Source: Cryomorphaceae bacterium
GTDB lineage: Bacteria > Bacteroidota > Bacteroidia > Flavobacteriales > ECT2AJA-044
Reading direction: 5' to 3'
Length of the DNA: 64,000 nucleotides
Assembly: GCA_017798125.1 (NCBI GenBank)
Contig: CP059070.1
Span: 496,001-560,000, forward strand
Of the stretch, positions 1 through 64,000 are shown in pieces (position 1 is the first letter of the stretch; every line of letters begins with the position of its first letter). The notes beneath the pieces are model-generated. The model was not told where the DNA came from. It was given only the letters and a program-made list of their open reading frames with translations, and made no database searches. The translations under genes were made by a program, and so were the position numbers.

Positions 1-1
1 G

Positions 2-502
2 TTTGACGGAAGTACCGTCGAAGTGCTGAATACGGATGCCGAAGGGCGAATGATTATGGCGGACGCCTTGGCTTACGCGAAAAAATTTGACCCCGAACTC
101 GTCATTGACCTCGCCACCCTAACGGGCTCTGCTGCAATGGCCATTGGCAAATACGGCATTGTCGCCATGGGTAACGCTGGGGACGATGTGTGGAACGAAT
201 TACACACAGCAGCCAATACCGTGCATGAACGCCTGGCCGTTTTCCCATTCTGGCCGGAATACAGAGACCTGCTGGACAGCGATATTGCTGACCTAAAGAA
301 TATCGGTGGCCCCGAAGGTGGAGCCATTACGGCCGGAAAATTCTTAGAACACTTTACGGACTATCCATACGTACACTTTGACATCGCCGGACCTTCTTGG
401 CTCAAGAAAAAAGACAAGTACCGCACCAAAAATGCTACCGGCGTCGGGGTAAGATTGCTATTTGAATACTTCTTGCAACGCACCCGCTACAATGAGCGCT
501 AA
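2..502 (+). CDS. pepA: Leucyl aminopeptidase (M17), C-terminal part
   Basis: This is the C-terminal 166 residues of a cytosolic M17 leucyl aminopeptidase, which removes N-terminal residues from peptides using two divalent metals. The reading frame is open at the left edge of the window, so the start lies outside. The family signature NTDAEGR is visible at codons 10-16 and holds a metal-binding Glu and the catalytic Arg. It is followed by the LATLTGSA segment and a typical GGPEGGAITAGKFLEHF region near the C-terminus. The 3' end overlaps the pdxA start by 11 bases, which suggests co-transcription. Assignment is firm from the signature alone. Confidence 0.93.
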   Translation, partial: FDGSTVEVLNTDAEGRMIMADALAYAKKFDPELVIDLATLTGSAAMAIGKYGIVAMGNAGDDVWNELHTAANTVHERLAVFPFWPEYRDLLDSDIADLKNIGGPEGGAITAGKFLEHFTDYPYVHFDIAGPSWLKKKDKYRTKNATGVGVRLLFEYFLQRTRYNER

Positions 503-1553
503 CCCAAGTGGCCATAGAATCCGCGTTGGTATATCGGTAGGAGACCTCAATGGCGTAGGCATGGAAGTCGTGCTCAAAACCTTGAGCGATAAGCGCCTTA
601 ACGAGCTCATGACACCCGTGATCTTTGGGTCTTCTTCAGTACTGTCTTTCTACCGAAAGCAGCTCGATTTGAAAGAGCTTCCCGTCCGGGTCATCAAGGA
701 CTGGAGTGAAGTCAAGAATGATCAAGCCAACCTTTTTGACTGTATTTCAGACCAACCGAAAATTGAACTTGGAAAGTCCACTCCTGAGGGAGGCCAATAC
801 GCCTTGAAAAGTCTTCAAGCTGCGGCTGATGCCTTGGAAGCTGGTCACGTTCAAGCCCTGGTCACCGCACCCATTGACAAGCACAACATCCAATCAGACG
901 ACTTTAAATTTCCCGGACACACGGAGTACTTAGGACAGAAATTTGGCGGTGGCCAGAGCTTAATGATCCTCTGTCGTGATGCGTTCCGAGTGGCTTTAGT
1001 CACGGGCCACATCGCTTTGAGTCAGGTCGAATCCCAGATTACTTCGCAGTCCATTGGCGCCAAGCTCCGATTGTTTGAGCAGAGCCTACGGCTCGATTTC
1101 GAAATTCGAAAACCTCGAATTGCCGTCTTAGGGTTGAACCCCCATGCCGGTGATCAAGGACTCATCGGTGATGCCGAGTCCAAAATCATTGAACCCACTG
1201 TGCGCAAGCATTTCGACGAAGGCCTTATGGTATATGGCCCTTACGCTGCGGATGGTTTTTTCGGGGCGCAAAAGCACTTGGAGTTTGACGGAGTTCTAGC
1301 CATGTACCACGATCAGGGATTGATTCCATTTAAAGCCCTAAACTTTGGTGGCGGAATCAACTTCACCGCCGGTTTACCCGTCGTTCGAACCTCACCTGAC
1401 CACGGAACGGCGTATGACATTGCTGGGAAAGGAATCGCCAACGAAGAATCGTTCCGCGAAGCCCTTTATTTGGCCAAGGATGTTTACGTTCGTCGTCAGA
1501 GGCACGCTGAGGCGGCTAAAAATCCGCTAATCAAGCAAGAAGAGTCTAAATAG
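492..1553 (+). CDS. pdxA: 4-hydroxythreonine-4-phosphate dehydrogenase
   Basis: PdxA oxidises 4-phosphooxy-threonine with NAD in the DXP-dependent branch of pyridoxal phosphate synthesis; the dxs gene needed for that branch is in this window. The 353-residue protein shows the PdxA landmarks in order: GISVGDLNGVGMEV near the N-terminus, the TAPIDKHN and FPGHTEYL block, GLNPHAGDQG, MYHDQGLIPFKAL with a metal-ligand His, and the C-terminal TSPDHGTAYDIAGKG. The ATG at 492 is chosen over an upstream in-frame TTG at 462 because homology begins just after it; it overlaps the aminopeptidase stop. The length is slightly above the proteobacterial enzyme, as is usual in Bacteroidota. One member of the window-wide hairpin family lies inside the gene at 1082-1098. 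Confidence 0.95.
   Translation: MSANPSGHRIRVGISVGDLNGVGMEVVLKTLSDKRLNELMTPVIFGSSSVLSFYRKQLDLKELPVRVIKDWSEVKNDQANLFDCISDQPKIELGKSTPEGGQYALKSLQAAADALEAGHVQALVTAPIDKHNIQSDDFKFPGHTEYLGQKFGGGQSLMILCRDAFRVALVTGHIALSQVESQITSQSIGAKLRLFEQSLRLDFEIRKPRIAVLGLNPHAGDQGLIGDAESKIIEPTVRKHFDEGLMVYGPYAADGFFGAQKHLEFDGVLAMYHDQGLIPFKALNFGGGINFTAGLPVVRTSPDHGTAYDIAGKGIANEESFREALYLAKDVYVRRQRHAEAAKNPLIKQEESK
1082..1098 (+). repeat. GATG-tailed hairpin element, copy 1 (GAGCC stem, GATT tail)
   Basis: GAGCC-TAC-GGCTC-GATT: a perfect 5-bp stem with loop TAC, followed by GATT in place of the usual GATG. It lies in the pdxA coding region, on the coding strand, where it encodes SLRLD. Confidence 0.7.
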
Positions 1554-1577
1554 GATTCGGTTTTTCCATTCTTTTAT

Positions 1578-1585
1578 TATCTTTG
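1578..1585 (+). promoter_or_regulatory. Candidate -7 element for yceD-rpmF
   Basis: TATCTTTG is an exact match to the Bacteroidota -7 consensus TAnnTTTG, 24 bases before the yceD start. No clear TTTG -33 box is seen at the expected distance (TTCG at 1556-1559 is the nearest). Confidence 0.55.
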
Positions 1586-1609
1586 CAGGCCCATTGAAAT
1601 CGCGATGCT

Positions 1610-2146
1610 ATGAAGGATTTGAAGGAGTTTAGCATCCCGTTTACGGGATTGGCGCTTGGAAAGCATCAATTCGATTTCCATGTGGGAGATGAGTTCTTTG
1701 GTTTTTTTGGACCGCTGGAGTATCGAAATTTCGACATCCAGGTGGATATGGAAATGGACAAAAGCGAGCGCATGCTTGAGCTGGCGTTCACTTTCAAAGG
1801 TTCCGTGGAGTTGCGCTGCGACCTGACGGATGAGCCCTTTAACCACCCCTTTGACGAGCACGTCAATTGGATTGTCAAATTCGGACCTGAGTTCAACAAT
1901 GATGACGAAGAAGTACTGGTGTTGCCTTATGAAGCCGTGGAGGTGGACGTGGCGCCGTTTATTCGAGACATCATTTCCCTGGCCATACCCATGAAAAAAG
2001 TACACCCAGGAGTTGAAGACGGGACGTTGGAATCGGAGATTTTGGATCGCTTGGATGAACTGAGCCCTGAAATCAAAGAGGAAAAAGAAGAAGGGGAAGA
2101 AACTGATCCCCGGTGGGACAAACTGAAGGATTTATTGAACGATTGA
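1610..2146 (+). CDS. yceD: DUF177/YceD-family protein (rRNA accumulation factor-like)
   Basis: A 178-residue soluble protein of the DUF177 (YceD) family, whose members are encoded directly before rpmF and are linked to 23S rRNA accumulation or large-subunit assembly. It is recognised mainly from its position 23 bases upstream of rpmF and from the family pattern: an N-terminal beta-rich region (KEFSIPFTGLALGKHQFDF), a central CDLTDEPF segment, and an acidic C-terminal tail rich in Glu/Lys (about residues 150-172). Only one of the two cysteines seen in many homologues is obvious. It is co-transcribed with rpmF, and a -7-like element lies just upstream. The biochemical role in Bacteroidota is not established. 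Confidence 0.85.
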   Translation: MKDLKEFSIPFTGLALGKHQFDFHVGDEFFGFFGPLEYRNFDIQVDMEMDKSERMLELAFTFKGSVELRCDLTDEPFNHPFDEHVNWIVKFGPEFNNDDEEVLVLPYEAVEVDVAPFIRDIISLAIPMKKVHPGVEDGTLESEILDRLDELSPEIKEEKEEGEETDPRWDKLKDLLND

Positions 2147-2169
2147 GCAACGAACGTAAATAGATAAAA

Positions 2170-2358
2170 ATGGCACATCCAAAGCGCAAACAGTCGAAGA
2201 CCCGTCGCGATAAGCGTCGTACGCACTACACAGCTACGGCTCCTACAATTGCTACTTGTCCGACCACAGGAGAGCCTCACTTGTATCACCGTGCTTACTG
2301 GAGCGAAGGTAAGTTGTACTACAAGGGCAAAGTGGTGATGGAGAAAGAGGAATTGTAA
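2170..2358 (+). CDS. rpmF: 50S ribosomal protein L32
   Basis: A 62-residue basic protein with the L32 signature at the N-terminus ([17 protein letters not shown]) and the conserved TGEPHLYHR core. Its place after yceD and before fabH is the classic bacterial arrangement. Only one cysteine is present, so this is not the zinc-ribbon form with four cysteines. A strong hairpin with a T-rich tail follows the stop, so the transcript probably ends here and fabH is transcribed separately. Confidence 0.96.
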
Positions 2359-2389
2359 GCCCTCGCTCGTACTTATTGAAAACAGATTA

Positions 2390-2428
2390 AGTAGATTTGG
2401 TTCCTGGAGCCGAATCTACTTTCTTTTT
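2390..2428 (+). terminator. Rho-independent terminator after rpmF
   Basis: An 11-bp stem (arms 2390-2400 and 2410-2420, one G-T pair) with a 9-base loop, followed by TTCTTTTT. It lies 32 bases after the rpmF stop. Confidence 0.75.
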
Positions 2429-2434
2429 AGACCG

Positions 2435-2442
2435 TACTTTAG
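2435..2442 (+). promoter_or_regulatory. Candidate -7 element for fabH
   Basis: TACTTTAG differs at one position from TAnnTTTG. It sits just after the rpmF terminator and 24 bases before fabH; no convincing -33 box is seen. Confidence 0.4.
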
Positions 2443-2466
2443 CGGCGCCACAACGAACTGAAACCT

Positions 2467-3462
2467 ATGGGAAATCTCACAGCAGCCATCACGGCCGTAG
2501 GCGGTTATGTTCCTGAATACGTGCTCACGAATTCGGAACTTGAAAAGATGGTAGACACCACTGACGAGTGGATCACCACCCGCACGGGAATTAAAGAACG
2601 CCACATCCTCAAAGGCGAAGGGCTTGGAGCCAGCTACATGGCCATCAAAGCCGCTCAAGAAATCATTGATAAAAAGAATTTAGACCCGGCCGAAATCGAC
2701 ATGGTCTTGGTCACGACGGCTACACCAGATATGCCGGTTGCCGCAACGGCAACCTACACGGCTTCTGAAATTGGTGCAGTGAACGCCTTTGGATACGACC
2801 TGATGGCAGCCTGTTCGGGCTTTCTGTATGGACTCGCCACAGGCGCCAAGTTTATCGCAAGCGGCCAATACAAAAAAGTCCTGGTGATCGGTTCGGACAA
2901 AATGTCTTCGATCATCGATTACACCGACCGCACAACTTGTGTCATCTTCGGTGATGGTGCAGGAGCAGTTCTCCTGGAACCAAATGAAGAAGGACTCGGT
3001 GTGCAGGACGAAATACTGCGTTCTGATGGAAAAGGACGTCAGTTTTTGAATATTAAAGCAGGAGGGTCCATGTATCCTCCCAATGCAGATACAGTAGCTG
3101 CTCGTGAGCACTTTGTTCACCAAGAAGGCCAGCAAGTATTCAAGTTCGCCGTAACGAATATGGCCGATGTCAGTGCGCAAATTATGGAACGCAATAACCT
3201 CGTCGCCGACGATGTGGCTTGGCTTGTACCGCATCAAGCCAACAAGCGCATCATCGATGCCACTGCTCGTCGCATGGGGGTTGGGCCGGAAAAAGTGATG
3301 CTCAACATCCATAAATACGGAAATACCACTAACGGTACACTGCCGCTTTGCTTGCGCGACTATGAAGGCCAGTTGAAGAAAGGAGACAACATTATTTTCG
3401 CTGCTTTCGGTGGCGGATTTACCTGGGGATCACTCTACCTCAAGTGGGCCTACGATTCTTGA
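2467..3462 (+). CDS. fabH: Beta-ketoacyl-ACP synthase III
   Basis: FabH starts fatty-acid synthesis by condensing an acyl-CoA primer with malonyl-ACP in the cytoplasm. The 331-residue protein has the thiolase fold and the complete triad: Cys116 in ACSGFLYG, His256 in PHQANK and Asn286 in GNTT. The C-terminal [16 protein letters not shown] block is typical of the Bacteroidota enzyme. The motif after Asn286 reads [10 protein letters not shown] rather than the common GNTSAASIPL, but the catalytic Asn is kept. It lies between rpmF and accB, giving a fatty-acid cluster; plsX, often found between rpmF and fabH, is absent. Primer preference (straight or branched) cannot be read from the sequence. 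Confidence 0.95.
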
Positions 3463-3471
3463 TATAATTGT

Positions 3472-3479
3472 TAGTTTTG
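3472..3479 (+). promoter_or_regulatory. Candidate -7 element for accB-accC
   Basis: TAGTTTTG matches TAnnTTTG exactly. It is 26 bases upstream of the accB start and directly after the fabH stop. The -33 region is not obvious. Confidence 0.5.
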
Positions 3480-3505
3480 TTTCAATACGCTAAACCCGAA
3501 TCAAT

Positions 3506-4009
3506 ATGGATCTAAAAGAAATCCAGAGTTTAATTCGTTTTGTGGCTAAGTCCGGTGCTACGGAAGTAGATCTGGAAGTAGATGGAGTCAAGATTTCCAT
3601 CAAAACGAAAGGAGATGGGGAAATTAAAGAAACTACTGTGGTTCAACACGTGCCCGTTGCCGCAGCACCCCAAGTTCAAGCCGTTCCTGCTGCGCCAGCC
3701 CCAGCGGCTCCGGCACCAGCAGCTCCTGCTCCAGCAGCACCAGAAGAATCAGCGGGTGATGATTCCAAATATGTGGAGATCAAGTCTCCAATGATCGGAA
3801 CCTTCTACCGCCGTCCTTCTCCAGATCACGACACCTTTGTTAACGTAGGTGACGAGATCAGCGAAGGGTCAGTCGTCTGTGTGATTGAGGCGATGAAACT
3901 CTTCAATGAGATTGAATCAGAGATCTCAGGAAAGATTGTTAAAGTACTGGTAGAGGACTCAAGTCCGGTTGAATACGATCAGCCCTTGTTCCTCGTAGAC
4001 CCTTCATAA
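3506..4009 (+). CDS. accB: Biotin carboxyl carrier protein of acetyl-CoA carboxylase
   Basis: AccB carries biotin between the biotin carboxylase (AccC, next gene) and the carboxyltransferase in malonyl-CoA synthesis. The 167-residue protein has a short N-terminal helical part, a flexible Pro/Ala linker (about residues 52-80, several APAAP-type repeats) and a C-terminal biotinyl domain. The biotinylation motif EAMKLFNEIE is present, with the acceptor at Lys131. It is 30 bases upstream of accC and forms an operon with it. Confidence 0.96.
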   Translation: MDLKEIQSLIRFVAKSGATEVDLEVDGVKISIKTKGDGEIKETTVVQHVPVAAAPQVQAVPAAPAPAAPAPAAPAPAAPEESAGDDSKYVEIKSPMIGTFYRRPSPDHDTFVNVGDEISEGSVVCVIEAMKLFNEIESEISGKIVKVLVEDSSPVEYDQPLFLVDPS

Positions 4010-4039
4010 ACCGCTCACCGAGCGCCAAAATTTGCACCC

Positions 4040-5407
4040 ATGAGCAAAAAGATGTTCAATAAAGTGCTTGTGGCGAATCGCGGTGAAATCGCTCTTCGTG
4101 TCATCCGGACATGTAAAGAGATGGATATCAAAACTGTCGCGGTTTATTCACAGGCTGATAAGGAAAGCCTGCACGTTCGTTTCGCAGATGAAGCGGTGTG
4201 CATTGGACCTGCCAGTAGTGCAGAGTCCTACCTCAAAATCCCGAACATTATCGCTGCTGCGGAAATCACCAATGCGGACGCCATTCATCCTGGCTACGGG
4301 TTCTTGAGTGAGAACGCAAAATTCTCAAAGATTTGTGAGGAACACGGCATCAAGTTTATTGGAGCCACGCCGGAGCAAATCAACGGAATGGGCGATAAAG
4401 CTTCTGCCAAGGAAACCATGAAGAAAGCTGGGGTACCTACCATCCCGGGTTCTGACGGTTTGTTGGAGAGCTTAGAAGAGGCTCATAAGATTGCCAAGAA
4501 AATCAAGTACCCCGTTATGCTTAAAGCCACTGCTGGTGGTGGAGGCCGCGGGATGCGCGTAGTCAAAGGTGAAGACGAGCTCGAAAAGGCTTGGAATTCT
4601 GCTCGTCAGGAAGCAGGTGCAGCCTTTGGCAATGATGGGATGTATATGGAGAAGTTCATCGAAGAACCTCGTCATATTGAAATCCAAGTAGTAGGAGACA
4701 GCCGCGGTAAAGCCTGTCACCTCAGCGAACGAGATTGTTCCATTCAGCGCCGTCACCAAAAACTCGTCGAAGAGACTCCTTCTCCATTTATGACCTCATC
4801 GCTCCGTCGCAAGATGGGTAAGGCTGCTATCAAGGCGGCTGAAGCTGTGAAGTACGAAGGAGCTGGAACGGTTGAGTTTCTCGTGGACAAGCACGGTGAC
4901 TTCTATTTCATGGAAATGAATACCCGTATTCAGGTCGAGCACCCAATTACGGAAGAAGTCATTATGCACGACTTGATCTGGGAGCAAATTAAGGTAGCTG
5001 CCGGAGAGAAAATCTCAGGTAAGAACTACGAGCCAGAATTACACGCTATTGAATGCCGTATCAATGCGGAAGATCCATTCAATGATTTTCGACCAAGTCC
5101 AGGAAAGATCACGAATTTCCATGCGCCAGGTGGACATGGCGTCCGTATCGACACACACGTGTACGCCGGATATGTGATTCCTCCATACTACGATTCCATG
5201 ATTGCTAAGCTCATCACCGTGGCACAGACACGTGAAGAGGCTATGGCAAAAATGCGTCGTGCCTTGGACGAATTTGTGATTGAGGGAATTAAGACGACGA
5301 TTCCTTTCCATCAGGCGCTGTTCAAGCACAAAGAATTCGTCAATGGGAACTACACCACCAAGTTCTTGGAAGAATACGACCTACTCGGGACCAAGGGAGG
5401 CGAATAA
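4040..5407 (+). CDS. accC: Acetyl-CoA carboxylase, biotin carboxylase subunit
   Basis: AccC carboxylates the biotin on AccB using ATP and bicarbonate, the first half reaction of fatty-acid synthesis. The 455-residue length fits the family. Visible landmarks are [16 protein letters not shown] at the N-terminus, the glycine-rich ATP-grasp loop [28 protein letters not shown], and [16 protein letters not shown] carrying the metal and catalytic residues. The gene ends 22 bases before a strong hairpin terminator that it shares with dxs, which converges from the other side. Confidence 0.97.
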
Positions 5408-5423
5408 TCAAGCATTATAAAAA

Positions 5424-5459
5424 GCAAAAGCCGCTAGTTAGTCACTAGCGGCTTTTTTT
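5424..5459. terminator. Bidirectional terminator between accC and dxs
   Basis: A perfect 9-bp stem (5430-5438 with 5444-5452) and 5-base loop, with AAAA before and TTTTTTT after, so it can act for both convergent genes. Confidence 0.88.
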
Positions 5460-5475
5460 ATGTTGTACGTTCTAT

Positions 5476-7398
5476 TTAAAGCTGATCTAGAACGCGCTCG
5501 CCAATGAGCTCAAGTACGGCACGTCGAATGCTCTCAGCATCATAATGGCACTCCGTGTACAATTCATCTTGCGTCCCGTGCTCTACGAATCGATCGGGGA
5601 TACCCAATCGAGTAACGCGCGCAGAATAACCGTGATCCACCATCCATTCGAGTACGGCAGATCCCATACCTCCAGTGATGCATCCGTCTTCAACGGTCAC
5701 CACTCGGTCGAATTTCTCGAAGATTTCAGTCAACATTTCCCCGTCAAGTGGTTTGACGAAGCGGAGGTCGTAATGGGCTGGATGAACGCCATCGAGCCGT
5801 AGGCTCTCCAAAGCTTTGGTGGCGTAGTTTCCAATGTGACCAATGGTCAAGATGGCTACGTCTTCACCTTCTTGAATGCGACGACCCTTGCCGACTTCTA
5901 CCAGCTCGAGCGGAGTGCGCCATTCAGGCATCACACCCTGTCCACGCGGATAGCGAATCACAAAGGATCCCATGTCCTCTTGAGAGGCCGTGTACATGAG
6001 ATTTCTGAGCTCTTGTTCGTTCATGGGGGCACTCACAATCAAATTGGGAATGCAACGCATGTAGGCCAAATCAAAGGCTCCGTGGTGCGTGGGACCATCT
6101 GCTCCGGCCATACCGGCTCGGTCCAGACAGAAGACCACGTTTAAATTTTGAAGGGCCACATCGTGTACGACTTGGTCGTAGGCTCGTTGCATGAAAGAGC
6201 TATAGATGTTGCAGAAGGGCACCATCCCTTGGGTCGCCAATCCGGCACTAAAGGTCACCGCATGCTGTTCGGCAATACCCACGTCGTATGCGCGATCCGG
6301 CATTTCCTCCATCATGTACTTCAAGGAGCAACCCGTGGGCATCGCCGGGGTAACCCCCATGATTTTTTCGTTCTCCTTAGCCAACTCAATAATGGTATGG
6401 CCAAAAACATCTTGGTACTTGGGCGGTTGAGGAGCCGTTGGGGTACTCTTGATGATTTCACCGGTTTCTTTATCGAAAAGTCCAGGCGCGTGCCACTTGG
6501 TTGGACTTCCGGCCTCTGCAGGTCCATACCCTTTTCCTTTGACGGTTATCGCATGAAGGATTTTAGGTCCGGGGATGTCTTTAAGATCGGCCATCACTTG
6601 GGCCAGGTGATCGACATCGTGTCCATCTACAGGACCGAAATAGCGGAAGTTTAGGCTTTCAAACATGTTGCTCTGCTTGAGCAGTGCTGATTTTACAGCG
6701 TTCTCTACCTTCTGGACGATTTTCTGAGCATTCGGTCCAAACTTGCTCACCTTACCGAGCAAATCCCATACTTCGTCTTTGACCTTGTTGTAGGTGTGCG
6801 ACGTGGAGATGTCGGTTAAGTATTCTTTAAGAGCACCCACATTTGGGTCAATGCTCATGCAGTTGTCGTTGAGCACCACCAGTAGATTGGTGTTCTCCGC
6901 TCCGGCGTGATTGAGGCCTTCGTAGGCCAAACCAGCGGTCATCGCGCCGTCTCCGATCACGGCGATGTGTTGGCGGTCATCTCCTTTTTCGCGGTTTGCC
7001 ACGGCCATTCCCAAAGCTGCAGAGATCGAGGTACTGCTGTGACCAACGCCAAAGGTGTCGTATTCGCTTTCGCTACGTTTTGGGAATCCGCTAATGCCCT
7101 TGTACTTCCGATTGGTGTGAAATACTTCACGTCGACCGGTCAAGATCTTATGACCGTAGGCTTGGTGGCCCACATCCCAAACCAACTGATCGGTGGGCGT
7201 ATTGAATACATAGTGCAGCGCTACGGTCAACTCTACTACCCCTAAGCTCGCACCGAAGTGCCCGCCTTTAACGGAGACAAGGTCCACGATAAAGTCGCGC
7301 AGTTCGGTCGATACTTGCTTGAGCTGGCTCTTGTCGAGCTGGCGCAAGTCTTCAGGGCTGTTGATCTGAGCCAATAAGGCTCCTGGCTTGAACTCCAT
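5476..7398 (-). CDS. dxs: 1-deoxy-D-xylulose-5-phosphate synthase
   Basis: DXS condenses pyruvate and glyceraldehyde-3-phosphate into DXP, the entry point to MEP-pathway isoprenoids and to thiamine and pyridoxal phosphate. The 640-residue protein has the N-terminal thiamine diphosphate domain with GDGAMTAG and the metal-binding NDN near residue 180, the central pyrimidine domain with DVGIAEQHAVTFSAGLA, and a C-terminal transketolase-like domain ending in GIPDRFVEHGTQDELY. The conserved DRAGMAGADGPTHHG block is intact. A TATCTTTG element lies 38 bases upstream of the start, so it probably has its own promoter although it lies downstream of the efflux operon. A hairpin element sits in the 3' part of the gene. 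Confidence 0.97.
   Translation of the reverse strand: MEFKPGALLAQINSPEDLRQLDKSQLKQVSTELRDFIVDLVSVKGGHFGASLGVVELTVALHYVFNTPTDQLVWDVGHQAYGHKILTGRREVFHTNRKYKGISGFPKRSESEYDTFGVGHSSTSISAALGMAVANREKGDDRQHIAVIGDGAMTAGLAYEGLNHAGAENTNLLVVLNDNCMSIDPNVGALKEYLTDISTSHTYNKVKDEVWDLLGKVSKFGPNAQKIVQKVENAVKSALLKQSNMFESLNFRYFGPVDGHDVDHLAQVMADLKDIPGPKILHAITVKGKGYGPAEAGSPTKWHAPGLFDKETGEIIKSTPTAPQPPKYQDVFGHTIIELAKENEKIMGVTPAMPTGCSLKYMMEEMPDRAYDVGIAEQHAVTFSAGLATQGMVPFCNIYSSFMQRAYDQVVHDVALQNLNVVFCLDRAGMAGADGPTHHGAFDLAYMRCIPNLIVSAPMNEQELRNLMYTASQEDMGSFVIRYPRGQGVMPEWRTPLELVEVGKGRRIQEGEDVAILTIGHIGNYATKALESLRLDGVHPAHYDLRFVKPLDGEMLTEIFEKFDRVVTVEDGCITGGMGSAVLEWMVDHGYSARVTRLGIPDRFVEHGTQDELYTECHYDAESIRRAVLELIGERVLDQL
5790..5806 (-). 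repeat. GATG-tailed hairpin element, copy 2 (GAGCC stem)
   Basis: On the minus strand it reads GAGCC-TAC-GGCTC-GATG, a perfect 5-bp stem with loop TAC and the full GATG tail. It lies inside dxs in the sense direction, where it encodes SLRLDG, nearly the same peptide as the copy in pdxA. Confidence 0.75.
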
Positions 7399-7436
7399 CG
7401 ATGGTCGTTTTTATCTCTCCTCTAAGGGCAATTAGG

Positions 7437-7444
7437 CAAAGATA
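7437..7444 (-). promoter_or_regulatory. Candidate -7 element for dxs
   Basis: TATCTTTG on the minus strand matches TAnnTTTG exactly, 38 bases before the dxs start and downstream of the RND pump gene. Confidence 0.55.
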
Positions 7445-7469
7445 ACAAACCTTCGGGTCGGGGGTTCAT

Positions 7470-10400
7470 TTATACTTTCGCAATTCTGTTCGGATACAGG
7501 CGATACAGCAAGCGATTCTGGAGGTAGAACATCACCGGGACAATAACCAAGGTCAAGAATGTCGCGAAGGTGAGTCCGAAGATAATGGTCCAGGACATCG
7601 GGCCCCAGAAGATCACATTATCCCCGCCAAAATAGATCTGTGGATCATATTCCGAGAATAGCGTGTAGAAGTTGATGTTCATTCCTGTGGCCAGCGGGAG
7701 CAATCCCAAAACGGTCGTAATGGCCGTCAAAAGTACTGGACGCAAACGGAGCTTTCCTCCTTCTACAATAGACTCAAAGAGCACTTCCTTGGGCAGGTAT
7801 TCCGTGGCTCCTACACCCAACTCTTCCTTTTTACGGGCAATGATCAGCTTGGTGTAGTCAATCAATACAATCGCATTGTTCACTACAATTCCCGCAAGCG
7901 AGATGATACCAATCATGGTCATCATGATCACGAAGTTCATTCGGAAGATCACAATACCCAAGAACACCCCAATCAAACTCAAGACTACTGCCGAAAGGAT
8001 GATGAACGGTTGTCCCGCGGAGTTGAACTGACTGACCAAGATCAAGAAGATCAAGAAGACCGCAATCATCAATGCGCGGCTCAAGAAGGCAAATTGCTCC
8101 GCCTGCTCTTCCTGCTCTCCGGTAAAGCTCAAGGTATTCTCAACGGGCACCGAATAATTGGCCATACGCGCCTTGATCTCGTTGTTCACCGCAGTGGCGT
8201 TGTAGCCCTCCAGTACATTGGACGAAATGGTGATGACACGCTTCAAGTCTTTACGCTTAACCGAGCTAAACGTAGAGGACTTTTCTGCACGGGCCACAGC
8301 TGAAATGGGCACCTGTTGAATACGACCATTGCTCTGATCGCGGAAAGTGATGCGCTGATTCATCAAGGCTTCTACATCGTAGCGGTAGCGATCGTCAAAA
8401 CGAACGACGATGTCGTAGTCGTCCTCACCGTCTTTATAGGTGGAGATTTCCTTACCGAACAAAGAAGTACGAAGTGCATCTCCAATCATGTAGGTCGATA
8501 CGTTGTAGCGACGCGCTTTTTCGCGATCGATAATGATCGGCATCTCCGGCTTCCCGGATTCCACGTCGAGCTTCAACTCTTCAATTCCACCAATATTGGC
8601 TTCATTGATGTAGGCGCGAACTTTCTCGGCCTCTGCCAATAATTGGTAGTAATCATCTCCCGCCAACTCAATGTTGATTGGAGCTCCCGCTGGAGGACCT
8701 TGATTGTCTTTATCCACCGTAAGCTGAACTCCCGGATAACGGCTAACATTTGCGCGAATTTCTTTCAACAGATCACTGGACTGGAGTCCACGGCGGTCTG
8801 CGAATTCCACGAACTGAACCGTGATCTTCGCTTTGTTGGGCGTTTGTGCCATGGAAGGACCTGCATTTGGATCGCTGGTTCCTTCACCCACCTGGGCAAT
8901 CACGGACTCGACCATCCAGTTGCGCGTTACTTCCACGCCGTCTTCCTCTACCGTTTCCTCGTATTTCTTAATGGTTTCCAAGACCTGTGCTTCCACTTTC
9001 TTGGTCAACTCATTGGTCACTGAAATGTCCGTTCCAATGGGCTTTTCAATGTAGATTACCGCCTGGTTGGGCTGGTTTTCTGGGAAAAACTCAATGGGTG
9101 GTGGGAATACACCGGTCAATACAAAACTGAAGAACAACAAGAAGATGGTTCCGAAGAAGAAGAGATATGCTCGTCGGCCCGCTAGGGCAAAACGAAGTAT
9201 CCCTCCATACACACGCTCCAATGCAGGGATCGCCGTGTTTTGGAACCATCGGGTCGATGGCGTCAAGATGTAGTGGTTCAAGAAGCCCATGGATCCACCG
9301 AGGATCAAAAGGTTTCCGAAGGTGACCATTCCTCCTTTCCACTCAGGTCCAGAGGCACCCATAACCACAAAGAGGAGTCCAAGGCCAATCAAGATAATTC
9401 CGATCAAACGAAGGCGTTTGAGGTTCACTTGTGCCTCTTCAACGCGCATGTAAACGCTGGTCAATACGGGGTTGATGACCAAAGCCACGAAGAGTGAAGA
9501 ACCCAATACGATCATCAAGGTGATGGGAAGATACTTCATGAACTCACCAAAGAGTCCTGGCCACAAGGCCAGCGGCAAGAAGGCCGCCAAGGTCGTTGCT
9601 GTAGAGGCGATAATGGGCACGGCCACCTCCCCTACACCGGCCTTCGCCGCCTGTATGGGGGAATAACCTTCCTCCATGAGCCTGTATATGTTCTCGACCA
9701 CCACAATCCCGTTGTCCACGAGCATTCCCAAGGCCAAAACCAAAGAGAAAAGCACCATGGTATTCAAGGTCACTCCGAAGCTTCCGAGGATGAAGAAACT
9801 CATCAACATGGAAAGTGGAATCGCGATTCCCACAAAGAGGGCGTTGCGGATACCGAGGAAGAAGAGGAGAACCAAGACCACGAGGATGATTCCGAAGATG
9901 ATGGAATTCTCCAATTCATTTACCTGATTCCGCGTCTGGTCACTTTGGTCGTTGGTAATGGTAATGACCAAGTTGTCCGGAAAGAAGGTCTCTTGTGCAT
10001 CGGCAATGATCTCGTTAATACGAGAAGAGGCGATGAGCAAGTTCTCTCCCGAACGCTTCATGACGTCAATCATAACTACCGGCTCCGTGTATTCACGAGC
10101 AAAACTAATGGGGTCTTCCCCTTCAAATTTCACCGTGGCAATGTCGCGGAGGTAAACGATGTTTAAATTCTCCTGCTTGACGATCACGTTTTCGACATCC
10201 TGAACAGACTCAAATTCTCCCAGGACACGTACGTTTCGGCGATACTCATCGACCAATAAGTCTCCACCTGAGATGGTGACATTCTCGGACTGGATGGCAT
10301 TAGCGACATCATTAAAGCTGATGTCGAGTGACTCCATCTTGTAGAGATCAATGTTGATCTTCATTTCCTTGTCCTGAACTCCGCGGATTTCCACATCTGA

Positions 10401-10967
10401 AATTTGTGGAAGCGCCTCAATCTCTTCTTCCAAGAACTCAGCGTAATCATTGAGTTGATCAATGGAGAATGGGCCCGAGAGGTTAACGTTAAGGATAGGC
10501 ACGAGCTCCGAGAAATTCAGCTCAAAGACATTGGGCTCTGCCGGCAAATCATTCGGGAAGTCGGGATCGCTTTTGGCGATATCCACCTTGTCCTTCACTT
10601 TGCGAAGGGCGTCCTCGGGAGTGACGTCAAAGTCGAATTTGACTTGAATCGTGGAGTAGCCCTGTACGGAAGTCGAGTTAATCTCATCGATACCAGTAAT
10701 CCCGTTAATCTCTTTCTCGAGAGGGCGGGTGATGAGTCGTTCAATATCGACGGGTGAGTTCCCTGGATATGGGGTACCCACGTAAATCTCCGGTGTTACA
10801 ATCTCCGGAAAGGCCTCCTTGGGCATGGATGTGTACGATGTCAATCCGGCAATGAAGATAATGGCCGTCAAAACGAAGACCGTCATCCGGTTGTCCACCG
10901 ACAACGACGACAGACGAAATTCCTTGAAGAATTTCATCACTTTATATGTTTTCTGTTGCTCTGACAT
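7470..10967 (-). CDS. RND efflux transporter permease (AcrB/HAE1-like)
   Basis: An inner-membrane proton-driven RND pump of 1165 residues that should form a tripartite exporter with the MFP and TolC proteins encoded just upstream. The first membrane helix (about residues 28-50) is followed by a periplasmic porter domain. TM4 carries GMLVDNGIVVVEN, which keeps the first of the two proton-relay Asp residues (Asp-Asn instead of Asp-Asp), and TM10 has the matching GIVVNNAIVLID. The protein is about 100 residues longer than AcrB, partly from an extra membrane stretch in the middle (about residues 515-565). Substrate is unknown: the VDN form is common in Bacteroidota pumps, and drugs, detergents or lipids are all possible. 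It is the last gene of the tetR-tolC-MFP-RND operon. Confidence 0.93.
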   Translation of the reverse strand: MSEQQKTYKVMKFFKEFRLSSLSVDNRMTVFVLTAIIFIAGLTSYTSMPKEAFPEIVTPEIYVGTPYPGNSPVDIERLITRPLEKEINGITGIDEINSTSVQGYSTIQVKFDFDVTPEDALRKVKDKVDIAKSDPDFPNDLPAEPNVFELNFSELVPILNVNLSGPFSIDQLNDYAEFLEEEIEALPQISDVEIRGVQDKEMKINIDLYKMESLDISFNDVANAIQSENVTISGGDLLVDEYRRNVRVLGEFESVQDVENVIVKQENLNIVYLRDIATVKFEGEDPISFAREYTEPVVMIDVMKRSGENLLIASSRINEIIADAQETFFPDNLVITITNDQSDQTRNQVNELENSIIFGIILVVLVLLFFLGIRNALFVGIAIPLSMLMSFFILGSFGVTLNTMVLFSLVLALGMLVDNGIVVVENIYRLMEEGYSPIQAAKAGVGEVAVPIIASTATTLAAFLPLALWPGLFGEFMKYLPITLMIVLGSSLFVALVINPVLTSVYMRVEEAQVNLKRLRLIGIILIGLGLLFVVMGASGPEWKGGMVTFGNLLILGGSMGFLNHYILTPSTRWFQNTAIPALERVYGGILRFALAGRRAYLFFFGTIFLLFFSFVLTGVFPPPIEFFPENQPNQAVIYIEKPIGTDISVTNELTKKVEAQVLETIKKYEETVEEDGVEVTRNWMVESVIAQVGEGTSDPNAGPSMAQTPNKAKITVQFVEFADRRGLQSSDLLKEIRANVSRYPGVQLTVDKDNQGPPAGAPINIELAGDDYYQLLAEAEKVRAYINEANIGGIEELKLDVESGKPEMPIIIDREKARRYNVSTYMIGDALRTSLFGKEISTYKDGEDDYDIVVRFDDRYRYDVEALMNQRITFRDQSNGRIQQVPISAVARAEKSSTFSSVKRKDLKRVITISSNVLEGYNATAVNNEIKARMANYSVPVENTLSFTGEQEEQAEQFAFLSRALMIAVFLIFLILVSQFNSAGQPFIILSAVVLSLIGVFLGIVIFRMNFVIMMTMIGIISLAGIVVNNAIVLIDYTKLIIARKKEELGVGATEYLPKEVLFESIVEGGKLRLRPVLLTAITTVLGLLPLATGMNINFYTLFSEYDPQIYFGGDNVIFWGPMSWTIIFGLTFATFLTLVIVPVMFYLQNRLLYRLYPNRIAKV

Positions 10968-10988
10968 GAGAAGTTCTTTTGGAGGTTC

Positions 10989-12140
10989 TTATAGCGTGTT
11001 CGCCGCAATTCGGACGTCCTGGCCTTCACGAATAGATCGAGCACCTTTGTCCACGATAAAGTCCGTGGCCTTTAGTCCTTCGGTAATCTCCGTCATATTC
11101 TGATAGGTGAACCCAGTAGTAATCATTTGCTTGCGCACTTTGGCCACACCGGTTCCCTGAGAAACGACGTACACAAAGCTCTCACCTGTTGGTGTTTGCT
11201 GGATGGTACGCGCTGGAAGGACCAAGGCCTCCTCGTCGTTGTAGTCCATCACATTCACCACGGCCAAAAGATTTGGCTTCAACTCAATCCCGCGCACATT
11301 GGTCAGGTTAACCTCCAATTTGAAGGTCCGGTTGTTCGGGTTGATGTAGTTTCCAGTACGGGTGATTTTCGCTTCTAGGGTCGTGTCCAAAGAAGGGAAT
11401 TCAATCAGTACTGGAGTACCTGCCTTTACTTTGCTCACATAGTATTCACTGACATCTGACTCCAAGTAGGTTTGATCCAAGTTGATCAAGCGTACCACAG
11501 GAGATGATGGTCCAACATATTCCCCTTTGCGCGGGAAGACCTCATCAATGACACCAGAGAACGGAGCAATGATTTGAGCCATTTGGATTTGACGCTCCAA
11601 GGTAGCCTTACTTTGCTCCAAAGCTTCCTTGCGGTTCTTGGCATTCAAGTAATCCACTTCTGAACCAATTTTTTGATCCCACAAACGCTTTTGACGCTCG
11701 TACAAGTCAATGGCCAAAGCCAAGTTGGTCTCTACTTCTTTGAGTTGACTCTTCATCACCTCAGCATCCAGCTCGACCAATACTTGTCCTGCACTTACGC
11801 GCTGGCCTTCTTTCACGTTCATTCCGGTGACATTCCCTGCACTTTCGGCATAGAGGGTCACGTTCTTGTTGGCGCGAACAACTCCGTGCACGCTGAAGTA
11901 GTGCTCAAAGTTCTGTTGGCTAACGGGAAGGATGGAAACCAAGGCGCGCTTCGCGTTCGTATCCAAGCTTGAAATCTTCTCGTCCAAGACAGAAATTTCA
12001 TCCAGCACTTTCTGAGACAAGACAATCAAAGAGTCTTTTTCAGCTCTCAATTGACCCAAGTCCGAAGTATCTTCTGTAGGGGTGGTACCGCAGGCAGCGA
12101 CTACGGCTGCGACAACAGTAAGGAGGATAAACTTTTTCAT
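10989..12140 (-). CDS. RND efflux periplasmic adaptor (membrane fusion) lipoprotein
   Basis: A 383-residue adaptor that links the RND pump to the TolC-like channel. It starts with a lipoprotein signal peptide with the lipobox VVAAC (Cys17), followed by a coiled coil (about residues 30-62), a lipoyl/barrel-sandwich half (AGNVTGMNVKEGQRVSAGQVLVEL region), an alpha-helical hairpin (about residues 130-175), the second lipoyl half, and beta-barrel domains. It lies 2 bases after the tolC stop and 21 bases before the pump gene, so it is translated in the same operon. Confidence 0.93.
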   Translation of the reverse strand: MKKFILLTVVAAVVAACGTTPTEDTSDLGQLRAEKDSLIVLSQKVLDEISVLDEKISSLDTNAKRALVSILPVSQQNFEHYFSVHGVVRANKNVTLYAESAGNVTGMNVKEGQRVSAGQVLVELDAEVMKSQLKEVETNLALAIDLYERQKRLWDQKIGSEVDYLNAKNRKEALEQSKATLERQIQMAQIIAPFSGVIDEVFPRKGEYVGPSSPVVRLINLDQTYLESDVSEYYVSKVKAGTPVLIEFPSLDTTLEAKITRTGNYINPNNRTFKLEVNLTNVRGIELKPNLLAVVNVMDYNDEEALVLPARTIQQTPTGESFVYVVSQGTGVAKVRKQMITTGFTYQNMTEITEGLKATDFIVDKGARSIREGQDVRIAANTL

Positions 12141-12142
12141 TT

Positions 12143-13477
12143 TTAGTAACGGTTAAGTGCTTTGAGTAAGTTCGATTTAGCGTCGATCAAGTTGTAAGTA
12201 GAGTTGATAAAGTCATTTTGACTATCCAAGAATTGTCGCTGGGCTTGTGCCAGATCCAAACTCGTAGAGATTCCCTCTTTGTACTTGGTCAATTCCTTGT
12301 TGTTGATTCGACTGGAGAGTTCTAGATTTTCTTCGGAGGTCACGTAGTTGTCCAAAGCCTGATAGTAGTAGGCACGTGCTTGTTGCACTTGAACCATGAT
12401 GTCACGGCCCGTGCGCTCCAGGTTCATGGAACTTTGGTCCACATTGATCCGCGCTTGAGCTACCGCATTCTTGCGTCCAAAAGAGGCAAAGATGGGCACG
12501 TTCATGCGCACTCCGAGAAGCTGAGTGGGGAACCAAGCCGCATCTCCAAAGAAATTAAAGGAGTTCGACTGGCTGTTTTGCTGATAGCTGTAAAACGCGC
12601 TGAGGCTCGGCATATAAGCTGCCTGCTCGTTCGCCATTTTGAGCTCGTCCGTACGCAATTGGTTTTCGGCCAATTGATAATCAATATGGGTGGTGAAGTC
12701 AAAGTCGCCCACAAGGGTTTCTTCTCCTGCGATGTTCACGATATTGTCCAAAGGTGTCACGAGGTCAATCTCACTGTCAAGGGGCAATCCCATCGTAAAG
12801 AGCAAGATGTTCAAGCTGACGCCTTTTTGACGTTCGGCCTGCCGCACACGATTCTCGGTACTCAGCACCAAGAGCGCGAGCTGGTCCACGTCTTGTTCCG
12901 CCACGAATCCTTCGGATTGAAGGGCCGTGGTCTCTTCCAAGGTGGCGCGTAGGCTCTTGGCGGATTCCGTCAATACATCGTAATTCTCCTGAGCGACCAA
13001 TACTTGGGCGTAGAGCTGGATGATGGCGTTCGTGATTTCATACTCGGTCTTCACCTTCAACTTTTCCGACAATTCCAGAAATACGCGGACACTTTTAGTC
13101 GCCACGATGTAGGATCCGTCGAAAATCAACTGGTTGGCCGTGATGTCAAAGCCCATGTTTTGCTCGGGCTGAAACTGCACTTCAATCAACTCATCCGGAT
13201 TTCCGCCAGGGACAAAGTCTCCGGGAATCTGTTGAATGGGCACTTCCAGGTAGTTGTTGTAGGAAACCGATCCGTCGATTTGAGGCAAACCGATGGCCAA
13301 GGTTTCTTTGACGAGGCGCTTCGCCTTCTCGATTTCGAATTCCGAATCGCGCAGGGCGTAGCTGTTCACTTTAGCGAAGTCGATGGCTTCGGCCAAGGTG
13401 AAACTCGTAGAATCCTGTGCGGCCAGGGAGACGGGCCACAACAGCAATCCAATGAGCACTTTTTTTAGTGTTTCCAT
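12143..13477 (-). CDS. TolC-family outer membrane efflux protein
   Basis: The outer-membrane channel of the efflux system, 444 residues from the ATG at 13477. An upstream in-frame start at 13600 is rejected because the extra residues are basic, lie inside tetR, and precede a clear signal peptide (METLKKVLIGLLLWPVSLAAQ). Two long helical coiled-coil repeats (about residues 150-215 and 330-430) and the pattern of two OEP domains fit TolC. The start overlaps the 3' end of tetR by 13 bases. Confidence 0.92.
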   Translation of the reverse strand: METLKKVLIGLLLWPVSLAAQDSTSFTLAEAIDFAKVNSYALRDSEFEIEKAKRLVKETLAIGLPQIDGSVSYNNYLEVPIQQIPGDFVPGGNPDELIEVQFQPEQNMGFDITANQLIFDGSYIVATKSVRVFLELSEKLKVKTEYEITNAIIQLYAQVLVAQENYDVLTESAKSLRATLEETTALQSEGFVAEQDVDQLALLVLSTENRVRQAERQKGVSLNILLFTMGLPLDSEIDLVTPLDNIVNIAGEETLVGDFDFTTHIDYQLAENQLRTDELKMANEQAAYMPSLSAFYSYQQNSQSNSFNFFGDAAWFPTQLLGVRMNVPIFASFGRKNAVAQARINVDQSSMNLERTGRDIMVQVQQARAYYYQALDNYVTSEENLELSSRINNKELTKYKEGISTSLDLAQAQRQFLDSQNDFINSTYNLIDAKSNLLKALNRY

Positions 13478-14088
13478 TGCTTCTCTTCGATTAATTTGTC
13501 GAGGTATTCTAACCCCAGGGGTGAACAAATGCCACGGAGGTGGTATTCCAAACTCACGTGGCTGATTAGTGTGATGTCGTAGTCTTCGATGGGGAACCAA
13601 TCCGCTTCCGTCATGAGGTCCGCTTTGCCGAAATACATCAGCGCAATCAGCTCCTCGTTGAGTTCTGGTCTGTACAGACCTTCTTCTTTTCCGGCTGTGA
13701 TATTGGTCTTGATGGTCACCATGAATTCTCGGAAACGAATTTCCTCGATCTTCTTCCAGGTGGCCGGGTAGTACTTCTTGAGTTGGAACTTAGCGGCGGG
13801 ATTGTGAGCTTCCACCATACCGCACATAAACTCATCCAACATAAACATGTGATCGATAGCATTTCCTGGGGCTTCCCAGATTTCATGCACTCGGGGAATA
13901 GTGGTATCCACCAAAAAGGTGAAGGCCTTATCCACCAGGTCTGCTTTATTATCGACGAACTGATAAAGCGTCTTTTTTGAGATCGCCATATCCCTCGCCA
14001 CATCATCCATCGTCACACTCCGCACTCCGAGCTGCATAAACATCTGGAGAGCGTGCATTTTGATCCTTGCTTCTAGTTCTTGTTCCAT
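13465..14088 (-). CDS. TetR/AcrR-family transcriptional regulator
   Basis: A 207-residue cytoplasmic repressor. The N-terminal helix-turn-helix is clear (VTMDDVARDMAISKKTLYQF, about residues 21-40), followed by a divergent ligand-binding domain. It is the first gene of the operon with tolC, MFP and RND genes, so it probably represses its own pump and is relieved by a pump substrate. The ATG at 14088 is preferred over one at 14130 because the 14 extra residues would lie over the promoter and do not look like a TetR N-terminus. A 28-base near-palindrome upstream is the likely operator. Confidence 0.92.
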   Translation of the reverse strand: MEQELEARIKMHALQMFMQLGVRSVTMDDVARDMAISKKTLYQFVDNKADLVDKAFTFLVDTTIPRVHEIWEAPGNAIDHMFMLDEFMCGMVEAHNPAAKFQLKKYYPATWKKIEEIRFREFMVTIKTNITAGKEEGLYRPELNEELIALMYFGKADLMTEADWFPIEDYDITLISHVSLEYHLRGICSPLGLEYLDKLIEEKQWKH

Positions 14089-14098
14089 ATTTCGGGGG

Positions 14099-14150
14099 CA
14101 AATGTAGTGAATGTAACTACACGGAAACACTTTTGTTTAAAAATGTTTCC
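14099..14150 (-). promoter_or_regulatory. Promoter and palindromic candidate operator of the efflux operon
   Basis: The minus strand has TACATTTG at 14099-14106, an exact TAnnTTTG element 10 bases before tetR. Just upstream lies a 28-base near-palindrome at 14123-14150, with 7-bp outer arms GGAAACA/TGTTTCC and four more paired bases inside. It covers the expected -33 position, a typical TetR-family arrangement. A smaller inverted repeat GTAGT/ACTAC (14104-14120) overlaps the -7 box. Confidence 0.6.
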
Positions 14151-14188
14151 CTTTTCTTTTTGTTTCGAATGAGTTAAGCGCACGTTAA

Positions 14189-14205
14189 GGCCCTGCGGGC
14201 CGATG
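14189..14205 (+). repeat. GATG-tailed hairpin element, copy 3 (GGCCC stem, TGC loop)
   Basis: GGCCC-TGC-GGGCC-GATG in the tetR-asnS intergenic region. It differs from copies 5, 8 and 10 only in the loop (TGC for TAC), and it faces copy 4 tail to tail with a 6-base spacer. Confidence 0.8.
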
Positions 14206-14211
14206 GCCCAG

Positions 14212-14228
14212 CATCGCGCCGTAGGCGC
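14212..14228 (-). repeat. GATG-tailed hairpin element, copy 4 (GCGCC stem)
   Basis: The minus strand reads GCGCC-TAC-GGCGC-GATG. Together with copy 3 it forms an inverted pair (tails facing each other), reminiscent of paired REP elements. Confidence 0.8.
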
Positions 14229-14248
14229 TACAATTGTGGCGGTACAGC

Positions 14249-14279
14249 TTGATTAAGTGGGTGGAAATAAATTCCTTTG
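14249..14279 (+). promoter_or_regulatory. Candidate asnS promoter
   Basis: TTG at 14249-14251 and TTCCTTTG at 14272-14279 (one mismatch to TAnnTTTG) are 20 bases apart, the usual spacing, and lie 26 bases upstream of asnS. Confidence 0.5.
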
Positions 14280-14305
14280 CAGGGTCAGATTCAGAAGATT
14301 AGAAC

Positions 14306-15739
14306 ATGAAACGGATCAAGGTCAAAGAGCTGCTGAGCGGCGAAAGGATAGGTGAAGAAGTAACAGCCAAAGGATGGGTGCGCCACTTTCGGAGCAACCG
14401 TTTTATTGCGCTGAATGACGGAAGTTGCTTGACCAATATTCAAGCGGTAGTAGACCACGAGAACACTTCGGAAGAGGTCCTCGCTCAGATTTCCGTGGGT
14501 GCTGCCGTGCGCGTCACCGGTGAGCTCGTAGAGAGTCAAGGACGCGGACAGAGCGTGGAAATTCAGGTGCGTGAAGTTGAGGTCCTCGGTACTGCAGATC
14601 CCGAAAAATACCCCCTTCAACCCAAGAAGCACAGCTTGGAATTCCTTCGGGAGATCGCGCACTTGCGTCCTCGGACACAAAGCTTTAGTGCCGTTTTCCG
14701 GATTCGTCATGCCGTGGCTTATGCCATCCACAAGTACTTTAACGACCGTGGGTTCTACTACATGCACACCCCGATCATTACGGGGAGCGATGCGGAAGGC
14801 GCTGGGGAGATGTTCCAAGTGACCACGCTGGATTTGGAAAACGTGCCCCGCACCGAAGATGGCGCGGTTGATTTTGAACAAGACTTTTTCGACAAACCGA
14901 CGAACCTGACCGTATCGGGACAGTTGGAGGCGGAACTCGGGGCCATGGCTTTGGGTCAGGTCTATACTTTTGGCCCTACGTTCCGGGCGGAAAACTCGAA
15001 CACCAGCCGTCATTTGGCGGAGTTCTGGATGATTGAACCAGAGGTCGCCTTTGCCGACTTGGACGACAACATGGACCTCGCTGAGGACTTTTTGAAAGAA
15101 GTAATCGGATACGTCATGGAGCACTGTGACGAAGACCTCGCTTTCTTGGAGAACCGTCTTTTGGATGAGGAGAAATCGAAGCCTCAGGCCGAGCGTTCAC
15201 CTCGTGCCTTGCGCGACAAGCTCAAATTCGTCATCGAAAACGAGTTCAAGCGCGTGTCCTACACAGAGGCCATTGACATCTTGCGCAACAGCAAGCCCAA
15301 CAAAAAGAAGAAATTCAACTACCTGATCGACGGATGGGGCGCGGATCTTCAGAGTGAGCACGAGCGATTCCTCGTCGAAAAGCACTTTGAAGCACCTGTC
15401 ATTCTGTTCGATTACCCGGCAGACATCAAAGCCTTCTACATGCGCCAAAATGAAGATGGCAAAACGGTGCGGGCCATGGATATCTTGTTCCCGGGCATTG
15501 GCGAAATCGTGGGTGGATCGCAGCGGGAAGAACGCCTCGATGTCCTTCGCCAGAAGGTAGCCGACTTCGACATTCCCGAGGAAGAGCTTTGGTGGTACTT
15601 GGAGACACGTAAATACGGTACTGCGCCACACAGTGGCTTCGGTTTAGGATTCGAGCGATTGGTCCTATTTATTACCGGAATGGGAAATATTCGTGACGTT
15701 ATTCCATTTCCTCGATTCCCAGGTAGCGCGTCTTTCTAA
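14306..15739 (+). CDS. asnS: Asparagine--tRNA ligase
   Basis: AsnRS charges tRNA-Asn with asparagine in the cytoplasm. The 477-residue class II synthetase has an N-terminal OB-fold anticodon-binding domain (about residues 15-105, with [18 protein letters not shown]) and a catalytic core with motif 2 ([20 protein letters not shown]) and motif 3 ([15 protein letters not shown]). The sequence [17 protein letters not shown] is typical of AsnRS rather than AspRS. The next gene, rpoN, begins 59 bases later. Confidence 0.96.
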
Positions 15740-15746
15740 ATTATTC

Positions 15747-15754
15747 TATTTTTG
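15747..15754 (+). promoter_or_regulatory. Candidate -7 element upstream of rpoN
   Basis: TATTTTTG is an exact TAnnTTTG match 7 bases after the asnS stop and 44 bases before rpoN. It abuts the first arm of the leader hairpin. Confidence 0.5.
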
Positions 15755-15793
15755 GTCTGGTACGACTTTTGATGAGTCGCTTGTAACCAGACC
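15754..15793 (+). promoter_or_regulatory. Two-tier hairpin directly before rpoN
   Basis: A perfect 8-bp outer stem (15754-15761 with 15786-15793, GGTCTGGT/ACCAGACC) encloses a perfect 5-bp inner stem (15763-15767 with 15775-15779, CGACT/AGTCG). It ends 5 bases before the rpoN ATG. No T-run follows, so it is not a terminator. It may be an RNA control element or a palindromic protein site. Confidence 0.55.
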
Positions 15794-15798
15794 TAAAA

Positions 15799-17256
15799 AT
15801 GCTAAAACAACAGCTCCAACAGAAGCTTAGCCAGAAGTTATCTCCTCAGCAAATACAGCTGATGAAGATGATTCAGTTGCCCCTACAGGCGTTGGAGCAA
15901 CGGGTTAAGCAGGAGTTGGAAGACAACCCGGCTCTGGAAGAAGCCTCCCTCGATTTCGACAACGATACGTCTACGGACTTCGATGACTACGAAGACCGGG
16001 AACAGAATACCATTGAAGCGGAGGACATCAACGTCGACGAGTATTTGAGCGATGACGAGATTCCGAACTACCGCCTCCACGCCAACAATCATTCAGCGGA
16101 TGATGAGGACGCACGCGTACCCATTACCGCAGGGGCCACCTTTACCCAGATTCTCTTGGATCAACTTCAAATGATCAAGATGGATTCGGAGGTGGGTGAG
16201 ATCGCACGATACCTTGTAGGCGCCGTAGATGACGACGGCTATATTCGCCGGGAGCTGATGGCCATTCTCGATGACTTGGCCTTTACCCGGAACATTTTTA
16301 CCACCCTCGACAAGTTGGAGGAAGCCTTGGAAGTGGTGCAGACTTTGGATCCTCCGGGAGTGGGTGCCCGGGATCTACAAGAATGCCTCTTACTGCAGTT
16401 GGATCGGAAGGCCCAGAGCCTCGCCGTGACCAACGCCATTTGCATCTTGGACAAGTGCTTCGATGAGTTTTCCAAGAAGCACTACGAACGAATTACGCGC
16501 AAACTCGACATCTCCGAAGAGGAATTGAAGGACGCCATCGAGGAAATTGTCCGGCTGAACCCAAAACCGGGTGCCTCCGCTGCGCAAAACACGCGTGGTG
16601 CGGCTCAGGTCATTCCCGATTTCACCATCAAAATTGTCGAAGGGGAGCTGGAGTTGACCTTAAATTCGAGAAACGCACCAGAACTGAACGTTAGCCGAAG
16701 CTACAATGAGATGCTTCAGCATTTTCAGAAGACCAAGGACAAAGCGAACAAGGAGCAAAAAGAGGCCGTCCTCTTTGTCAAGCAAAAGCTGGATTCGGCG
16801 AAGTGGTTTATCGATGCCATCAAGCAGCGTCAACACACCTTGTACATCACCATGAACGCCATCATGGAAAAACAGCGGGAGTACTTTTTAACCGGTGATG
16901 AGCGCATGATGCAGCCGATGATCCTCAAGGATATTGCCGATGAGATTCACATGGATATTTCGACGGTCTCACGGGTCGCCAGCAGCAAGTATGTTCAAAC
17001 GCCCTACGGAACCTTCCTCATCAAGAACTTCTTCAGTGAAGCGATGACCAATGAAGAAGGAGAAGAAGTCTCTACGCGGAAAATCAAGAAGATCCTGGAG
17101 GATCTCATTGGCGAGGAAGACAAGCGCAAGCCCATCACTGACGAGAAGCTTTCTGTAGCGCTCAAAGAAAAAGGTTTCCCAATCGCGCGTCGAACTGTTG
17201 CTAAGTACCGCGAGCAATTAAACATTCCGGTCGCTCGTTTACGTAAGCAACTCTGA
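15799..17256 (+). CDS. rpoN: RNA polymerase sigma-54 factor
   Basis: Sigma-54 directs RNA polymerase to -24/-12 promoters and needs AAA+ activators. The 485-residue protein has the Gln-rich region I (LKQQLQQKLSQKLSPQQIQLMKMIQLP), the acidic region II (about residues 45-100), the core-binding domain, and the region III HTH. The RpoN box appears as ARRTVAKYRE near residue 462. The stop overlaps the next start (ATGA), so the small membrane gene downstream is translationally coupled. A two-tier hairpin sits immediately upstream. Confidence 0.96.
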   Translation: MLKQQLQQKLSQKLSPQQIQLMKMIQLPLQALEQRVKQELEDNPALEEASLDFDNDTSTDFDDYEDREQNTIEAEDINVDEYLSDDEIPNYRLHANNHSADDEDARVPITAGATFTQILLDQLQMIKMDSEVGEIARYLVGAVDDDGYIRRELMAILDDLAFTRNIFTTLDKLEEALEVVQTLDPPGVGARDLQECLLLQLDRKAQSLAVTNAICILDKCFDEFSKKHYERITRKLDISEEELKDAIEEIVRLNPKPGASAAQNTRGAAQVIPDFTIKIVEGELELTLNSRNAPELNVSRSYNEMLQHFQKTKDKANKEQKEAVLFVKQKLDSAKWFIDAIKQRQHTLYITMNAIMEKQREYFLTGDERMMQPMILKDIADEIHMDISTVSRVASSKYVQTPYGTFLIKNFFSEAMTNEEGEEVSTRKIKKILEDLIGEEDKRKPITDEKLSVALKEKGFPIARRTVAKYREQLNIPVARLRKQL

Positions 17257-17852
17257 TGACCTGGATTTCACGCTTTTTTCTTTACCTCCTGCACCCGATG
17301 ATCATGCCGACCCTCGGAGTCCTGCTCATCAATGCGTATTCGCCCATCCAAATACCGGAAGAGTACTACTACCTCTTCGTGGGCATTGTGTTCGCCGGAA
17401 CCTACATCCTTCCCGCACTTCTCGTTATTCTGATGATGCTTTTTGGCATGGTGCAAAGTATTGAGTTGCCCAATCGCCAAGAGCGGTCTTGGCCGCTTCT
17501 GTTCTCAGCACTGGCGGTTTACTCTACGGAGCGTATTCTGGAACACCTATATACACCAGTAGACATTCTTCACTTTCTTCAAGGCATCACCTTGTCCTTG
17601 GCCATCGGCTTTTTTGTCAATCAAGTCATCAAGGCCAGCGTTCACGTGGCCGGAATGGGAGGGCTGATCGGAGGAGTTCTCGGTATATCCGTCCTCAGTC
17701 AAATCAATCTGTTCTACCTCTTAGGACCCCTCTTGCTCTTGGCTGGTTTTCTTGGCACCACCCGTATACACCTCAAAGCCCACCAGCCTTCCGAGGTGTA
17801 TATCGGATTTCTGGTGGGCTTTGTACCCGTATTTACGGTGATGATTCTTTAG
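17256..17852 (+). CDS. Multi-pass inner membrane protein (PAP2-like C-terminal type)
   Basis: A 198-residue protein with about six hydrophobic segments (near residues 10-27, 38-65, 80-92, 105-120, 130-150 and 152-170, with a further one at the C-terminus). It resembles the membrane proteins often annotated as PA-phosphatase-like in Flavobacteria, but the three catalytic PAP2 motifs (KxxxxxxRP, PSGH, SRxxxxxHxxxD) are not visible, so I do not assign phosphatase activity. The start codon overlaps the rpoN stop in ATGA, implying coupled translation. The 3' end overlaps the convergent next gene by 4 bases. Confidence 0.75.
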   Translation: MTWISRFFLYLLHPMIMPTLGVLLINAYSPIQIPEEYYYLFVGIVFAGTYILPALLVILMMLFGMVQSIELPNRQERSWPLLFSALAVYSTERILEHLYTPVDILHFLQGITLSLAIGFFVNQVIKASVHVAGMGGLIGGVLGISVLSQINLFYLLGPLLLLAGFLGTTRIHLKAHQPSEVYIGFLVGFVPVFTVMIL

Positions 17853-18526
17853 AACGCGATCAGCGAAAAGCCGATCGTCAGGGCCTGTCCGCTCAATTCT
17901 GTTCCATCTTGCAACTGCGCACCGTCAAATAGATCGGCCAGTGAATAGGTGAAGCTAAAGGCTCCTTCTCCAAATCCAATCCGCAAGACCGCATCAGCGT
18001 GGAACGCATTTGTTCCGCTCAGGCCGAAGGTCTTGACGCTGTAGGTTCCTTCCTTGTAGTAGTTGATGGTGGAGTAGTTCCAACCGACACGAACTCCGGC
18101 GTGCACCTTGAAGTACCCTCCATTTGGATTGGGCTTCCCGCGGTAGCGGAATTCAATCGGCACATAGATACGGCGAAATGCGGTACGGTTCCGCGTGGGA
18201 TCTTCTCCGTCATCCAATAGACGCCAAACCGTTTCACCGGCCCCTTCTGTATTGGGCGGATTCACGCTTCCATTCAAGTTCGAGTTGACCTGCGTCCAAC
18301 CCATTCCCAATCCAATCGCCACACTGTTGTTCGATTGGCCAATGGCCACATCACGGTAGGCGGTAAAGAAGTGCGACCAACTGAATCGGCCATCTTGACT
18401 GATGGGGTCAGCACTTTGAAGTAGAGGCGTTCCAATGTCGTAAATGAACAGCTCTCGCCCGAACTGTTCCTGTGCGCTAGCGGCTAATCCGCCCGCTAGG
18501 GCGAAAATCAGTAGTAGTTTTTTCAT
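17849..18526 (-). CDS. Probable outer membrane beta-barrel protein, unknown function
   Basis: A 225-residue secreted protein with a clean signal peptide (MKKLLLIFALAGGLAASAQ, cleavage near residue 20). The rest alternates polar and aromatic residues and ends in a strand finishing with Phe (ALTIGFSLIAF), as outer membrane barrels do. Repeated Gly-rich strands (VAIGLGMGWTQV, VHAGVRVGWNYS) support a small barrel of 8 to 10 strands. I do not recognise a specific family. It is preceded by the gdhA terminator, so it is transcribed on its own. Confidence 0.75.
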   Translation of the reverse strand: MKKLLLIFALAGGLAASAQEQFGRELFIYDIGTPLLQSADPISQDGRFSWSHFFTAYRDVAIGQSNNSVAIGLGMGWTQVNSNLNGSVNPPNTEGAGETVWRLLDDGEDPTRNRTAFRRIYVPIEFRYRGKPNPNGGYFKVHAGVRVGWNYSTINYYKEGTYSVKTFGLSGTNAFHADAVLRIGFGEGAFSFTYSLADLFDGAQLQDGTELSGQALTIGFSLIAF

Positions 18527-18532
18527 AGTCCT

Positions 18533-18566
18533 AAAATAAAAAACCCCCGGAACATTCTCCGAGGGT
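18533..18566 (-). terminator. Rho-independent terminator after gdhA
   Basis: On the minus strand a 9-bp stem (one mismatch; 18558-18566 with 18543-18551) and 6-base loop is followed by TTTTTTATTTT, 23 bases after the gdhA stop. Confidence 0.8.
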
Positions 18567-18589
18567 CTTTCAAAAATATTTGAAACTAC

Positions 18590-19954
<1,365 letters not shown>

Positions 19955-19958
19955 TCAG

Positions 19959-19989
19959 CAAAAGTAGAAGAAAAACTTAAGGTGCAACT
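19959..19989 (-). promoter_or_regulatory. gdhA promoter
   Basis: On the minus strand TTG (-33) is followed after 18 bases by TACTTTTG (19959-19966), an exact TAnnTTTG, 25 bases upstream of gdhA. Confidence 0.65.
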
Positions 19990-19996
19990 TTTTTTT

Positions 19997-20013
19997 GGCC
20001 CTACGGGCCGATG
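19997..20013 (+). repeat. GATG-tailed hairpin element, copy 5 (GGCCC stem)
   Basis: GGCCC-TAC-GGGCC-GATG, identical over 17 bases to copies 8 and 10. It lies between the divergent gdhA and dprA genes, right after an eight-T run. Confidence 0.85.
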
Positions 20014-20038
20014 TGCCGAGTGCCAAAAGCTGTCCTTG

Positions 20039-20058
20039 AGGTCGTCTAGCTTCGACCT
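20039..20058 (+). promoter_or_regulatory. Small hairpin flush with the dprA start codon
   Basis: AGGTCG (20039-20044) and CGACCT (20053-20058) form a perfect 6-bp stem with an 8-base loop that ends on the base before the dprA ATG. It could mask the start codon region in mRNA; chance is not excluded. Confidence 0.35.
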
Positions 20059-21162
20059 ATGGACTCAGAAGAACTCATTTTTCGCATGGCCCTGATGCAG
20101 ATTGACGGCCTCGGGCCTGCCACTCTGCAAGAGCTCTTGCACTACTTTCCAAAGGCTTCCGCCCTAAGCTCAACGCGGGCAACAGACTTGGCTCGAACAC
20201 CTCAGAAACTCCACAAGTGGATTCGGCGAATTCCCCAAGAGGTCACACAATGGCTTCCCTATGCCGAAGAGAAATTTAAATCCCTTCAGACCCGCTCCGA
20301 CTCAATCCTCGCCTCAAATGATCCAGACTATCCTTCTCGGCTCTCACAAATACCAGACCCACCTGCACTTCTGTACGCCAGAGGAACACCTTCATTTGAA
20401 GCTCCTCGAACCGTCGCCATCGTCGGTGCACGTAGCGCCTCTGAATACGGACGACGATTTGTCCGGAACTTGGTTCAGCATCTTGTTCCCTACCAACCCG
20501 TAATACTTTCAGGACTGGCCGTTGGTATTGATGCCGAGGCCCACAGGAGGGCCTTAGAATACGGCCTTCCAACTTGGGCGGTATTCGCCTGCGGCTTTGA
20601 CCGTATTTACCCAGACCTCAACAAGAAACTCGCCCACGACATTCTTAAAGACGGGGCATGGATCTCTGAATTTCTTCCTGGAACACAGCCCGTCCGTGGC
20701 CATTTTCCTCGCCGAAATCGGATCATTGCAGGACTGGCCGATGTCTGTGTCGTGGTCCAAGCAGCCCGCAAAGGCGGTGCACTGATCACCGCCAAACTGG
20801 CCAATGACTACGGCCGAGATGTCTTCGCCCTTCCAGGTCGAGTCGAAGACAAGTCGGCACAGGGATGCAATAGCCTCATCCGCACACACCAAGCTCACCT
20901 CATTGAAGACTCCCGAAATCTGACGGACCTTCTGGGATGGAAACCCACTGGAACCCCTATTCAACCTCGTCTTCCTTTAGACCTCGACGAGTCCTCTTCG
21001 CTTATTTTGAAGCTCATCTCCTCAGAAGAAGGGTGTTCTTTGGATACTCTTTCGGCCGAACTGGGAATGGACGTGGCACAACTCTTGCCTCTACTCATGC
21101 AATTAGAGCTGCGCAGCCTCATTCGCAATACTGGGGCACATCACTACGTCCGCTCTGGATGA
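20059..21162 (+). CDS. dprA: DNA-processing protein DprA
   Basis: DprA binds incoming single-stranded DNA and loads RecA during natural transformation. The 367-residue protein has an N-terminal helix-hairpin-helix (IDGLGPATLQELL, about residues 15-27), the Rossmann-like Smf core with GARSASEYGRR, ILSGLAVGIDAEAHRRAL, GHFPRRNRIIAGLADVCVVVQA and KGGALITAKLANDYGRDVFALPG, and a C-terminal winged-helix-like domain (about residues 305-360). The full domain set suggests a functional protein. No other competence gene is in the window. Confidence 0.94.
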   Translation: MDSEELIFRMALMQIDGLGPATLQELLHYFPKASALSSTRATDLARTPQKLHKWIRRIPQEVTQWLPYAEEKFKSLQTRSDSILASNDPDYPSRLSQIPDPPALLYARGTPSFEAPRTVAIVGARSASEYGRRFVRNLVQHLVPYQPVILSGLAVGIDAEAHRRALEYGLPTWAVFACGFDRIYPDLNKKLAHDILKDGAWISEFLPGTQPVRGHFPRRNRIIAGLADVCVVVQAARKGGALITAKLANDYGRDVFALPGRVEDKSAQGCNSLIRTHQAHLIEDSRNLTDLLGWKPTGTPIQPRLPLDLDESSSLILKLISSEEGCSLDTLSAELGMDVAQLLPLLMQLELRSLIRNTGAHHYVRSG

Positions 21163-21184
21163 AGCGCTTTTTGTACATTTCGAT

Positions 21185-23488
21185 ATGCGGTATGGAGTCA
21201 TCTATCTTTTGTCTTTCTTGCTTCTCCCATTCCTAGGGAGAACGCAGAGTATTACGGGTACGGTTGAAGATGCCCAAACCGGTGAACGCCTTGCTGGCGC
21301 CAACATTCGAGTACTTGAATTCGAATACGGAACGGCTACAGACGCCCAGGGGAACTTTAAAATTGACCTTAGTCCGGCGAGCTACGATGTTGAAATTAGC
21401 TTCATCGGATATGAACCACGCATCTTCAACGACCTGGAAGTAACCTCAAATGGTCTTGAACTCACGGTCAAGCTCAAACCTCAGAATGAATTCCTTTCTG
21501 CAGTAACCGTGACAGCGGGTAAGTTTGATCAGAGACTAGATGAGGTGACGGTTTCCATGGATATTCTTTCTCCGAGGCTCATCAATGAGAAAAACACCTA
21601 CGAGATTCAATCTGTACTGGAGCAGTCTTCAGGCGTCAGCATTATAGAGGATCAGGCCAATATACGGGGAGGAAGCGGATGGAGCTACGGGGCCGGAACA
21701 CGGGTTCAAGTGCTCATTGATGACCTACCTGTTATCGACGGAGGTTCCGGTCAAGTTCAATGGAAGTCCGTTCCGACGGAGTTGGTGGATCAAATAGAAA
21801 TCATCAAAGGAGCCAGTAGTGCTCTTTACGGTTCCTCAGCGCTCAACGGCGTGATCAACGTACGAACAAAACGCCCCTCAGATACCCTAGTGACCGAACT
21901 AACTCTTTTCACTGGCGCGTATGGCAAGGCCCCGCGTGAAGAACTACAATGGTGGGATGGTCTGCAAACCGTCTCCGGTGTAAACTGGTCGACGAGTTGG
22001 TCCTCGGGAGCCGACGGATTCATTATTGGGGGTCACGCACTGCGTGACGATGGGTATGAGTACAAAATAGAAGATCACCGAATCAGACTTGAGGGTGCTT
22101 GGCATCACAGCAACACCCAATCCCCTTGGAGCTACGGAATCAGTTCGAATATAAATTATAGGAAAAGCGGTGACGCGTTGATTTGGGACTCAGAAGAAAA
22201 CGGATACGTCCCTCTCGACAGCTCAAATACTGTGACTGAAGCAAATTTCTACTACATCGATCCCTATATCTCTTGGAAGAAGAACCGCTGGTCGCATCAA
22301 TTCAAGGCTAGGTTCATGTCCAATATCAACACATCTCGTTCACTTTCGAATTCCTATGATAATTTTTATCGAACCAACTACACGGAGTATCAAGGTCAGT
22401 ACTTTGTGAATGAGGACATCGCCTTTACTGGTGGAATCGTGAACAATTGGGCAAGTACTGATGCGGAGATTTTTCAAGGCGAGCATTCCACCTACAACCT
22501 GGCTGCCTACCTTCAGTTGGATAAAAAGTTTGGGAAACTGAAGTTTTCGCTTGGTGGGCGATATGAGTATTTCCGACTAGACGATGAAACGTTTCAGAGA
22601 CCGGTATTGAGAAGCGGAATAAACTACGCCATCTCCTCCGGGACCAGTGTTCGCGCGAGCTTTGGCCAAGGATATCGCTTTCCAACCATTGCAGAAAAGT
22701 ACATCCTTACCAATGTCGGAGGGGTCTATATTTACCCTAGTGAAGACCTTCAACCGGAAAGCGGATGGAGTGCGGAAATCGGAGTCAAACAAGGTATCAG
22801 GTTAGGACGATTTTTGGGTTTTGTAGATGTCGCCGGTTTTTGGATGCGTTACAACGATATGATGGAGTTTACTTTTGGGCGTTGGGCCGAAATATCAGAC
22901 ATCAATAAATTCTTTGGGCTAGGATTCAAGAGCATCAATATCGGAACTACCGATATTCGAGGCTTTGAATTGAGCACAGGACTTGAGTATCGTCAGGGAA
23001 AGAGTCGCTGGCAGCTGATGGGTGGCTATACCTACATGGACCCTCAAATTGCCAATCCAAATGAAGTATATGCTACTGGCTTTCCTATCGGAGAACTTTG
23101 GCCCGATTCATTGACATACGCGAACACGAGTAGTGATACCAGCGGTGTACTCAAATACCGATATCAGCACCTCCTCAAACTTGACTTGCAATTCGACTAC
23201 GGGCCATGGACTTTCGGGGCGTCAACACGGCTCAATGACTTCATGGCTAACATTGACCTGATCTTTGAATCTGAATTATTCGCCCTCCAGGCTCCTGGAA
23301 TATCTGAAAGTAGAGCAAGACTAAACAACGGCGATATTTTGTGGGATTTCAGAGTAGGCTATTCGTTCAATGACAATCTTCAGATTCGAGGAATTATCGA
23401 GAACGCCTTCAATCGCGAGGTCATCATTAGACCAGCGAAAATTGGTCCACCGGTTCAGTATACCCTGCAACTACAAGCTCGCTTCTAA
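21185..23488 (+). CDS. TonB-dependent outer membrane receptor with carboxypeptidase-like N-terminal domain
   Basis: A 767-residue outer membrane importer. After a signal peptide (cleavage near residue 20) come a carboxypeptidase regulatory-like domain (about residues 22-105), a plug domain (about residues 118-230; VLIDDLPVIDGG and IEIIKGASSALYGSSALNGVINVRTK are typical), and a 22-strand-type barrel ending in the aromatic LQLQARF. The length is shorter than SusC-type receptors and no SusD gene follows, so it is of the siderophore/cofactor/peptide class rather than a glycan SusC. It is coupled to the following hydrolase (TAATG overlap), which may process the imported ligand. Confidence 0.9.
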   Translation: MRYGVIYLLSFLLLPFLGRTQSITGTVEDAQTGERLAGANIRVLEFEYGTATDAQGNFKIDLSPASYDVEISFIGYEPRIFNDLEVTSNGLELTVKLKPQNEFLSAVTVTAGKFDQRLDEVTVSMDILSPRLINEKNTYEIQSVLEQSSGVSIIEDQANIRGGSGWSYGAGTRVQVLIDDLPVIDGGSGQVQWKSVPTELVDQIEIIKGASSALYGSSALNGVINVRTKRPSDTLVTELTLFTGAYGKAPREELQWWDGLQTVSGVNWSTSWSSGADGFIIGGHALRDDGYEYKIEDHRIRLEGAWHHSNTQSPWSYGISSNINYRKSGDALIWDSEENGYVPLDSSNTVTEANFYYIDPYISWKKNRWSHQFKARFMSNINTSRSLSNSYDNFYRTNYTEYQGQYFVNEDIAFTGGIVNNWASTDAEIFQGEHSTYNLAAYLQLDKKFGKLKFSLGGRYEYFRLDDETFQRPVLRSGINYAISSGTSVRASFGQGYRFPTIAEKYILTNVGGVYIYPSEDLQPESGWSAEIGVKQGIRLGRFLGFVDVAGFWMRYNDMMEFTFGRWAEISDINKFFGLGFKSINIGTTDIRGFELSTGLEYRQGKSRWQLMGGYTYMDPQIANPNEVYATGFPIGELWPDSLTYANTSSDTSGVLKYRYQHLLKLDLQFDYGPWTFGASTRLNDFMANIDLIFESELFALQAPGISESRARLNNGDILWDFRVGYSFNDNLQIRGIIENAFNREVIIRPAKIGPPVQYTLQLQARF

Positions 23489-24336
23489 TGCATTTAGTGC
23501 TGGCGATTTTTAAGTGGATAGGGTTAATTCTTTTGGGGCTGGTCGTTTTCCTCTTGTTGGCCCTTGAATCCTTTGATCGCTACTTGGCTACAGAAAAGGG
23601 TGCCCTTTGGATGTTCCGCAACATAGATCAACCAAAAACAGTCCGATGGTCCGCCGACGGAACTCGTTTCTTGGAAATTGGCTCATCGGAAAAGCCCCCA
23701 CTTTTATTCATCCACGGCGCTCCGGGAAGCCTCTTTGACGGACTGGGCATAGCCAAGCAAAGCGCACTCTACGATCAGTATAGACTCCTTCTTGTAGAAC
23801 GTCCAGGCTACGGAGCAACTAAGCCTCGCATGGCTGAGCCTTCTATTTGGATACAGGCATTGAGATGTGCAGAGGCTCTGGAGAATGAAGATCAGAAAGC
23901 CCTTGTTGTGGGCCATAGTTATGGAGGTCCAGTGGCTGTCTTGGTTGGAGCCCTTTCCCCAGAACGGGTCGAAAAGGTCATCTCTTTATCAGGACAATTT
24001 GACCCTGACAACGAGCTCATTTTCCCCGTATCTCATTGGATCAACTTTAAAGTCTTCAAGTATATCCTGCCCCGCTTTATTTGGGTGTCCAACGTGGAAA
24101 AATTGACCCATCCGAAAGCCCAAGAGGATGTTCTGTCCTTGTACTCCTCCATTCGTGTTCCCGTAGAGATCGTTCACGGAGATCAAGATGGTCTGGTTCC
24201 TTATGGAAATGCATCTTTTATAATGAAGCAATTGCCCGATCAGAATTCCAGAATGATCACTCTTCCGGGCCGAGACCATCCTATACATATAACGGATGTT
24301 CCCACGGTCATGGAACTCTTAATGCCGGCTAAATAG
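23488..24336 (+). CDS. Alpha/beta hydrolase, membrane-anchored
   Basis: A 282-residue alpha/beta-hydrolase fold protein with an N-terminal hydrophobic anchor (about residues 3-25) and no lipobox. The oxyanion region LLFIHGAPGS, the nucleophile elbow GHSYGG (Ser144), an Asp in HGDQDG (Asp232 or Asp234) and His264 in GRDHPIH form a complete triad. The substrate is unknown. The start overlaps the stop of the TonB receptor by one base, so the two are made together and may act on the same compound, for example an ester or lactone ligand. Confidence 0.82.
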   Translation: MHLVLAIFKWIGLILLGLVVFLLLALESFDRYLATEKGALWMFRNIDQPKTVRWSADGTRFLEIGSSEKPPLLFIHGAPGSLFDGLGIAKQSALYDQYRLLLVERPGYGATKPRMAEPSIWIQALRCAEALENEDQKALVVGHSYGGPVAVLVGALSPERVEKVISLSGQFDPDNELIFPVSHWINFKVFKYILPRFIWVSNVEKLTHPKAQEDVLSLYSSIRVPVEIVHGDQDGLVPYGNASFIMKQLPDQNSRMITLPGRDHPIHITDVPTVMELLMPAK

Positions 24337-24352
24337 AAATAAAGGAAGAATG

Positions 24353-25612
24353 CTACTCTTCTGTTTCGGACTCTTCGGACTTTGTTGTCGGAACAGAGGC
24401 CAATTCCAGAGCTCTTTCAGCTTTTCCGTCTAGGCTTTTCCGAAGGGCATGACCACCTCGAGTCAGGCCGTCAAGATCACCCTCGTCAAAGGCGTCCCAT
24501 AACGCCATTTTAACCACGCCGTCCACAGTAATCAATCCGAAGTGATTCTCGCTTCCACCGGGGTTATCCCCGCCTTTCCAAGGTTCATCAAAAGCCTCGA
24601 AATAGAAGCAGGACATTCCTTGATCCTGAAGCATCGTACGGATCTGATCGTGATAGAGCATTTCCTTGTATTCATCAGCTGCTCCAGATCCTGCACTGTC
24701 GTATAGTTCGTTGTCTGCAGTTGCCCAACCCGTCTCTCCCACATGAATAGGCTTATCCACTTCCAATGATTGCATGTACGCAGAGACGGCCTCGATTTGA
24801 CTCTTAACGCGTTGTACACTTCTATCTATTCCGGCCGCAATCTGTTCCTTTTTCGTCCAGGATTCTTGTTCAACGGGCATCCACCACCAGTCAGGATCGT
24901 AGTGTGTGTCGTGAAAGGGATACGAATGGACACTCAAATAGTCGACCGCCATGATCAATGAATCGAGCGCAGGAAGGTGGTACGATCCATCGCCTCCTCC
25001 CCATGAAGCAAAATTATCCGAGGTAGTGATCCAAAGGTCGGATGGAAGGTCGCCTTTCGCCTTTAACTCCTGAAGCCTTAGAACCTCTTTCAAAATGATT
25101 CTCGGATGTACGTAGTAACCCCAGGCCCAGTGAACCATGGACTCGTTTCCGACAGCAATGATCTTGACAATATCGGGATACTCATTGGCTAGATCTATGG
25201 CTTGAAGGATCTCCGCTTCATTCTCTGTGGCATCGGGCCGATCGTGAATCGGTTCAGAGGTCCAGGCGTTTTCGCACTGCATCCAAGCCCCGAGCATTAC
25301 GTACATCTCGAAATTTGGTTCCTCTTCCTTCATCTCGCGGATGGCTTGGAGTAATCGAGGAGTGTGATCGTACAATCGCGCGTGGTAGGTTCGAAGGATT
25401 CGGATTCCTAGGGCACTTAAAATCTTTAAATCCTCTTTGATCTCCTCTACACTGGGGGCAACCGACCGGTCTTGGTTTCGGTATCCACCATAGGCAATTG
25501 CCGTATAATCAGGGTTTCCGAGGATGTCCTTGGCTGTGGGCTTTGGCATCGTGCCGCAGGCACAAAGTAAACTCAAGCTGAGAACGAAAATCACCTGTAT
25601 CCCTTTCATCAT
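24353..25612 (-). CDS. GH17-like beta-1,3-glucanase lipoprotein
   Basis: A 419-residue surface or periplasmic lipoprotein (lipobox LLCACG, Cys19-Gly20) with a GH17-type TIM barrel. The family acid/base Glu is seen in VGNES (Glu157) and the nucleophile Glu in VGETGW (Glu293); YGGYRNQ and RILRTYHARL near the N-terminus fit GH17. GH17 enzymes cut beta-1,3-glucans such as laminarin. A short Glu/Ser-rich tail ends the protein. It is the last gene of the glucan operon, 4 bases after the GH81 stop. The lipobox is encoded by hairpin element copy 6. Confidence 0.85.
   Translation of the reverse strand: MMKGIQVIFVLSLSLLCACGTMPKPTAKDILGNPDYTAIAYGGYRNQDRSVAPSVEEIKEDLKILSALGIRILRTYHARLYDHTPRLLQAIREMKEEEPNFEMYVMLGAWMQCENAWTSEPIHDRPDATENEAEILQAIDLANEYPDIVKIIAVGNESMVHWAWGYYVHPRIILKEVLRLQELKAKGDLPSDLWITTSDNFASWGGGDGSYHLPALDSLIMAVDYLSVHSYPFHDTHYDPDWWWMPVEQESWTKKEQIAAGIDRSVQRVKSQIEAVSAYMQSLEVDKPIHVGETGWATADNELYDSAGSGAADEYKEMLYHDQIRTMLQDQGMSCFYFEAFDEPWKGGDNPGGSENHFGLITVDGVVKMALWDAFDEGDLDGLTRGGHALRKSLDGKAERALELASVPTTKSEESETEE
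25547..25563 (-). repeat. GATG-tailed hairpin element, copy 6 (GTGCC stem, TGC loop)
   Basis: The minus strand reads GTGCC-TGC-GGCAC-GATG. It lies in the GH17 gene in sense orientation and encodes the lipobox region CACGTM. Confidence 0.75.
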
Positions 25613-25616
25613 TTGA

Positions 25617-28600
25617 TTAGCGCATTATTAGGAGTTTGTGGCTGGTTTGATGGCCTTCCTGATTGACATTCAAGAGGTACATGCCCGCCGGTAAGTGGGT
25701 CAAATTCAGCTCGTACTCGTTGGATTCCAAATCGCCTTGCATAAGCACCTGCCCGGAGAAATTTTGAATACGGAATGCCGCTGGCGCGCTTGACTCACGA
25801 CGAACAGTGAAGTGTCCTGAACTCGGATTGGGATAAACATTAATTGTACCGAAGGGATACTCTTCCAAGGAAATCGCTTCGACGCAGGTTCCAATGACAT
25901 AAGTATCCTTATTGGCGGAGTTATTGCGTTCACCTTCACCCGGATAAGAGTAGGTGTAGTAGAAGTAAATCAATTCGCCTTTACTTGCCGAGATGGTATA
26001 CGGAACATTCGGCGTTACACCGTACCCAGGCATGCCGTTCGGATCGGTCCCGTAATAGAGTATACAGGTAGGGCTACCTACACCGGTCTGACTGGGAATG
26101 AAAGTGAGGGTCGGGTTGTTGTCATCGTCTGAGAACCGCCATTCGAAGTCACCATTGTAACTCACCCCATCGCAGGGAGGCGCTGAATCGATCTGGAGAA
26201 CAACCGGGGCTGACCACGTGGAGTCTCCCAGGTGATCATAGGCCAAGGATCGCCATTCCGTAGAACCAAGACTGGCCGTCCAGCTGGCTTCGTAAGGAAT
26301 CGAGTTCGAGGAACCGTAGAACTGCCCGTTTAAGTAAAAGTCCACATGGCTAATGCTGTCGTTGAGATCACTGGCCGTCGCGGATATCGTTAGATTTTCG
26401 CCCTCTACAAAGGTGTCGCCATTCCCGGGGAACAGAATACTGGTGGTCGGCGGAACGTTGGGGCTGTTCCCGACGACCACGAAGACCTCATCAATATCAG
26501 AATAGGTTCCATTATCCACTTCCAACTTGTACTTGTACACCCCTTCTTGGAGACCACTAATCTGTGGCATTACCCCATTTATTTGGCTCGGGGTAGCCAA
26601 TGTGGGGCCATAGAGTTGCGTCCAAGTATAACTCAAAGCCGCACCTCCTGGATCTGAACTGGCTGTAGCATCCAAAGTGGAAGAGCTGGCGGGAATAACG
26701 ATCACTTGGGTGGACCCAGCGTCGGCAACGGGCTGAGAAAACGGTAGAGAGCCCGTAAGGGTGAATTGTAGCTCACCCAAATTGAATTCGCCGTGCTCGA
26801 TGAATAGGCGAATAATTTGTTTTCCGGATTTCATAGGAACGCTGGTGATCGTCTTCGAGGCCCAGACGTTCCAATCTCCAGTGCCATTAAAGGTGATGTT
26901 GTTCTTCACGACTTGACCGTCGGATTCAATCCGCAAGGGACCTCCGCCCGCATTGTTTCCAGAGGCATAGCGCAAGACCACATCATACATGCCTGCCGTC
27001 TGGACATCGACGGTATATTCGAGCCATTCACCAGCCCCCAGCCATCCAATAACGGGGCCTTCTGAGGGGTGATCTGAGGCATCGACCCATTCGTGTACTC
27101 TGTAGTCGCCTTGATTGACGATGTCTAGGTCTTGATAGGCGATTCCTTGAGCGATTCCGCCTTCGAAGTAATCGTAATCCCCTGCCCAGAAACTGCCCGG
27201 AATGGTGGCAGGAACACCCTGATAGGGGACTTGCTCTCCCACCGTCATGGAGACGATGTTGGACGTCGCACAATTCAAAGAATCGTACATCCGCACATGG
27301 AAGTTGTGGACCCCGGCGGGTAAGTTATTCATGGTAAAATCATGGGGTGGCGCGGTGCTGAAGGCCACGCTATCTTCTCCTTGATAAAGGACAACCATGG
27401 AGGGATTTCCCTGCTGCACCTGAAACTCGAGTTCAGCACTTCCTCCGGTATAGGCTCGATCGAATAGAATGGTGAGGTTTCCTTCCAGTCCCGCATCCAA
27501 GCTGCTCACCAGCTTGCCTGGAGGAACAGTCAACACATAACCATCAGAAAAAGTAACATCAAGTGAAGTTGTCCCGTAATTATGGGCGACGTAGATGGGG
27601 CTTCCACCTCCCTGAAAGGCCACCGCCACAGGGTAATCCGCTTTGATGGTCGTATCCGGGGCACCCAGCACTTTCATGCCGTGCAGCCAGTAGTAGGTCT
27701 GGGCATCAGAAACACCGAATTTCAAGTTCCGATCGGGATAGGAATCGTACAAGCTCAAAGCTTGATCTGGATCCGTGAAGGCCAAGTATTGCCACATGAT
27801 ATCGTGCCACAGATTCACGTTTGGCGCATTGTTGAGAATCCCCGTGTGCTGCTCAATTTCGCTCCAAATTTGGGCGGCATAGGTCAGATTGTGTCCCAAG
27901 TACATGGAACCTCCATGAATCGGGTACAATTCAATTCCGTACGAAGCGGCAATGTCGGAGGTCCAGAAGGTTCCGTTATCATAGCTGTTTCCCCAGACCC
28001 GGGAAACCAGTCCGTATTGCTGACTAGGGCCAAAATTGCGCTGATACATGTCGAACCAATACTCTTCAATGGCAGATTGCTCTGTGGTATACAAGTAGAT
28101 CCCTAGATCGCGAATGGAGTCGTTCCCAGTGACAGAGCCCCAATGAATTAACGAGGAATTAAACTGCATGCTTTCGGATGTCGACTCTTGATCATTACCC
28201 TGAGGGAATGAAGCAAAACCATTGGCCCAACAATGACCGGCATACGGACTAAAATTTCTCAAGTAAGGGAATAGTGGATCTTGGCGATCATCTGTCGCCG
28301 CGTCGCGAACGAGCATGTTGATCATGGAGCCGTAGCCATTGGCCCATCCCGGTTCATATTGCTCCAAAAAGGCGGCTGCGTGTATGAAATAACCCCAATG
28401 AAAATGGTGATCATTAATGTTGTCATCCTGTCCGTGACCCGCTGGGTATCCGATTAAGGCATCCCAATCGTCGTTGTAGTAGAACAAAAAAGCTACCTCA
28501 CCTGAATTGTACTTCAGCCAATCCTCTAAACGCTCCTTAATGGTTGCTACTATGGTGTTCAAAGATGCCGAGTCCCCCATTTCATCCGCAATTCTCGCCG

Positions 28601-29735
28601 TCTGAATAAGCCTATTCATCATTTGGCCTTCGTTGTACGAATCCGTCCAAGTAGCCAATTGATCTCCTTTGATCAGGTCAATCTTCTCTTTGAGCTTGGC
28701 GGGATCATAGGAGAGACTCCGGCAGTTGACATTGGGGAGGGTGGGTAGAATTCCGTAGAAGGTATTTTCTACTGTGAATGAGTTTCCTTCCATCAATTTG
28801 AGATCGCCACGAACCGTCATGTATTCATGACTCGTATTTATGGTACTTCCCGGCGCAAGGTTTGCCCAATGGTGGGGCAAGAGTCCTTGAAGGAAAAGAG
28901 AATCTGTTCCTTCCTTGACCTCTGTTTGAACGTCAAAGGTGGTGGTTACCACTGATGACTGTTCGTCAAAGCTCCAATTCGCACGACACTCGTCCGGAAA
29001 AACAAAGGCATACTGCTTAAAGCTTTGAGCTAAGACCTCTGCGTTCCCTCCAAGGGGTAGAAAAGCAAGGGACCAGTATGTATTGCCGTTCAGTGTGGAA
29101 GTATAGGTGTTTCCATTTTGTGACCAAGTAGAGCCGCTTGGACCGTAAATGGCAAAATCTGCTCCTTGGTTGACTCCTTTTACAATGAGGTAAGAACCTG
29201 AATCAGTAACCGTTCCTTGGTTCACCACAACTTGGGCCAAGCTCATAGCGTCCTTTTCAAAATAAATGAACGGCATTCCTATCCCTGTCTTGGCCTGAAA
29301 ATGATGATTCCCCCCTTGCCAATCCATGGTAAACGTCCAATCGTCAAAGTCAGATACATTAACCGAAGAGGCGTTGAGCCCAACGACACCAACTTCAACA
29401 GGGTCGAAGGCATCAATGGGGCCCCAAGGTACATAAGTAGCAACCAAGCCTTGGTTCTTAGTCTCCATGGTAAATGGATAATTGAAAAGATTCGAGGAGT
29501 GTGCATTTTTAACCTTGTGCGACCACCATTCATTTGTGGGTACCGGCTTATTGGCAGCAGGTCCTGTAACAAATGGAGTCCCCGATGGAAAACTATTCCT
29601 GCCGGCCGCGTCCACTCCTGGAAAAACGGTTGTATACGAACCTTGACCCACCTGAACAACTTGGGCGTGAGAAGCTGCCCAAGAGAGCACGAATAGTCCA
29701 AAAAGTGCAATTTTAGAAAGAAGTGATTTGCTCAT
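25617..29735 (-). CDS. Secreted multi-modular GH81 endo-beta-1,3-glucanase with CBM6 and T9SS domain
   Basis: A 1372-residue extracellular enzyme. The signal peptide is followed by a GH81 domain (about residues 40-735), recognised by NEWWSHK, DHHFHWGYF (candidate general acid Asp442) and FPQGNDQESTSESMQFN (Glu517 and Glu521, candidate base). Then come a CBM6-like module (about residues 850-985, with WLGAGEWLEYTVDV), a PKD-like domain (about 995-1080), an Ig-like linker (NVPPTTSILFPGNGD), an unassigned aromatic module (about 1185-1290) and a C-terminal type IX sorting domain (NVYPNPSSGHF to KLLIMR). GH81 enzymes cleave beta-1,3-glucan chains internally, so this should start extracellular laminarin attack. 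Spacing to its neighbours is 38 and 4 bases. Confidence 0.9.
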   Translation of the reverse strand: MSKSLLSKIALFGLFVLSWAASHAQVVQVGQGSYTTVFPGVDAAGRNSFPSGTPFVTGPAANKPVPTNEWWSHKVKNAHSSNLFNYPFTMETKNQGLVATYVPWGPIDAFDPVEVGVVGLNASSVNVSDFDDWTFTMDWQGGNHHFQAKTGIGMPFIYFEKDAMSLAQVVVNQGTVTDSGSYLIVKGVNQGADFAIYGPSGSTWSQNGNTYTSTLNGNTYWSLAFLPLGGNAEVLAQSFKQYAFVFPDECRANWSFDEQSSVVTTTFDVQTEVKEGTDSLFLQGLLPHHWANLAPGSTINTSHEYMTVRGDLKLMEGNSFTVENTFYGILPTLPNVNCRSLSYDPAKLKEKIDLIKGDQLATWTDSYNEGQMMNRLIQTARIADEMGDSASLNTIVATIKERLEDWLKYNSGEVAFLFYYNDDWDALIGYPAGHGQDDNINDHHFHWGYFIHAAAFLEQYEPGWANGYGSMINMLVRDAATDDRQDPLFPYLRNFSPYAGHCWANGFASFPQGNDQESTSESMQFNSSLIHWGSVTGNDSIRDLGIYLYTTEQSAIEEYWFDMYQRNFGPSQQYGLVSRVWGNSYDNGTFWTSDIAASYGIELYPIHGGSMYLGHNLTYAAQIWSEIEQHTGILNNAPNVNLWHDIMWQYLAFTDPDQALSLYDSYPDRNLKFGVSDAQTYYWLHGMKVLGAPDTTIKADYPVAVAFQGGGSPIYVAHNYGTTSLDVTFSDGYVLTVPPGKLVSSLDAGLEGNLTILFDRAYTGGSAELEFQVQQGNPSMVVLYQGEDSVAFSTAPPHDFTMNNLPAGVHNFHVRMYDSLNCATSNIVSMTVGEQVPYQGVPATIPGSFWAGDYDYFEGGIAQGIAYQDLDIVNQGDYRVHEWVDASDHPSEGPVIGWLGAGEWLEYTVDVQTAGMYDVVLRYASGNNAGGGPLRIESDGQVVKNNITFNGTGDWNVWASKTITSVPMKSGKQIIRLFIEHGEFNLGELQFTLTGSLPFSQPVADAGSTQVIVIPASSSTLDATASSDPGGAALSYTWTQLYGPTLATPSQINGVMPQISGLQEGVYKYKLEVDNGTYSDIDEVFVVVGNSPNVPPTTSILFPGNGDTFVEGENLTISATASDLNDSISHVDFYLNGQFYGSSNSIPYEASWTASLGSTEWRSLAYDHLGDSTWSAPVVLQIDSAPPCDGVSYNGDFEWRFSDDDNNPTLTFIPSQTGVGSPTCILYYGTDPNGMPGYGVTPNVPYTISASKGELIYFYYTYSYPGEGERNNSANKDTYVIGTCVEAISLEEYPFGTINVYPNPSSGHFTVRRESSAPAAFRIQNFSGQVLMQGDLESNEYELNLTHLPAGMYLLNVNQEGHQTSHKLLIMR

Positions 29736-29773
29736 GGTGGTTTTTTGGACTATCAGCGCGGGCTAATGGCCTG

Positions 29774-32700
29774 TTAGAATGAATAGCTAAGCCTTAATTC
29801 CTTGTAGTTGTGTTTTCGACTCCATATGCCTCTACAATGGTCATTGGAAACACGCATTTCCGGCATTACTTTCACTTGATCATCAAGGTCTATGAGCTCC
29901 AGTCGTGCTTGGTCTGCTTTGGAATATCGAATCAAGAGGCCGTTATACGTGTACGCTAACTCACCTGGAGCAAGCTCAACAACCTGTGGTACCCCAAGGT
30001 GATCGTAATATTGAAACTCAACGGGAACTTCCAGTAGCTCCTTCTTATCAAAGAAAAAGGGGTCAAGCACCAGTTCACCATTTTCTACTTGAAGCCCGAG
30101 CTCCGACCAACGATTCAAAATGTCTTCCTTGACCTGACCGGTCATTCCGGGCTGTTTGGCTCCTTGATTCCACGGGGTATGTGAGTATGGGTCAAAGGGG
30201 AATGCACCATAGAGTTGAGGCCCTTTGTTCAATCCTATTCCAGCACGGACGGAATAATAGTGATCAATCAGCTTACCCAGAACCTCGCTATCAGAGTTTT
30301 CTTTATGAGCTAAAACAAGTGTTTCATTCACAGCCAAAAGTAGTTTAGAAACCATGTGCCAGTAAATTGATCCCAATCCTTCATAGGCATAGAACGTTCC
30401 GGACCGTCCTGTGAATGACTGGTGGTCAAAAATCCGTTCAAATTCATCCACTATTTTCGTGCGCTCTTTCTCAGCATCATGTGCAAAAGGGCCGTGTTCC
30501 AAGGATCTAAGCGCTTCCTCCAGGTCGGATGCATTCGATATTTCACTCGCAAAATGAAATACACCATTCCCGTCGCGCTCTACAATCCCGTTTCCTTCTT
30601 CTTCCGCTAGGCTTTTTAGCAGTATAGAGCTTCTCGAGAATTCTTCAGAAATGTTGTTTTTCACTTCGAAGTCAGCAAGCTCGCGATTCGGGTAAAGCAA
30701 ATAACTATACTGGTCCTCACGGAACAAGGCGCTTTTTTCTAGGGCATTGAGCAGATCTAAGCTTTGCTCTGGCTTTAAGTAGCCAGCACTCAAAATGGCA
30801 ACCTGACCTTCCAACATCTCGTAGAGATACCTCAAGTTAATCTGATCCCCTTTCAGCTGCATTAGATTATAGGCATGATACAAACCATCCTCTCGAACAT
30901 TCGAGGCGATGCTAGCATCCAAATAGGCAAGACCTAAGTTCAGAAACCCGAGTACTTCAGCCGATGACACGGATGTCCGTGCACCGAGTTCCGAACCGTA
31001 TGCTTTAATTCGATATCGCTCTCCAGCCTGACCTAATCCATGCACAAACTCATATCTGGTCCGAGGATCAAACCCAATGGTCAAATACGACTTATGCTCT
31101 TCGAGTTGTCCTACAATAGAAGTGAGTAATTCGCGAATAGCCTCGTTTAATTCCAGGTCGACATCCACCCATTTTTCACGCAGGAAATTCAGGTATCGTC
31201 TGAGGTAGTATAGCGTTACCATACTCATTCCATTACCCACCAATGCATTATTCGCATCATTCCATTCAGGACGCTGTGTATTCATCCAGATCCCACCATC
31301 TGGAACTAAGTTGTACATCTTAGTTAAAGCAGTGAGAAGAAGTTTTTCACCAAGTGTGGCCTTGATCAGTTGATTGTCTTTCCAAATCATTCTGGCATCA
31401 CTACCCAAATGCTCCACTTCCGATTTGATGTGGGAATCCAATGTGGCATCGAAATCGATGGTATCCTTAGGGTTCTCCAAAATTGACTGAAACGATCGAA
31501 TGCGATAAGGCACGTTCGCATAGGTGTAGAGTGGTCTATTCCATTCCGAAGAAATCGCCGTGCTCTCATGACGCTCCCAGTGCTCCAATAACTTCTGGAG
31601 GTAGATAATTTGATGATCACCCCAGTACCCGATATACGCCCATGGATCATCTTCTTCTATAATTTCCCAATCTATTCCAGACTTAGAAATGCGATAGGGG
31701 TTGTATCCATCTATGGTTGAAGCGTTCAAAAACTTCGAGATCATCCCTTGGACAAACCTCGGATAGGCATAGGCTAAAGCCTCCCAATTCTGAAAAATAT
31801 CCCGCCAATTCCCCTCGTAAGAGAGGAGGCGTTTTCCATTTTCGCCCCGAGTATGGATATTAAAAATATTCCAGGGTCGACTTGGGTCGCCATGTCTCCG
31901 ACTAAAGGATAACGGCAAATACTCTAAAGTGATTCGCTCTAGTTCTGGATCCTCACAGCGTTTCACCTCACTGAGTAAATCGTCATAATGAATTTCGTCA
32001 GGCCAGGAGCGAAGTAAATCATCCCACTTCATTCCCGTTCGGGTACTTACCTGATTGACATAATGACGGAAATCTTCTCGATCTACTTGGTAGGCTGACT
32101 CGAACAACCCCCCTCGCATGACATTGAACAACACATTTCCGTAATGACGTGTTGTGACCGTTTCAAGTTGCGTACACTGAAGACCATCTCCTTTTGCAAC
32201 TATAGCCCTCAGGCGCTCTTGGTCTAAATCGCGTTCGTTCTGAAGAAGTTCTTGGAGTTCTGCTTCAGTATTACGATTTAATTGGGCCTGCAAATCCATC
32301 ACTTGAGCAGTGGATTGATTCAATTCAGATACCAGGAACCAAGTCTTGGCCTGATGAGCTCCCAAAGAACAATCCGCATGCGCGAAATAGGCTCCCTTAT
32401 AACCATTATTGTGAGACTCCTCTTGAACGTCAAGTCCATTACGGAAAGCGTCAAGCTGATGATTGGAAAGCAGGTAATTCTTTACGCCCAGCCCTACAGA
32501 CCATACAGTATTGGCCACCAATGCTTCACTGGGTTCAGCACGGTCAATAATTCTCGCGCTCAAACTATATACCGCGAGGCCTTTATCCAGCAACTCGCTT
32601 TTTTTATAGGCGTCCACCAAGGTGCTTCTTCCATTCTGTAGAGCGCTGCCTATGCCAGCCGGAAGTATATTCTGGATTCCATCAAGAAGCTCAACGGATC

Positions 32701-33214
32701 TATGATCCTCTCCTAAATTTTCGATCCACGCCTGACGAAGAATTCCGAAGCGATCCGAAAACGACCACTCATAAGCGAATCGAAGCTGAAGATCATGATT
32801 GACTTCTTCAAATCGAAGGCGATTTCCATGTGTATTCTTATACAGATTAGAATCTACCGAGTACATGCCCTTCCCGTACGCTGAAAAAGGCTCCCAAAGA
32901 AGCGTTCGATCATTTTCCTGAACACGAACAATGGTCTTTGATCCAGTATACTCGGCGCCGTCGATTATTTTGTCATCCGTGTAGTAAGGAAAAAGAGAAG
33001 ACTCGGCATTGACCCTTCCTGCAGTTATCCCGCCATTACTCGCCACAAATAGCCAATGGTCTGACGGACTCACCAAAGACATGAAGAATGGCACCATGCC
33101 CTGGTAATTTGAAATTCGGTAAAAGCGATCGCCGTCCAGCGTTAGGAATGACCCTTCTATCGCCTTTGGGCTATTCTTTAAAGCCTGTTTACCTAAGTAA
33201 ATAGCCTGGCTCAT
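29774..33214 (-). CDS. Probable cytoplasmic beta-1,3-oligoglucan phosphorylase (GH149-like)
   Basis: An 1146-residue protein with no signal peptide. Its length, the N-terminal beta-sandwich followed by an (alpha/alpha)6 barrel, and the neighbourhood (GH17, GH30, GH16, sugar transporters) match the GH149 beta-1,3-oligoglucan phosphorylases, relatives of GH94. The segment PEWNDANNALVGNG (Asp653) fits the position of the general-acid Asp in GH94-type enzymes. Such enzymes split beta-1,3-gluco-oligosaccharides with phosphate to give glucose-1-phosphate, saving ATP. GH161 is the main alternative family. Family is inferred from memory of sequence patterns, not a search. It starts 12 bases after the GH30 stop. 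Confidence 0.7.
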   Translation of the reverse strand: MSQAIYLGKQALKNSPKAIEGSFLTLDGDRFYRISNYQGMVPFFMSLVSPSDHWLFVASNGGITAGRVNAESSLFPYYTDDKIIDGAEYTGSKTIVRVQENDRTLLWEPFSAYGKGMYSVDSNLYKNTHGNRLRFEEVNHDLQLRFAYEWSFSDRFGILRQAWIENLGEDHRSVELLDGIQNILPAGIGSALQNGRSTLVDAYKKSELLDKGLAVYSLSARIIDRAEPSEALVANTVWSVGLGVKNYLLSNHQLDAFRNGLDVQEESHNNGYKGAYFAHADCSLGAHQAKTWFLVSELNQSTAQVMDLQAQLNRNTEAELQELLQNERDLDQERLRAIVAKGDGLQCTQLETVTTRHYGNVLFNVMRGGLFESAYQVDREDFRHYVNQVSTRTGMKWDDLLRSWPDEIHYDDLLSEVKRCEDPELERITLEYLPLSFSRRHGDPSRPWNIFNIHTRGENGKRLLSYEGNWRDIFQNWEALAYAYPRFVQGMISKFLNASTIDGYNPYRISKSGIDWEIIEEDDPWAYIGYWGDHQIIYLQKLLEHWERHESTAISSEWNRPLYTYANVPYRIRSFQSILENPKDTIDFDATLDSHIKSEVEHLGSDARMIWKDNQLIKATLGEKLLLTALTKMYNLVPDGGIWMNTQRPEWNDANNALVGNGMSMVTLYYLRRYLNFLREKWVDVDLELNEAIRELLTSIVGQLEEHKSYLTIGFDPRTRYEFVHGLGQAGERYRIKAYGSELGARTSVSSAEVLGFLNLGLAYLDASIASNVREDGLYHAYNLMQLKGDQINLRYLYEMLEGQVAILSAGYLKPEQSLDLLNALEKSALFREDQYSYLLYPNRELADFEVKNNISEEFSRSSILLKSLAEEEGNGIVERDGNGVFHFASEISNASDLEEALRSLEHGPFAHDAEKERTKIVDEFERIFDHQSFTGRSGTFYAYEGLGSIYWHMVSKLLLAVNETLVLAHKENSDSEVLGKLIDHYYSVRAGIGLNKGPQLYGAFPFDPYSHTPWNQGAKQPGMTGQVKEDILNRWSELGLQVENGELVLDPFFFDKKELLEVPVEFQYYDHLGVPQVVELAPGELAYTYNGLLIRYSKADQARLELIDLDDQVKVMPEMRVSNDHCRGIWSRKHNYKELRLSYSF

Positions 33215-33226
33215 ATTTCAGTTGTT

Positions 33227-34702
33227 CTAGTTGACAATTAATGTTTGGATGGAGGCCGGTGGCACCTCTAAAGTCAAGTTCTTATCGTATACATCCACCT
33301 TTAAGGAAGAGCTCTCGACTCCCGTATTAAGGAGAACAACGATAAGGGAGTTATCTGGTCTCTTCACCGTCAAGGCCATCATTTCTTCAGGTAATTCAGA
33401 GTGGCCTACGCGCACCGAACCTCGGGGAATGAAAGTGCTGAAGTGGCGCATCACATCGTACAAGGGGGTGTAGTACAATTCTTGTGTTGTCGTATCAGCG
33501 AGGACAGGTGCCACACACCAATTTTTAACGTGATTTGGACCGCCCTGTGGATCCAACAGCATATTCCAATCAACCCAAGCCTCAACCCATGAATTCATGG
33601 ACCCTATAATGTCACGAGCATATCGGAAAACGGGTACATATTTTGGGTGTAAGTACTTGGATTCTGGCTTCGCCCAATCGTATCCCCAATCGGTGGCCTC
33701 CTTCTTCCAGTACCATGCATCGTCATTCCAATGCGGAACCTCTGCATCTACACAGGCTTCGGTTTGAATAATTCCTTTTTGTGGAGCAAGAGTATGGGTG
33801 TGGTTCAAACTCTTCGGAAACCAATCATATGTAGAAGTATACCAATGAACCGCAGTTCCATAGATGTAGGGCAAAAGTGCAGTATCCGTCAGCAATACTT
33901 CAGCCCATTCCTCCAGCTCTTCGCCCCGGTTTTGATCATAAGTCAAGATGGCCGCATCAATCCCTGCCGAATCGAACTGAGGTCCCATGTGACCTTTGAT
34001 AAACTCAGCCATTTCCTCAGGCGTGTAATGCATACTTTCCCAGTTCGCATCATTCCCCAAGGGCTCATTTTCAACAGTATATCCCCAGATGTCAATTCCT
34101 TCTTCTTGCATAGCCTGGTGGTACTTTACGAAGTACTGTGCCCAAAGTGAATAGAATTCGGGTTTCAACCTACCGCCAAACCAATCTTGATTATCCTTCA
34201 TGAAAGGAGGAGCGGTCCAAGGAGAAGCAATGATTTGAATATCACTTCTTACGCCCTGGGCAGCTTTAATCATGGGAATAATGTCCTCTCGATCGGGCTC
34301 AAGGCTAAAGCTTGACAAGCTCGTGTCTGGGCCTTCTAAATAGTCATAGGACCCGAGCGAAAAATCGCAGGAGTTAATATGAGTGCGAGCCATATTATAC
34401 GCCGCACCAGAATCCGAGAAATAGGCCTGAATAAGCTCTTCTTGCAGACTCGGATTCAATCGCGTCCATAGATGAGCAGAAGACTCTGTAAACGCACCTC
34501 CGAAACCCCTGATCTCCTGATAGCTTGTATCTGGAAAAATAGACCATGAAAGAGCCTCTTCCTGGGATGGTTCTTCCTCAGAAACGAGCGACATTCGCTC
34601 CCCTTCAGCACTACTTCTATACAGCTGATAAGTAAGCCCTTCCTGCTGGCTACAGGAGGCTAAAGACAGCATTAAAATCGCAACGGCGAGTCTTCCCATC
34701 AT
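33227..34702 (-). CDS. GH30-family glucanase lipoprotein (probable beta-1,6-glucanase)
   Basis: A 491-residue lipoprotein (signal peptide with lipobox LASC) carrying a GH30 TIM barrel with its side beta-domain. GFGGAFTESSAHLW, IIASPWTAPPFMK, the acid/base Glu213 in VENEP and the nucleophile Glu315 in IQTEAC are all present. Within GH30 the context suggests an enzyme for beta-1,6-glucose branches of laminarin rather than glucosylceramide or xylan. The ATG at 34702 is chosen because the lipoprotein signal starts there; an upstream in-frame start at 34762 would add 20 non-hydrophobic residues inside the GH16 gene. It begins 2 bases after the GH16 stop. Confidence 0.88.
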   Translation of the reverse strand: MMGRLAVAILMLSLASCSQQEGLTYQLYRSSAEGERMSLVSEEEPSQEEALSWSIFPDTSYQEIRGFGGAFTESSAHLWTRLNPSLQEELIQAYFSDSGAAYNMARTHINSCDFSLGSYDYLEGPDTSLSSFSLEPDREDIIPMIKAAQGVRSDIQIIASPWTAPPFMKDNQDWFGGRLKPEFYSLWAQYFVKYHQAMQEEGIDIWGYTVENEPLGNDANWESMHYTPEEMAEFIKGHMGPQFDSAGIDAAILTYDQNRGEELEEWAEVLLTDTALLPYIYGTAVHWYTSTYDWFPKSLNHTHTLAPQKGIIQTEACVDAEVPHWNDDAWYWKKEATDWGYDWAKPESKYLHPKYVPVFRYARDIIGSMNSWVEAWVDWNMLLDPQGGPNHVKNWCVAPVLADTTTQELYYTPLYDVMRHFSTFIPRGSVRVGHSELPEEMMALTVKRPDNSLIVVLLNTGVESSSLKVDVYDKNLTLEVPPASIQTLIVN

Positions 34703-34704
34703 AA

Positions 34705-35922
34705 TCAATTCACTTTTTGATATACCCGTACATAGTCGAGAATGTACTGATGAGATTTCCAAGAAGTATCAATTCCTTGAGCCCCTCCCCAGCCTCCGCC
34801 TACGGCGAGATTCACGATGATGTTTTGAGGTTTATCGAATGGCCATTCCAATTCATTGGCATTCTTGTCATAGGTGAAGTAATACTCCCCGTCCAAGTAG
34901 GCGTCAATCCGATCCGGATGCCATTCAATGGTATAGTTGTGGAACTGCTGATACATGCTGTCCACCTCAATTTCTGACCCTATTTGATTCCCTTGTTTGA
35001 AATAGTAAGCTCGAGTATGACAGGTCGCATGGTTCAATCCAGTTCCCGTGGTATCATTAATTTCGTAACCAACGCACTCCAATACGTCAATCTCCCCGCA
35101 ATAAGGCCAGGAAATTTCGTCTCGATAGGCTTCTCCTAAAAGCCAACCTGCCGCCCAGGTTCCGCGACCAGGTGGCACTTTCGCTCTAAATTCCACTTTC
35201 CCATACTGGAAGGCATGTCTTCCTTGAGTTGTTAAACGAGCAGAAGTCCAAGCGGGCCCTATTTCGTTTTGGTGTGCCTCGATAATCAAGGTTCCATTTT
35301 CTTGACGTGCGTTTTCGATTTGACCGTCCGTGTAGTACTGAGGTTCGTTGTTACCCCAACCCCAGTTTCCAATATTGTAAGACCACTTGGTAGAATCAGG
35401 TAATCCCGTTCCGTCAAACTCATCACTCCAAACCAGCTCCCACTCATCACCTTCCATGTTCTGGACATGGACATTCGGGCTCGCCACTCGTTCTTGAATC
35501 AATTCAAATCCAAGGGATTTTAACTCGACTGCTCCTCCATCCACATGTAAGCGCATTGGATGAAGGCCAGTATCCAAGGGGCTACCGTCTATCGAAGCCA
35601 AATCCTTCCAACCATGCGGCGTAACACTACCCGTGATATTGTAGGTTCGGCCATCGGTGTTGTCCATGTAATCCTCCAGCCAAATAGTCGAACTATCTGT
35701 TCCGGAGGCATCAAACGTTACCCGGTAACGGCCACAAGTAGGTACCGTGACTTCAAGGTCAAGGTGCCCACCAGCTTGTAGTTTTACGGGGGCTTCACCT
35801 TCGCCAAGCAACACAACCCAAGAATTACCTTCATCATCTACTACTCTTGTCGACTCTTGGGTCGAAGGGTTTTGGCATGCGGCAAAAAGAACCAATAGCG
35901 CGGGGATGATTACTCTTTTCAT
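34705..35922 (-). CDS. GH16 laminarinase-like lipoprotein
   Basis: A 405-residue lipoprotein (lipobox LFAAC). An N-terminal beta-sandwich (about residues 30-140) looks like a carbohydrate-binding module, and the C-terminal half is a GH16 jelly roll. The catalytic motif GEIDVLE is intact with Glu277 as nucleophile, Asp279 and Glu282 as acid/base. WSYNIGNWGWGNNEPQYYTD is typical of bacterial laminarinases in GH16 subfamily 3. It should release oligosaccharides from beta-1,3-glucan at the cell surface. It is 2 bases from both neighbours and clearly operonic. Confidence 0.92.
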   Translation of the reverse strand: MKRVIIPALLVLFAACQNPSTQESTRVVDDEGNSWVVLLGEGEAPVKLQAGGHLDLEVTVPTCGRYRVTFDASGTDSSTIWLEDYMDNTDGRTYNITGSVTPHGWKDLASIDGSPLDTGLHPMRLHVDGGAVELKSLGFELIQERVASPNVHVQNMEGDEWELVWSDEFDGTGLPDSTKWSYNIGNWGWGNNEPQYYTDGQIENARQENGTLIIEAHQNEIGPAWTSARLTTQGRHAFQYGKVEFRAKVPPGRGTWAAGWLLGEAYRDEISWPYCGEIDVLECVGYEINDTTGTGLNHATCHTRAYYFKQGNQIGSEIEVDSMYQQFHNYTIEWHPDRIDAYLDGEYYFTYDKNANELEWPFDKPQNIIVNLAVGGGWGGAQGIDTSWKSHQYILDYVRVYQKVN

Positions 35923-35924
35923 GC

Positions 35925-37478
35925 TTAGGCTTTTACTAGTTTTTTCTCCAATTCTTCTAAAGAGACTCCCTTGGTTTCTGGAATCACTCTAATAATAAAG
36001 ATCAAGCCCGCTAAAGCGAATAGACCATATATTAAGAAGGTCAAGGAGCTCCCTAATACTTCGAGCTCCCACGGGAAGACCCATTGTACAATAAAGCTAA
36101 CAGCGGAATTAATCAACCCGACAAATGAAATGGCAATACCCCGGATCTTATTCGGAAAGAGCTCAGAGAAAAGCACCCACATGACGGGCCCAATAGAAAT
36201 GGCAAACGAGGCGACAAAGGCCAAGATCGCACCCAAAATGAGCACTGTATTCAAATTGATACTGGCCGTTAACAGCGATTGCTTTTGCTCTACGTAAAAC
36301 TCTGAACCTCCCTCCAGGCCTTCGACGGCACTCTGAAAGCCCGCCTCCGAATTATAGACCTCTCCTTCTATTTGACTCAACGCCGGAATCGCATTTTCAA
36401 AGGAAGCGATATCCGTTGCATCCAGGCTATAAGTTGCGGCGTTAAAGCCATAGGCCAAAGTGAACATGGACAAGACTATTCCTGTCACACCAAAAATCAA
36501 AAGAGGTTTTCGACCAAGGCGATCAATGAACAGTATGGCCAGAATAGTGAATAACAGATTGACGAGGCCAACTAAAATAGCCTGCATGAACGAGGCGTCC
36601 GTTCCCAGTCCGCTTTGCTCGAAAATCATGGGTGCGTAGAAGAAAACCGAATTGATCCCCGTAATCTGCTGAAGAACGGCAACTACGATTCCAATGGTAA
36701 TAACGAGACGCATAGCCGGCTTAAATAAATCTTTGAAACTACCCTCTGATTGATCTTCATCCTGAGAGATGGCCTGGGTAATTCGATCGATTTCCTTTCG
36801 CGCTTTTTCAGGTCCGTTAAAACGTGCCAGAACTGCTTCTGCCTCACTTATGTTTTCATGCATGAGACACCAGCGTGGACTGCGCGGCACAAAGAACAGT
36901 CCCAAATAATACAGCACAGCAGGGATAGTCTCAAGGCCCAACATCCATCTCCATTGATTCTGATCAATGCCCAAAGTCTTCACCCAGGAGTAATCCGTTT
37001 GCGCGTATTGAAGAATGGCGTAATTGGTAAAGAATGCCAAGGAAATACCGATCACAATATTGAGCTGATTGAAGGAGACCAATCTCCCTCTTAATTCTTT
37101 AGGCGAAATCTCGGCGATATACATAGGTGCCAAAATGAGAGAAGCACCCACTCCGAATCCCCCAATCATTCTAGCAATGACCAAAAGGACAAAATTCGGA
37201 GCCAAAGCAGAGCCAATGGCGGAAATAGCATATAAGATAGCTGCCCAGCGTAACACGGCTCGTCGCCCAAACTTATCACTGATAGGCCCGGCAATCATCA
37301 TGGCCAGAGTGGACGTCAAGGTCAAACAGGCTACAGACCAGCCCAGCTCAAGTTTCGTCAGTTCAAACTCTGGTTCAATGAACTTTACTACGCCGGATAT
37401 GACCGATGCGTCAAACCCCATGAGTAACCCACCAAGGGCTACGATCAGGGCAATTTGCATAATACCTCTATTCTTCAT
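35925..37478 (-). CDS. MFS sugar transporter (sugar porter family)
   Basis: A 517-residue inner membrane carrier with 12 predicted helices. Sugar-porter signatures are present: DKFGRR after TM2, VPRSPRW at the end of the first half, RLGRKPLL in the second half and VIPETKGVSLEELE at the C-terminus. A large loop of about 60 residues (about residues 330-395) separates two helices. In this operon it most likely brings glucose or short beta-glucan oligosaccharides into the cytoplasm; the substrate is inferred from context only. It overlaps neither neighbour (2 and 9 bases apart). Confidence 0.9.
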   Translation of the reverse strand: MKNRGIMQIALIVALGGLLMGFDASVISGVVKFIEPEFELTKLELGWSVACLTLTSTLAMMIAGPISDKFGRRAVLRWAAILYAISAIGSALAPNFVLLVIARMIGGFGVGASLILAPMYIAEISPKELRGRLVSFNQLNIVIGISLAFFTNYAILQYAQTDYSWVKTLGIDQNQWRWMLGLETIPAVLYYLGLFFVPRSPRWCLMHENISEAEAVLARFNGPEKARKEIDRITQAISQDEDQSEGSFKDLFKPAMRLVITIGIVVAVLQQITGINSVFFYAPMIFEQSGLGTDASFMQAILVGLVNLLFTILAILFIDRLGRKPLLIFGVTGIVLSMFTLAYGFNAATYSLDATDIASFENAIPALSQIEGEVYNSEAGFQSAVEGLEGGSEFYVEQKQSLLTASINLNTVLILGAILAFVASFAISIGPVMWVLFSELFPNKIRGIAISFVGLINSAVSFIVQWVFPWELEVLGSSLTFLIYGLFALAGLIFIIRVIPETKGVSLEELEKKLVKA

Positions 37479-37487
37479 AGTTGCAGA

Positions 37488-39110
37488 TTAGGAGAAGTAC
37501 CACCATAGTCCAAAGACCAGGAATACGACTATAATTGTGTGTAAAATGTGGGCTAATGGGGCCTTTTGAGACCCATCCGAATCAATAGGACCAATAGCGT
37601 CTTCTTGTGGAGATGTCCTGTAACTCACGAGTACAAGTACAGCACTTGATATCAAGAAAAGCAGCAGGGCAAAATGCAAGAAGTTGATCTCTGTAAACCA
37701 AAGCAGAATGCCAGACCAATTTTCCTTGCTCAGTTCCAAAACAAGCCTCAATGCACCGAGGATCGCTCCAGTGAGAAGGGCGTATTTTGCTCCCGTTGCA
37801 TTGAGTCTATTCCAAAAAATGCCCAAAAGGAAAACCGAAGCAATCGGCGGAGAGATGTAGGACTGTAAGCTTTGGAGCTTTTGGAATAGGCCTCCCTCTA
37901 AAAGTTGTAAAACGGGAATCCAGGCGATTCCCAAAACCACCAACCCCGCAGTTGACCATCGGCCTACGGCTACCAAGCGCCGCTCAGATGCTTCAGGAAA
38001 TCTTCTCTGATAAACATCCATGGTGATTAAGGTTGAACACGAATTGAAAACAGAACTCAAGGAACTCATAAGCGCCGCCAGCAAACCAGCGACAACAAGC
38101 CCTCTAAGGCCGGTTGGCAATAACTGCTTGGTGACGAGCGGAAGAGCCGCATCATACACGGGTTCTCCATTTTCAAGTGGGAATTGAATCACCGCATCAG
38201 GCCCTATAGACAATTTATAGGCAATAACCCCTGGTACAACGAATAAGAATAACGGAAGCACCTTGAGATAGGCTGCGAAAATGCTACCCTTACGGGCATG
38301 ATCTAAATTTCGAGCAGCAAGTACCCGCTGCACAATGAACTGGTCCGTACACCAATACCAAATTCCTAAAATCGGGGCTCCGAAGAGAATTCCTGTCCAG
38401 GGGAAATCTGGATGGTCCATGGATCGCCATAGGTCCAAATAGCCTGGCTCTGCAGTAGCCACCAAGTTGGACCACCCACCTAGCTTATCCAAACCGATAA
38501 AAGTGATGGCGATGGAACTACCCAAGAGAATAAACATCTGAACCATGTCCGTGTAGACTACGGCCTTCAGACCTCCAAAAAGAGTGTAGATCCCCGTTGC
38601 AACGACAACGATAATGGCTCCGAACCAGAAGTCAATGTTCAGCAAGGCCTTGAAAATGATACCACCCGCCATGATGGTCAACGCAATCTTCGTCAACACA
38701 TATCCGATAATGGAAATCCAAGTGAGGTAGGAGCGCGCCCAAGAGTTGTAGCGCTTCTCCAAGAATTGAGGCATGGTGAAAATGCCCGTGCGTAAGTAAA
38801 TAGGTACAAATACCCAAGCCAACAACAAGAGCATGAATGAGGCCAGTAATTCAAACTGTGCCACGGGAAAATCACCTGCAGCACCGGCGCCCGCCAGTCC
38901 GACTAAGTGTTCCGATCCAATATTAGAGGCAAAAAGCGAAGCGCCAATGATGAACCAAGACAGGTCTCGACCCCCTAAAAAGTATGCGCTACTGTCAGAG
39001 TCCAAACCCTTCTTGCGATCCTTCAGATACAAGAAGATGAATATCCCGAAGATCAACAGGAAATAAGCGGCTAGAACCGAATAGTCGTATGCATTGAATT
39101 CGCCGCCCAT
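37488..39110 (-). CDS. Sodium:solute symporter (SSS/SGLT family)
   Basis: A 540-residue inner membrane symporter with about 14 hydrophobic segments. DLSWFIIGASLFASNIGSEH in TM1 and the region GLRGLVVAGLLAALMSSLSSVFNS, with the Ser-rich sodium-site helix, are typical of SGLT-like sugar transporters. As part of the glucan operon it is probably a second route for glucose or oligosaccharides driven by the sodium gradient, which suits a marine organism. It lies 9 bases after the regulator gene and 9 bases before the MFS gene. Confidence 0.9.
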   Translation of the reverse strand: MGGEFNAYDYSVLAAYFLLIFGIFIFLYLKDRKKGLDSDSSAYFLGGRDLSWFIIGASLFASNIGSEHLVGLAGAGAAGDFPVAQFELLASFMLLLLAWVFVPIYLRTGIFTMPQFLEKRYNSWARSYLTWISIIGYVLTKIALTIMAGGIIFKALLNIDFWFGAIIVVVATGIYTLFGGLKAVVYTDMVQMFILLGSSIAITFIGLDKLGGWSNLVATAEPGYLDLWRSMDHPDFPWTGILFGAPILGIWYWCTDQFIVQRVLAARNLDHARKGSIFAAYLKVLPLFLFVVPGVIAYKLSIGPDAVIQFPLENGEPVYDAALPLVTKQLLPTGLRGLVVAGLLAALMSSLSSVFNSCSTLITMDVYQRRFPEASERRLVAVGRWSTAGLVVLGIAWIPVLQLLEGGLFQKLQSLQSYISPPIASVFLLGIFWNRLNATGAKYALLTGAILGALRLVLELSKENWSGILLWFTEINFLHFALLLFLISSAVLVLVSYRTSPQEDAIGPIDSDGSQKAPLAHILHTIIVVFLVFGLWWYFS

Positions 39111-39119
39111 AGAATAGAA

Positions 39120-39857
39120 TTACAGCTCGAAGGAAAAGCCCTTGGAGATTAGCTCGTCGTAACGCTCTTGGTCAAATCGATAGAGTTTACCCGGACGGTG
39201 AGACACGTTCTGCTCCCGCTCTCCGGTTTCTATTAAAAGCCCCATGGATAAGATCTTCTTGCGGAAATTGGCTTTATCAAAGGTCTTATCCAATAGGGCC
39301 TCATAAAGGCGTTGCAGCGCCCCCAGCGGAAAAGTAGCTGGCAATAATTCAAACCCTACGGGTTGATGACGGACCGTCGCACGTAGTGTCTCCAAAGTTT
39401 TAACGATGATCTCTCCGTGATCGAATGCAAGTTCTGGTAAATCCGAAACGGCGTGCCAATGAGCGTTCTTGGCCCATGAAGAACTTTGAGGGTTATAGTG
39501 ACCTATATTAACTAACGCGTAATATGCAACCGTGATGACGCGACCGAGCGGATGACGCCCCACACTGCCGAAGGTGTGTGCCTGCTCCATGTATAAATTG
39601 TTGATTCCGGTTAGATCATTGAGGACTCGAGAAGCCCCATCAGTCAAATCTTCCTTTGGATAGACTAGGTCACCCGGTAGTGCCCAGGCATCCTTAAAAG
39701 GCTCGGCATCCCGTTGCACCAATAGAACCTTCAGGTCATCCTCGTCAAATCCAAAAACGGTACAGTCCACAGAAAATGCCGCCTTGAAGAAATCTTCTAA
39801 AGCAATGGGATAAATATCGTATTCGGCTCTAATGCTCTCGTGGGCCTGAGGGTCCAT
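39120..39857 (-). CDS. Nudix-type transcriptional regulator (NrtR/AraR-like)
   Basis: A 245-residue protein with an N-terminal Nudix domain (about residues 28-160) and a C-terminal winged helix (about 175-240), the layout of NrtR and of the Bacteroides arabinose regulator AraR. The Nudix box is degenerate: where the catalytic pattern is REXXEEXG, this protein has SRVLNDLTG, so it is unlikely to hydrolyse nucleotides and probably senses a sugar ligand. As first gene of the eight-gene glucan operon it is the obvious local regulator. It contains a hairpin element (copy 7). Confidence 0.85.
   Translation of the reverse strand: MDPQAHESIRAEYDIYPIALEDFFKAAFSVDCTVFGFDEDDLKVLLVQRDAEPFKDAWALPGDLVYPKEDLTDGASRVLNDLTGINNLYMEQAHTFGSVGRHPLGRVITVAYYALVNIGHYNPQSSSWAKNAHWHAVSDLPELAFDHGEIIVKTLETLRATVRHQPVGFELLPATFPLGALQRLYEALLDKTFDKANFRKKILSMGLLIETGEREQNVSHRPGKLYRFDQERYDELISKGFSFEL
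39352..39368 (+). repeat. GATG-tailed hairpin element, copy 7 (AACCC stem)
   Basis: AACCC-TAC-GGGTT-GATG: the stem differs from the GGCCC copies at two positions and both partners change to match. It is antisense within the Nudix regulator gene. Confidence 0.65.
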
Positions 39858-40032
39858 ACACTAAATATTAATTGTACTTTATACGCTTATCAGCGCTATT
39901 TCCGTAAGTTTTATGAACTGAGGATTAAAAAAATGTTGTCGAAATGTAGGAACTTTTGGTGAATAATACCATAAGTTTTTATAATTTCACCGTCGTCAAC
40001 CTAAACTGTAATCAATTGAAAATCCAATAACT
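39858..40032. promoter_or_regulatory. Divergent AT-rich control region of the glucan operon and the 40033 gene
   Basis: This 175-base region must hold the promoters of both divergent units. No exact TAnnTTTG is seen on either strand; TAATTTCA near 39982 is a weak candidate for the plus gene. Two similar direct repeats, TAAGTTTTAT (39905-39914) and TAAGTTTTTAT (39972-39982), are 67 bases apart and may be regulator sites. Confidence 0.4.
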
Positions 40033-43000
40033 ATGAAGAGAGTATTATTATTTCTTCTTTTCGTTCCCATGTTATTGACTGCGCAAACCAATCACAATGT
40101 GACCTTTAAGGTCGACATGAGTGATTACACAGGCACGTTTACCAACGTGTATGTTAGCGGTACATTTAATAGCTGGGGCGGAACGTCAAATCAACTTTTA
40201 GACGCAGACGGAGACTCGATCTATGAGGCTGTTGTTTCTGTTCCTGCTGGACCTATTGAGTGGAAATACCAAGTCGATGCTTGGGCGGGCCAAGAGAATT
40301 TCTTGTCTGGTACCCCTTGCACCGTGACAAATGGTGGTTTCACTAACCGAAGCATGGATGTGAATGCAGATGTTGTGCTACCCGCGGTGTGTTGGGAAAG
40401 CTGCAACTCCTGCGGATACGTTGCACCCATCGTGAACGTGACTTTCAAAGTAGACATGAACCAGTACACAGGTACGTACACCAACGTACACGTAAACGGA
40501 CCATTCTCAGGATGGTGTGGAAGCTGTGCGGGAACTCAGATGAGCGATCCTGATGGGGATGGCATCTACGAATTGGTCGCTCCACTACCCGCCGGTTCTA
40601 TGGAGTATAAATTTACCATCGACGGATGGGCAGATCAAGAACAATTTAACGGTGGTGAGTCATGTACCGTAACCAACAGCGGTTTCACGAATCGTAACAT
40701 CATTTACTTCGCTGATACCGTTCTTGATGTAGCATGCTTTAACTCTTGTGCTGCCTGTGCCGCTGGCCCGGTACTCACACAAGTGGATCTTCCCATAACC
40801 TTTGATGATTCTACAGTAAACTACACGGTCCTTCCATTTGGAGGTTCTTCAACTGCAAGTGTTGTAATGGACCCTGCCGGAGGGTCGAACATGGTTATGA
40901 CCATGAATAAAACGGCTGATGCGCCAACATGGGCTGGAACTACCATGAGTACAGCTGCTGGATTGGCAAACCCTGTACCTTTCTCAGCATCTGCGAACGA
41001 AATGACTGTTATGGTCTACTCTCCAGATTCAGGAATTGTGGTACGCCTTAAGGCGGAGGATGCAGCAGATCCAGCTATTTCCGTTGAAACGGATGCCATG
41101 ACTACTACTTCCAATGCCTGGGAAATGTTGACATTCGATTTCGCTAACCAGGCGACTGGTACTGCCGCGATTGATTACAACAACACCTATGACAAACTGT
41201 CTATCTTCTTCAACTTTGGGGTGGACGGAGCTACTGCAGGTGATAAGACGTACTACTGCGACAATGTTATGATGGCTAGTGGCAGTGGAACCAACCCGAA
41301 TGCCTGTGGTGATTTGATCATCAGCGAGTACATTGAAGGTTCTGGTTCTAATAAAGCGCTCGAGCTTTACAACCCTACACCTAACGCCATCGATCTTTCC
41401 CTATACTCCGTTTACTGTAACGTAAACTCGGGCTCATTCAACAACTTGTCGAGCCCTCAAGGAATGATTGCTCCATACGGAACGTATGTGATGGTAAACT
41501 CCAATGCGGATTCTACCCTAGCGGCTATGGCCGACACATTGTTGTCTGGTTTTAGTGCGGTGAACTTCAACGGAGACGATGCTATTCTTCTCGTGAAGGG
41601 ATCAGACACCCTAGACATTATTGGAGAAGTTGATATTGATCCAGGTAGCAGCTGGCCAGTAGGAAGCGGAAGCACTCAAAACCACACCTTGGTTCGCATG
41701 GCAACCGTAGACATGGGCGAAACTGATTGGGTAGTGGGTGCCACGCAGTGGGATGTATATCCAACAGACACCTACACCGACCTTGGTACACATACGAGCA
41801 ACTGTGCAAACACTGGAAACCCATGTGTTGTCAGCATGTTGCCGTATTCAGAGGATTTTGAAGCTGGGTTCCCAGCATGTTGGGATACCACGCAAAACGC
41901 TGGATCTAACGGATTCATGTGGGGTGATGCAACAGCTATGGGTTCTCAGTTCTGGCCAGTTCCAGCACACACGAACTTTATGGCGAGTAATGACGACGCG
42001 TGTGATTGTGATATGAGCAATGACTTGCTTCGTTCTCCTCAATTCGATTTGAGCGGTTATGCCGGTCAACTCCTCGATCTTTCTTTTGAATACTACGGAG
42101 ATCAGAACTACGGTTCTATTGGAACAGTATGGTACTCCATGAACGGAGGGCCGTTGATGCTTCTGGACTCTATGGCGCCATCCCCTGCTGCGGCTTGGGC
42201 AATGAGTACCCTTGACGTCTCTGCAGTTGCAGGTTCGGATTCAGTTGTATTCGTTTGGAAGCATGACGATCAAGGAGCCTGGGCAGATGGCGTTGCTATT
42301 GACGACGTAAGTGTAAGCGTCGCACCAGATCCTTGTATGGTGATGACCCTTCCATATACAGAGGACTTCGAAACTGGAGGAATGCCTGCATGTTGGGACA
42401 CAACGCACAACGCTGGCTCCAATGGATTTATGTGGGGAGATGATACTATGCATGCTTCACAATTCTGGCCAGTTCCTGCTCACACCAACTTTATGGCGAG
42501 TAATGACGATGCCTGTGACTGTGACATGAGCAACGATTTGTTGTGGACTCCTCCATTTGACCTTTCAGGTTATGCAGGTCAGTCCTTGAACTTATCTTTT
42601 GAATACTATGGAGACCAGAATTATGGTTCTGTAGCCACCGTATGGTATTCTATGAATGGTGGTCCACTTATGCTCCTCGATTCTGTACCTCCTTCACCAG
42701 CAACGGCGTGGGCAAACCGCACATTGGACGTATCTGCAGTAGCAGGTTCTGATTCTGTCGGATTTGTCTTCAAGCACGACGATGGTGGTGCATGGGCCGA
42801 CGGGGTTGCCATCGATGATGTAATGCTCGATGTAGCAGATACCGATTCTGATGTAACCTTCAAGGTTGACATGAATAACTACGGCGCGGCATTTGGATAT
42901 GTCAATGTCAGTGGAAACTTCAACAACTGGTGTGGAGACTGCGCTCAAATGGATGACTCAGATGGTGACGGTGTATGGGAATTAACCATCGCTGACATTC

Positions 43001-43812
43001 CAAATGGACCTATCGAGTGGAAGTACAGTATCGACAACTGGGCGTTTGACGAAAGCTTGAACTCGGGTATGTCTTGTGTTATTACGGATCCAAGCGGACA
43101 GTTTGTTAACCGATACTTGGATGTCCAAAACGACACGGTAATGCCAGTCGTTTGCTACGAAAGCTGCATGGCTTGTCCAGCAAACCCGATCAATGTGAAC
43201 ATTACCTTCCAAGTTGATATGTCCGGATATACTGGTGGAGCGTACACTACGGTTCACGTGAACGGTACGTTCAACGGATGGTGCGGAAGTTGTGGTAATG
43301 AAATGCAAGATCCAGATGGAGATAACATCTACGATTTGACCGTTCCATTCAACAACATTACCCCAGGCGATACCATCGAATGGAAGTATACCGTAGACGC
43401 TTGGACAGATCAAGAAAACTTGACGGACGGATCACCATGTACCTTGACTACCATTGATGGCACCAACGTCTTTGTAAACCGTATGTTGGCTATGCCAGCT
43501 ATGGATCAGACAATGCCAGTGGTATGCTGGAATAGTTGTGATGCTTGTACCATTGGATTGGAAGAAGAGGCCGGAGCCTTTGATATGTTCCCGAATCCTG
43601 CTCAAGATCAAGTAACCATTACTTGGGCGCAGTCTGGTGAGCGTACGATTCGCATCGTAGATGCTCAAGGTCGCGTAGTTCAAACCGTTCAACCAGAACT
43701 TAATGCTCTGGAAGTGGTCTTGAATACAAGCAGTCTCTCAGCCGGTTGGTACACCGTAGTTGTTGAATCAGCTTCAGACTACAAAGTTGAAAAACTTATC
43801 ATTCAGGAGTAA
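40033..43812 (+). CDS. Large secreted modular protein with glycogen-binding-like modules and T9SS domain
   Basis: A 1259-residue extracellular protein with a signal peptide (cleavage near residue 18). In order: two modules starting VTFKVDM with the FNSW/FSGW and GxIEWKY/MEYKF patterns of CBM48/AMPK-type starch-binding folds (about residues 22-240); a beta-sandwich resembling carbohydrate-binding domains of marine laminarin proteins (about 250-420); a lamin-tail (LTD) domain starting CGDLIISEYIEGSGSNKALELYNP (about 425-595); two near-identical 170-residue MAM/jelly-roll-like repeats (about 603-935); two more VTFKVDM-type modules (about 940-1170); and a type IX sorting domain (MFPNPAQDQVTITW onward). 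No catalytic domain is recognised. It is divergent from the glucan operon, so it may bind glucan or surfaces. Confidence 0.8.
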   Translation: MKRVLLFLLFVPMLLTAQTNHNVTFKVDMSDYTGTFTNVYVSGTFNSWGGTSNQLLDADGDSIYEAVVSVPAGPIEWKYQVDAWAGQENFLSGTPCTVTNGGFTNRSMDVNADVVLPAVCWESCNSCGYVAPIVNVTFKVDMNQYTGTYTNVHVNGPFSGWCGSCAGTQMSDPDGDGIYELVAPLPAGSMEYKFTIDGWADQEQFNGGESCTVTNSGFTNRNIIYFADTVLDVACFNSCAACAAGPVLTQVDLPITFDDSTVNYTVLPFGGSSTASVVMDPAGGSNMVMTMNKTADAPTWAGTTMSTAAGLANPVPFSASANEMTVMVYSPDSGIVVRLKAEDAADPAISVETDAMTTTSNAWEMLTFDFANQATGTAAIDYNNTYDKLSIFFNFGVDGATAGDKTYYCDNVMMASGSGTNPNACGDLIISEYIEGSGSNKALELYNPTPNAIDLSLYSVYCNVNSGSFNNLSSPQGMIAPYGTYVMVNSNADSTLAAMADTLLSGFSAVNFNGDDAILLVKGSDTLDIIGEVDIDPGSSWPVGSGSTQNHTLVRMATVDMGETDWVVGATQWDVYPTDTYTDLGTHTSNCANTGNPCVVSMLPYSEDFEAGFPACWDTTQNAGSNGFMWGDATAMGSQFWPVPAHTNFMASNDDACDCDMSNDLLRSPQFDLSGYAGQLLDLSFEYYGDQNYGSIGTVWYSMNGGPLMLLDSMAPSPAAAWAMSTLDVSAVAGSDSVVFVWKHDDQGAWADGVAIDDVSVSVAPDPCMVMTLPYTEDFETGGMPACWDTTHNAGSNGFMWGDDTMHASQFWPVPAHTNFMASNDDACDCDMSNDLLWTPPFDLSGYAGQSLNLSFEYYGDQNYGSVATVWYSMNGGPLMLLDSVPPSPATAWANRTLDVSAVAGSDSVGFVFKHDDGGAWADGVAIDDVMLDVADTDSDVTFKVDMNNYGAAFGYVNVSGNFNNWCGDCAQMDDSDGDGVWELTIADIPNGPIEWKYSIDNWAFDESLNSGMSCVITDPSGQFVNRYLDVQNDTVMPVVCYESCMACPANPINVNITFQVDMSGYTGGAYTTVHVNGTFNGWCGSCGNEMQDPDGDNIYDLTVPFNNITPGDTIEWKYTVDAWTDQENLTDGSPCTLTTIDGTNVFVNRMLAMPAMDQTMPVVCWNSCDACTIGLEEEAGAFDMFPNPAQDQVTITWAQSGERTIRIVDAQGRVVQTVQPELNALEVVLNTSSLSAGWYTVVVESASDYKVEKLIIQE
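41839..42840 (+). repeat. Tandem 510-base in-frame repeat
   Basis: Two consecutive copies with a 510-base period (170 residues; second copy from 42349) encode LPYxEDFE...CWDTTxNAGSNGFMWGD and a nearly identical stretch from NFMASNDDACDCDMSNDLL onward. Many synonymous differences show that it is an old duplication kept by selection on the protein. Confidence 0.8.
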
Positions 43813-43852
43813 AAAGTCATAGACCCAGACTAAAGTGTAGAGCTTCTGAATA

Positions 43853-43882
43853 AAAGCCCGGCCTTGCGGCCGGGCTTTCTTA
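43853..43882. terminator. Bidirectional terminator after the 40033 gene
   Basis: An 11-bp perfect stem, AAAGCCCGGCC with GGCCGGGCTTT (43853-43863 and 43868-43878), and loop TTGC. T-rich sequence follows on both strands, and the stops of convergent ORFs lie 40 bases before and 5 bases after. Confidence 0.85.
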
Positions 43883-43883
43883 T

Positions 43884-43985
43884 TTACTCTGTTTCCATCT
43901 CTTCCGAACCCTCGTCCAAACGATCTTCGAGGTCCTCATCAGGCGCACACCATAAAAAGCGTGCAGTCTTGTTGTAGGGATTCAT
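43884..43985 (-). CDS. Possible 33-residue acidic protein coupled to the TonB receptor
   Basis: A short ORF whose ATG overlaps the TonB receptor stop as TAATG and whose stop lies 5 bases before the terminator stem, so it fills the transcript exactly. The encoded peptide starts MNPYNKTARFLWC and is strongly acidic after residue 15 (many Asp/Glu). No family is recognised. Position and coupling argue that it is translated; length alone does not. Confidence 0.45.
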   Translation of the reverse strand: MNPYNKTARFLWCAPDEDLEDRLDEGSEEMETE

Positions 43986-46336
43986 TACCAGCTGACTTTG
44001 TATGAAATAACGGGAAGAAGTGGAAATTGGTATCCGTACTCAACACTCTGCGTATCGCTGTTGTACCAGTCATAAACCACAGCTTGGTTGGCCGTTACGT
44101 TCTGGACATCAATTTTGAATTCAGAAGACCAATTCGCCCGAGAACGGCGAAGACCAATGGCCAAGTCCAGCTTGAACACCCCTTCCCCTTTGGCGCTGTA
44201 CAAATCGTCTACGCGAACAGTAGATCCCTCGGCAATACTCGCCTCTAAATCCACGGGCGTGTACCATTGTCCTCCGGTGTAGGCTACTTTCGTATTGACG
44301 AACAGCGTTCGGTGCTTCTCTACTTTCCCCAATTTCCATTCTTTACCGCCCAGCACATTGAAGGCATACTGCCCGTCGAAGACCGAGTTCCGCTCTACGC
44401 CATCAAAGGGAGTAAAGAAAGAGCGGTAAACCGAAGCCGTTGCCATATAATAGTAGTCGCGCGAAAAATCCCGACGCACGGAAAGGTCCAATCCATAGTT
44501 TCGGCCGGTACCATCATTGGCTAAATCCACAGTCGAAAACCACCCCCAGCTGTTGAGCAAAGAGTATTCAGGATCCCCGGCACCGCCTATAGGAACATCG
44601 TACAGGTGCTGGTAATAAACTTCAGCACTCAGAGAATGATGCTCGCCTAGTTCTTGGGTCATGCCCAATACAAAATGAGCGCTCTTGGTTGGACCCAAAT
44701 CATCATTAGGACGAGTAAAACTTCCATCGGGCTGTTCTACTTCAGCAAGGTACATGGATACCGTTTCCAATCGCGAATGAACTCCAGCGCCAAAGCTCCA
44801 TCGGCGATTTTCATTTTCCTGGAAGGCAATACTCAATCGTGGCTCTGGGCTTAAGGAAGAATTCAAATCAAAATACAAAAGGTGCAACCCCGCCACCGTC
44901 TCCCAACGAGGGCCCCAGCTCTTTTTCCAGCTGACAAAGGCCTGCGCCGACAGGGTTGAACCTGAAGACTCCAAGGTGGTCTCCAACCGATCCGTATCGG
45001 AATTCCACATTTGCGATTCTAAGTTATAGTGAAGGCGTGTCCCCGTAACTCCAGCTTGGAGCTTGCTCGTAGCATCAATTTTATGGTGATAGATGGACTG
45101 AGCTATGACGTTGTACTTGTGAATCTCACTGCGGTATAAGAGGTCGAGGCCATCGATATCATCCCACTGCTCTTGGTAATCGTCAGATTGCCCTCGGCCA
45201 GTGATGGCCAAGGTATTCTTGAAATAACTTCGATCGCCGAGGACCCAAGTATGGTTCGCTCCAACCACGCCCATCTTAGAAGTCAAGAAAGAACTCCAAG
45301 ACTCTTCCGTCTCTTCTTCATCCGCATAGCCGAGCTGCTCAATATGGCTGTACCCGCCCATACCAAATACGCTGAGGCTGTGGCGATCCCCCAAAGGAAG
45401 GTTGACCTTAAAGGCCGCGTCCTGATATTCCGGAATCCCGTCGAAGTCCAGGAATCCCAGATTGCTGATCAAGGCGAGTGTAGAATACCGGTAGTTCACG
45501 AGGTAGGAAGCCTTACCCCCCTTGACGAAGGGCCCTTCTGCGGTAAGGTCCGTACCCAGCACACTAAGAGTGGCTGAATACTGACGGTCTTCGGTGGAGG
45601 GGTTTCGCAAGGTCATGTCCATCACTCCGCTCAGGGCATTTCCATATCGGGGTGCAAAGGCCCCAGTATAGAAGTTCGAGGTCCCCAAAACCTGGCTGTT
45701 CAGGGCGTTGATCGGCCCTCCAGTAAAGCCCTCATCGGCGAAGTGATTGGGGTTGTAAATTTCCACCCCTTCCAATCTCCAGAGGACGCCCTTGGGCGAA
45801 TTACCCCGGACGATGATGTCGTTGTTTCCATCCGAACCGTTCGTCACCCCCGCAAAGGAAGTGACCATTCGAGCAGGATCATCTATGGCCCCGGCGATTC
45901 GTTTGGTCTCTTCAACGGTGATGGAACGACCACTGACCAAGACCATATCGTCGGTAGGGCGGTCTGCTGAGGCGCGCGAAGTCAATTCTACCTCGCCAAG
46001 CACCTCAGCTGACTCGACCAGCGCAACGTCAATACGAACGGCATTTCCCGAAGTCACTACCACATTGGGGATGACCTGAGTACCGTATCCAATAAAAGTT
46101 ATTTCCAAGGTGTGTCTCCCAACAGGGACGTCGGACAAACGAAATGTCCCGTCCGCGTTCGTGACCGCCCCCAGAGGAGGGTCCACGGAAGTGAGGACAA
46201 TGTTGGCCCCGGGCAGCGGCTGTAAAGCGTCTCGATCCTGAACGGTTCCGAAGATGTGTTGCGTCACCTCCTGACCCTGTGCGGGAAGACTCAAAAGCCC
46301 GAAAAGAAAAAGTGTTAAGCAGATTCTGTAAATCAT
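43985..46336 (-). CDS. TonB-dependent receptor
   Basis: A 783-residue outer membrane receptor: signal peptide (cleavage near residue 22), carboxypeptidase-like domain (about residues 26-112; PLPGANIVL and GRHTLEITFIGYGTQ), plug domain (about 120-235; DPARMVTSFAGVTN, NDIIVRGNSPKGVLWRLEGVEIYNPNH) and a beta-barrel ending YQFPLLPVISYKVSW. The plug type matches TonB receptors of Bacteroidota that lack SusD. It lies downstream of the sigma/FecR/STN operon but is separated from it by a hairpin element and an inverted repeat, so co-regulation is possible but not shown. Ligand unknown. Confidence 0.9.
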   Translation of the reverse strand: MIYRICLTLFLFGLLSLPAQGQEVTQHIFGTVQDRDALQPLPGANIVLTSVDPPLGAVTNADGTFRLSDVPVGRHTLEITFIGYGTQVIPNVVVTSGNAVRIDVALVESAEVLGEVELTSRASADRPTDDMVLVSGRSITVEETKRIAGAIDDPARMVTSFAGVTNGSDGNNDIIVRGNSPKGVLWRLEGVEIYNPNHFADEGFTGGPINALNSQVLGTSNFYTGAFAPRYGNALSGVMDMTLRNPSTEDRQYSATLSVLGTDLTAEGPFVKGGKASYLVNYRYSTLALISNLGFLDFDGIPEYQDAAFKVNLPLGDRHSLSVFGMGGYSHIEQLGYADEEETEESWSSFLTSKMGVVGANHTWVLGDRSYFKNTLAITGRGQSDDYQEQWDDIDGLDLLYRSEIHKYNVIAQSIYHHKIDATSKLQAGVTGTRLHYNLESQMWNSDTDRLETTLESSGSTLSAQAFVSWKKSWGPRWETVAGLHLLYFDLNSSLSPEPRLSIAFQENENRRWSFGAGVHSRLETVSMYLAEVEQPDGSFTRPNDDLGPTKSAHFVLGMTQELGEHHSLSAEVYYQHLYDVPIGGAGDPEYSLLNSWGWFSTVDLANDGTGRNYGLDLSVRRDFSRDYYYMATASVYRSFFTPFDGVERNSVFDGQYAFNVLGGKEWKLGKVEKHRTLFVNTKVAYTGGQWYTPVDLEASIAEGSTVRVDDLYSAKGEGVFKLDLAIGLRRSRANWSSEFKIDVQNVTANQAVVYDWYNSDTQSVEYGYQFPLLPVISYKVSW

Positions 46337-46340
46337 GGCG

Positions 46341-46364
46341 CTATAGATTTTTGGTTTTCTATAG
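46341..46364 (-). promoter_or_regulatory. Inverted repeat just upstream of the TonB receptor
   Basis: CTATAGA (46341-46347) and TCTATAG (46358-46364) are perfect 7-base arms separated by 10 bases, starting 5 bases before the receptor start codon. It may be an operator or an mRNA hairpin over the ribosome entry site. Confidence 0.45.
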
Positions 46365-46414
46365 CTAGGACACCTCAGCGCCCATTTACCCCTACGCTAC
46401 CCTAAAAAAGTTTT

Positions 46415-46431
46415 GGCCCTACGGGCCGATG
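46415..46431 (+). repeat. GATG-tailed hairpin element, copy 8 (GGCCC stem)
   Basis: GGCCC-TAC-GGGCC-GATG, identical to copies 5 and 10. On the minus strand it starts directly after the stop codon of the STN protein and is followed by AAAAC and TTTTTT, so it may also act as a terminator there. Confidence 0.85.
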
Positions 46432-48159
46432 CTAAAACCGCACCCCTACATTCCACCCCAACCAACCGCGGGTCACGATGCCCTCATCGTTGAATTCGTA
46501 CAGCGTGTTGCTGGGTACCTCCAGGTTCCCGTACTCGCCCGTTTCGGGGTTCAAATAATCCGTCACATAGGTATGCAGGACCGGGCCACCGTAAATGCTG
46601 AAGTGATCAAATATTTCAAAGCCCAAATTGATGTGAAAATCACCCATCCCATTAATGTTTCCGGACCACGCCGAATTCGTGGTCATGGCATTGGCCACCG
46701 CCTCAAAGTTGATGAAGGCCCAATCGGTGAAATGCCATTGACTTCCCAAACCGTAACCCACTGCCCATTGAGGCTGTTGTCCATTGAGTCGATATCCCAA
46801 TCGGAAGATGTTGTAGAGCGGCTTGGTCCCGGTGACAAAGCGGACACCTAATTGATCCCACTCATTGTATTGGATGTCCAGGGTGTGGATTCCATTGCGG
46901 ATAAAGGTGAAGAGACCGAATGCGGCACCTCCTTTCAAACTGTCCACGACGTTGACCAACCCCAACTGAAATCCTGAAAGATGATCGGCAACGTTCACTA
47001 GCCCAATTTGAGCTCCCTTGACTTCGCCATAACCTTGATTGACAATCCCGGCAATTTGAAGACCGTTCATTTCCTCGTAAGTCACGTTGGTGATGCCCGC
47101 AATTTGAAGCCCGGTAAAATCTTTACCAATGTTGGCGATCCCTCCCACTTGTACCGCCAGGGCGTGGTCAACGTTGTTGAAGATTCCTCCAACTTGTACC
47201 CCGCTCAGGCTGTCCGTCCAGTTGTAAATTCCGCCAATTTGAACACCCGTGGTACGGTTACCCACTACATTTCCAATCCCGCCAATTTGAGCCCCGTACA
47301 TATCGTATCGGTTGATGTTGAGAAGACCCCCGAGCTCAAATCCACGCGTTCCGCCCGTGTAACCCGCCAGAACATTGAAACTAAAGTTGTTGACGATCTC
47401 ACCACTCAGCCTTCCGTTCGTGCTCAAGCCTGGAACAAAGGAAACCTGTGCGGTTTTGATCTGGTCGAGCTCTACGTTCTTGATAAAGGACCAATCCACT
47501 GAAGGCCTAAACCAGCGAACCAGCTTCATGCTGTCTACCGGAGAGTAGGCGACCGCCTGAGCGCTGTCCGGTTCTAGAGTGATGTTGAGTGCGTTTAAGT
47601 CACGCGTATTCACCGCTATGACGGTATCTCGATAATTACGCTTGGAAATCGCCACCCAAACCGTGCTGTCCCGTGTTTCCACGTCCAAGGCGTAGGAACC
47701 GTCTGAAGTGGAAGCCGCAACACTTTTGAGCTCGTCCACCCGATAGATGGTTGCGCCGGTCAATGCCTGCCCTGTTTGGGCATCCAGCACCTGGCCTTCA
47801 ATGGTGAGTTGTGTTGCCACCGGTGAGGCCTCTGCTGGAACAATGACCACGAAGCTCCCGCGACGCAACACATCATAATCTCGACCGACCATATCTCGAA
47901 TCACCACACGAAGCCGCTCCTGATAGGCTGAATACGTGATGACCCGATCGACATCGACCATTGAAGGCGAATAGGAAAGACGAAAATCGGCTTCTTGACT
48001 CAGGTTGTCCAAGGCGTCTTCGAGAACGACGCTCTCATAGCGAACGCTGACGCGACGGTTCAATAGATCTTGGGCAGAGGCCGTCCAAGATGATCCCAAA
48101 ATCAGGGAAAGCAAAAGAATTACAAACTTGGGGCGCAGCCCGTTCCATCGATGATCCAT
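46432..48159 (-). CDS. STN-domain and carboxypeptidase-like envelope protein with 15-residue repeats
   Basis: A 575-residue exported protein. The signal peptide is followed by an STN domain (about residues 32-105; LNRRVSVRYESVVLEDALDNL), the signal-receiving fold of FecA and secretins, then a carboxypeptidase-like domain (about 115-195; GQVLDAQTGQALTGATIY). From about residue 285 to 420 there are at least eight repeats of about 15 residues (GVQIGGIYN, GVQVGGIFN, GLQIAGITN and similar), a solenoid-like pattern, then a beta-rich C-terminus ending WLGWNVGVRF. It replaces the usual STN-bearing TonB receptor in the ECF/FecR operon. The start overlaps the fecR end by 40 bases. Confidence 0.8.
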   Translation of the reverse strand: MDHRWNGLRPKFVILLLSLILGSSWTASAQDLLNRRVSVRYESVVLEDALDNLSQEADFRLSYSPSMVDVDRVITYSAYQERLRVVIRDMVGRDYDVLRRGSFVVIVPAEASPVATQLTIEGQVLDAQTGQALTGATIYRVDELKSVAASTSDGSYALDVETRDSTVWVAISKRNYRDTVIAVNTRDLNALNITLEPDSAQAVAYSPVDSMKLVRWFRPSVDWSFIKNVELDQIKTAQVSFVPGLSTNGRLSGEIVNNFSFNVLAGYTGGTRGFELGGLLNINRYDMYGAQIGGIGNVVGNRTTGVQIGGIYNWTDSLSGVQVGGIFNNVDHALAVQVGGIANIGKDFTGLQIAGITNVTYEEMNGLQIAGIVNQGYGEVKGAQIGLVNVADHLSGFQLGLVNVVDSLKGGAAFGLFTFIRNGIHTLDIQYNEWDQLGVRFVTGTKPLYNIFRLGYRLNGQQPQWAVGYGLGSQWHFTDWAFINFEAVANAMTTNSAWSGNINGMGDFHINLGFEIFDHFSIYGGPVLHTYVTDYLNPETGEYGNLEVPSNTLYEFNDEGIVTRGWLGWNVGVRF

Positions 48160-49151
48160 GTGCTCATTTCTTTACGCACCTCGAGATTCAGCGTAGCTGA
48201 TAGGACATCCACGATATCGTCGATCACTTGATCGTTGAAATTCGCGGTCAATCGGCAATTGGCCAGCTGAGGGTTCGCGAGGACGAGGTTTGATTGATAG
48301 TTGCGATTCAATGTCGCAACGACCTCATCCAGTGGTGTACGTCGAAAATCAAGTGAACGATTGCTCCAGAAGAATGCGTCCGGCTTTTGCTCCTGTGGGA
48401 GCATCACGCCTGTTCCGCGTTCGAATCGAACCGTTTCTCCGGCGCTCAAGCGCAGGGTGTCCTTCGCGGACATCACGGCTACAAGACCTTCAGAAACATC
48501 GACCCGAACAAACCCGGAATCCGGATACGCCTCAACGAGAAACTCGGTGCCGAGAACCTCTACCGTCACTTCGCCTGCCCAGACCGTAAACGGCCGTTCA
48601 ACATCCTTCGCTACGCTGAATTGAGCCGAGCCTTCCAAGGCGACAGCACGTTCTTTTCGTCCAAAATCATCTGCGACAAAAAGCGTGGTTTGCGGTTTCA
48701 AAGCAACTTTCGAGTCGTCCTTCAACTCTTCCTGAATCACCTGCTCCAGAGCGGCCACTTGGCCAGACCAGTCTCGATAATCGTCAGGCCGTGTTTGCAA
48801 GGCCTGACGGATGAACCAAAGGGCAACGAACAAGATGGCTACGGCGGCAGCAACACGCCACAGCGCCGGAACTTTCATAGGTCGTCTTTTCGGTTTTAAA
48901 TCGATTACCGGTGTTTCTCGATGCATTCGAGCGCTCATTCGCGCCCAGGCGACATCCACATCAGGAGTCCATTCACTGATTTTCGAAGCATCCCACACCT
49001 GCTGAATACGCTCATACTCCTTCGCGTTTTCGACGGAGTCTTCTACCCACGCCGCAACCTCACGGTCTTCGGCCGGGGAAGTCTCGCCGGCCAATTGCTT
49101 GACCACGAGTTCGTACATGCTATGTTCAGCTCCTTCGTGCGACATCTTCAC
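48120..49151 (-). CDS. FecR-family anti-sigma factor
   Basis: A 343-residue single-pass inner membrane protein that should hold the adjacent ECF sigma factor inactive and respond to a periplasmic partner. The N-terminal cytoplasmic part (about 1-90) has the zinc-free anti-sigma helices, one hydrophobic segment lies at about 93-115 (WRVAAAVAILFVALWFI), and the periplasmic part holds the FecR domain (about 130-235; VALEGSAQFSVAKD and VEVLGTEFLVEAY) followed by a DUF4974-type STN-like C-terminal domain (about 270-335). It starts on the base after the sigma stop and overlaps the STN gene at its end. Confidence 0.92.
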   Translation of the reverse strand: MKMSHEGAEHSMYELVVKQLAGETSPAEDREVAAWVEDSVENAKEYERIQQVWDASKISEWTPDVDVAWARMSARMHRETPVIDLKPKRRPMKVPALWRVAAAVAILFVALWFIRQALQTRPDDYRDWSGQVAALEQVIQEELKDDSKVALKPQTTLFVADDFGRKERAVALEGSAQFSVAKDVERPFTVWAGEVTVEVLGTEFLVEAYPDSGFVRVDVSEGLVAVMSAKDTLRLSAGETVRFERGTGVMLPQEQKPDAFFWSNRSLDFRRTPLDEVVATLNRNYQSNLVLANPQLANCRLTANFNDQVIDDIVDVLSATLNLEVRKEMSTWIIDGTGCAPSL

Positions 49152-49763
49152 TTATAAGACAACCCAGTGAATATTTACCCCTATCTCCACAATCAAATAA
49201 ATGACCCCTGCTGCGCCGACCACAATAAGCGGCATGTAATCGCTGAGCTCCTCGCGAAGCAAGCGCAGCGCTTTACCCATTTGATTCTCAACGGTTTTGA
49301 CTGAAATACCCAGCTCGTCTGCAATCTGTTGATACTTCAAACCAGCAAATCGGCTGAGCTCAAAAATTTCTCGACATTTCTCGGGAAGGCGACCAATGGC
49401 GTCATTGATCCGTTGCTCCAGTTCCCACAGTTCAGATTCATTTTCCGAAACGCCCGAAGCGCCCGATTGCCCCTCAGCATAGGCCGTTCTCACCTTTAAG
49501 TGCTTGATGTGGTTTAGGCAGGCATTGCGAACACTCTGATACAAATAGGGGCGCATTGCGGTCCGCAACTCCAAGGTCGAAGCCGATTGCCAGAACTTGA
49601 AAAAAACATCCTGAACCAAGTCCTCACTTTGCTGTGGATCCAACGTATAGCGATGCGCAAAGCGGCACAAGTCCGAATAGTAGGCGCGGAACACCTCCTC
49701 AAAGGCAGATTCATCTCCGGCTTGTATGCGCGGCCAAAGATCCGGAAGGGAGGCAGTGGACAT
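49152..49763 (-). CDS. ECF RNA polymerase sigma factor
   Basis: A 203-residue ECF sigma-70 factor of the Bacteroidota FecI-like type. Region 2 (about residues 20-85, with SEDLVQDVFFKFW) and region 4 (about 120-175, with GLKYQQIADELGISVKTVEN) are clear. It has an unusual hydrophobic tail after region 4 (about residues 178-200, PLIVVGAAGVIYLIVEIGVN), which could be a membrane segment. First gene of the sigma-FecR-STN operon. Confidence 0.93.
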   Translation of the reverse strand: MSTASLPDLWPRIQAGDESAFEEVFRAYYSDLCRFAHRYTLDPQQSEDLVQDVFFKFWQSASTLELRTAMRPYLYQSVRNACLNHIKHLKVRTAYAEGQSGASGVSENESELWELEQRINDAIGRLPEKCREIFELSRFAGLKYQQIADELGISVKTVENQMGKALRLLREELSDYMPLIVVGAAGVIYLIVEIGVNIHWVVL

Positions 49764-49768
49764 GGGGC

Positions 49769-49797
49769 CAAATTAGTTAATTCTTACCTTGACCAAA
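49769..49797 (-). promoter_or_regulatory. Candidate promoter of the ECF sigma operon
   Basis: On the minus strand TTTG (-33, 49794-49797) is followed after 18 bases by TAATTTG (49769-49775), one base shorter than TAnnTTTG, then CCCC and the start codon 5 bases on. This suggests a very short or absent leader. Confidence 0.4.
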
Positions 49798-49812
49798 CCT
49801 TAACCGTGAACC

Positions 49813-51156
49813 ATGAAAAGACTTTTACTCCTGTTGGCCGTAGCGGGGACACTCTCGGCCTCGGCTCAAACCGGCATCGCCTGCGATGGGGTGGACGATG
49901 TGATGTCCGTCCCCAACGCCTCCAGCCATTTTGTCAACCAGAACATCTCCATGGCCTTCTGGGTCTACCCGACCAATCCCAGTCCTGGTTTTCCTGATTT
50001 TGACGGATTCGCCGGCTTCCGAACCGAAACCAGCTTCGACTTCTACTTACTTCAACTCTCCGCCTCGAATGTCGAATGTCGCTTTCGAAACAACTTGGGA
50101 ACCGCCTTTGACATCGTATTCACCGGACTCCAAATGAACGCCTGGAACCACTTTGTCTTCACCTATAATGGAACGCAAACCGAGGTCTTTCACAATGGTG
50201 TGAGTGTCGGAACCACTCCCGCGAATGGAAGCATCAGCAACGGGAATGTCGCATTTGAGGTCGGTAAGACTCAGTTCGGACCTCCCTTCTGGACCGTAGG
50301 TCGATTTGATGACGCAGCTTTGTGGACTCGAGCGCTCACGGCCACAGAAGTGGCCACGCTGTACAGCTCGTGCTCAGTCGACATCAACTCCCCAGACTTG
50401 ACCATGCTTTTTGAATTCGAAGACGGTGTGGCGGGCGGAACCAATACGGGAGTGACCACGGCCACAGACAGCAAAGGGACGCAGAATGGAACCTACTCAG
50501 GCTTCCAAATGAGCGGAACCAGTTCCAACTTTGTTACTGGAAACGGTGCCACCTTTGCCTCAGACACCGTGAGTGCTTGCTTCACCTATACCACGGCGGG
50601 TGGTCAAACCTATACCACCTCGGGAGTTTACACCGACAGTCTGACTTCTTCGGCGGGATGCGACAGTATCGTATCCTTGGACTTGACCATCATCGACTTT
50701 GATTTGAGTATCAATCAAGCAGGAAGCACCTTATCCGCTGCCCACTCGGGCGCATTGCTTTACCAGTGGATTGACTGTAGCGATGGTCAAGTCATCGGTA
50801 CCAGTCAGTCGTACACGGCTACTGCGAATGGGGATTATGCCTGCGTGATTACGGACGATGGCTGCCAAGATACCAGCGCTTGTGTTTCGATAACGAATAT
50901 CGGTTTGGATGAGGGCCTCACGGCCCGATGGTCCATCTCCCCCAATCCATCTCACGGCAGCGCTCAGCTCAGCTTCGGCGGCACTGTAGCTCAGGCTCAG
51001 ATACGCATCGTTGACCTTCAGGGCCGCGTGGTCTTTGAAACCGCCAACTGGTCCGGAGAGGAATTGAATCTGCCGCGGAAACTTCCTGCGGGGGTTTATG
51101 TAGTGGACGTTCAGGTTCCATCGGCCCGTAGGGCCATTCGATGGATCGTGGAATAA
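49813..51156 (+). CDS. LamG-domain secreted protein with T9SS domain
   Basis: A 447-residue extracellular protein: signal peptide (cleavage near residue 19), a LamG/concanavalin-like domain (about residues 20-190; MSVPNASSHFVNQNISMAFWVYP, WNHFVFTYNG, GRFDDAALWTRALTATEVATLY), Ser/Thr-rich linkers with CFTYTTAGGQTYTTSGVYTD, an Ig-like segment, and a C-terminal type IX sorting domain (SISPNPSHGSAQLSF to RWIVE). The role may be sugar or surface binding; nothing catalytic is seen. Two hairpin elements (copies 9 and 10) lie in the last 250 bases. Confidence 0.82.
   Translation: MKRLLLLLAVAGTLSASAQTGIACDGVDDVMSVPNASSHFVNQNISMAFWVYPTNPSPGFPDFDGFAGFRTETSFDFYLLQLSASNVECRFRNNLGTAFDIVFTGLQMNAWNHFVFTYNGTQTEVFHNGVSVGTTPANGSISNGNVAFEVGKTQFGPPFWTVGRFDDAALWTRALTATEVATLYSSCSVDINSPDLTMLFEFEDGVAGGTNTGVTTATDSKGTQNGTYSGFQMSGTSSNFVTGNGATFASDTVSACFTYTTAGGQTYTTSGVYTDSLTSSAGCDSIVSLDLTIIDFDLSINQAGSTLSAAHSGALLYQWIDCSDGQVIGTSQSYTATANGDYACVITDDGCQDTSACVSITNIGLDEGLTARWSISPNPSHGSAQLSFGGTVAQAQIRIVDLQGRVVFETANWSGEELNLPRKLPAGVYVVDVQVPSARRAIRWIVE
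50913..50930 (+). repeat. GATG-tailed hairpin element, copy 9 (GGGCC stem, TCAC loop)
   Basis: GGGCC-TCAC-GGCCC-GATG, sense orientation inside the LamG protein gene, encoding LTARW. The loop has four bases. Confidence 0.7.
51119..51135 (-). repeat. GATG-tailed hairpin element, copy 10 (GGCCC stem)
   Basis: The minus strand reads GGCCC-TAC-GGGCC-GATG, identical to the intergenic copies 5 and 8, but here within the last codons of the LamG protein gene (encoding SARRAI), 21 bases before its stop. Confidence 0.85.
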
Positions 51157-51157
51157 C

Positions 51158-51934
51158 TTAGAAACGATAGAACAGCGCGATTTCCCCTAAAGCGTGGAAT
51201 CGCGTCCGATCACTGTAGTAGTAATACTGCTGAGAATCGGGATCATCATAATTCAAATCCATCAAGAATCCGAGGGCTAGATTGAAGTTGAGGCCGAGTC
51301 GGTCATTGAAGTTGAGCTTCATTCCATTGGTGACATATCCGCCGAGGAAATTGTGGTTGTCGTAATACGACTCGTAAATCCACGACTGGGTTGGCTCGTC
51401 AAAATAATCGGCATAAACGTAGGTTTCGCGCAGTGAATAGTGGATCATCGCACCAGTGTAGTACGCCACTTTTCTTTGGCCAAAAGGGTAGACGTTAAAG
51501 CCTAAGCCGGCCCCAAAGACGTTAGGATCTTCCAGGTAGCTGTTGTCCTGAGCAAAACCGACGCGGATGGGAAGGTACAGAGATACCGTTCCCTCTTCGT
51601 CCAACAAGCGCTCATAGCTAAAAGCAAAATTGAGCGTAACCAGATCGAAGTAGTTATACCCGATCAAGTTCCGATCGGTAATTTCCATTACGGCCTTGGT
51701 GCTCCCAAACTGCTCTACCATTCCGTTCTCGTATTCAATGACCGCAACAGATTTACGACTCTTGGAATAGAGGGGCCCGGCTACCTGTCCGTAGCGGCGA
51801 TAGCGGATTTCATCATCGGAAATGGACTCCAATACAACTTCGATTCGGGTACCGTCTTTGAGGACCAAGATGTCCTGAGCAAAGGCTCCAAAGGCGACGA
51901 AAACCAAGACAAGGAGGACAGTGGTTTTTTTCAT
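51158..51934 (-). CDS. Exported protein, probable outer membrane beta-barrel
   Basis: A 258-residue protein with a signal peptide (MKKTTVLLVLVFVAFGAFAQ). After it comes a short beta domain (ILVLKDGTRIEVVLESISDDEIRYRRY, about residues 22-75) often found at the N-terminus of Bacteroidota proteins of unknown function, then an aromatic strand-rich region ending GEIALFYRF, as in barrels. The ATG at 51934 is chosen over one two codons earlier. It converges on the LamG gene with one base between the stops. No specific role can be given. Confidence 0.75.
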   Translation of the reverse strand: MKKTTVLLVLVFVAFGAFAQDILVLKDGTRIEVVLESISDDEIRYRRYGQVAGPLYSKSRKSVAVIEYENGMVEQFGSTKAVMEITDRNLIGYNYFDLVTLNFAFSYERLLDEEGTVSLYLPIRVGFAQDNSYLEDPNVFGAGLGFNVYPFGQRKVAYYTGAMIHYSLRETYVYADYFDEPTQSWIYESYYDNHNFLGGYVTNGMKLNFNDRLGLNFNLALGFLMDLNYDDPDSQQYYYYSDRTRFHALGEIALFYRF

Positions 51935-51984
51935 GACCAAATAGGTAAAAGGTTTTGCGGGCGAAAGGTACTAAATTAGCCCCC

Positions 51985-52716
51985 GTGAGAACGATTATCG
52001 TCATCCCCGCTCGTTATGAAAGTACGCGCTTTCCGGGCAAACCGTTGGCTGAAGTATTGGGAATTCCCATGATCCTACGGGTCGTGTCCCAAGCACAGAA
52101 GGTCGTTGGCGAAGTTCTGGTGGCTACAGACGACGCGCGCATTGAAAGCGCAGTCCGAGAAGCTGGCGGTGAGGTGGTTATGACGGCATCCCATCACCCG
52201 AGCGGAACCGACCGCATTGGCGAAGCTGTTTCGGGCCTTGGATTGGACGAGAATGATGTCGTGATCAACGTTCAAGGTGATGAGCCCTTCATCGCTCCCG
52301 AACAAATCAAGGCAGTTCACCAACTCTTCGAAGACGAAGCGGTGAGCATCGGAACCCTGGTCCGACGAATTGACGATCCGCAGGTCCTGAGCAATCCGAA
52401 CACCCCAAAAGTGGCCCGCGCGCTGAATGGAGAAGCGCTCTACTTTAGCCGCTCGGCTATTCCACACGATCGCGATGGTGCCGGTCAGGTGAGGCATTGG
52501 CAGCACATCGGCCTCTATGCCTATCGCTTTGGTGTTTTGAAAAATCTGGTAGCTTTGCCGCCCTCGCCTTTGGAGCAGGCTGAACGCCTGGAACAATTGC
52601 GATGGTTGGAGCATGGATACCGCATACACTGTGCGGAAACCGCTTCAGAAACTTGGGCGATTGACACCCCGGAGGACCTCGCTCGAGTCGAGGCCCATTT
52701 TGCTGGAAAAGCTTAA
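51985..52716 (+). CDS. kdsB: 3-deoxy-manno-octulosonate cytidylyltransferase
   Basis: KdsB activates Kdo as CMP-Kdo for lipopolysaccharide core synthesis. The 243-residue protein starts at GTG 51985 (RTIIVIPARYESTRFPGKPL), where homology begins; an upstream TTG at 51955 adds unrelated residues over the promoter. Motifs VATDD, HPSGTDRIGE, VINVQGDEPF, YFSRSAIP and HIGLYAYR are all present. A TAAATTAG element ends only 5 bases before the GTG. It is followed 11 bases later by the SPOR gene. Confidence 0.95.
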   Translation: MRTIIVIPARYESTRFPGKPLAEVLGIPMILRVVSQAQKVVGEVLVATDDARIESAVREAGGEVVMTASHHPSGTDRIGEAVSGLGLDENDVVINVQGDEPFIAPEQIKAVHQLFEDEAVSIGTLVRRIDDPQVLSNPNTPKVARALNGEALYFSRSAIPHDRDGAGQVRHWQHIGLYAYRFGVLKNLVALPPSPLEQAERLEQLRWLEHGYRIHCAETASETWAIDTPEDLARVEAHFAGKA

Positions 52717-52727
52717 TTTAGTCCTTT

Positions 52728-53732
52728 ATGCTGCTGGAAGACTACGTTGGAAAATTACTGTACCGTCACGACTGCGTGATCGTCCCGGAATGGGGTGGAT
52801 TAGTCAGTGCGTACAAACCAGCGTCGATCCATCCTGTTACGCACATCATGAATCCGCCTTCGAAGGCCTTGTCCTTTAACCAAGCGCTGACCAACAACGA
52901 TGGCCTTCTGGCCAACGAATGGGCCGCTGGAGAGGAGTGTTCCTACGAAGAAGCGGTGCAGCAAATTGGATCTGCCGTTCGAGAAATGCGCGCAAATCTT
53001 GAGCACCATCGGGCAATCGATTGGGAGCACATTGGCGTATTTCAGTTGGGCGCTGAAGATCAAATCGTCTTCAAGGCGCACCACGAAGTCAATTATTTAA
53101 GCGATGCCTTTGGATTGAGTGTCCTGCGTTCACCCGCCATACAGCGAGAAGAGCGTAAGGTCATCACCATGGATACGCGTGACTCTGTTTTACCCGAGGC
53201 CGCGGCAAAATCATCCCGCCGAGGGTGGTGGAGAGCGGCCGCCGTTTTAGTTCCCCTGATTGGATTGACGGCCATTAGCTATTGGCAACGAGATGCGGTG
53301 AGCAGCGGTGTTCATGCCGGAATCTTGAACTTTACTGCCACTGGTCCGGAACTGTATCAGCCTCGTGAAGAAATGACCCGTTGGGAGCCTTTGAAAACCG
53401 CAGATGTGGAAGATTGGTGGGCCATCGCACACGAAAATGCAAAACCCGTGGTTGAAGTACCGGTAAGCACCGATGTGGCGGAAGCCGAGGCTCAACCCGT
53501 GGCAAGTGGCGTCTACCACGTCATTGCTGGCTGTTTCAGCAACGAATCCAATGCAGACAAACTACTCGCTCAGCTGCGTGGAGAGGGGCTTCCTGCTCGC
53601 AGAATTGGACAGACCGCCAAAGGGCTTCACATTGTGACTTATGCGAGTTACGCATCGCGCCGTGAGGCGCTCCAAGGCCTGGCACAGATCAAGCGCGAAC
53701 ACAGCGCTGAGGCTTGGCTCCTGAAAAAATAG
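52728..53732 (+). CDS. SPOR-domain protein with HU-CCDC81-type N-terminal domains
   Basis: A 334-residue inner membrane protein. The N-terminal cytoplasmic part (about residues 1-135) fits the paired HU-like CCDC81 bacterial domains (MLLEDYVGKLLYRHDCVIVPEWGGLVSAYKPA is the typical start), then one transmembrane segment (about 168-186), a linker, and a C-terminal SPOR domain (about 262-333; YHVIAGCFSNESNADKLLAQL) that binds denuded peptidoglycan at the division septum. This architecture is common and largely uncharacterised in Bacteroidota. It lies 11 bases after kdsB. Hairpin element copy 11 is near the 3' end. Confidence 0.85.
   Translation: MLLEDYVGKLLYRHDCVIVPEWGGLVSAYKPASIHPVTHIMNPPSKALSFNQALTNNDGLLANEWAAGEECSYEEAVQQIGSAVREMRANLEHHRAIDWEHIGVFQLGAEDQIVFKAHHEVNYLSDAFGLSVLRSPAIQREERKVITMDTRDSVLPEAAAKSSRRGWWRAAAVLVPLIGLTAISYWQRDAVSSGVHAGILNFTATGPELYQPREEMTRWEPLKTADVEDWWAIAHENAKPVVEVPVSTDVAEAEAQPVASGVYHVIAGCFSNESNADKLLAQLRGEGLPARRIGQTAKGLHIVTYASYASRREALQGLAQIKREHSAEAWLLKK
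53653..53670 (-). repeat. GATG-tailed hairpin element, copy 11 (GCGCC stem, TCAC loop)
   Basis: The minus strand reads GCGCC-TCAC-GGCGC-GATG. Antisense near the 3' end of the SPOR gene, encoding ASRREAL. Confidence 0.75.
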
Positions 53733-53743
53733 CCGTACTTTTG
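53714..53743 (+). promoter_or_regulatory. Promoter of the thioesterase gene
   Basis: TTG (53714-53716), 19 bases, then TACTTTTG (53736-53743): exact -33/-7 elements at ideal spacing, 34 bases upstream of the start. A small hairpin (GGCGC/GCGCC, 53747-53762) follows at the probable transcript start. Confidence 0.72.
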
Positions 53744-53777
53744 CAGGGCGCAAATGAGCGCCTGAAACACACGCATT

Positions 53778-54302
53778 ATGAAGGCTAGAACTCCGCAAGA
53801 TTCTCTTGCCATACTCACGGAAATTGTACTGCCAAACGACACGAATAACCTCAACAATTTGATGGGGGGACGCCTGTTGCATTGGATGGACATTGCCTGT
53901 GCTATCTCTGCGCATCGCCACTGCAAGCGCATCGTGGTAACGGCGTCGGTGAACAACGTCTCGTTCAACCACGCCATCCCTCAGGGCGCCATCGTGACCC
54001 TAGAGGCCAAGGTGAGCCGTGCCTTTAGTTCTTCTATGGAAGTCTTTTGCGACGTTTGGGTCGAGGACAACAACAATCCCGATACCAAGACCAAGGCGAA
54101 TGAGGCCATCTACACGTTTGTGGCGGTGGACCAATTGGGGAACCCGATTCAGGTGCCTGCTTTGGATCCTCAAACAGATCTCGAAAAGGAGCGATTTGAC
54201 GGAGCACTGCGCCGTCGCCAGTTGAGTTTGATTCTATCCGGAAAGATGAATCCGGATGATGCTACAGAGCTCAAGGCGCTTTTTGCACCGGAGGCTGATT
54301 GA
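53778..54302 (+). CDS. Acyl-CoA thioesterase (hotdog fold, YciA/BACH-like)
   Basis: A 174-residue cytoplasmic single-hotdog thioesterase that hydrolyses acyl-CoAs. The conserved ILPNDTNNLNNLMGGRLLHWMD segment holds the Asn/Asp and Gly residues of the active site, and VTASVNNVSFNHAIPQGAIVTLEAKV matches the ACOT family core. It probably acts on medium or long acyl-CoA; chain preference is not visible. It has its own promoter. The 3' end overlaps the convergent GT9 gene by 32 bases. Confidence 0.9.
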   Translation: MKARTPQDSLAILTEIVLPNDTNNLNNLMGGRLLHWMDIACAISAHRHCKRIVVTASVNNVSFNHAIPQGAIVTLEAKVSRAFSSSMEVFCDVWVEDNNNPDTKTKANEAIYTFVAVDQLGNPIQVPALDPQTDLEKERFDGALRRRQLSLILSGKMNPDDATELKALFAPEAD

Positions 54303-55260
54303 GCGCCCGCAGCACCTCGGCCACATCAATTTTTTCCATCCCTTTGAAGTTGGGCTTGTACCACTTATTATCGCCTAATTTCGAATAGGGCCGATCCCAA
54401 GAGCCTTGCGGCTCGATGTGGACGCTGCCCGCGCCTGGACGAAACGGGTACATGCCGAACTCCGGTACCGTGGCACCCCAAATGCTGATGATGCGCTTCT
54501 GAAACGCTGCGGCAATGTGCATGAGCCCCGTATCGTGGGTGATGACCACCTCAGCATCACGCACCAATGCTGCGCTTTCATTCAGTTTGAATTTACCGGC
54601 CGCGTTAAACACTGTACGGCCCACTTCGGAGGCAATCCGTTCCCCCTTGGCGGCATCTTCCGGACCCCCTAAAAGCATAACGGGTCGATCGCTGCCTTTG
54701 CAGATTTCAGCAATCTTATGCTCAGGGAGCATTTTGCCGGGGTGTTGCCCGCCAATGACAAAGGCCACGTAGCCCTCGCGATGGGTTTCCGGCAAGCGGT
54801 CCATGGCGGGAGTGTCTTCGGGAGACAAGAAGTAGTCCAATCCTCCCCCATCGTCTTTCGCCCCTAGGCGGTAAACGGCATCCAAATAACGCTCGACTAT
54901 GTGCACGTCGGGCATGCGGTTCACCTTGAAATTGACGTAAAGCCACTTTTCGATGTTGTGTTTTCTGAACGCAGTGGAGGACACTTGGAGGGCGGACTTG
55001 AGACGCGCCGTTCTCAAGTTCTTGTGGAGGTCAACCACGTGGTCGAAACGTTCCCCTTTCAAGGTCTCGGTGATTTCATCAATCTCCTTTTCGATGGTCC
55101 AAAGACGGTCGATGTAGGGGTTGTGCTCCAGAACTGGAACGAAGCTCTTTTTGGTCAAGTAGTGAACTTCGGCCTTGATTTGTCCTTTAAGGACTCGGAC
55201 CACAGGTGTGGTCAAGACGATATCGCCGATGCTGCTGAAACGAACCACAAGGACTTTCAT
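54271..55260 (-). CDS. Glycosyltransferase family 9 (LPS heptosyltransferase-like)
   Basis: A 329-residue GT-B glycosyltransferase of family 9. The N-terminus KVLVVRFSSIGDIVLTTPVVRVLK is the family hallmark, DHVVDLHKNLRTARLK follows, and the C-terminal half has VVITHDTGLMHIAAAFQKRIISIWG, the donor-binding motif. It probably adds ADP-heptose or a similar sugar to the lipopolysaccharide core; kdsB nearby supports a surface-glycan role. Hairpin element copy 12 lies antisense in the gene. It is divergent from tatD with 27 bases between. Confidence 0.9.
   Translation of the reverse strand: MKVLVVRFSSIGDIVLTTPVVRVLKGQIKAEVHYLTKKSFVPVLEHNPYIDRLWTIEKEIDEITETLKGERFDHVVDLHKNLRTARLKSALQVSSTAFRKHNIEKWLYVNFKVNRMPDVHIVERYLDAVYRLGAKDDGGGLDYFLSPEDTPAMDRLPETHREGYVAFVIGGQHPGKMLPEHKIAEICKGSDRPVMLLGGPEDAAKGERIASEVGRTVFNAAGKFKLNESAALVRDAEVVITHDTGLMHIAAAFQKRIISIWGATVPEFGMYPFRPGAGSVHIEPQGSWDRPYSKLGDNKWYKPNFKGMEKIDVAEVLRALNQPPVQKAP
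54401..54418 (+). repeat. GATG-tailed hairpin element, copy 12 (GAGCC stem, TTGC loop)
   Basis: GAGCC-TTGC-GGCTC-GATG, antisense in the GT9 gene (encoding HIEPQGS). Confidence 0.75.
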
Positions 55261-55275
55261 GGGGGCAATTTACCT

Positions 55276-55283
55276 TAATTTTG
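55276..55283 (+). promoter_or_regulatory. Candidate -7 element for tatD
   Basis: TAATTTTG is an exact TAnnTTTG match ending 4 bases before the tatD ATG, which would give a leaderless or near-leaderless mRNA. Confidence 0.5.
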
Positions 55284-55287
55284 AAGC

Positions 55288-56055
55288 ATGACACTGACCG
55301 ATACACATACGCATATATACCTCGACCAATTCGACGAGGATCGGAATGAGATGATGCAACGCGCCATGGATGCCGGCGTAGAACGTTTCTTTTTACCCAA
55401 TATTGATTTGTCTTCGATAGACGCCGTCAAGGACCTGGCGACAAACTGGCCCGGAAAAGTTTGGCCCATGATGGGGCTTCACCCCTGCTCCGTTCAGGAG
55501 AATTGGTCGGAAGTTCTGGATGCCATTGAACAAGAGCTGCGGGCAGAAGATTATGTCGCGGTCGGGGAAATTGGCATTGACCTTTATTGGGACAAAAGCA
55601 CCTTGCCCTGGCAAGTCGAAGCCTTCAAGCGACAAATTGCTTGGGCCAAGGAAATGGACCTGCCGATTGTGATTCACTGTCGCGACTCTTTTGACGAGAT
55701 CTTTGAGGTCTTGGAGGAGACTCAAGACGGGACTTTGCGGGGAGTACTGCACTGCTTTACGGGGAACGAGTCACAGGCGCTTCGGACGGTAGAGCTGGGC
55801 ATGATGCTTGGACTCGGCGGGGTGTTGACCTTTAAGAACAGCGGTGTGGATCGCGCCGTAGGCGCAATTCCTATGGAACATATTGTACTGGAGACCGATA
55901 GTCCTTACTTGGCGCCAACGCCGCATCGCGGGAAGCGAAACGAATCCGGATACGTTCGTTTGGTCGCAGAAAAGCTCGCATCGGTAAAAGGAATATCTTT
56001 GGAAGAAGTGGCCGAGGCCACCACCGCAAACAGCAAACGACTCTTTGGCGTATGA
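55288..56055 (+). CDS. tatD: TatD-family metal-dependent hydrolase (DNase)
   Basis: A 255-residue TIM-barrel metallohydrolase of the TatD family (3'-5' DNase activity in E. coli). Metal ligands are in DTHTHI (His7, His9), GEIGID, IHCRD, LHCFTG and the C-terminal ETDSPYLAP. The sequence YLAPTPHRGKRNESGYVRLVAEKLA is diagnostic. The stop overlaps the ansA start (ATGA), so the two are co-translated. Hairpin element copy 13 is inside. Confidence 0.93.
   Translation: MTLTDTHTHIYLDQFDEDRNEMMQRAMDAGVERFFLPNIDLSSIDAVKDLATNWPGKVWPMMGLHPCSVQENWSEVLDAIEQELRAEDYVAVGEIGIDLYWDKSTLPWQVEAFKRQIAWAKEMDLPIVIHCRDSFDEIFEVLEETQDGTLRGVLHCFTGNESQALRTVELGMMLGLGGVLTFKNSGVDRAVGAIPMEHIVLETDSPYLAPTPHRGKRNESGYVRLVAEKLASVKGISLEEVAEATTANSKRLFGV
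55849..55865 (-). repeat. GATG-tailed hairpin element, copy 13 (GCGCC stem, GATC tail)
   Basis: The minus strand reads GCGCC-TAC-GGCGC-GATC: the perfect stem and TAC loop are as in copy 4, but the tail is GATC. Antisense in tatD, encoding DRAVGA. Confidence 0.65.
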
Positions 56056-57083
56056 GCGAACAGCCGCGCATCCTCTTGATCTACACCGGGGGGACCATCG
56101 GAATGGTCCAAAGCCCGAGTTCTCCGGCGTTGATCCCTTTTGACTTCGGGGACCTGGAGGCCACCCTGCCGGAACTGGCGCATATTGGGTGTAGTCTGGA
56201 TTTCGAAGTACTTCAGCCCATCATTGATTCCTCAAACATGCAGCCGGCCTATTGGGCTCGTCTCGCCATTGAGATCTACAACCGCATGGACCAGTACGAT
56301 GGCTTTGTGGTCTTGCACGGCTCGGATACCATGGCCTATACGGCGAGTGCTTTGAGCTTTATGTTTGAGCATCTGCACAAGCCTATCATTTTCACGGGAA
56401 GTCAACTCCCCATCGGAATTACGCGGACCGATGCCAAGGAGAACCTCATTACGAGTATTGAGATTGCGTCACAGAAATCGCTCCGAGGTGTTCCCCTCGT
56501 TCAAGAGGTATGTATCTATTTTGAGTACCATCTATATCGCGGGAATCGCGCCACGAAAATGAGCGCGTCCCATTTTGAGGCTTTTGCCTCTCCCAATTAT
56601 CCCGCGCTGGCCGAGGCAGGAGTGGATTTACATTTTGAGAAATCGCAGATGTTGAAGGCTCCGAAGTTGCCCCTGCACCTGCACACCGATCTCGACACCA
56701 ACGTCATTGGCATTAAGCTCTTCCCGGGCATGCAGGCGAAGCACCTCGCACACATGCTCGAAACTCCTGGATTGAAGTGTGCGGTGATTGAAACCTTTGG
56801 TTCCGGGAACGCCCCTACAGCGGAGCCTTTCCTAGAAACCCTTCGCGAAGCACAAGATAGAGGCCTGCATCTCGTTAATGTTACGCAATGCCTGCGTGGG
56901 CGGGTTCAAATGGGTCGATATGAGGCCAGTGAATTCCTCATGGAACTGGGTATGGTGACAGGAAAAGACATCACTTTTGAGTCGGCCGTAACCAAGGCCA
57001 TGTTCGTCCTAGGGCAGGGATGGGACGGTCGTTCTTTCCGCAAGCGATTTGAGAAAAATCTGCGCGGAGAACTGACCGATTGA
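56052..57083 (+). CDS. ansA: Type I L-asparaginase
   Basis: A 343-residue cytoplasmic asparaginase hydrolysing asparagine to aspartate and ammonia. LLIYTGGTIGMVQ at the N-terminus holds the first catalytic Thr and VVLHGSDTMAYTASAL the second Thr-Asp pair; ETFGSGNAP is also typical. There is no signal peptide, in agreement with type I. The start overlaps the tatD stop. Confidence 0.94.
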   Translation: MSEQPRILLIYTGGTIGMVQSPSSPALIPFDFGDLEATLPELAHIGCSLDFEVLQPIIDSSNMQPAYWARLAIEIYNRMDQYDGFVVLHGSDTMAYTASALSFMFEHLHKPIIFTGSQLPIGITRTDAKENLITSIEIASQKSLRGVPLVQEVCIYFEYHLYRGNRATKMSASHFEAFASPNYPALAEAGVDLHFEKSQMLKAPKLPLHLHTDLDTNVIGIKLFPGMQAKHLAHMLETPGLKCAVIETFGSGNAPTAEPFLETLREAQDRGLHLVNVTQCLRGRVQMGRYEASEFLMELGMVTGKDITFESAVTKAMFVLGQGWDGRSFRKRFEKNLRGELTD

Positions 57084-57221
57084 AATAGAACAGAGGCGTT
57101 TAACGGAAAGTCAATGCCAATGCGGGTTTTGGAGTGACTGTTAACGTATAGATAATTTTCGCGGTTGCTAAATTTTTGTATTTTGGCGTGCTCTACGGAG
57201 AAGGGCTAATCGCCAGTGTGA

Positions 57222-57309
57222 GGAGAGGTGGCCGAGTGGCTGAAGGCGCACGCCTGGAAAGTGTGTATACCGTAACCCGGTATCGGGGGTTCGAATCCCC
57301 CTCTCTCCG
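57222..57309 (+). tRNA. tRNA-Ser (anticodon GGA)
   Basis: An 88-base class II tRNA. The acceptor stem GGAGAGG/TCTCTCC (one G-T pair, discriminator G), D-arm GGCCGAGTGGCTGAAGGC, anticodon stem CACGC/GTGTG with anticodon GGA at 57256-57258, a long variable arm (GTATACCG...CGGTATC type) and T-arm GGGGG-TTCGAAT-CCCCC all fold. CCA is not encoded. Confidence 0.96.
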
Positions 57310-57369
57310 CTGAGTTAAATGTGTAATTAATAGGAAAACCTAAATATTTCTAATCAACAAAAAGCCAAA

Positions 57370-58227
57370 ATGAAAAAAGCGTTATCACTTCTGGCAATTG
57401 CAGGTTTGTTGAGCTTCGGCGCCGTAGGCGTTTATGCGCAAGACGACAGCACTGCTACAGACAATACTGAAATGGTTGCAGATTCTGCTGCTACGGATTC
57501 AGTTGCTGCTATCGAAGACGAAGCAGAAGAAGAAGCTCCTGCAGCCGCCGAAGCTGAGGATACTGAAATGATGGAAGCAGCCGCCGCAGAAGGCGAGCGC
57601 GGATTCCACCAGATCGTCAAACAAAAATTCATCGAAGGTGGTGCCACGTTCATGGGTATCGTTTTGGTTTGTTTGATCCTCGGTCTAGCTATTTGTATCG
57701 AGCGTATCATTTACTTGAACCTCGCGACCACCAACACAGCTAAATTGCTTAGCGAAGTTGAAGCTGCATTGAAAAGCGGTGGTGTTGAAGCTGCAAAAGA
57801 AGTTTGCCGCAACACTCGCGGACCAGTAGCCAGCATCTTCTACCAAGGTCTTGAGCGTTCTGATGAAGGGATCGACATGGTAGAGAAATCGGTTATCTCT
57901 TACGGTTCCGTACAAATGGGATTGTTGGAGCGCGGTATCTCTTGGATTTCTCTTTTCATCGCCTTGGCACCAATGCTTGGGTTCATGGGAACAGTAATCG
58001 GTATGATCTCTGCCTTCGACTCGATTGAAGCTGCTGGAGACATCTCTCCATCACTCGTTGCACGTGGTATTAAGGTTGCACTTTTGACCACTGTATTCGG
58101 TTTGATTACAGCGATCATCCTTCAGATTTTTTACAACATCATCGTGGCCAAGGTGGACAGCTTGGTGAACAGCATGGAAGATGCTTCTATCAGCTTGGTA
58201 GACATCTTGGTGAAGAACTCTAAATAA
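57370..58227 (+). CDS. exbB: ExbB/TolQ/MotA-family proton channel protein
   Basis: A 285-residue inner membrane protein that, with ExbD, powers TonB or gliding/secretion machinery by proton flow. It has a signal-like N-terminal helix, an Ala/Glu-rich acidic periplasmic stretch (about residues 24-75), TM1 (about 92-112), and the paired helices SWISLFIALAPMLGFMGTVIGMISAF and VALLTTVFGLITAIILQIFYNII with the conserved Thr/Pro/Gly. First gene of exbB-orf-exbD-exbD. The acidic N-terminal extension is a Bacteroidota feature. Confidence 0.93.
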   Translation: MKKALSLLAIAGLLSFGAVGVYAQDDSTATDNTEMVADSAATDSVAAIEDEAEEEAPAAAEAEDTEMMEAAAAEGERGFHQIVKQKFIEGGATFMGIVLVCLILGLAICIERIIYLNLATTNTAKLLSEVEAALKSGGVEAAKEVCRNTRGPVASIFYQGLERSDEGIDMVEKSVISYGSVQMGLLERGISWISLFIALAPMLGFMGTVIGMISAFDSIEAAGDISPSLVARGIKVALLTTVFGLITAIILQIFYNIIVAKVDSLVNSMEDASISLVDILVKNSK

Positions 58228-58236
58228 GCTCCTACC

Positions 58237-58683
58237 ATGGAAAAGGTTGGAAAAATATTAAGCTATGTATTCATGGTCGGTGCGGTCATCTTCTTTGCCT
58301 TGGCTTTGGTGAAGGGAGACGATACCATCGAGAACGATGCTGCTGTTCAAGCGTCGATCATTGATCCCATGATGTTCATGGCATACATTGCCGCAGGTTT
58401 GGCTTCATTGCTGACCATTGGCTTTGCAGTATACTACTTGATTACCCACCCAGAGAACGCGAAGAATTCCCTTATTGGAATCGGAGCATTGGTTGTGGTC
58501 ATCGGCATCTCTTACCTCCTCGCATCGGGGAATGTAACAGAGGCGATGGGCCGCGTTGAAGGTGGCGTAACGGAAACTACTTCTAAGCGAGTAGGTATGG
58601 GATTGATCACATTCTATTTGTTGGCCGGTGTGGCCATCTTGGCTGTGATTCTTTCTTCAGTGAAATCTATAGTACGTCGATAA
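58237..58683 (+). CDS. Small inner membrane protein between exbB and exbD
   Basis: A 148-residue protein with four hydrophobic segments (about residues 8-25, 46-68, 79-95 and 122-142). It is 9 bases after exbB and 9 bases before exbD, so it is fully part of the operon. I do not recognise a named family; its place suggests an accessory subunit or assembly factor of the energy-coupling complex. Confidence 0.8.
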   Translation: MEKVGKILSYVFMVGAVIFFALALVKGDDTIENDAAVQASIIDPMMFMAYIAAGLASLLTIGFAVYYLITHPENAKNSLIGIGALVVVIGISYLLASGNVTEAMGRVEGGVTETTSKRVGMGLITFYLLAGVAILAVILSSVKSIVRR

Positions 58684-58692
58684 TTAATCACT

Positions 58693-59274
58693 ATGGCTCG
58701 TAAGAAAAGAGGAGTACCTGAAATTAACGCAGGGTCGATGGCAGACATCGCCTTCTTGCTGTTGATTTTCTTCCTGGTAACGACAACTATGGACGTAGAT
58801 ACGGGGATTATCCGTAGGCTACCTCCTATGCCAGATGAGAACACCCCTCCGCCCGACGACCAGAAAGCGAATAAGCGAAATCTCTTTATCGTGTTGGTAA
58901 ATGCGTATGACCAGTTGTTGGTCAACGAAGAGCCGACCGATGTAGATGACCTCAAGGAAAAGGCAAAAGCCTTTATCGATAACAACGGGGACGGTTCTTG
59001 TGCACACTGCCAGGGAGCTCGTGATCCGCGTAAATCGGACAATCCAGATAAGGCCATCGTTTCGCTACAAAACGACCGCGGAACTTCCTACGAAATGTAC
59101 ATTACGGTTCAAGATCAATTGGCCCAAGCGTACACGGAATTGCGGGATCGAGTGAGTATGGAAGAATACGGCAAGGAGTTCGGTGATTTGACTGATGACC
59201 AACAGAAGGAAATCAAAGCGATGTATCCGAAGTTGATCTCAGAGGCTGAACCGAAAGACGTTGGTGGGTCCTAA
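58693..59274 (+). CDS. exbD: ExbD/TolR-family biopolymer transport protein, first copy
   Basis: A 193-residue ExbD with one N-terminal transmembrane helix (about residues 18-36, MADIAFLLLIFFLVTTTMD) that carries the proton-relay Asp19, and a periplasmic domain. The periplasmic part is longer than in E. coli ExbD and contains a CAHC motif near residue 103, unusual for this family. Confidence 0.92.
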   Translation: MARKKRGVPEINAGSMADIAFLLLIFFLVTTTMDVDTGIIRRLPPMPDENTPPPDDQKANKRNLFIVLVNAYDQLLVNEEPTDVDDLKEKAKAFIDNNGDGSCAHCQGARDPRKSDNPDKAIVSLQNDRGTSYEMYITVQDQLAQAYTELRDRVSMEEYGKEFGDLTDDQQKEIKAMYPKLISEAEPKDVGGS

Positions 59275-59285
59275 ATCATAAGAAG

Positions 59286-59753
59286 ATGTCAAAGTTTAAA
59301 GATTCAAAATCAAAAGATAGTCCAGGGATCTCGACAGCATCCCTCCCGGACATTGTCTTCATGCTTCTGTTCTTCTTTATGGTAACTACCGTAATGCGTG
59401 AAGTAACGTTGGTCGTGGAAGTTCGCTTGCCTGAGGCAGGAGAAATTCAAAAGATTCAGCGTAAGAACTTGGTGAGCTACATCTATGTAGGGAAGCCTGT
59501 TCAGCGAATTCGCGCTACCTACGGTGAAGAACCACGTGTTCAGTTGAACGATGCTTTTGCATCCGTAGACGACATCCAGGAGTTTGTTGCTCAAGAACGC
59601 GAAGCGCGCTCAGAGCAAGAAGCAAAGCAGTTGATTAACTCAATCAAGGCGGATATGGATGTGAAGATGGGTATCATCACGGACATCAAGCAAGAATTGA
59701 GAAAAGCACAATCCTACAAGATCAACTACGCGACTCGTCGTACGTTAGAATAG
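59286..59753 (+). CDS. exbD: ExbD/TolR-family biopolymer transport protein, second copy
   Basis: A 155-residue ExbD paralogue with the helix LPDIVFMLLFFFMVTTVM (Asp22 as proton-relay residue) and a distinct periplasmic domain ending in a helical tail. Two ExbD paralogues with one ExbB imply a hetero-oligomeric stator, as seen in other Flavobacteria. A tetraloop terminator follows. Confidence 0.92.
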   Translation: MSKFKDSKSKDSPGISTASLPDIVFMLLFFFMVTTVMREVTLVVEVRLPEAGEIQKIQRKNLVSYIYVGKPVQRIRATYGEEPRVQLNDAFASVDDIQEFVAQEREARSEQEAKQLINSIKADMDVKMGIITDIKQELRKAQSYKINYATRRTLE

Positions 59754-59778
59754 TCTCGTGGATTTGAATATTACAAAG

Positions 59779-59808
59779 TCCTCGCAGGAAACTGCGGGGA
59801 TTTTTTTT
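59779..59808 (+). terminator. Terminator of the exb operon
   Basis: A 9-bp stem (59779-59787 with 59792-59800, one G-T pair) closed by a GAAA tetraloop and followed by eight Ts. Confidence 0.88.
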
Positions 59809-59833
59809 GCTTTAGCGGAAGGTTCCGGGTTGC

Positions 59834-60826
59834 TTATGCGAAGACGTGCTCGCCAAACTCTTGAGGGATGCGGTCTAGAATTCCCATGAGATCATCCAAG
59901 CTTTCACTCGTGCACAATGCCAGTCGAGTTTCCTTGAAGTTGGGGATTCCCTTGAAGTAGTTGGTGTAGTGTCGGCGTGTTTCTACAATTCCCAAACGGT
60001 CACCTTTCCAAGCCACGGCCTTTTGAAGCAGTCGACGAGCCATCTCTGTGCGCTCTTCAATAGTTGGTGGATCTAGGATTTCACCGGTGGTAATGTAGTG
60101 CTTGATATCTCTGAAAATCCAAGGGTATCCAATACTCGCTCGCCCGATCATGACGCCGTCAACACCGTAACGCTCTTTCCACTCCACGGCTTTTTCCGGA
60201 CTATCGATGTCTCCGTTGCCGAATACAGGAATATTCATGCGCGGGTTGTTCTTGACCTCTCCAATCAAGGTCCAGTCCGCTTCTCCCTTGTACATCTGTT
60301 TCCGAGTACGCCCGTGTATTGAAATGGCTTTGATGCCCACATCCTGAAGCCGTTCAGCCACCTCGACAATGTACTTGGTGTTCTCATCCCAACCCAAACG
60401 GGTTTTAACGGTTACGGGAAGAGATGTCGACTTCACGATCTCCGCAGTCATTTTCACCATCTTCGGAATGTCTTGGAGAATCCCGGCACCAGCGCCTTTG
60501 CAGGCCACCTTTTTTACGGGACATCCGTAATTGATGTCGATGATGTCTGGACCAGCCTCCTCACAGATGGCCGTAGCCTCTTTCATCGATTCAATCTCAT
60601 TTCCGAATATCTGAATGCCAATGGGGCGCTCATACTCGAAAATGTCCAGTTTCATGCGGCTTTTGGCAGCGTCTCGAATGAGTCCTTCTGAAGAGATGAA
60701 TTCCGTGTACATCAAATCGGCTCCCTGTTCCTTACACAATTCGCGAAAGGGTGGGTCACTCACATCCTCCATGGGAGCAAGAAGTAAGGGAAAGTCTCCC
60801 AATTCGATGTCGGCAATCTTTACCAT
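59834..60826 (-). CDS. dusB: tRNA-dihydrouridine synthase
   Basis: A 330-residue FMN enzyme reducing uridine to dihydrouridine in tRNA. Motifs LAPMEDVSDPPFRELC, DINYGCPVKKV (catalytic Cys), VTVKTRLGWDE, IHGRTRKQMYKG and VFGNGDI with GVMIGRASIGYPW are those of the DusB group. The ATG at 60826 is chosen over 60856 because the enzyme fold begins there and the upstream start would sit on the promoter. Confidence 0.94.
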   Translation of the reverse strand: MVKIADIELGDFPLLLAPMEDVSDPPFRELCKEQGADLMYTEFISSEGLIRDAAKSRMKLDIFEYERPIGIQIFGNEIESMKEATAICEEAGPDIIDINYGCPVKKVACKGAGAGILQDIPKMVKMTAEIVKSTSLPVTVKTRLGWDENTKYIVEVAERLQDVGIKAISIHGRTRKQMYKGEADWTLIGEVKNNPRMNIPVFGNGDIDSPEKAVEWKERYGVDGVMIGRASIGYPWIFRDIKHYITTGEILDPPTIEERTEMARRLLQKAVAWKGDRLGIVETRRHYTNYFKGIPNFKETRLALCTSESLDDLMGILDRIPQEFGEHVFA

Positions 60827-60839
60827 AGAATTCGAAACG

Positions 60840-60861
60840 TATCTTTGGGGTTGCAAAATTA
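60840..60861. promoter_or_regulatory. Overlapping divergent -7 elements of dusB and the CPBP gene
   Basis: The plus strand has TATCTTTG (60840-60847) for the CPBP gene and the minus strand has TAATTTTG (60854-60861) for dusB, both exact TAnnTTTG matches and only 6 bases apart, so the two promoters overlap. Confidence 0.6.
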
Positions 60862-60881
60862 CGAATTAAGCTGCTAATCAG

Positions 60882-61760
60882 ATGCATACCCCAGAACGCC
60901 GAATAGGAACGGATCTCGTAGAACTTATGTTCTGGGTGCTTTTGGGTTTGTTGTTCTTCAGCTTATTAGGTCTGGCTATTGCGCAATTCGCCATGGGCGT
61001 TCCTGTTTTTGAAGACCCCTCCAGCATCTTTGAAGATCGGGGTGCCCTGCTCGTTACGCAGTCCTTGAGCAGCATTGGTTTGTTCTTGGTTCCCTCCTTC
61101 GTGTGGGCCGCTAGACGGCGCGGAATGCTTCAAGAGCTCGCCCTGAACAAGTCCATCTCAGGAGGTCAGGTCGTCAATGGCGTCCTCCTCATGGTCGTGG
61201 CCATTCCAGCCTTGAATGCCCTGATCTATTTCTTTGATTCGATCAATTATCCTTCCTGGCTTCAATGGTGGGTGGAACTCGGACAAGACAATACGGCCCT
61301 TATGGAGCGATTCCTGGACATGAACGGTCTGGGAGACCTTATGGCCAATCTCTTCGTGATGGCTGTCCTTCCAGCGCTCGGAGAAGAGATGCTGTTTCGT
61401 GGGGTGATTCAGCCCACATTAGCACGAAGAATGAATGTGCATGCTGCCATTTGGATTTCTTCCCTCCTCTTTGGTCTGATGCACCAAAACTTAATCAACC
61501 TCATTCCATTGACCCTGCTCGGGGGCGTACTGGGCTACCTCCGCGTCTGGAGCGGATCGTTGTGGTTGCCAATACTCGCACACTACACCAACAACAGTTT
61601 GCTGCTTATATTTACGTTCATTCTACAGAAGAATGGAATTTCAGAAGAAGCGGTAAATCAAGTAGGGACACCGGAGTCGGGAGCCTTTATGGCCTTCCTT
61701 AGCCTTGGTCTAGTAGGATTTAACCTCTGGCTGCTCAGGAGTTCTTCCCGAGCTGCCTAA
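60882..61760 (+). CDS. CPBP-family intramembrane glutamic endopeptidase
   Basis: A 292-residue multi-pass membrane protein of the CPBP (Abi/CAAX protease-like) family. The catalytic motif GEEMLFRG (Glu168-Glu169, Arg) and the later His residues in LFGLMHQN and ILAHYTNN form the expected active site within the membrane. About eight helices are predicted. Substrate unknown. The 3' end overlaps the convergent permease gene by 26 bases. Confidence 0.9.
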   Translation: MHTPERRIGTDLVELMFWVLLGLLFFSLLGLAIAQFAMGVPVFEDPSSIFEDRGALLVTQSLSSIGLFLVPSFVWAARRRGMLQELALNKSISGGQVVNGVLLMVVAIPALNALIYFFDSINYPSWLQWWVELGQDNTALMERFLDMNGLGDLMANLFVMAVLPALGEEMLFRGVIQPTLARRMNVHAAIWISSLLFGLMHQNLINLIPLTLLGGVLGYLRVWSGSLWLPILAHYTNNSLLLIFTFILQKNGISEEAVNQVGTPESGAFMAFLSLGLVGFNLWLLRSSSRAA

Positions 61761-62949
61761 CGGGCAGATACGCGGCCAAGGAGCCAATAACCAAGACCAT
61801 TAATAGGGTATATAAAGCGTCGGTGACTTTCATAGCCACTGGATAGGCATCGATGATGAAGGCTCCGTCTGCTCCGAGCCGAACCCATCCAAAGGTCATC
61901 TGACCCCAGCAGAGGACAATCCCAAAGAGTAGGCCGGCCACGGCGCCTACGCCGTTGATCAGAAGACCTTCAACGAAGAAGATCCGCCGAATGGTGCTTC
62001 CCTGGGCGCCCATGCTTTGGAAAGTGGAAATGTCCTGTCTTTTCTCCAGGAGGAGCATGGTGATGGAACCGATCAGGTTGAAGGTGGCGATCAGGACGAT
62101 GAAGGCGAAAATGGCAAAGACCGCCCACTTCTCCGTCTGCATGACCTTGTAAAAGACCGAGTGGAGTTCGTATCGATTCTCCACGATGTAGTCCGGTCCC
62201 AAATCCTTCTTCAATTGAGCGTGCAATTCCTCCATGGCCTTGTCGGACGTGCACCGAAATTCGAGGGCAGAAACAGTCGTTTGTGAGGCTCCTAGAGTTC
62301 CCCGCATAAAGGAGATGGGAACGAGTACGTATTCTCCGTCAAAATCGGACTGGACCGAGAAGATACCGATGGGAAAAAGGCCGTTGATTCGAAACGCATC
62401 TTCGGGCCGAGTACTCATCGTTGCGCCGGGCTTGGGTATATAGAGGAACAGCGGATTGTACATGTCCTGAAGACCGAGACCTAAGTAGTAGGAAACGCCC
62501 TTCCCGAGGACGGCGAGGTCTTGATCGTCATCGGCCCGAAAGAAACGGCCTTGCCACATGAGGCTGTCGAGTCCCGTTAAGCCGCGGAAACTTGTGTCTA
62601 CACCTCGTATTGTTGCGACATACTCCCGTTCACGGTACCGAAGAATGGCTTTTTCTTCGAGGACCTGGGAAAAGTGGATGACGCGGTCATCGTGCCGTAA
62701 GGCACTTACATCCAAACTGTCGGTAGAAAAGACTTTACCCGTGGCTGGGCGGATGCGAATGTCGGGGTCAAAGGCTCCGTATAGATTCAGGAGTAGGCCT
62801 TCGAAGCCGTTGAATACGCTGAGAATAATGAAAAGGGCAGCGGTACATACAGCCACGCCGAGCATTGAAATGCGCGTGATCCAGTTCACGGCATTTGTAC
62901 GCTTCTTAGAAACGAGGTAACGTCGGGCGATGTACCAGCTCAGGTTCAC
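61735..62949 (-). CDS. LolC/LolE-like ABC transporter permease (FtsX fold)
   Basis: A 404-residue permease of the MacB/FtsX type with four transmembrane helices: one at about residues 28-50, a large periplasmic domain, then three near the C-terminus (about 275-300, 322-350 and 375-395). The N-terminus MNLSWYIARRYLVSKKRTNAVNWITRIS is characteristic of Bacteroidota LolE-like proteins for lipoprotein release. No ATPase gene is adjacent. It starts 4 bases within the rbfA 3' end. Hairpin element copy 14 is inside. Confidence 0.88.
   Translation of the reverse strand: MNLSWYIARRYLVSKKRTNAVNWITRISMLGVAVCTAALFIILSVFNGFEGLLLNLYGAFDPDIRIRPATGKVFSTDSLDVSALRHDDRVIHFSQVLEEKAILRYREREYVATIRGVDTSFRGLTGLDSLMWQGRFFRADDDQDLAVLGKGVSYYLGLGLQDMYNPLFLYIPKPGATMSTRPEDAFRINGLFPIGIFSVQSDFDGEYVLVPISFMRGTLGASQTTVSALEFRCTSDKAMEELHAQLKKDLGPDYIVENRYELHSVFYKVMQTEKWAVFAIFAFIVLIATFNLIGSITMLLLEKRQDISTFQSMGAQGSTIRRIFFVEGLLINGVGAVAGLLFGIVLCWGQMTFGWVRLGADGAFIIDAYPVAMKVTDALYTLLMVLVIGSLAAYLPVRQLGKNS
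62688..62705 (-). repeat. GATG-tailed hairpin element, copy 14 (GTGCC stem, TTAC loop)
   Basis: The minus strand reads GTGCC-TTAC-GGCAC-GATG, sense in the permease gene, encoding ALRHDD. Confidence 0.75.
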
Positions 62950-63305
62950 TTGAAGGGGTTGTCTCCTTCCCCTTTGAGTAGACGATCGATTTCATCCCGC
63001 TCATCGAGGGTAGTGTCCAATCGAAAATCGAGATCGGGCACAACGCGCATTTGATTGCGGATTCGCTGACCCAATTGATGGCGGAGATGACCGGTGCTGT
63101 CGGTGATTTGCTTCATGATGACACCCTGGTTTCCCGTAGGGAAAACACTGACGAATACTTTCGCGTAACTCAAGTCGGGTGCTACGCGAACTTCGCTTAC
63201 GCTGACCAAGGTTCCGCGGAAGTGATCGCGGGCAAAGGCATCGAGCAGTTCTCCGAGGTCTTTTTGCAAGACGCTGTTGACTTTCTTTAATCGTTGACTC
63301 TCCAT
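62946..63305 (-). CDS. rbfA: 30S ribosome-binding factor A
   Basis: A 119-residue KH-like protein for late 16S rRNA processing and cold adaptation. The N-terminus ESQRLKKVNSVLQKDLGELL and the central VRVAPDLSYAKVFVSVFP are the RbfA signature. A TATCTTTG element ends 4 bases before the start codon. The stop overlaps the permease start by 4 bases. Confidence 0.94.
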   Translation of the reverse strand: MESQRLKKVNSVLQKDLGELLDAFARDHFRGTLVSVSEVRVAPDLSYAKVFVSVFPTGNQGVIMKQITDSTGHLRHQLGQRIRNQMRVVPDLDFRLDTTLDERDEIDRLLKGEGDNPFK

Positions 63306-63309
63306 TGGG

Positions 63310-63317
63310 CAAAGATA
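63310..63317 (-). promoter_or_regulatory. Candidate -7 element for rbfA
   Basis: TATCTTTG (minus strand) matches TAnnTTTG exactly and lies only 4 bases before the ATG, again predicting a leaderless transcript. Confidence 0.5.
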
Positions 63318-63417
63318 CGGGAAATAGGCCTTCGACGCGGCTTTGTGGGTCTTAACACCTCATTATGAATTCGATGTCGGACTTCGCCGTTACTCTGACA
63401 ACACTAAACATTTCAAC

Positions 63418-63744
63418 ATGAAAACACTAGCACTCACCTTGGCCTTTGTTCTGACGAGCTTGGCAGGGCCAGCAAAATCTCCGGACCGCGTATCTATGAC
63501 CTTGCGCAACAACACGGCAACGTCTATTCCACTCGTCATTCCAGGAGTGATGAATCCCAATCTTTCTCCTTTCAGCAACAGCGGCGTGACCGTGGCGGTG
63601 GGGCAGAAATTTTACTTCTACCCGAAGGGTAAGAAGTTCATGGGTAAAAAGGAGTTGCTTTTTGAAGCGACGCCTGAACTTGAAGGCAAAACGCTCATTG
63701 TCAATAAGCTCATCAAAGAGCGGATGGCAGAGCTGACAGACTAA
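63418..63744 (+). CDS. Small exported protein of unknown function
   Basis: A 108-residue protein with a signal peptide (MKTLALTLAFVLTSLAGPAKS). The mature part (RVSMTLRNNTATSIPLVIPGVMNPNLSPFSNSGVTV then a Lys-rich KGKKFMGKKELLFEAT) is basic and beta-rich and looks like a small sandwich. The ATG at 63418 is used since the signal peptide starts there; an earlier start at 63343 is upstream sequence. No family recognised. Its end overlaps the next, convergent, gene by 4 bases. Confidence 0.65.
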   Translation: MKTLALTLAFVLTSLAGPAKSPDRVSMTLRNNTATSIPLVIPGVMNPNLSPFSNSGVTVAVGQKFYFYPKGKKFMGKKELLFEATPELEGKTLIVNKLIKERMAELTD

Positions 63745-64000
63745 AGTACCTCTTGAACGCGGTATAAGTTGCCGCGGAACTGAGCAGAACCGTCTACCGG
63801 CATACCCTTCAAGGCTTGAGCAAGCGGACTCGTGAGTCCAATGACCATGACCTCCGTATTGCTCACGGTTACGGAACCCATGCCGGTGGCAAAATAATAC
63901 CACCGATCGCTAATGCGGGCCAACGCGCCCAGCACAACGCGGTCGGTGTTTTCTTTAGGGAGGCGCTGTAGAACCTCCCACTGTTTTTTAGCAGCGGAAT
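63741..64000 (-). CDS. C-terminal fragment of an unknown protein
   Basis: An open frame that runs off the right edge; 85 C-terminal residues are visible (for example KKQWEVLQRLPKEN, then DRWYYFATGMGSVTVSNTEV). It is soluble in character. The function cannot be judged from this part, and the start lies outside the window. Confidence 0.6.
   Translation of the reverse strand, partial: SAAKKQWEVLQRLPKENTDRVVLGALARISDRWYYFATGMGSVTVSNTEVMVIGLTSPLAQALKGMPVDGSAQFRGNLYRVQEVL

Follow-up and report, generated by a model that had tools for sequence, protein, structure and literature searches.

A laminarin utilization locus probably split into two pieces under one NrtR-type regulator in a Cryomorphaceae bacterium

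We propose that the genes for laminarin use in a Cryomorphaceae bacterium very probably constitute one locus that is split into two co-controlled pieces, 36 kb apart, which would obey a single NrtR-type switch through near-identical operators. The first piece is an eight-gene operon at C1:520353-535857; it lies in the window, by which we mean the whole stretch of 64,000 nucleotides that was analysed (C1:496001-560000 of a single-contig genome of 2.84 Mb). The second piece is a laminarin-type block with SusC and SusD genes, located outside the window. A previous sequence-only reading had described the operon as lacking SusC/SusD. This description holds for the operon and what directly surrounds it; the genome as a whole, however, contains the unlinked block.

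Gene content of the operon

The eight consecutive minus-strand genes that had been described, with gaps of 2 to 38 bases, were all recovered as ORFs at the positions given. The intergenic gaps along the operon are 9, 9, 2, 2, 12, 38 and 4 bases; the 2-base gap between the GH16 and GH30 genes presumes a Met start at 34702 for the GH30 lipoprotein, which was assumed because the TTG-started ORF overlaps the GH16 gene. The features, in window coordinates, are as follows.

40033..43812, plus strand: divergent T9SS-secreted protein with CBM48/AMPK1_CBM-like, LTD and choice-of-anchor J domains (CBM_48 53.7, AMPK1_CBM 55.4, LTD 49.1, Por_Secre_tail 52.0 bits)
39952..39976, minus strand: candidate operator ACTTATGGTATTATTCACCAAAAGT, 94 bp before the regulator gene, beside a TAcaTTTc -7-like box
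39120..39857, minus strand: NrtR/AraR-type regulator, the operon's first gene (NrtR_WHD 89.1 bits, AraR_C 54.7, NUDIX 36.9)
37488..39110, minus strand: SSS (SGLT-like) symporter (SSF 284.6 bits; SGLT1 7sl8, E 1.8e-110)
35925..37478, minus strand: MFS sugar porter, XylE/GLUT-like (Sugar_tr 362.5 bits; XylE 4qiq, E 5.9e-78)
34705..35922, minus strand: GH16 lipoprotein, predicted periplasmic (PF00722 80.4 bits; acidic residues at +2..+5 past the lipobox Cys, 0)
33227..34762, minus strand: GH30 lipoprotein, likely ATG start 34702 (PF02055 232.3 bits; GH30C 43.3)
29774..33214, minus strand: GH149 beta-1,3-glucan phosphorylase, predicted cytoplasmic (NF058639 1533.2 bits, cut-off 1150)
25617..29735, minus strand: GH81 beta-1,3-glucanase with CBM6 and T9SS sorting tail, predicted secreted (Glyco_hydro81C 160.5, CBM_6 49.9, Por_Secre_tail 52.6 bits)
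24353..25612, minus strand: GH17 laminarinase-like lipoprotein (6fcg GH17, E 3.9e-145, residues 24-413)

Pfam cut-offs were cleared by the regulator (NrtR_WHD/AraR_C and NUDIX), by both predicted inner-membrane carriers (SSF and Sugar_tr MFS) and by the GH16, GH30 and GH81 proteins (the last with GH81C, CBM6 and T9SS tail). The GH17 protein scored under the Pfam GH17 cut-off (24.8 versus 28.2) yet matched the solved structure 6fcg over its full length, and the GH30 protein fell short of the cut-off of the BT3312 endo-1,6-beta-glucanase equivalog (210.9 versus 700). A consensus promoter and terminator scan gave no excess over shuffles.

The unit probably exceeds eight genes. The divergent gene at 40033-43812 adjoins the same operator region as the operon, and its homologs point away from the NrtR gene in G001, G032, G058, G066, G104, G163, G311, G089, G282, G041 and G237, which points to a probable member of the regulon. 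Its position across the operator is conserved in every operon-bearing relative with a readable flank.

For the protein at 29774, the sequence-only reading had proposed a GH149-like phosphorylase and had named assignment to a non-phosphorylase family as the outcome that would count against the proposal; the HMM search assigned it to GH149, with the NCBIfam equivalog model cleared over residues 17-1142. The protein matches the solved PDB entry 6hq6. In the reference enzyme Pro_7066 a WND catalytic loop and an RD motif have been described (PMC6771811), and the corresponding W651 N652 D653 and R471 D472 are invariant among eight aligned GH149 proteins. By family model and motif, this protein is a GH149 beta-1,3-glucan phosphorylase with the catalytic WND intact.

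The earlier view of a beta-1,3/1,6-glucan operon is supported. The T9SS-secreted GH81 with its CBM6 inside the operon could be taken to favour insoluble or cell-wall beta-1,3-glucans (callose, curdlan-like or fungal/algal wall) over soluble laminarin as the main substrate. We consider this improbable, as the content of marine laminarin loci is GH16, GH30, GH17, GH149, PKD protein and SusC/D (PMC6298971, PMC6246565) and the GH81 gene is missing from the operon of G001, which is contiguous in that assembly.

The distant SusC/SusD block and its synteny in relatives

The sequence-only reading had suggested a search for SusC/D elsewhere in the genome. This search detected two SusD genes and two SusC genes, both of the latter clearing the curated cut-off, with one pair in a laminarin-type block:

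C1:572241-581196: GH16 (weak T9SS tail), SusC (833 bits), SusD, PKD + CBM4_9 lipoprotein, GH16 lipoprotein

The block begins 36 kb past the operon, and its susC gene is at C1:574035. Its SusD is 45-50% identical to the SusD of GH149-bearing laminarin-type loci; this identity and the neighbouring genes suggest that the pair is specific for laminarin. The other SusC/D pair, at C1:1272.7-1277.2 kb beside a GH65 gene, was rejected as the laminarin pair: it belongs to a maltose-type locus with an NrtR paralog of its own and a different palindrome. That maltose-type locus, L012:5945-12572 (G000:C1:1271945-1278572), also carries a beta-phosphoglucomutase-like gene. In G001 the maltose-type susC is present as two overlapping ORFs (L114:13080-16105, G001:C33), due to a frameshift or an assembly error.

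A susC-susD tandem beside the operon's glycoside hydrolases is absent here but is found in five relatives (G032, G058, G066, G104 and G282), where GH16, PKD, SusD and SusC genes come immediately after the operon and convergent to it. The orthologs in these five have identities of 68-71% for SusC and 67-72% for SusD. Since the block orthologs abut the operon there, the two loci of the present genome correspond to a single locus in close relatives. In G311 the contig ends after the first two block genes, which adjoin the operon; in G089 the block lies on a separate contig, together with a GH17 gene and an additional copy of the regulator gene. This second laminarin-type NrtR gene of G089 and the GH17 gene directly adjoin the SusC/D block (L113:6430-9027). 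No SusC ortholog was detected in three operon-bearing genomes, G001 (same genus), G041 and G237, and therefore the operon can exist without this SusC; for G001, the contig loses synteny before the position of the block and an assembly gap is possible. A survey of 47 public GH149 loci for SusC/D within +/-10 kb (both genes in 8, neither in 36) was dropped as a frequency estimate because the pairs of G004 and G038 sit beyond 10 kb.

These observations bear on whether the operon may be a self-sufficient system free of SusC/SusD, with the distant block unrelated and either a general porin or the 21185 TonB receptor admitting the oligosaccharides. The operon does lack SusC/D genes, this receptor is 0.9 kb from the operon end, and a 73% identical receptor is found near the operon in G001, where the laminarin SusC ortholog is undetected. 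However, the receptor scores 115 bits against a SusC cut-off of 368, no operator was found near it, and in both G000 and G001 it sits after a dprA-like gene. On the score and the lack of a nearby operator, we rejected it as the missing importer, in agreement with the sequence-only reading, which had thought it probably unrelated. The idea of a system that runs without SusC/SusD, also raised there, is not supported, given that a block at a distance of 36 kb has the operon's operator before its susC and has orthologs right beside the operon in five relatives; we regard it as highly improbable.

Operator and regulator

A palindromic operator is present, at the level of sequence, at both promoters that we suppose to be controlled. 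The 25-bp pattern has two zero-mismatch copies in 2.84 Mb, one at the operon and one at susC (C1:573918-573942); the respective start codons, of the operon's first gene and of susC, are 94 and 92 bp away. The pattern was built from both of these sites, so the lack of mismatches is by construction, and the weight of the finding rests on the spacing, on the lack of a third exact copy and on the identity of 26 of 27 bases between the operon promoter AACTTATGGTATTATTCACCAAAAGTT and the susC promoter AACTTATGGTATAATTCACCAAAAGTT. Within the window, 0.05 copies with at most three mismatches would be expected. A copy with two mismatches ends just ahead of the point at which the signal peptide of the outer GH16 is predicted to begin.

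In relatives, a related palindrome, (G/T)CTTTTGGT-N7-ACCAAAAG, occurs ~92-105 bp upstream of susC, and the gap that separates the regulator gene from its divergent neighbour holds diverged copies of the palindrome. A weight matrix trained solely on the relatives' susC sites ranked both sites of the present genome high (20.0 and 18.6); two further sites in the sequence scanned had equal or higher scores (23.7 and 20.0), in stretches that had been chosen for carrying pattern hits. These two are at 2394420 and 2503602, and neither has an obvious glucan gene downstream. The first (L111:9420, G000:C1:2394420) is a 2-mismatch copy ~70-90 bp before a PorP/SprF-like gene, which precedes an ORF of >3000 aa, and may be due to chance. 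The second (L108:9602, G000:C1:2503602) is a strong palindromic copy in a convergent intergenic region of ~460 bp, where a later TATATTTG box and a terminator-like end resemble a small RNA gene; an Rfam search of this region gave no match.

The maltose locus has a differing palindrome, AAGTGTATTAAATACACTT or a close form of it, before its own NrtR gene and before its own susC, and this is probably the operator of the NrtR paralog encoded there. Because this locus has another palindrome, the laminarin operator is not a generic promoter element.

The closest solved structure to the regulator is BtAraR (5bs6, E 1.7e-50). The REUxEE part of its Nudix box reads RVLNDL, with all three glutamates replaced. 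By homology the regulator is an AraR-like protein of the NrtR family with a dead Nudix box. In AraR and NrtR an impaired Nudix domain serves for ligand binding, and the Bacteroides AraR, of the same family, has been predicted to control distant susCD operons too (PMC4666351), which is a direct precedent. Repression would be the simpler reading of the regulator's sign because the operator directly adjoins, or overlaps, the likely promoter. Among the papers covered by a text search, none contains both 'NrtR' and 'laminarin'.

A proposed route for laminarin

The N termini of the lipoproteins suggest where the enzymes act. In Bacteroidota, the signal for export of lipoproteins to the surface has as its core a polar or positive residue followed by two acidic ones (PMC5080379). 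In all relatives examined, 2-4 acidic residues stand just past the lipobox Cys of the block's GH16 and PKD lipoproteins, and SusD has 1-2. The mean number of acidic residues at +2..+5 is 2.5-2.9 for the block GH16 and PKD proteins, 0.4 for the operon GH16 and GH17 proteins and 1.1, a mixed signal, for GH30. This pattern suggests that the block GH16 is on the surface and that the operon GH16 and GH17 are in the periplasm.

The closest solved relatives of the two carriers, XylE/GLUT for the MFS porter and SGLT for the SSS symporter, move monosaccharides, so that oligosaccharide transport by either is putative. It is also possible, therefore, that the main route is hydrolysis to glucose, with release in the periplasm, import of glucose by both carriers and a minor role for GH149, or one in recycling leftovers; in Formosa B, glucose is released by a GH17 (PMC6246565). 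Against this, GH149 has no signal peptide and is present in every operon of the type that was read, such that some oligosaccharide must enter the cytoplasm; the only GH3 gene of the genome lies far from the operon; and the MFS porter is retained even in operons without the SSS gene. Hence, we judge this route to be rather unlikely as the main one, though less so than a cell-wall substrate. Every operon of this type that was read beyond its first genes retains the MFS gene, while the SSS gene is gone in G058, G066, G104 and G311. On this pattern, the MFS porter is the likelier partner carrier of GH149.

For the split locus that we favour, we would anticipate the following sequence of events. 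The secreted GH81-CBM6 and surface GH16 enzymes would cleave the polymer, and the oligosaccharides would pass from SusD and the PKD/CBM protein to SusC for import. The periplasmic GH30, GH16 and GH17 lipoproteins would then remove branches and shorten chains, and the MFS porter (plus the SSS symporter where present) would carry short laminari-oligosaccharides and/or glucose into the cytoplasm. There, GH149 would convert the beta-1,3 chain to glucose-1-phosphate, and a phosphoglucomutase, a family of which the genome encodes members, would form glucose-6-phosphate. A sugar bound in the dead Nudix domain of the regulator may free it from the operators. Gene content, family assignments, motifs, operators and synteny are read from the sequence; the protein locations, the substrates of the carriers, the sign of the regulator and its effector are inferred.

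Relation to known systems

Laminarin PULs of variant B from marine Flavobacteriia (Kappelmann 2019, PMC6298971; Formosa, Unfried 2018, PMC6246565) have in common with the present system GH16, GH30, GH17, an MFS carrier, a PKD protein and SusC/D, and a GH149 has been reported in Formosa. The full set of GH16, GH30, GH17, MFS carrier and PKD protein is present here, with the PKD gene and two of the three GH16 genes in the distant block. In contrast to variant B, the genes form two loci 36 kb apart, the operon includes GH81-CBM6, and there are an SSS symporter and an NrtR-type regulator. At the level of the locus, the operon is an exact match to the 'CAZyme clusters lacking susCD-like gene pairs' of Kuhaudomlarp 2018 (PMC5827456), in which GH149 occurs with GH30, GH17 and GH16, but here a susCD pair was located elsewhere and linked by operator and synteny.

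Kalenborn 2024 (PMC11345257) described dispersed laminarin genes in Maribacter, in which laminarinase, SusC/D and inner-membrane uptake are likewise not co-located. The Maribacter genes are fully scattered, with GH3 and an ABC system and with no GH17/GH30 genes, and the passages considered describe no shared operator, whereas we observe two compact blocks with a common operator. The Bacteroides AraR regulon (Chang 2015, PMC4666351) likewise has an NrtR-family regulator with an impaired Nudix box, a semipalindromic site and control of its own operon and, as predicted, of distant susCD operons; the sugar is arabinose there and beta-glucan here, and the regulon is different.

Dispersed laminarin genes, susCD-less GH149 clusters and NrtR-type control of a distant susCD have thus each been published separately. 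New are the evidence for a distant susCD behind the same operator as a GH149 cluster and a candidate NrtR-type regulator for laminarin. For these marine bacteria, no earlier candidate for the regulator of laminarin use, or for its operator, emerged from the text search. Automatic PUL finders seek adjacent SusC/D and would rate the operon as incomplete, while operator and synteny say otherwise; the same reasoning could rescue further 'CAZyme clusters without susCD'.

A two-barrel cassette in sister lineages

Tracking of the operon across relatives revealed a candidate uptake cassette that is unnamed in the family libraries used. In G041, G237 and G242 the cassette is inside the operon and comprises two signal-peptide proteins (~650 and ~570 aa), predicted to be barrels, and lipoproteins, one of them CBM30/CBM9-like. 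No laminarin-type SusC was detected in the sister genera with this cassette. The cassette loci are as follows.

L088:6146-12876 (G237)
L024:17623 to L019:4371 (G041)
L203-L213
L194:1-2514

Most members of both large families are without a Pfam match, and a few have weak OMP_b-brl matches. Profile searches of both barrels against PDB found no relative (best E 0.31), and a fold prediction for one barrel homolog, made without an alignment, had a mean pLDDT of 29. Homologs of the ~570-aa barrel were found in 55 of 396 Flavobacteriales genomes, and SusD was undetected in 12 of the 24 checked genomes that have this barrel. In the eleven loci read, the larger barrel is followed by the smaller and then by a lipoprotein; a CBM30-like protein is also encoded there, and GH2-like, GH16 or GH3 genes are frequent.

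We tentatively suggest, while rating the odds as below even, that the outer-membrane module of the NrtR-controlled beta-glucan operon is interchangeable, being an unlinked SusC/SusD in the present genome and two predicted non-TonB barrels with lipoproteins in G041, G237 and G242. The latter might let glucan oligosaccharides in independently of SusC/SusD, and this putative system could serve as a lead for SusC/D-free uptake. In L212 (G120:C9:1-14000) the cassette is divergent to SusC and SusD genes whose products are 64% and 68% identical to those of the laminarin block, and both modules are found side by side.
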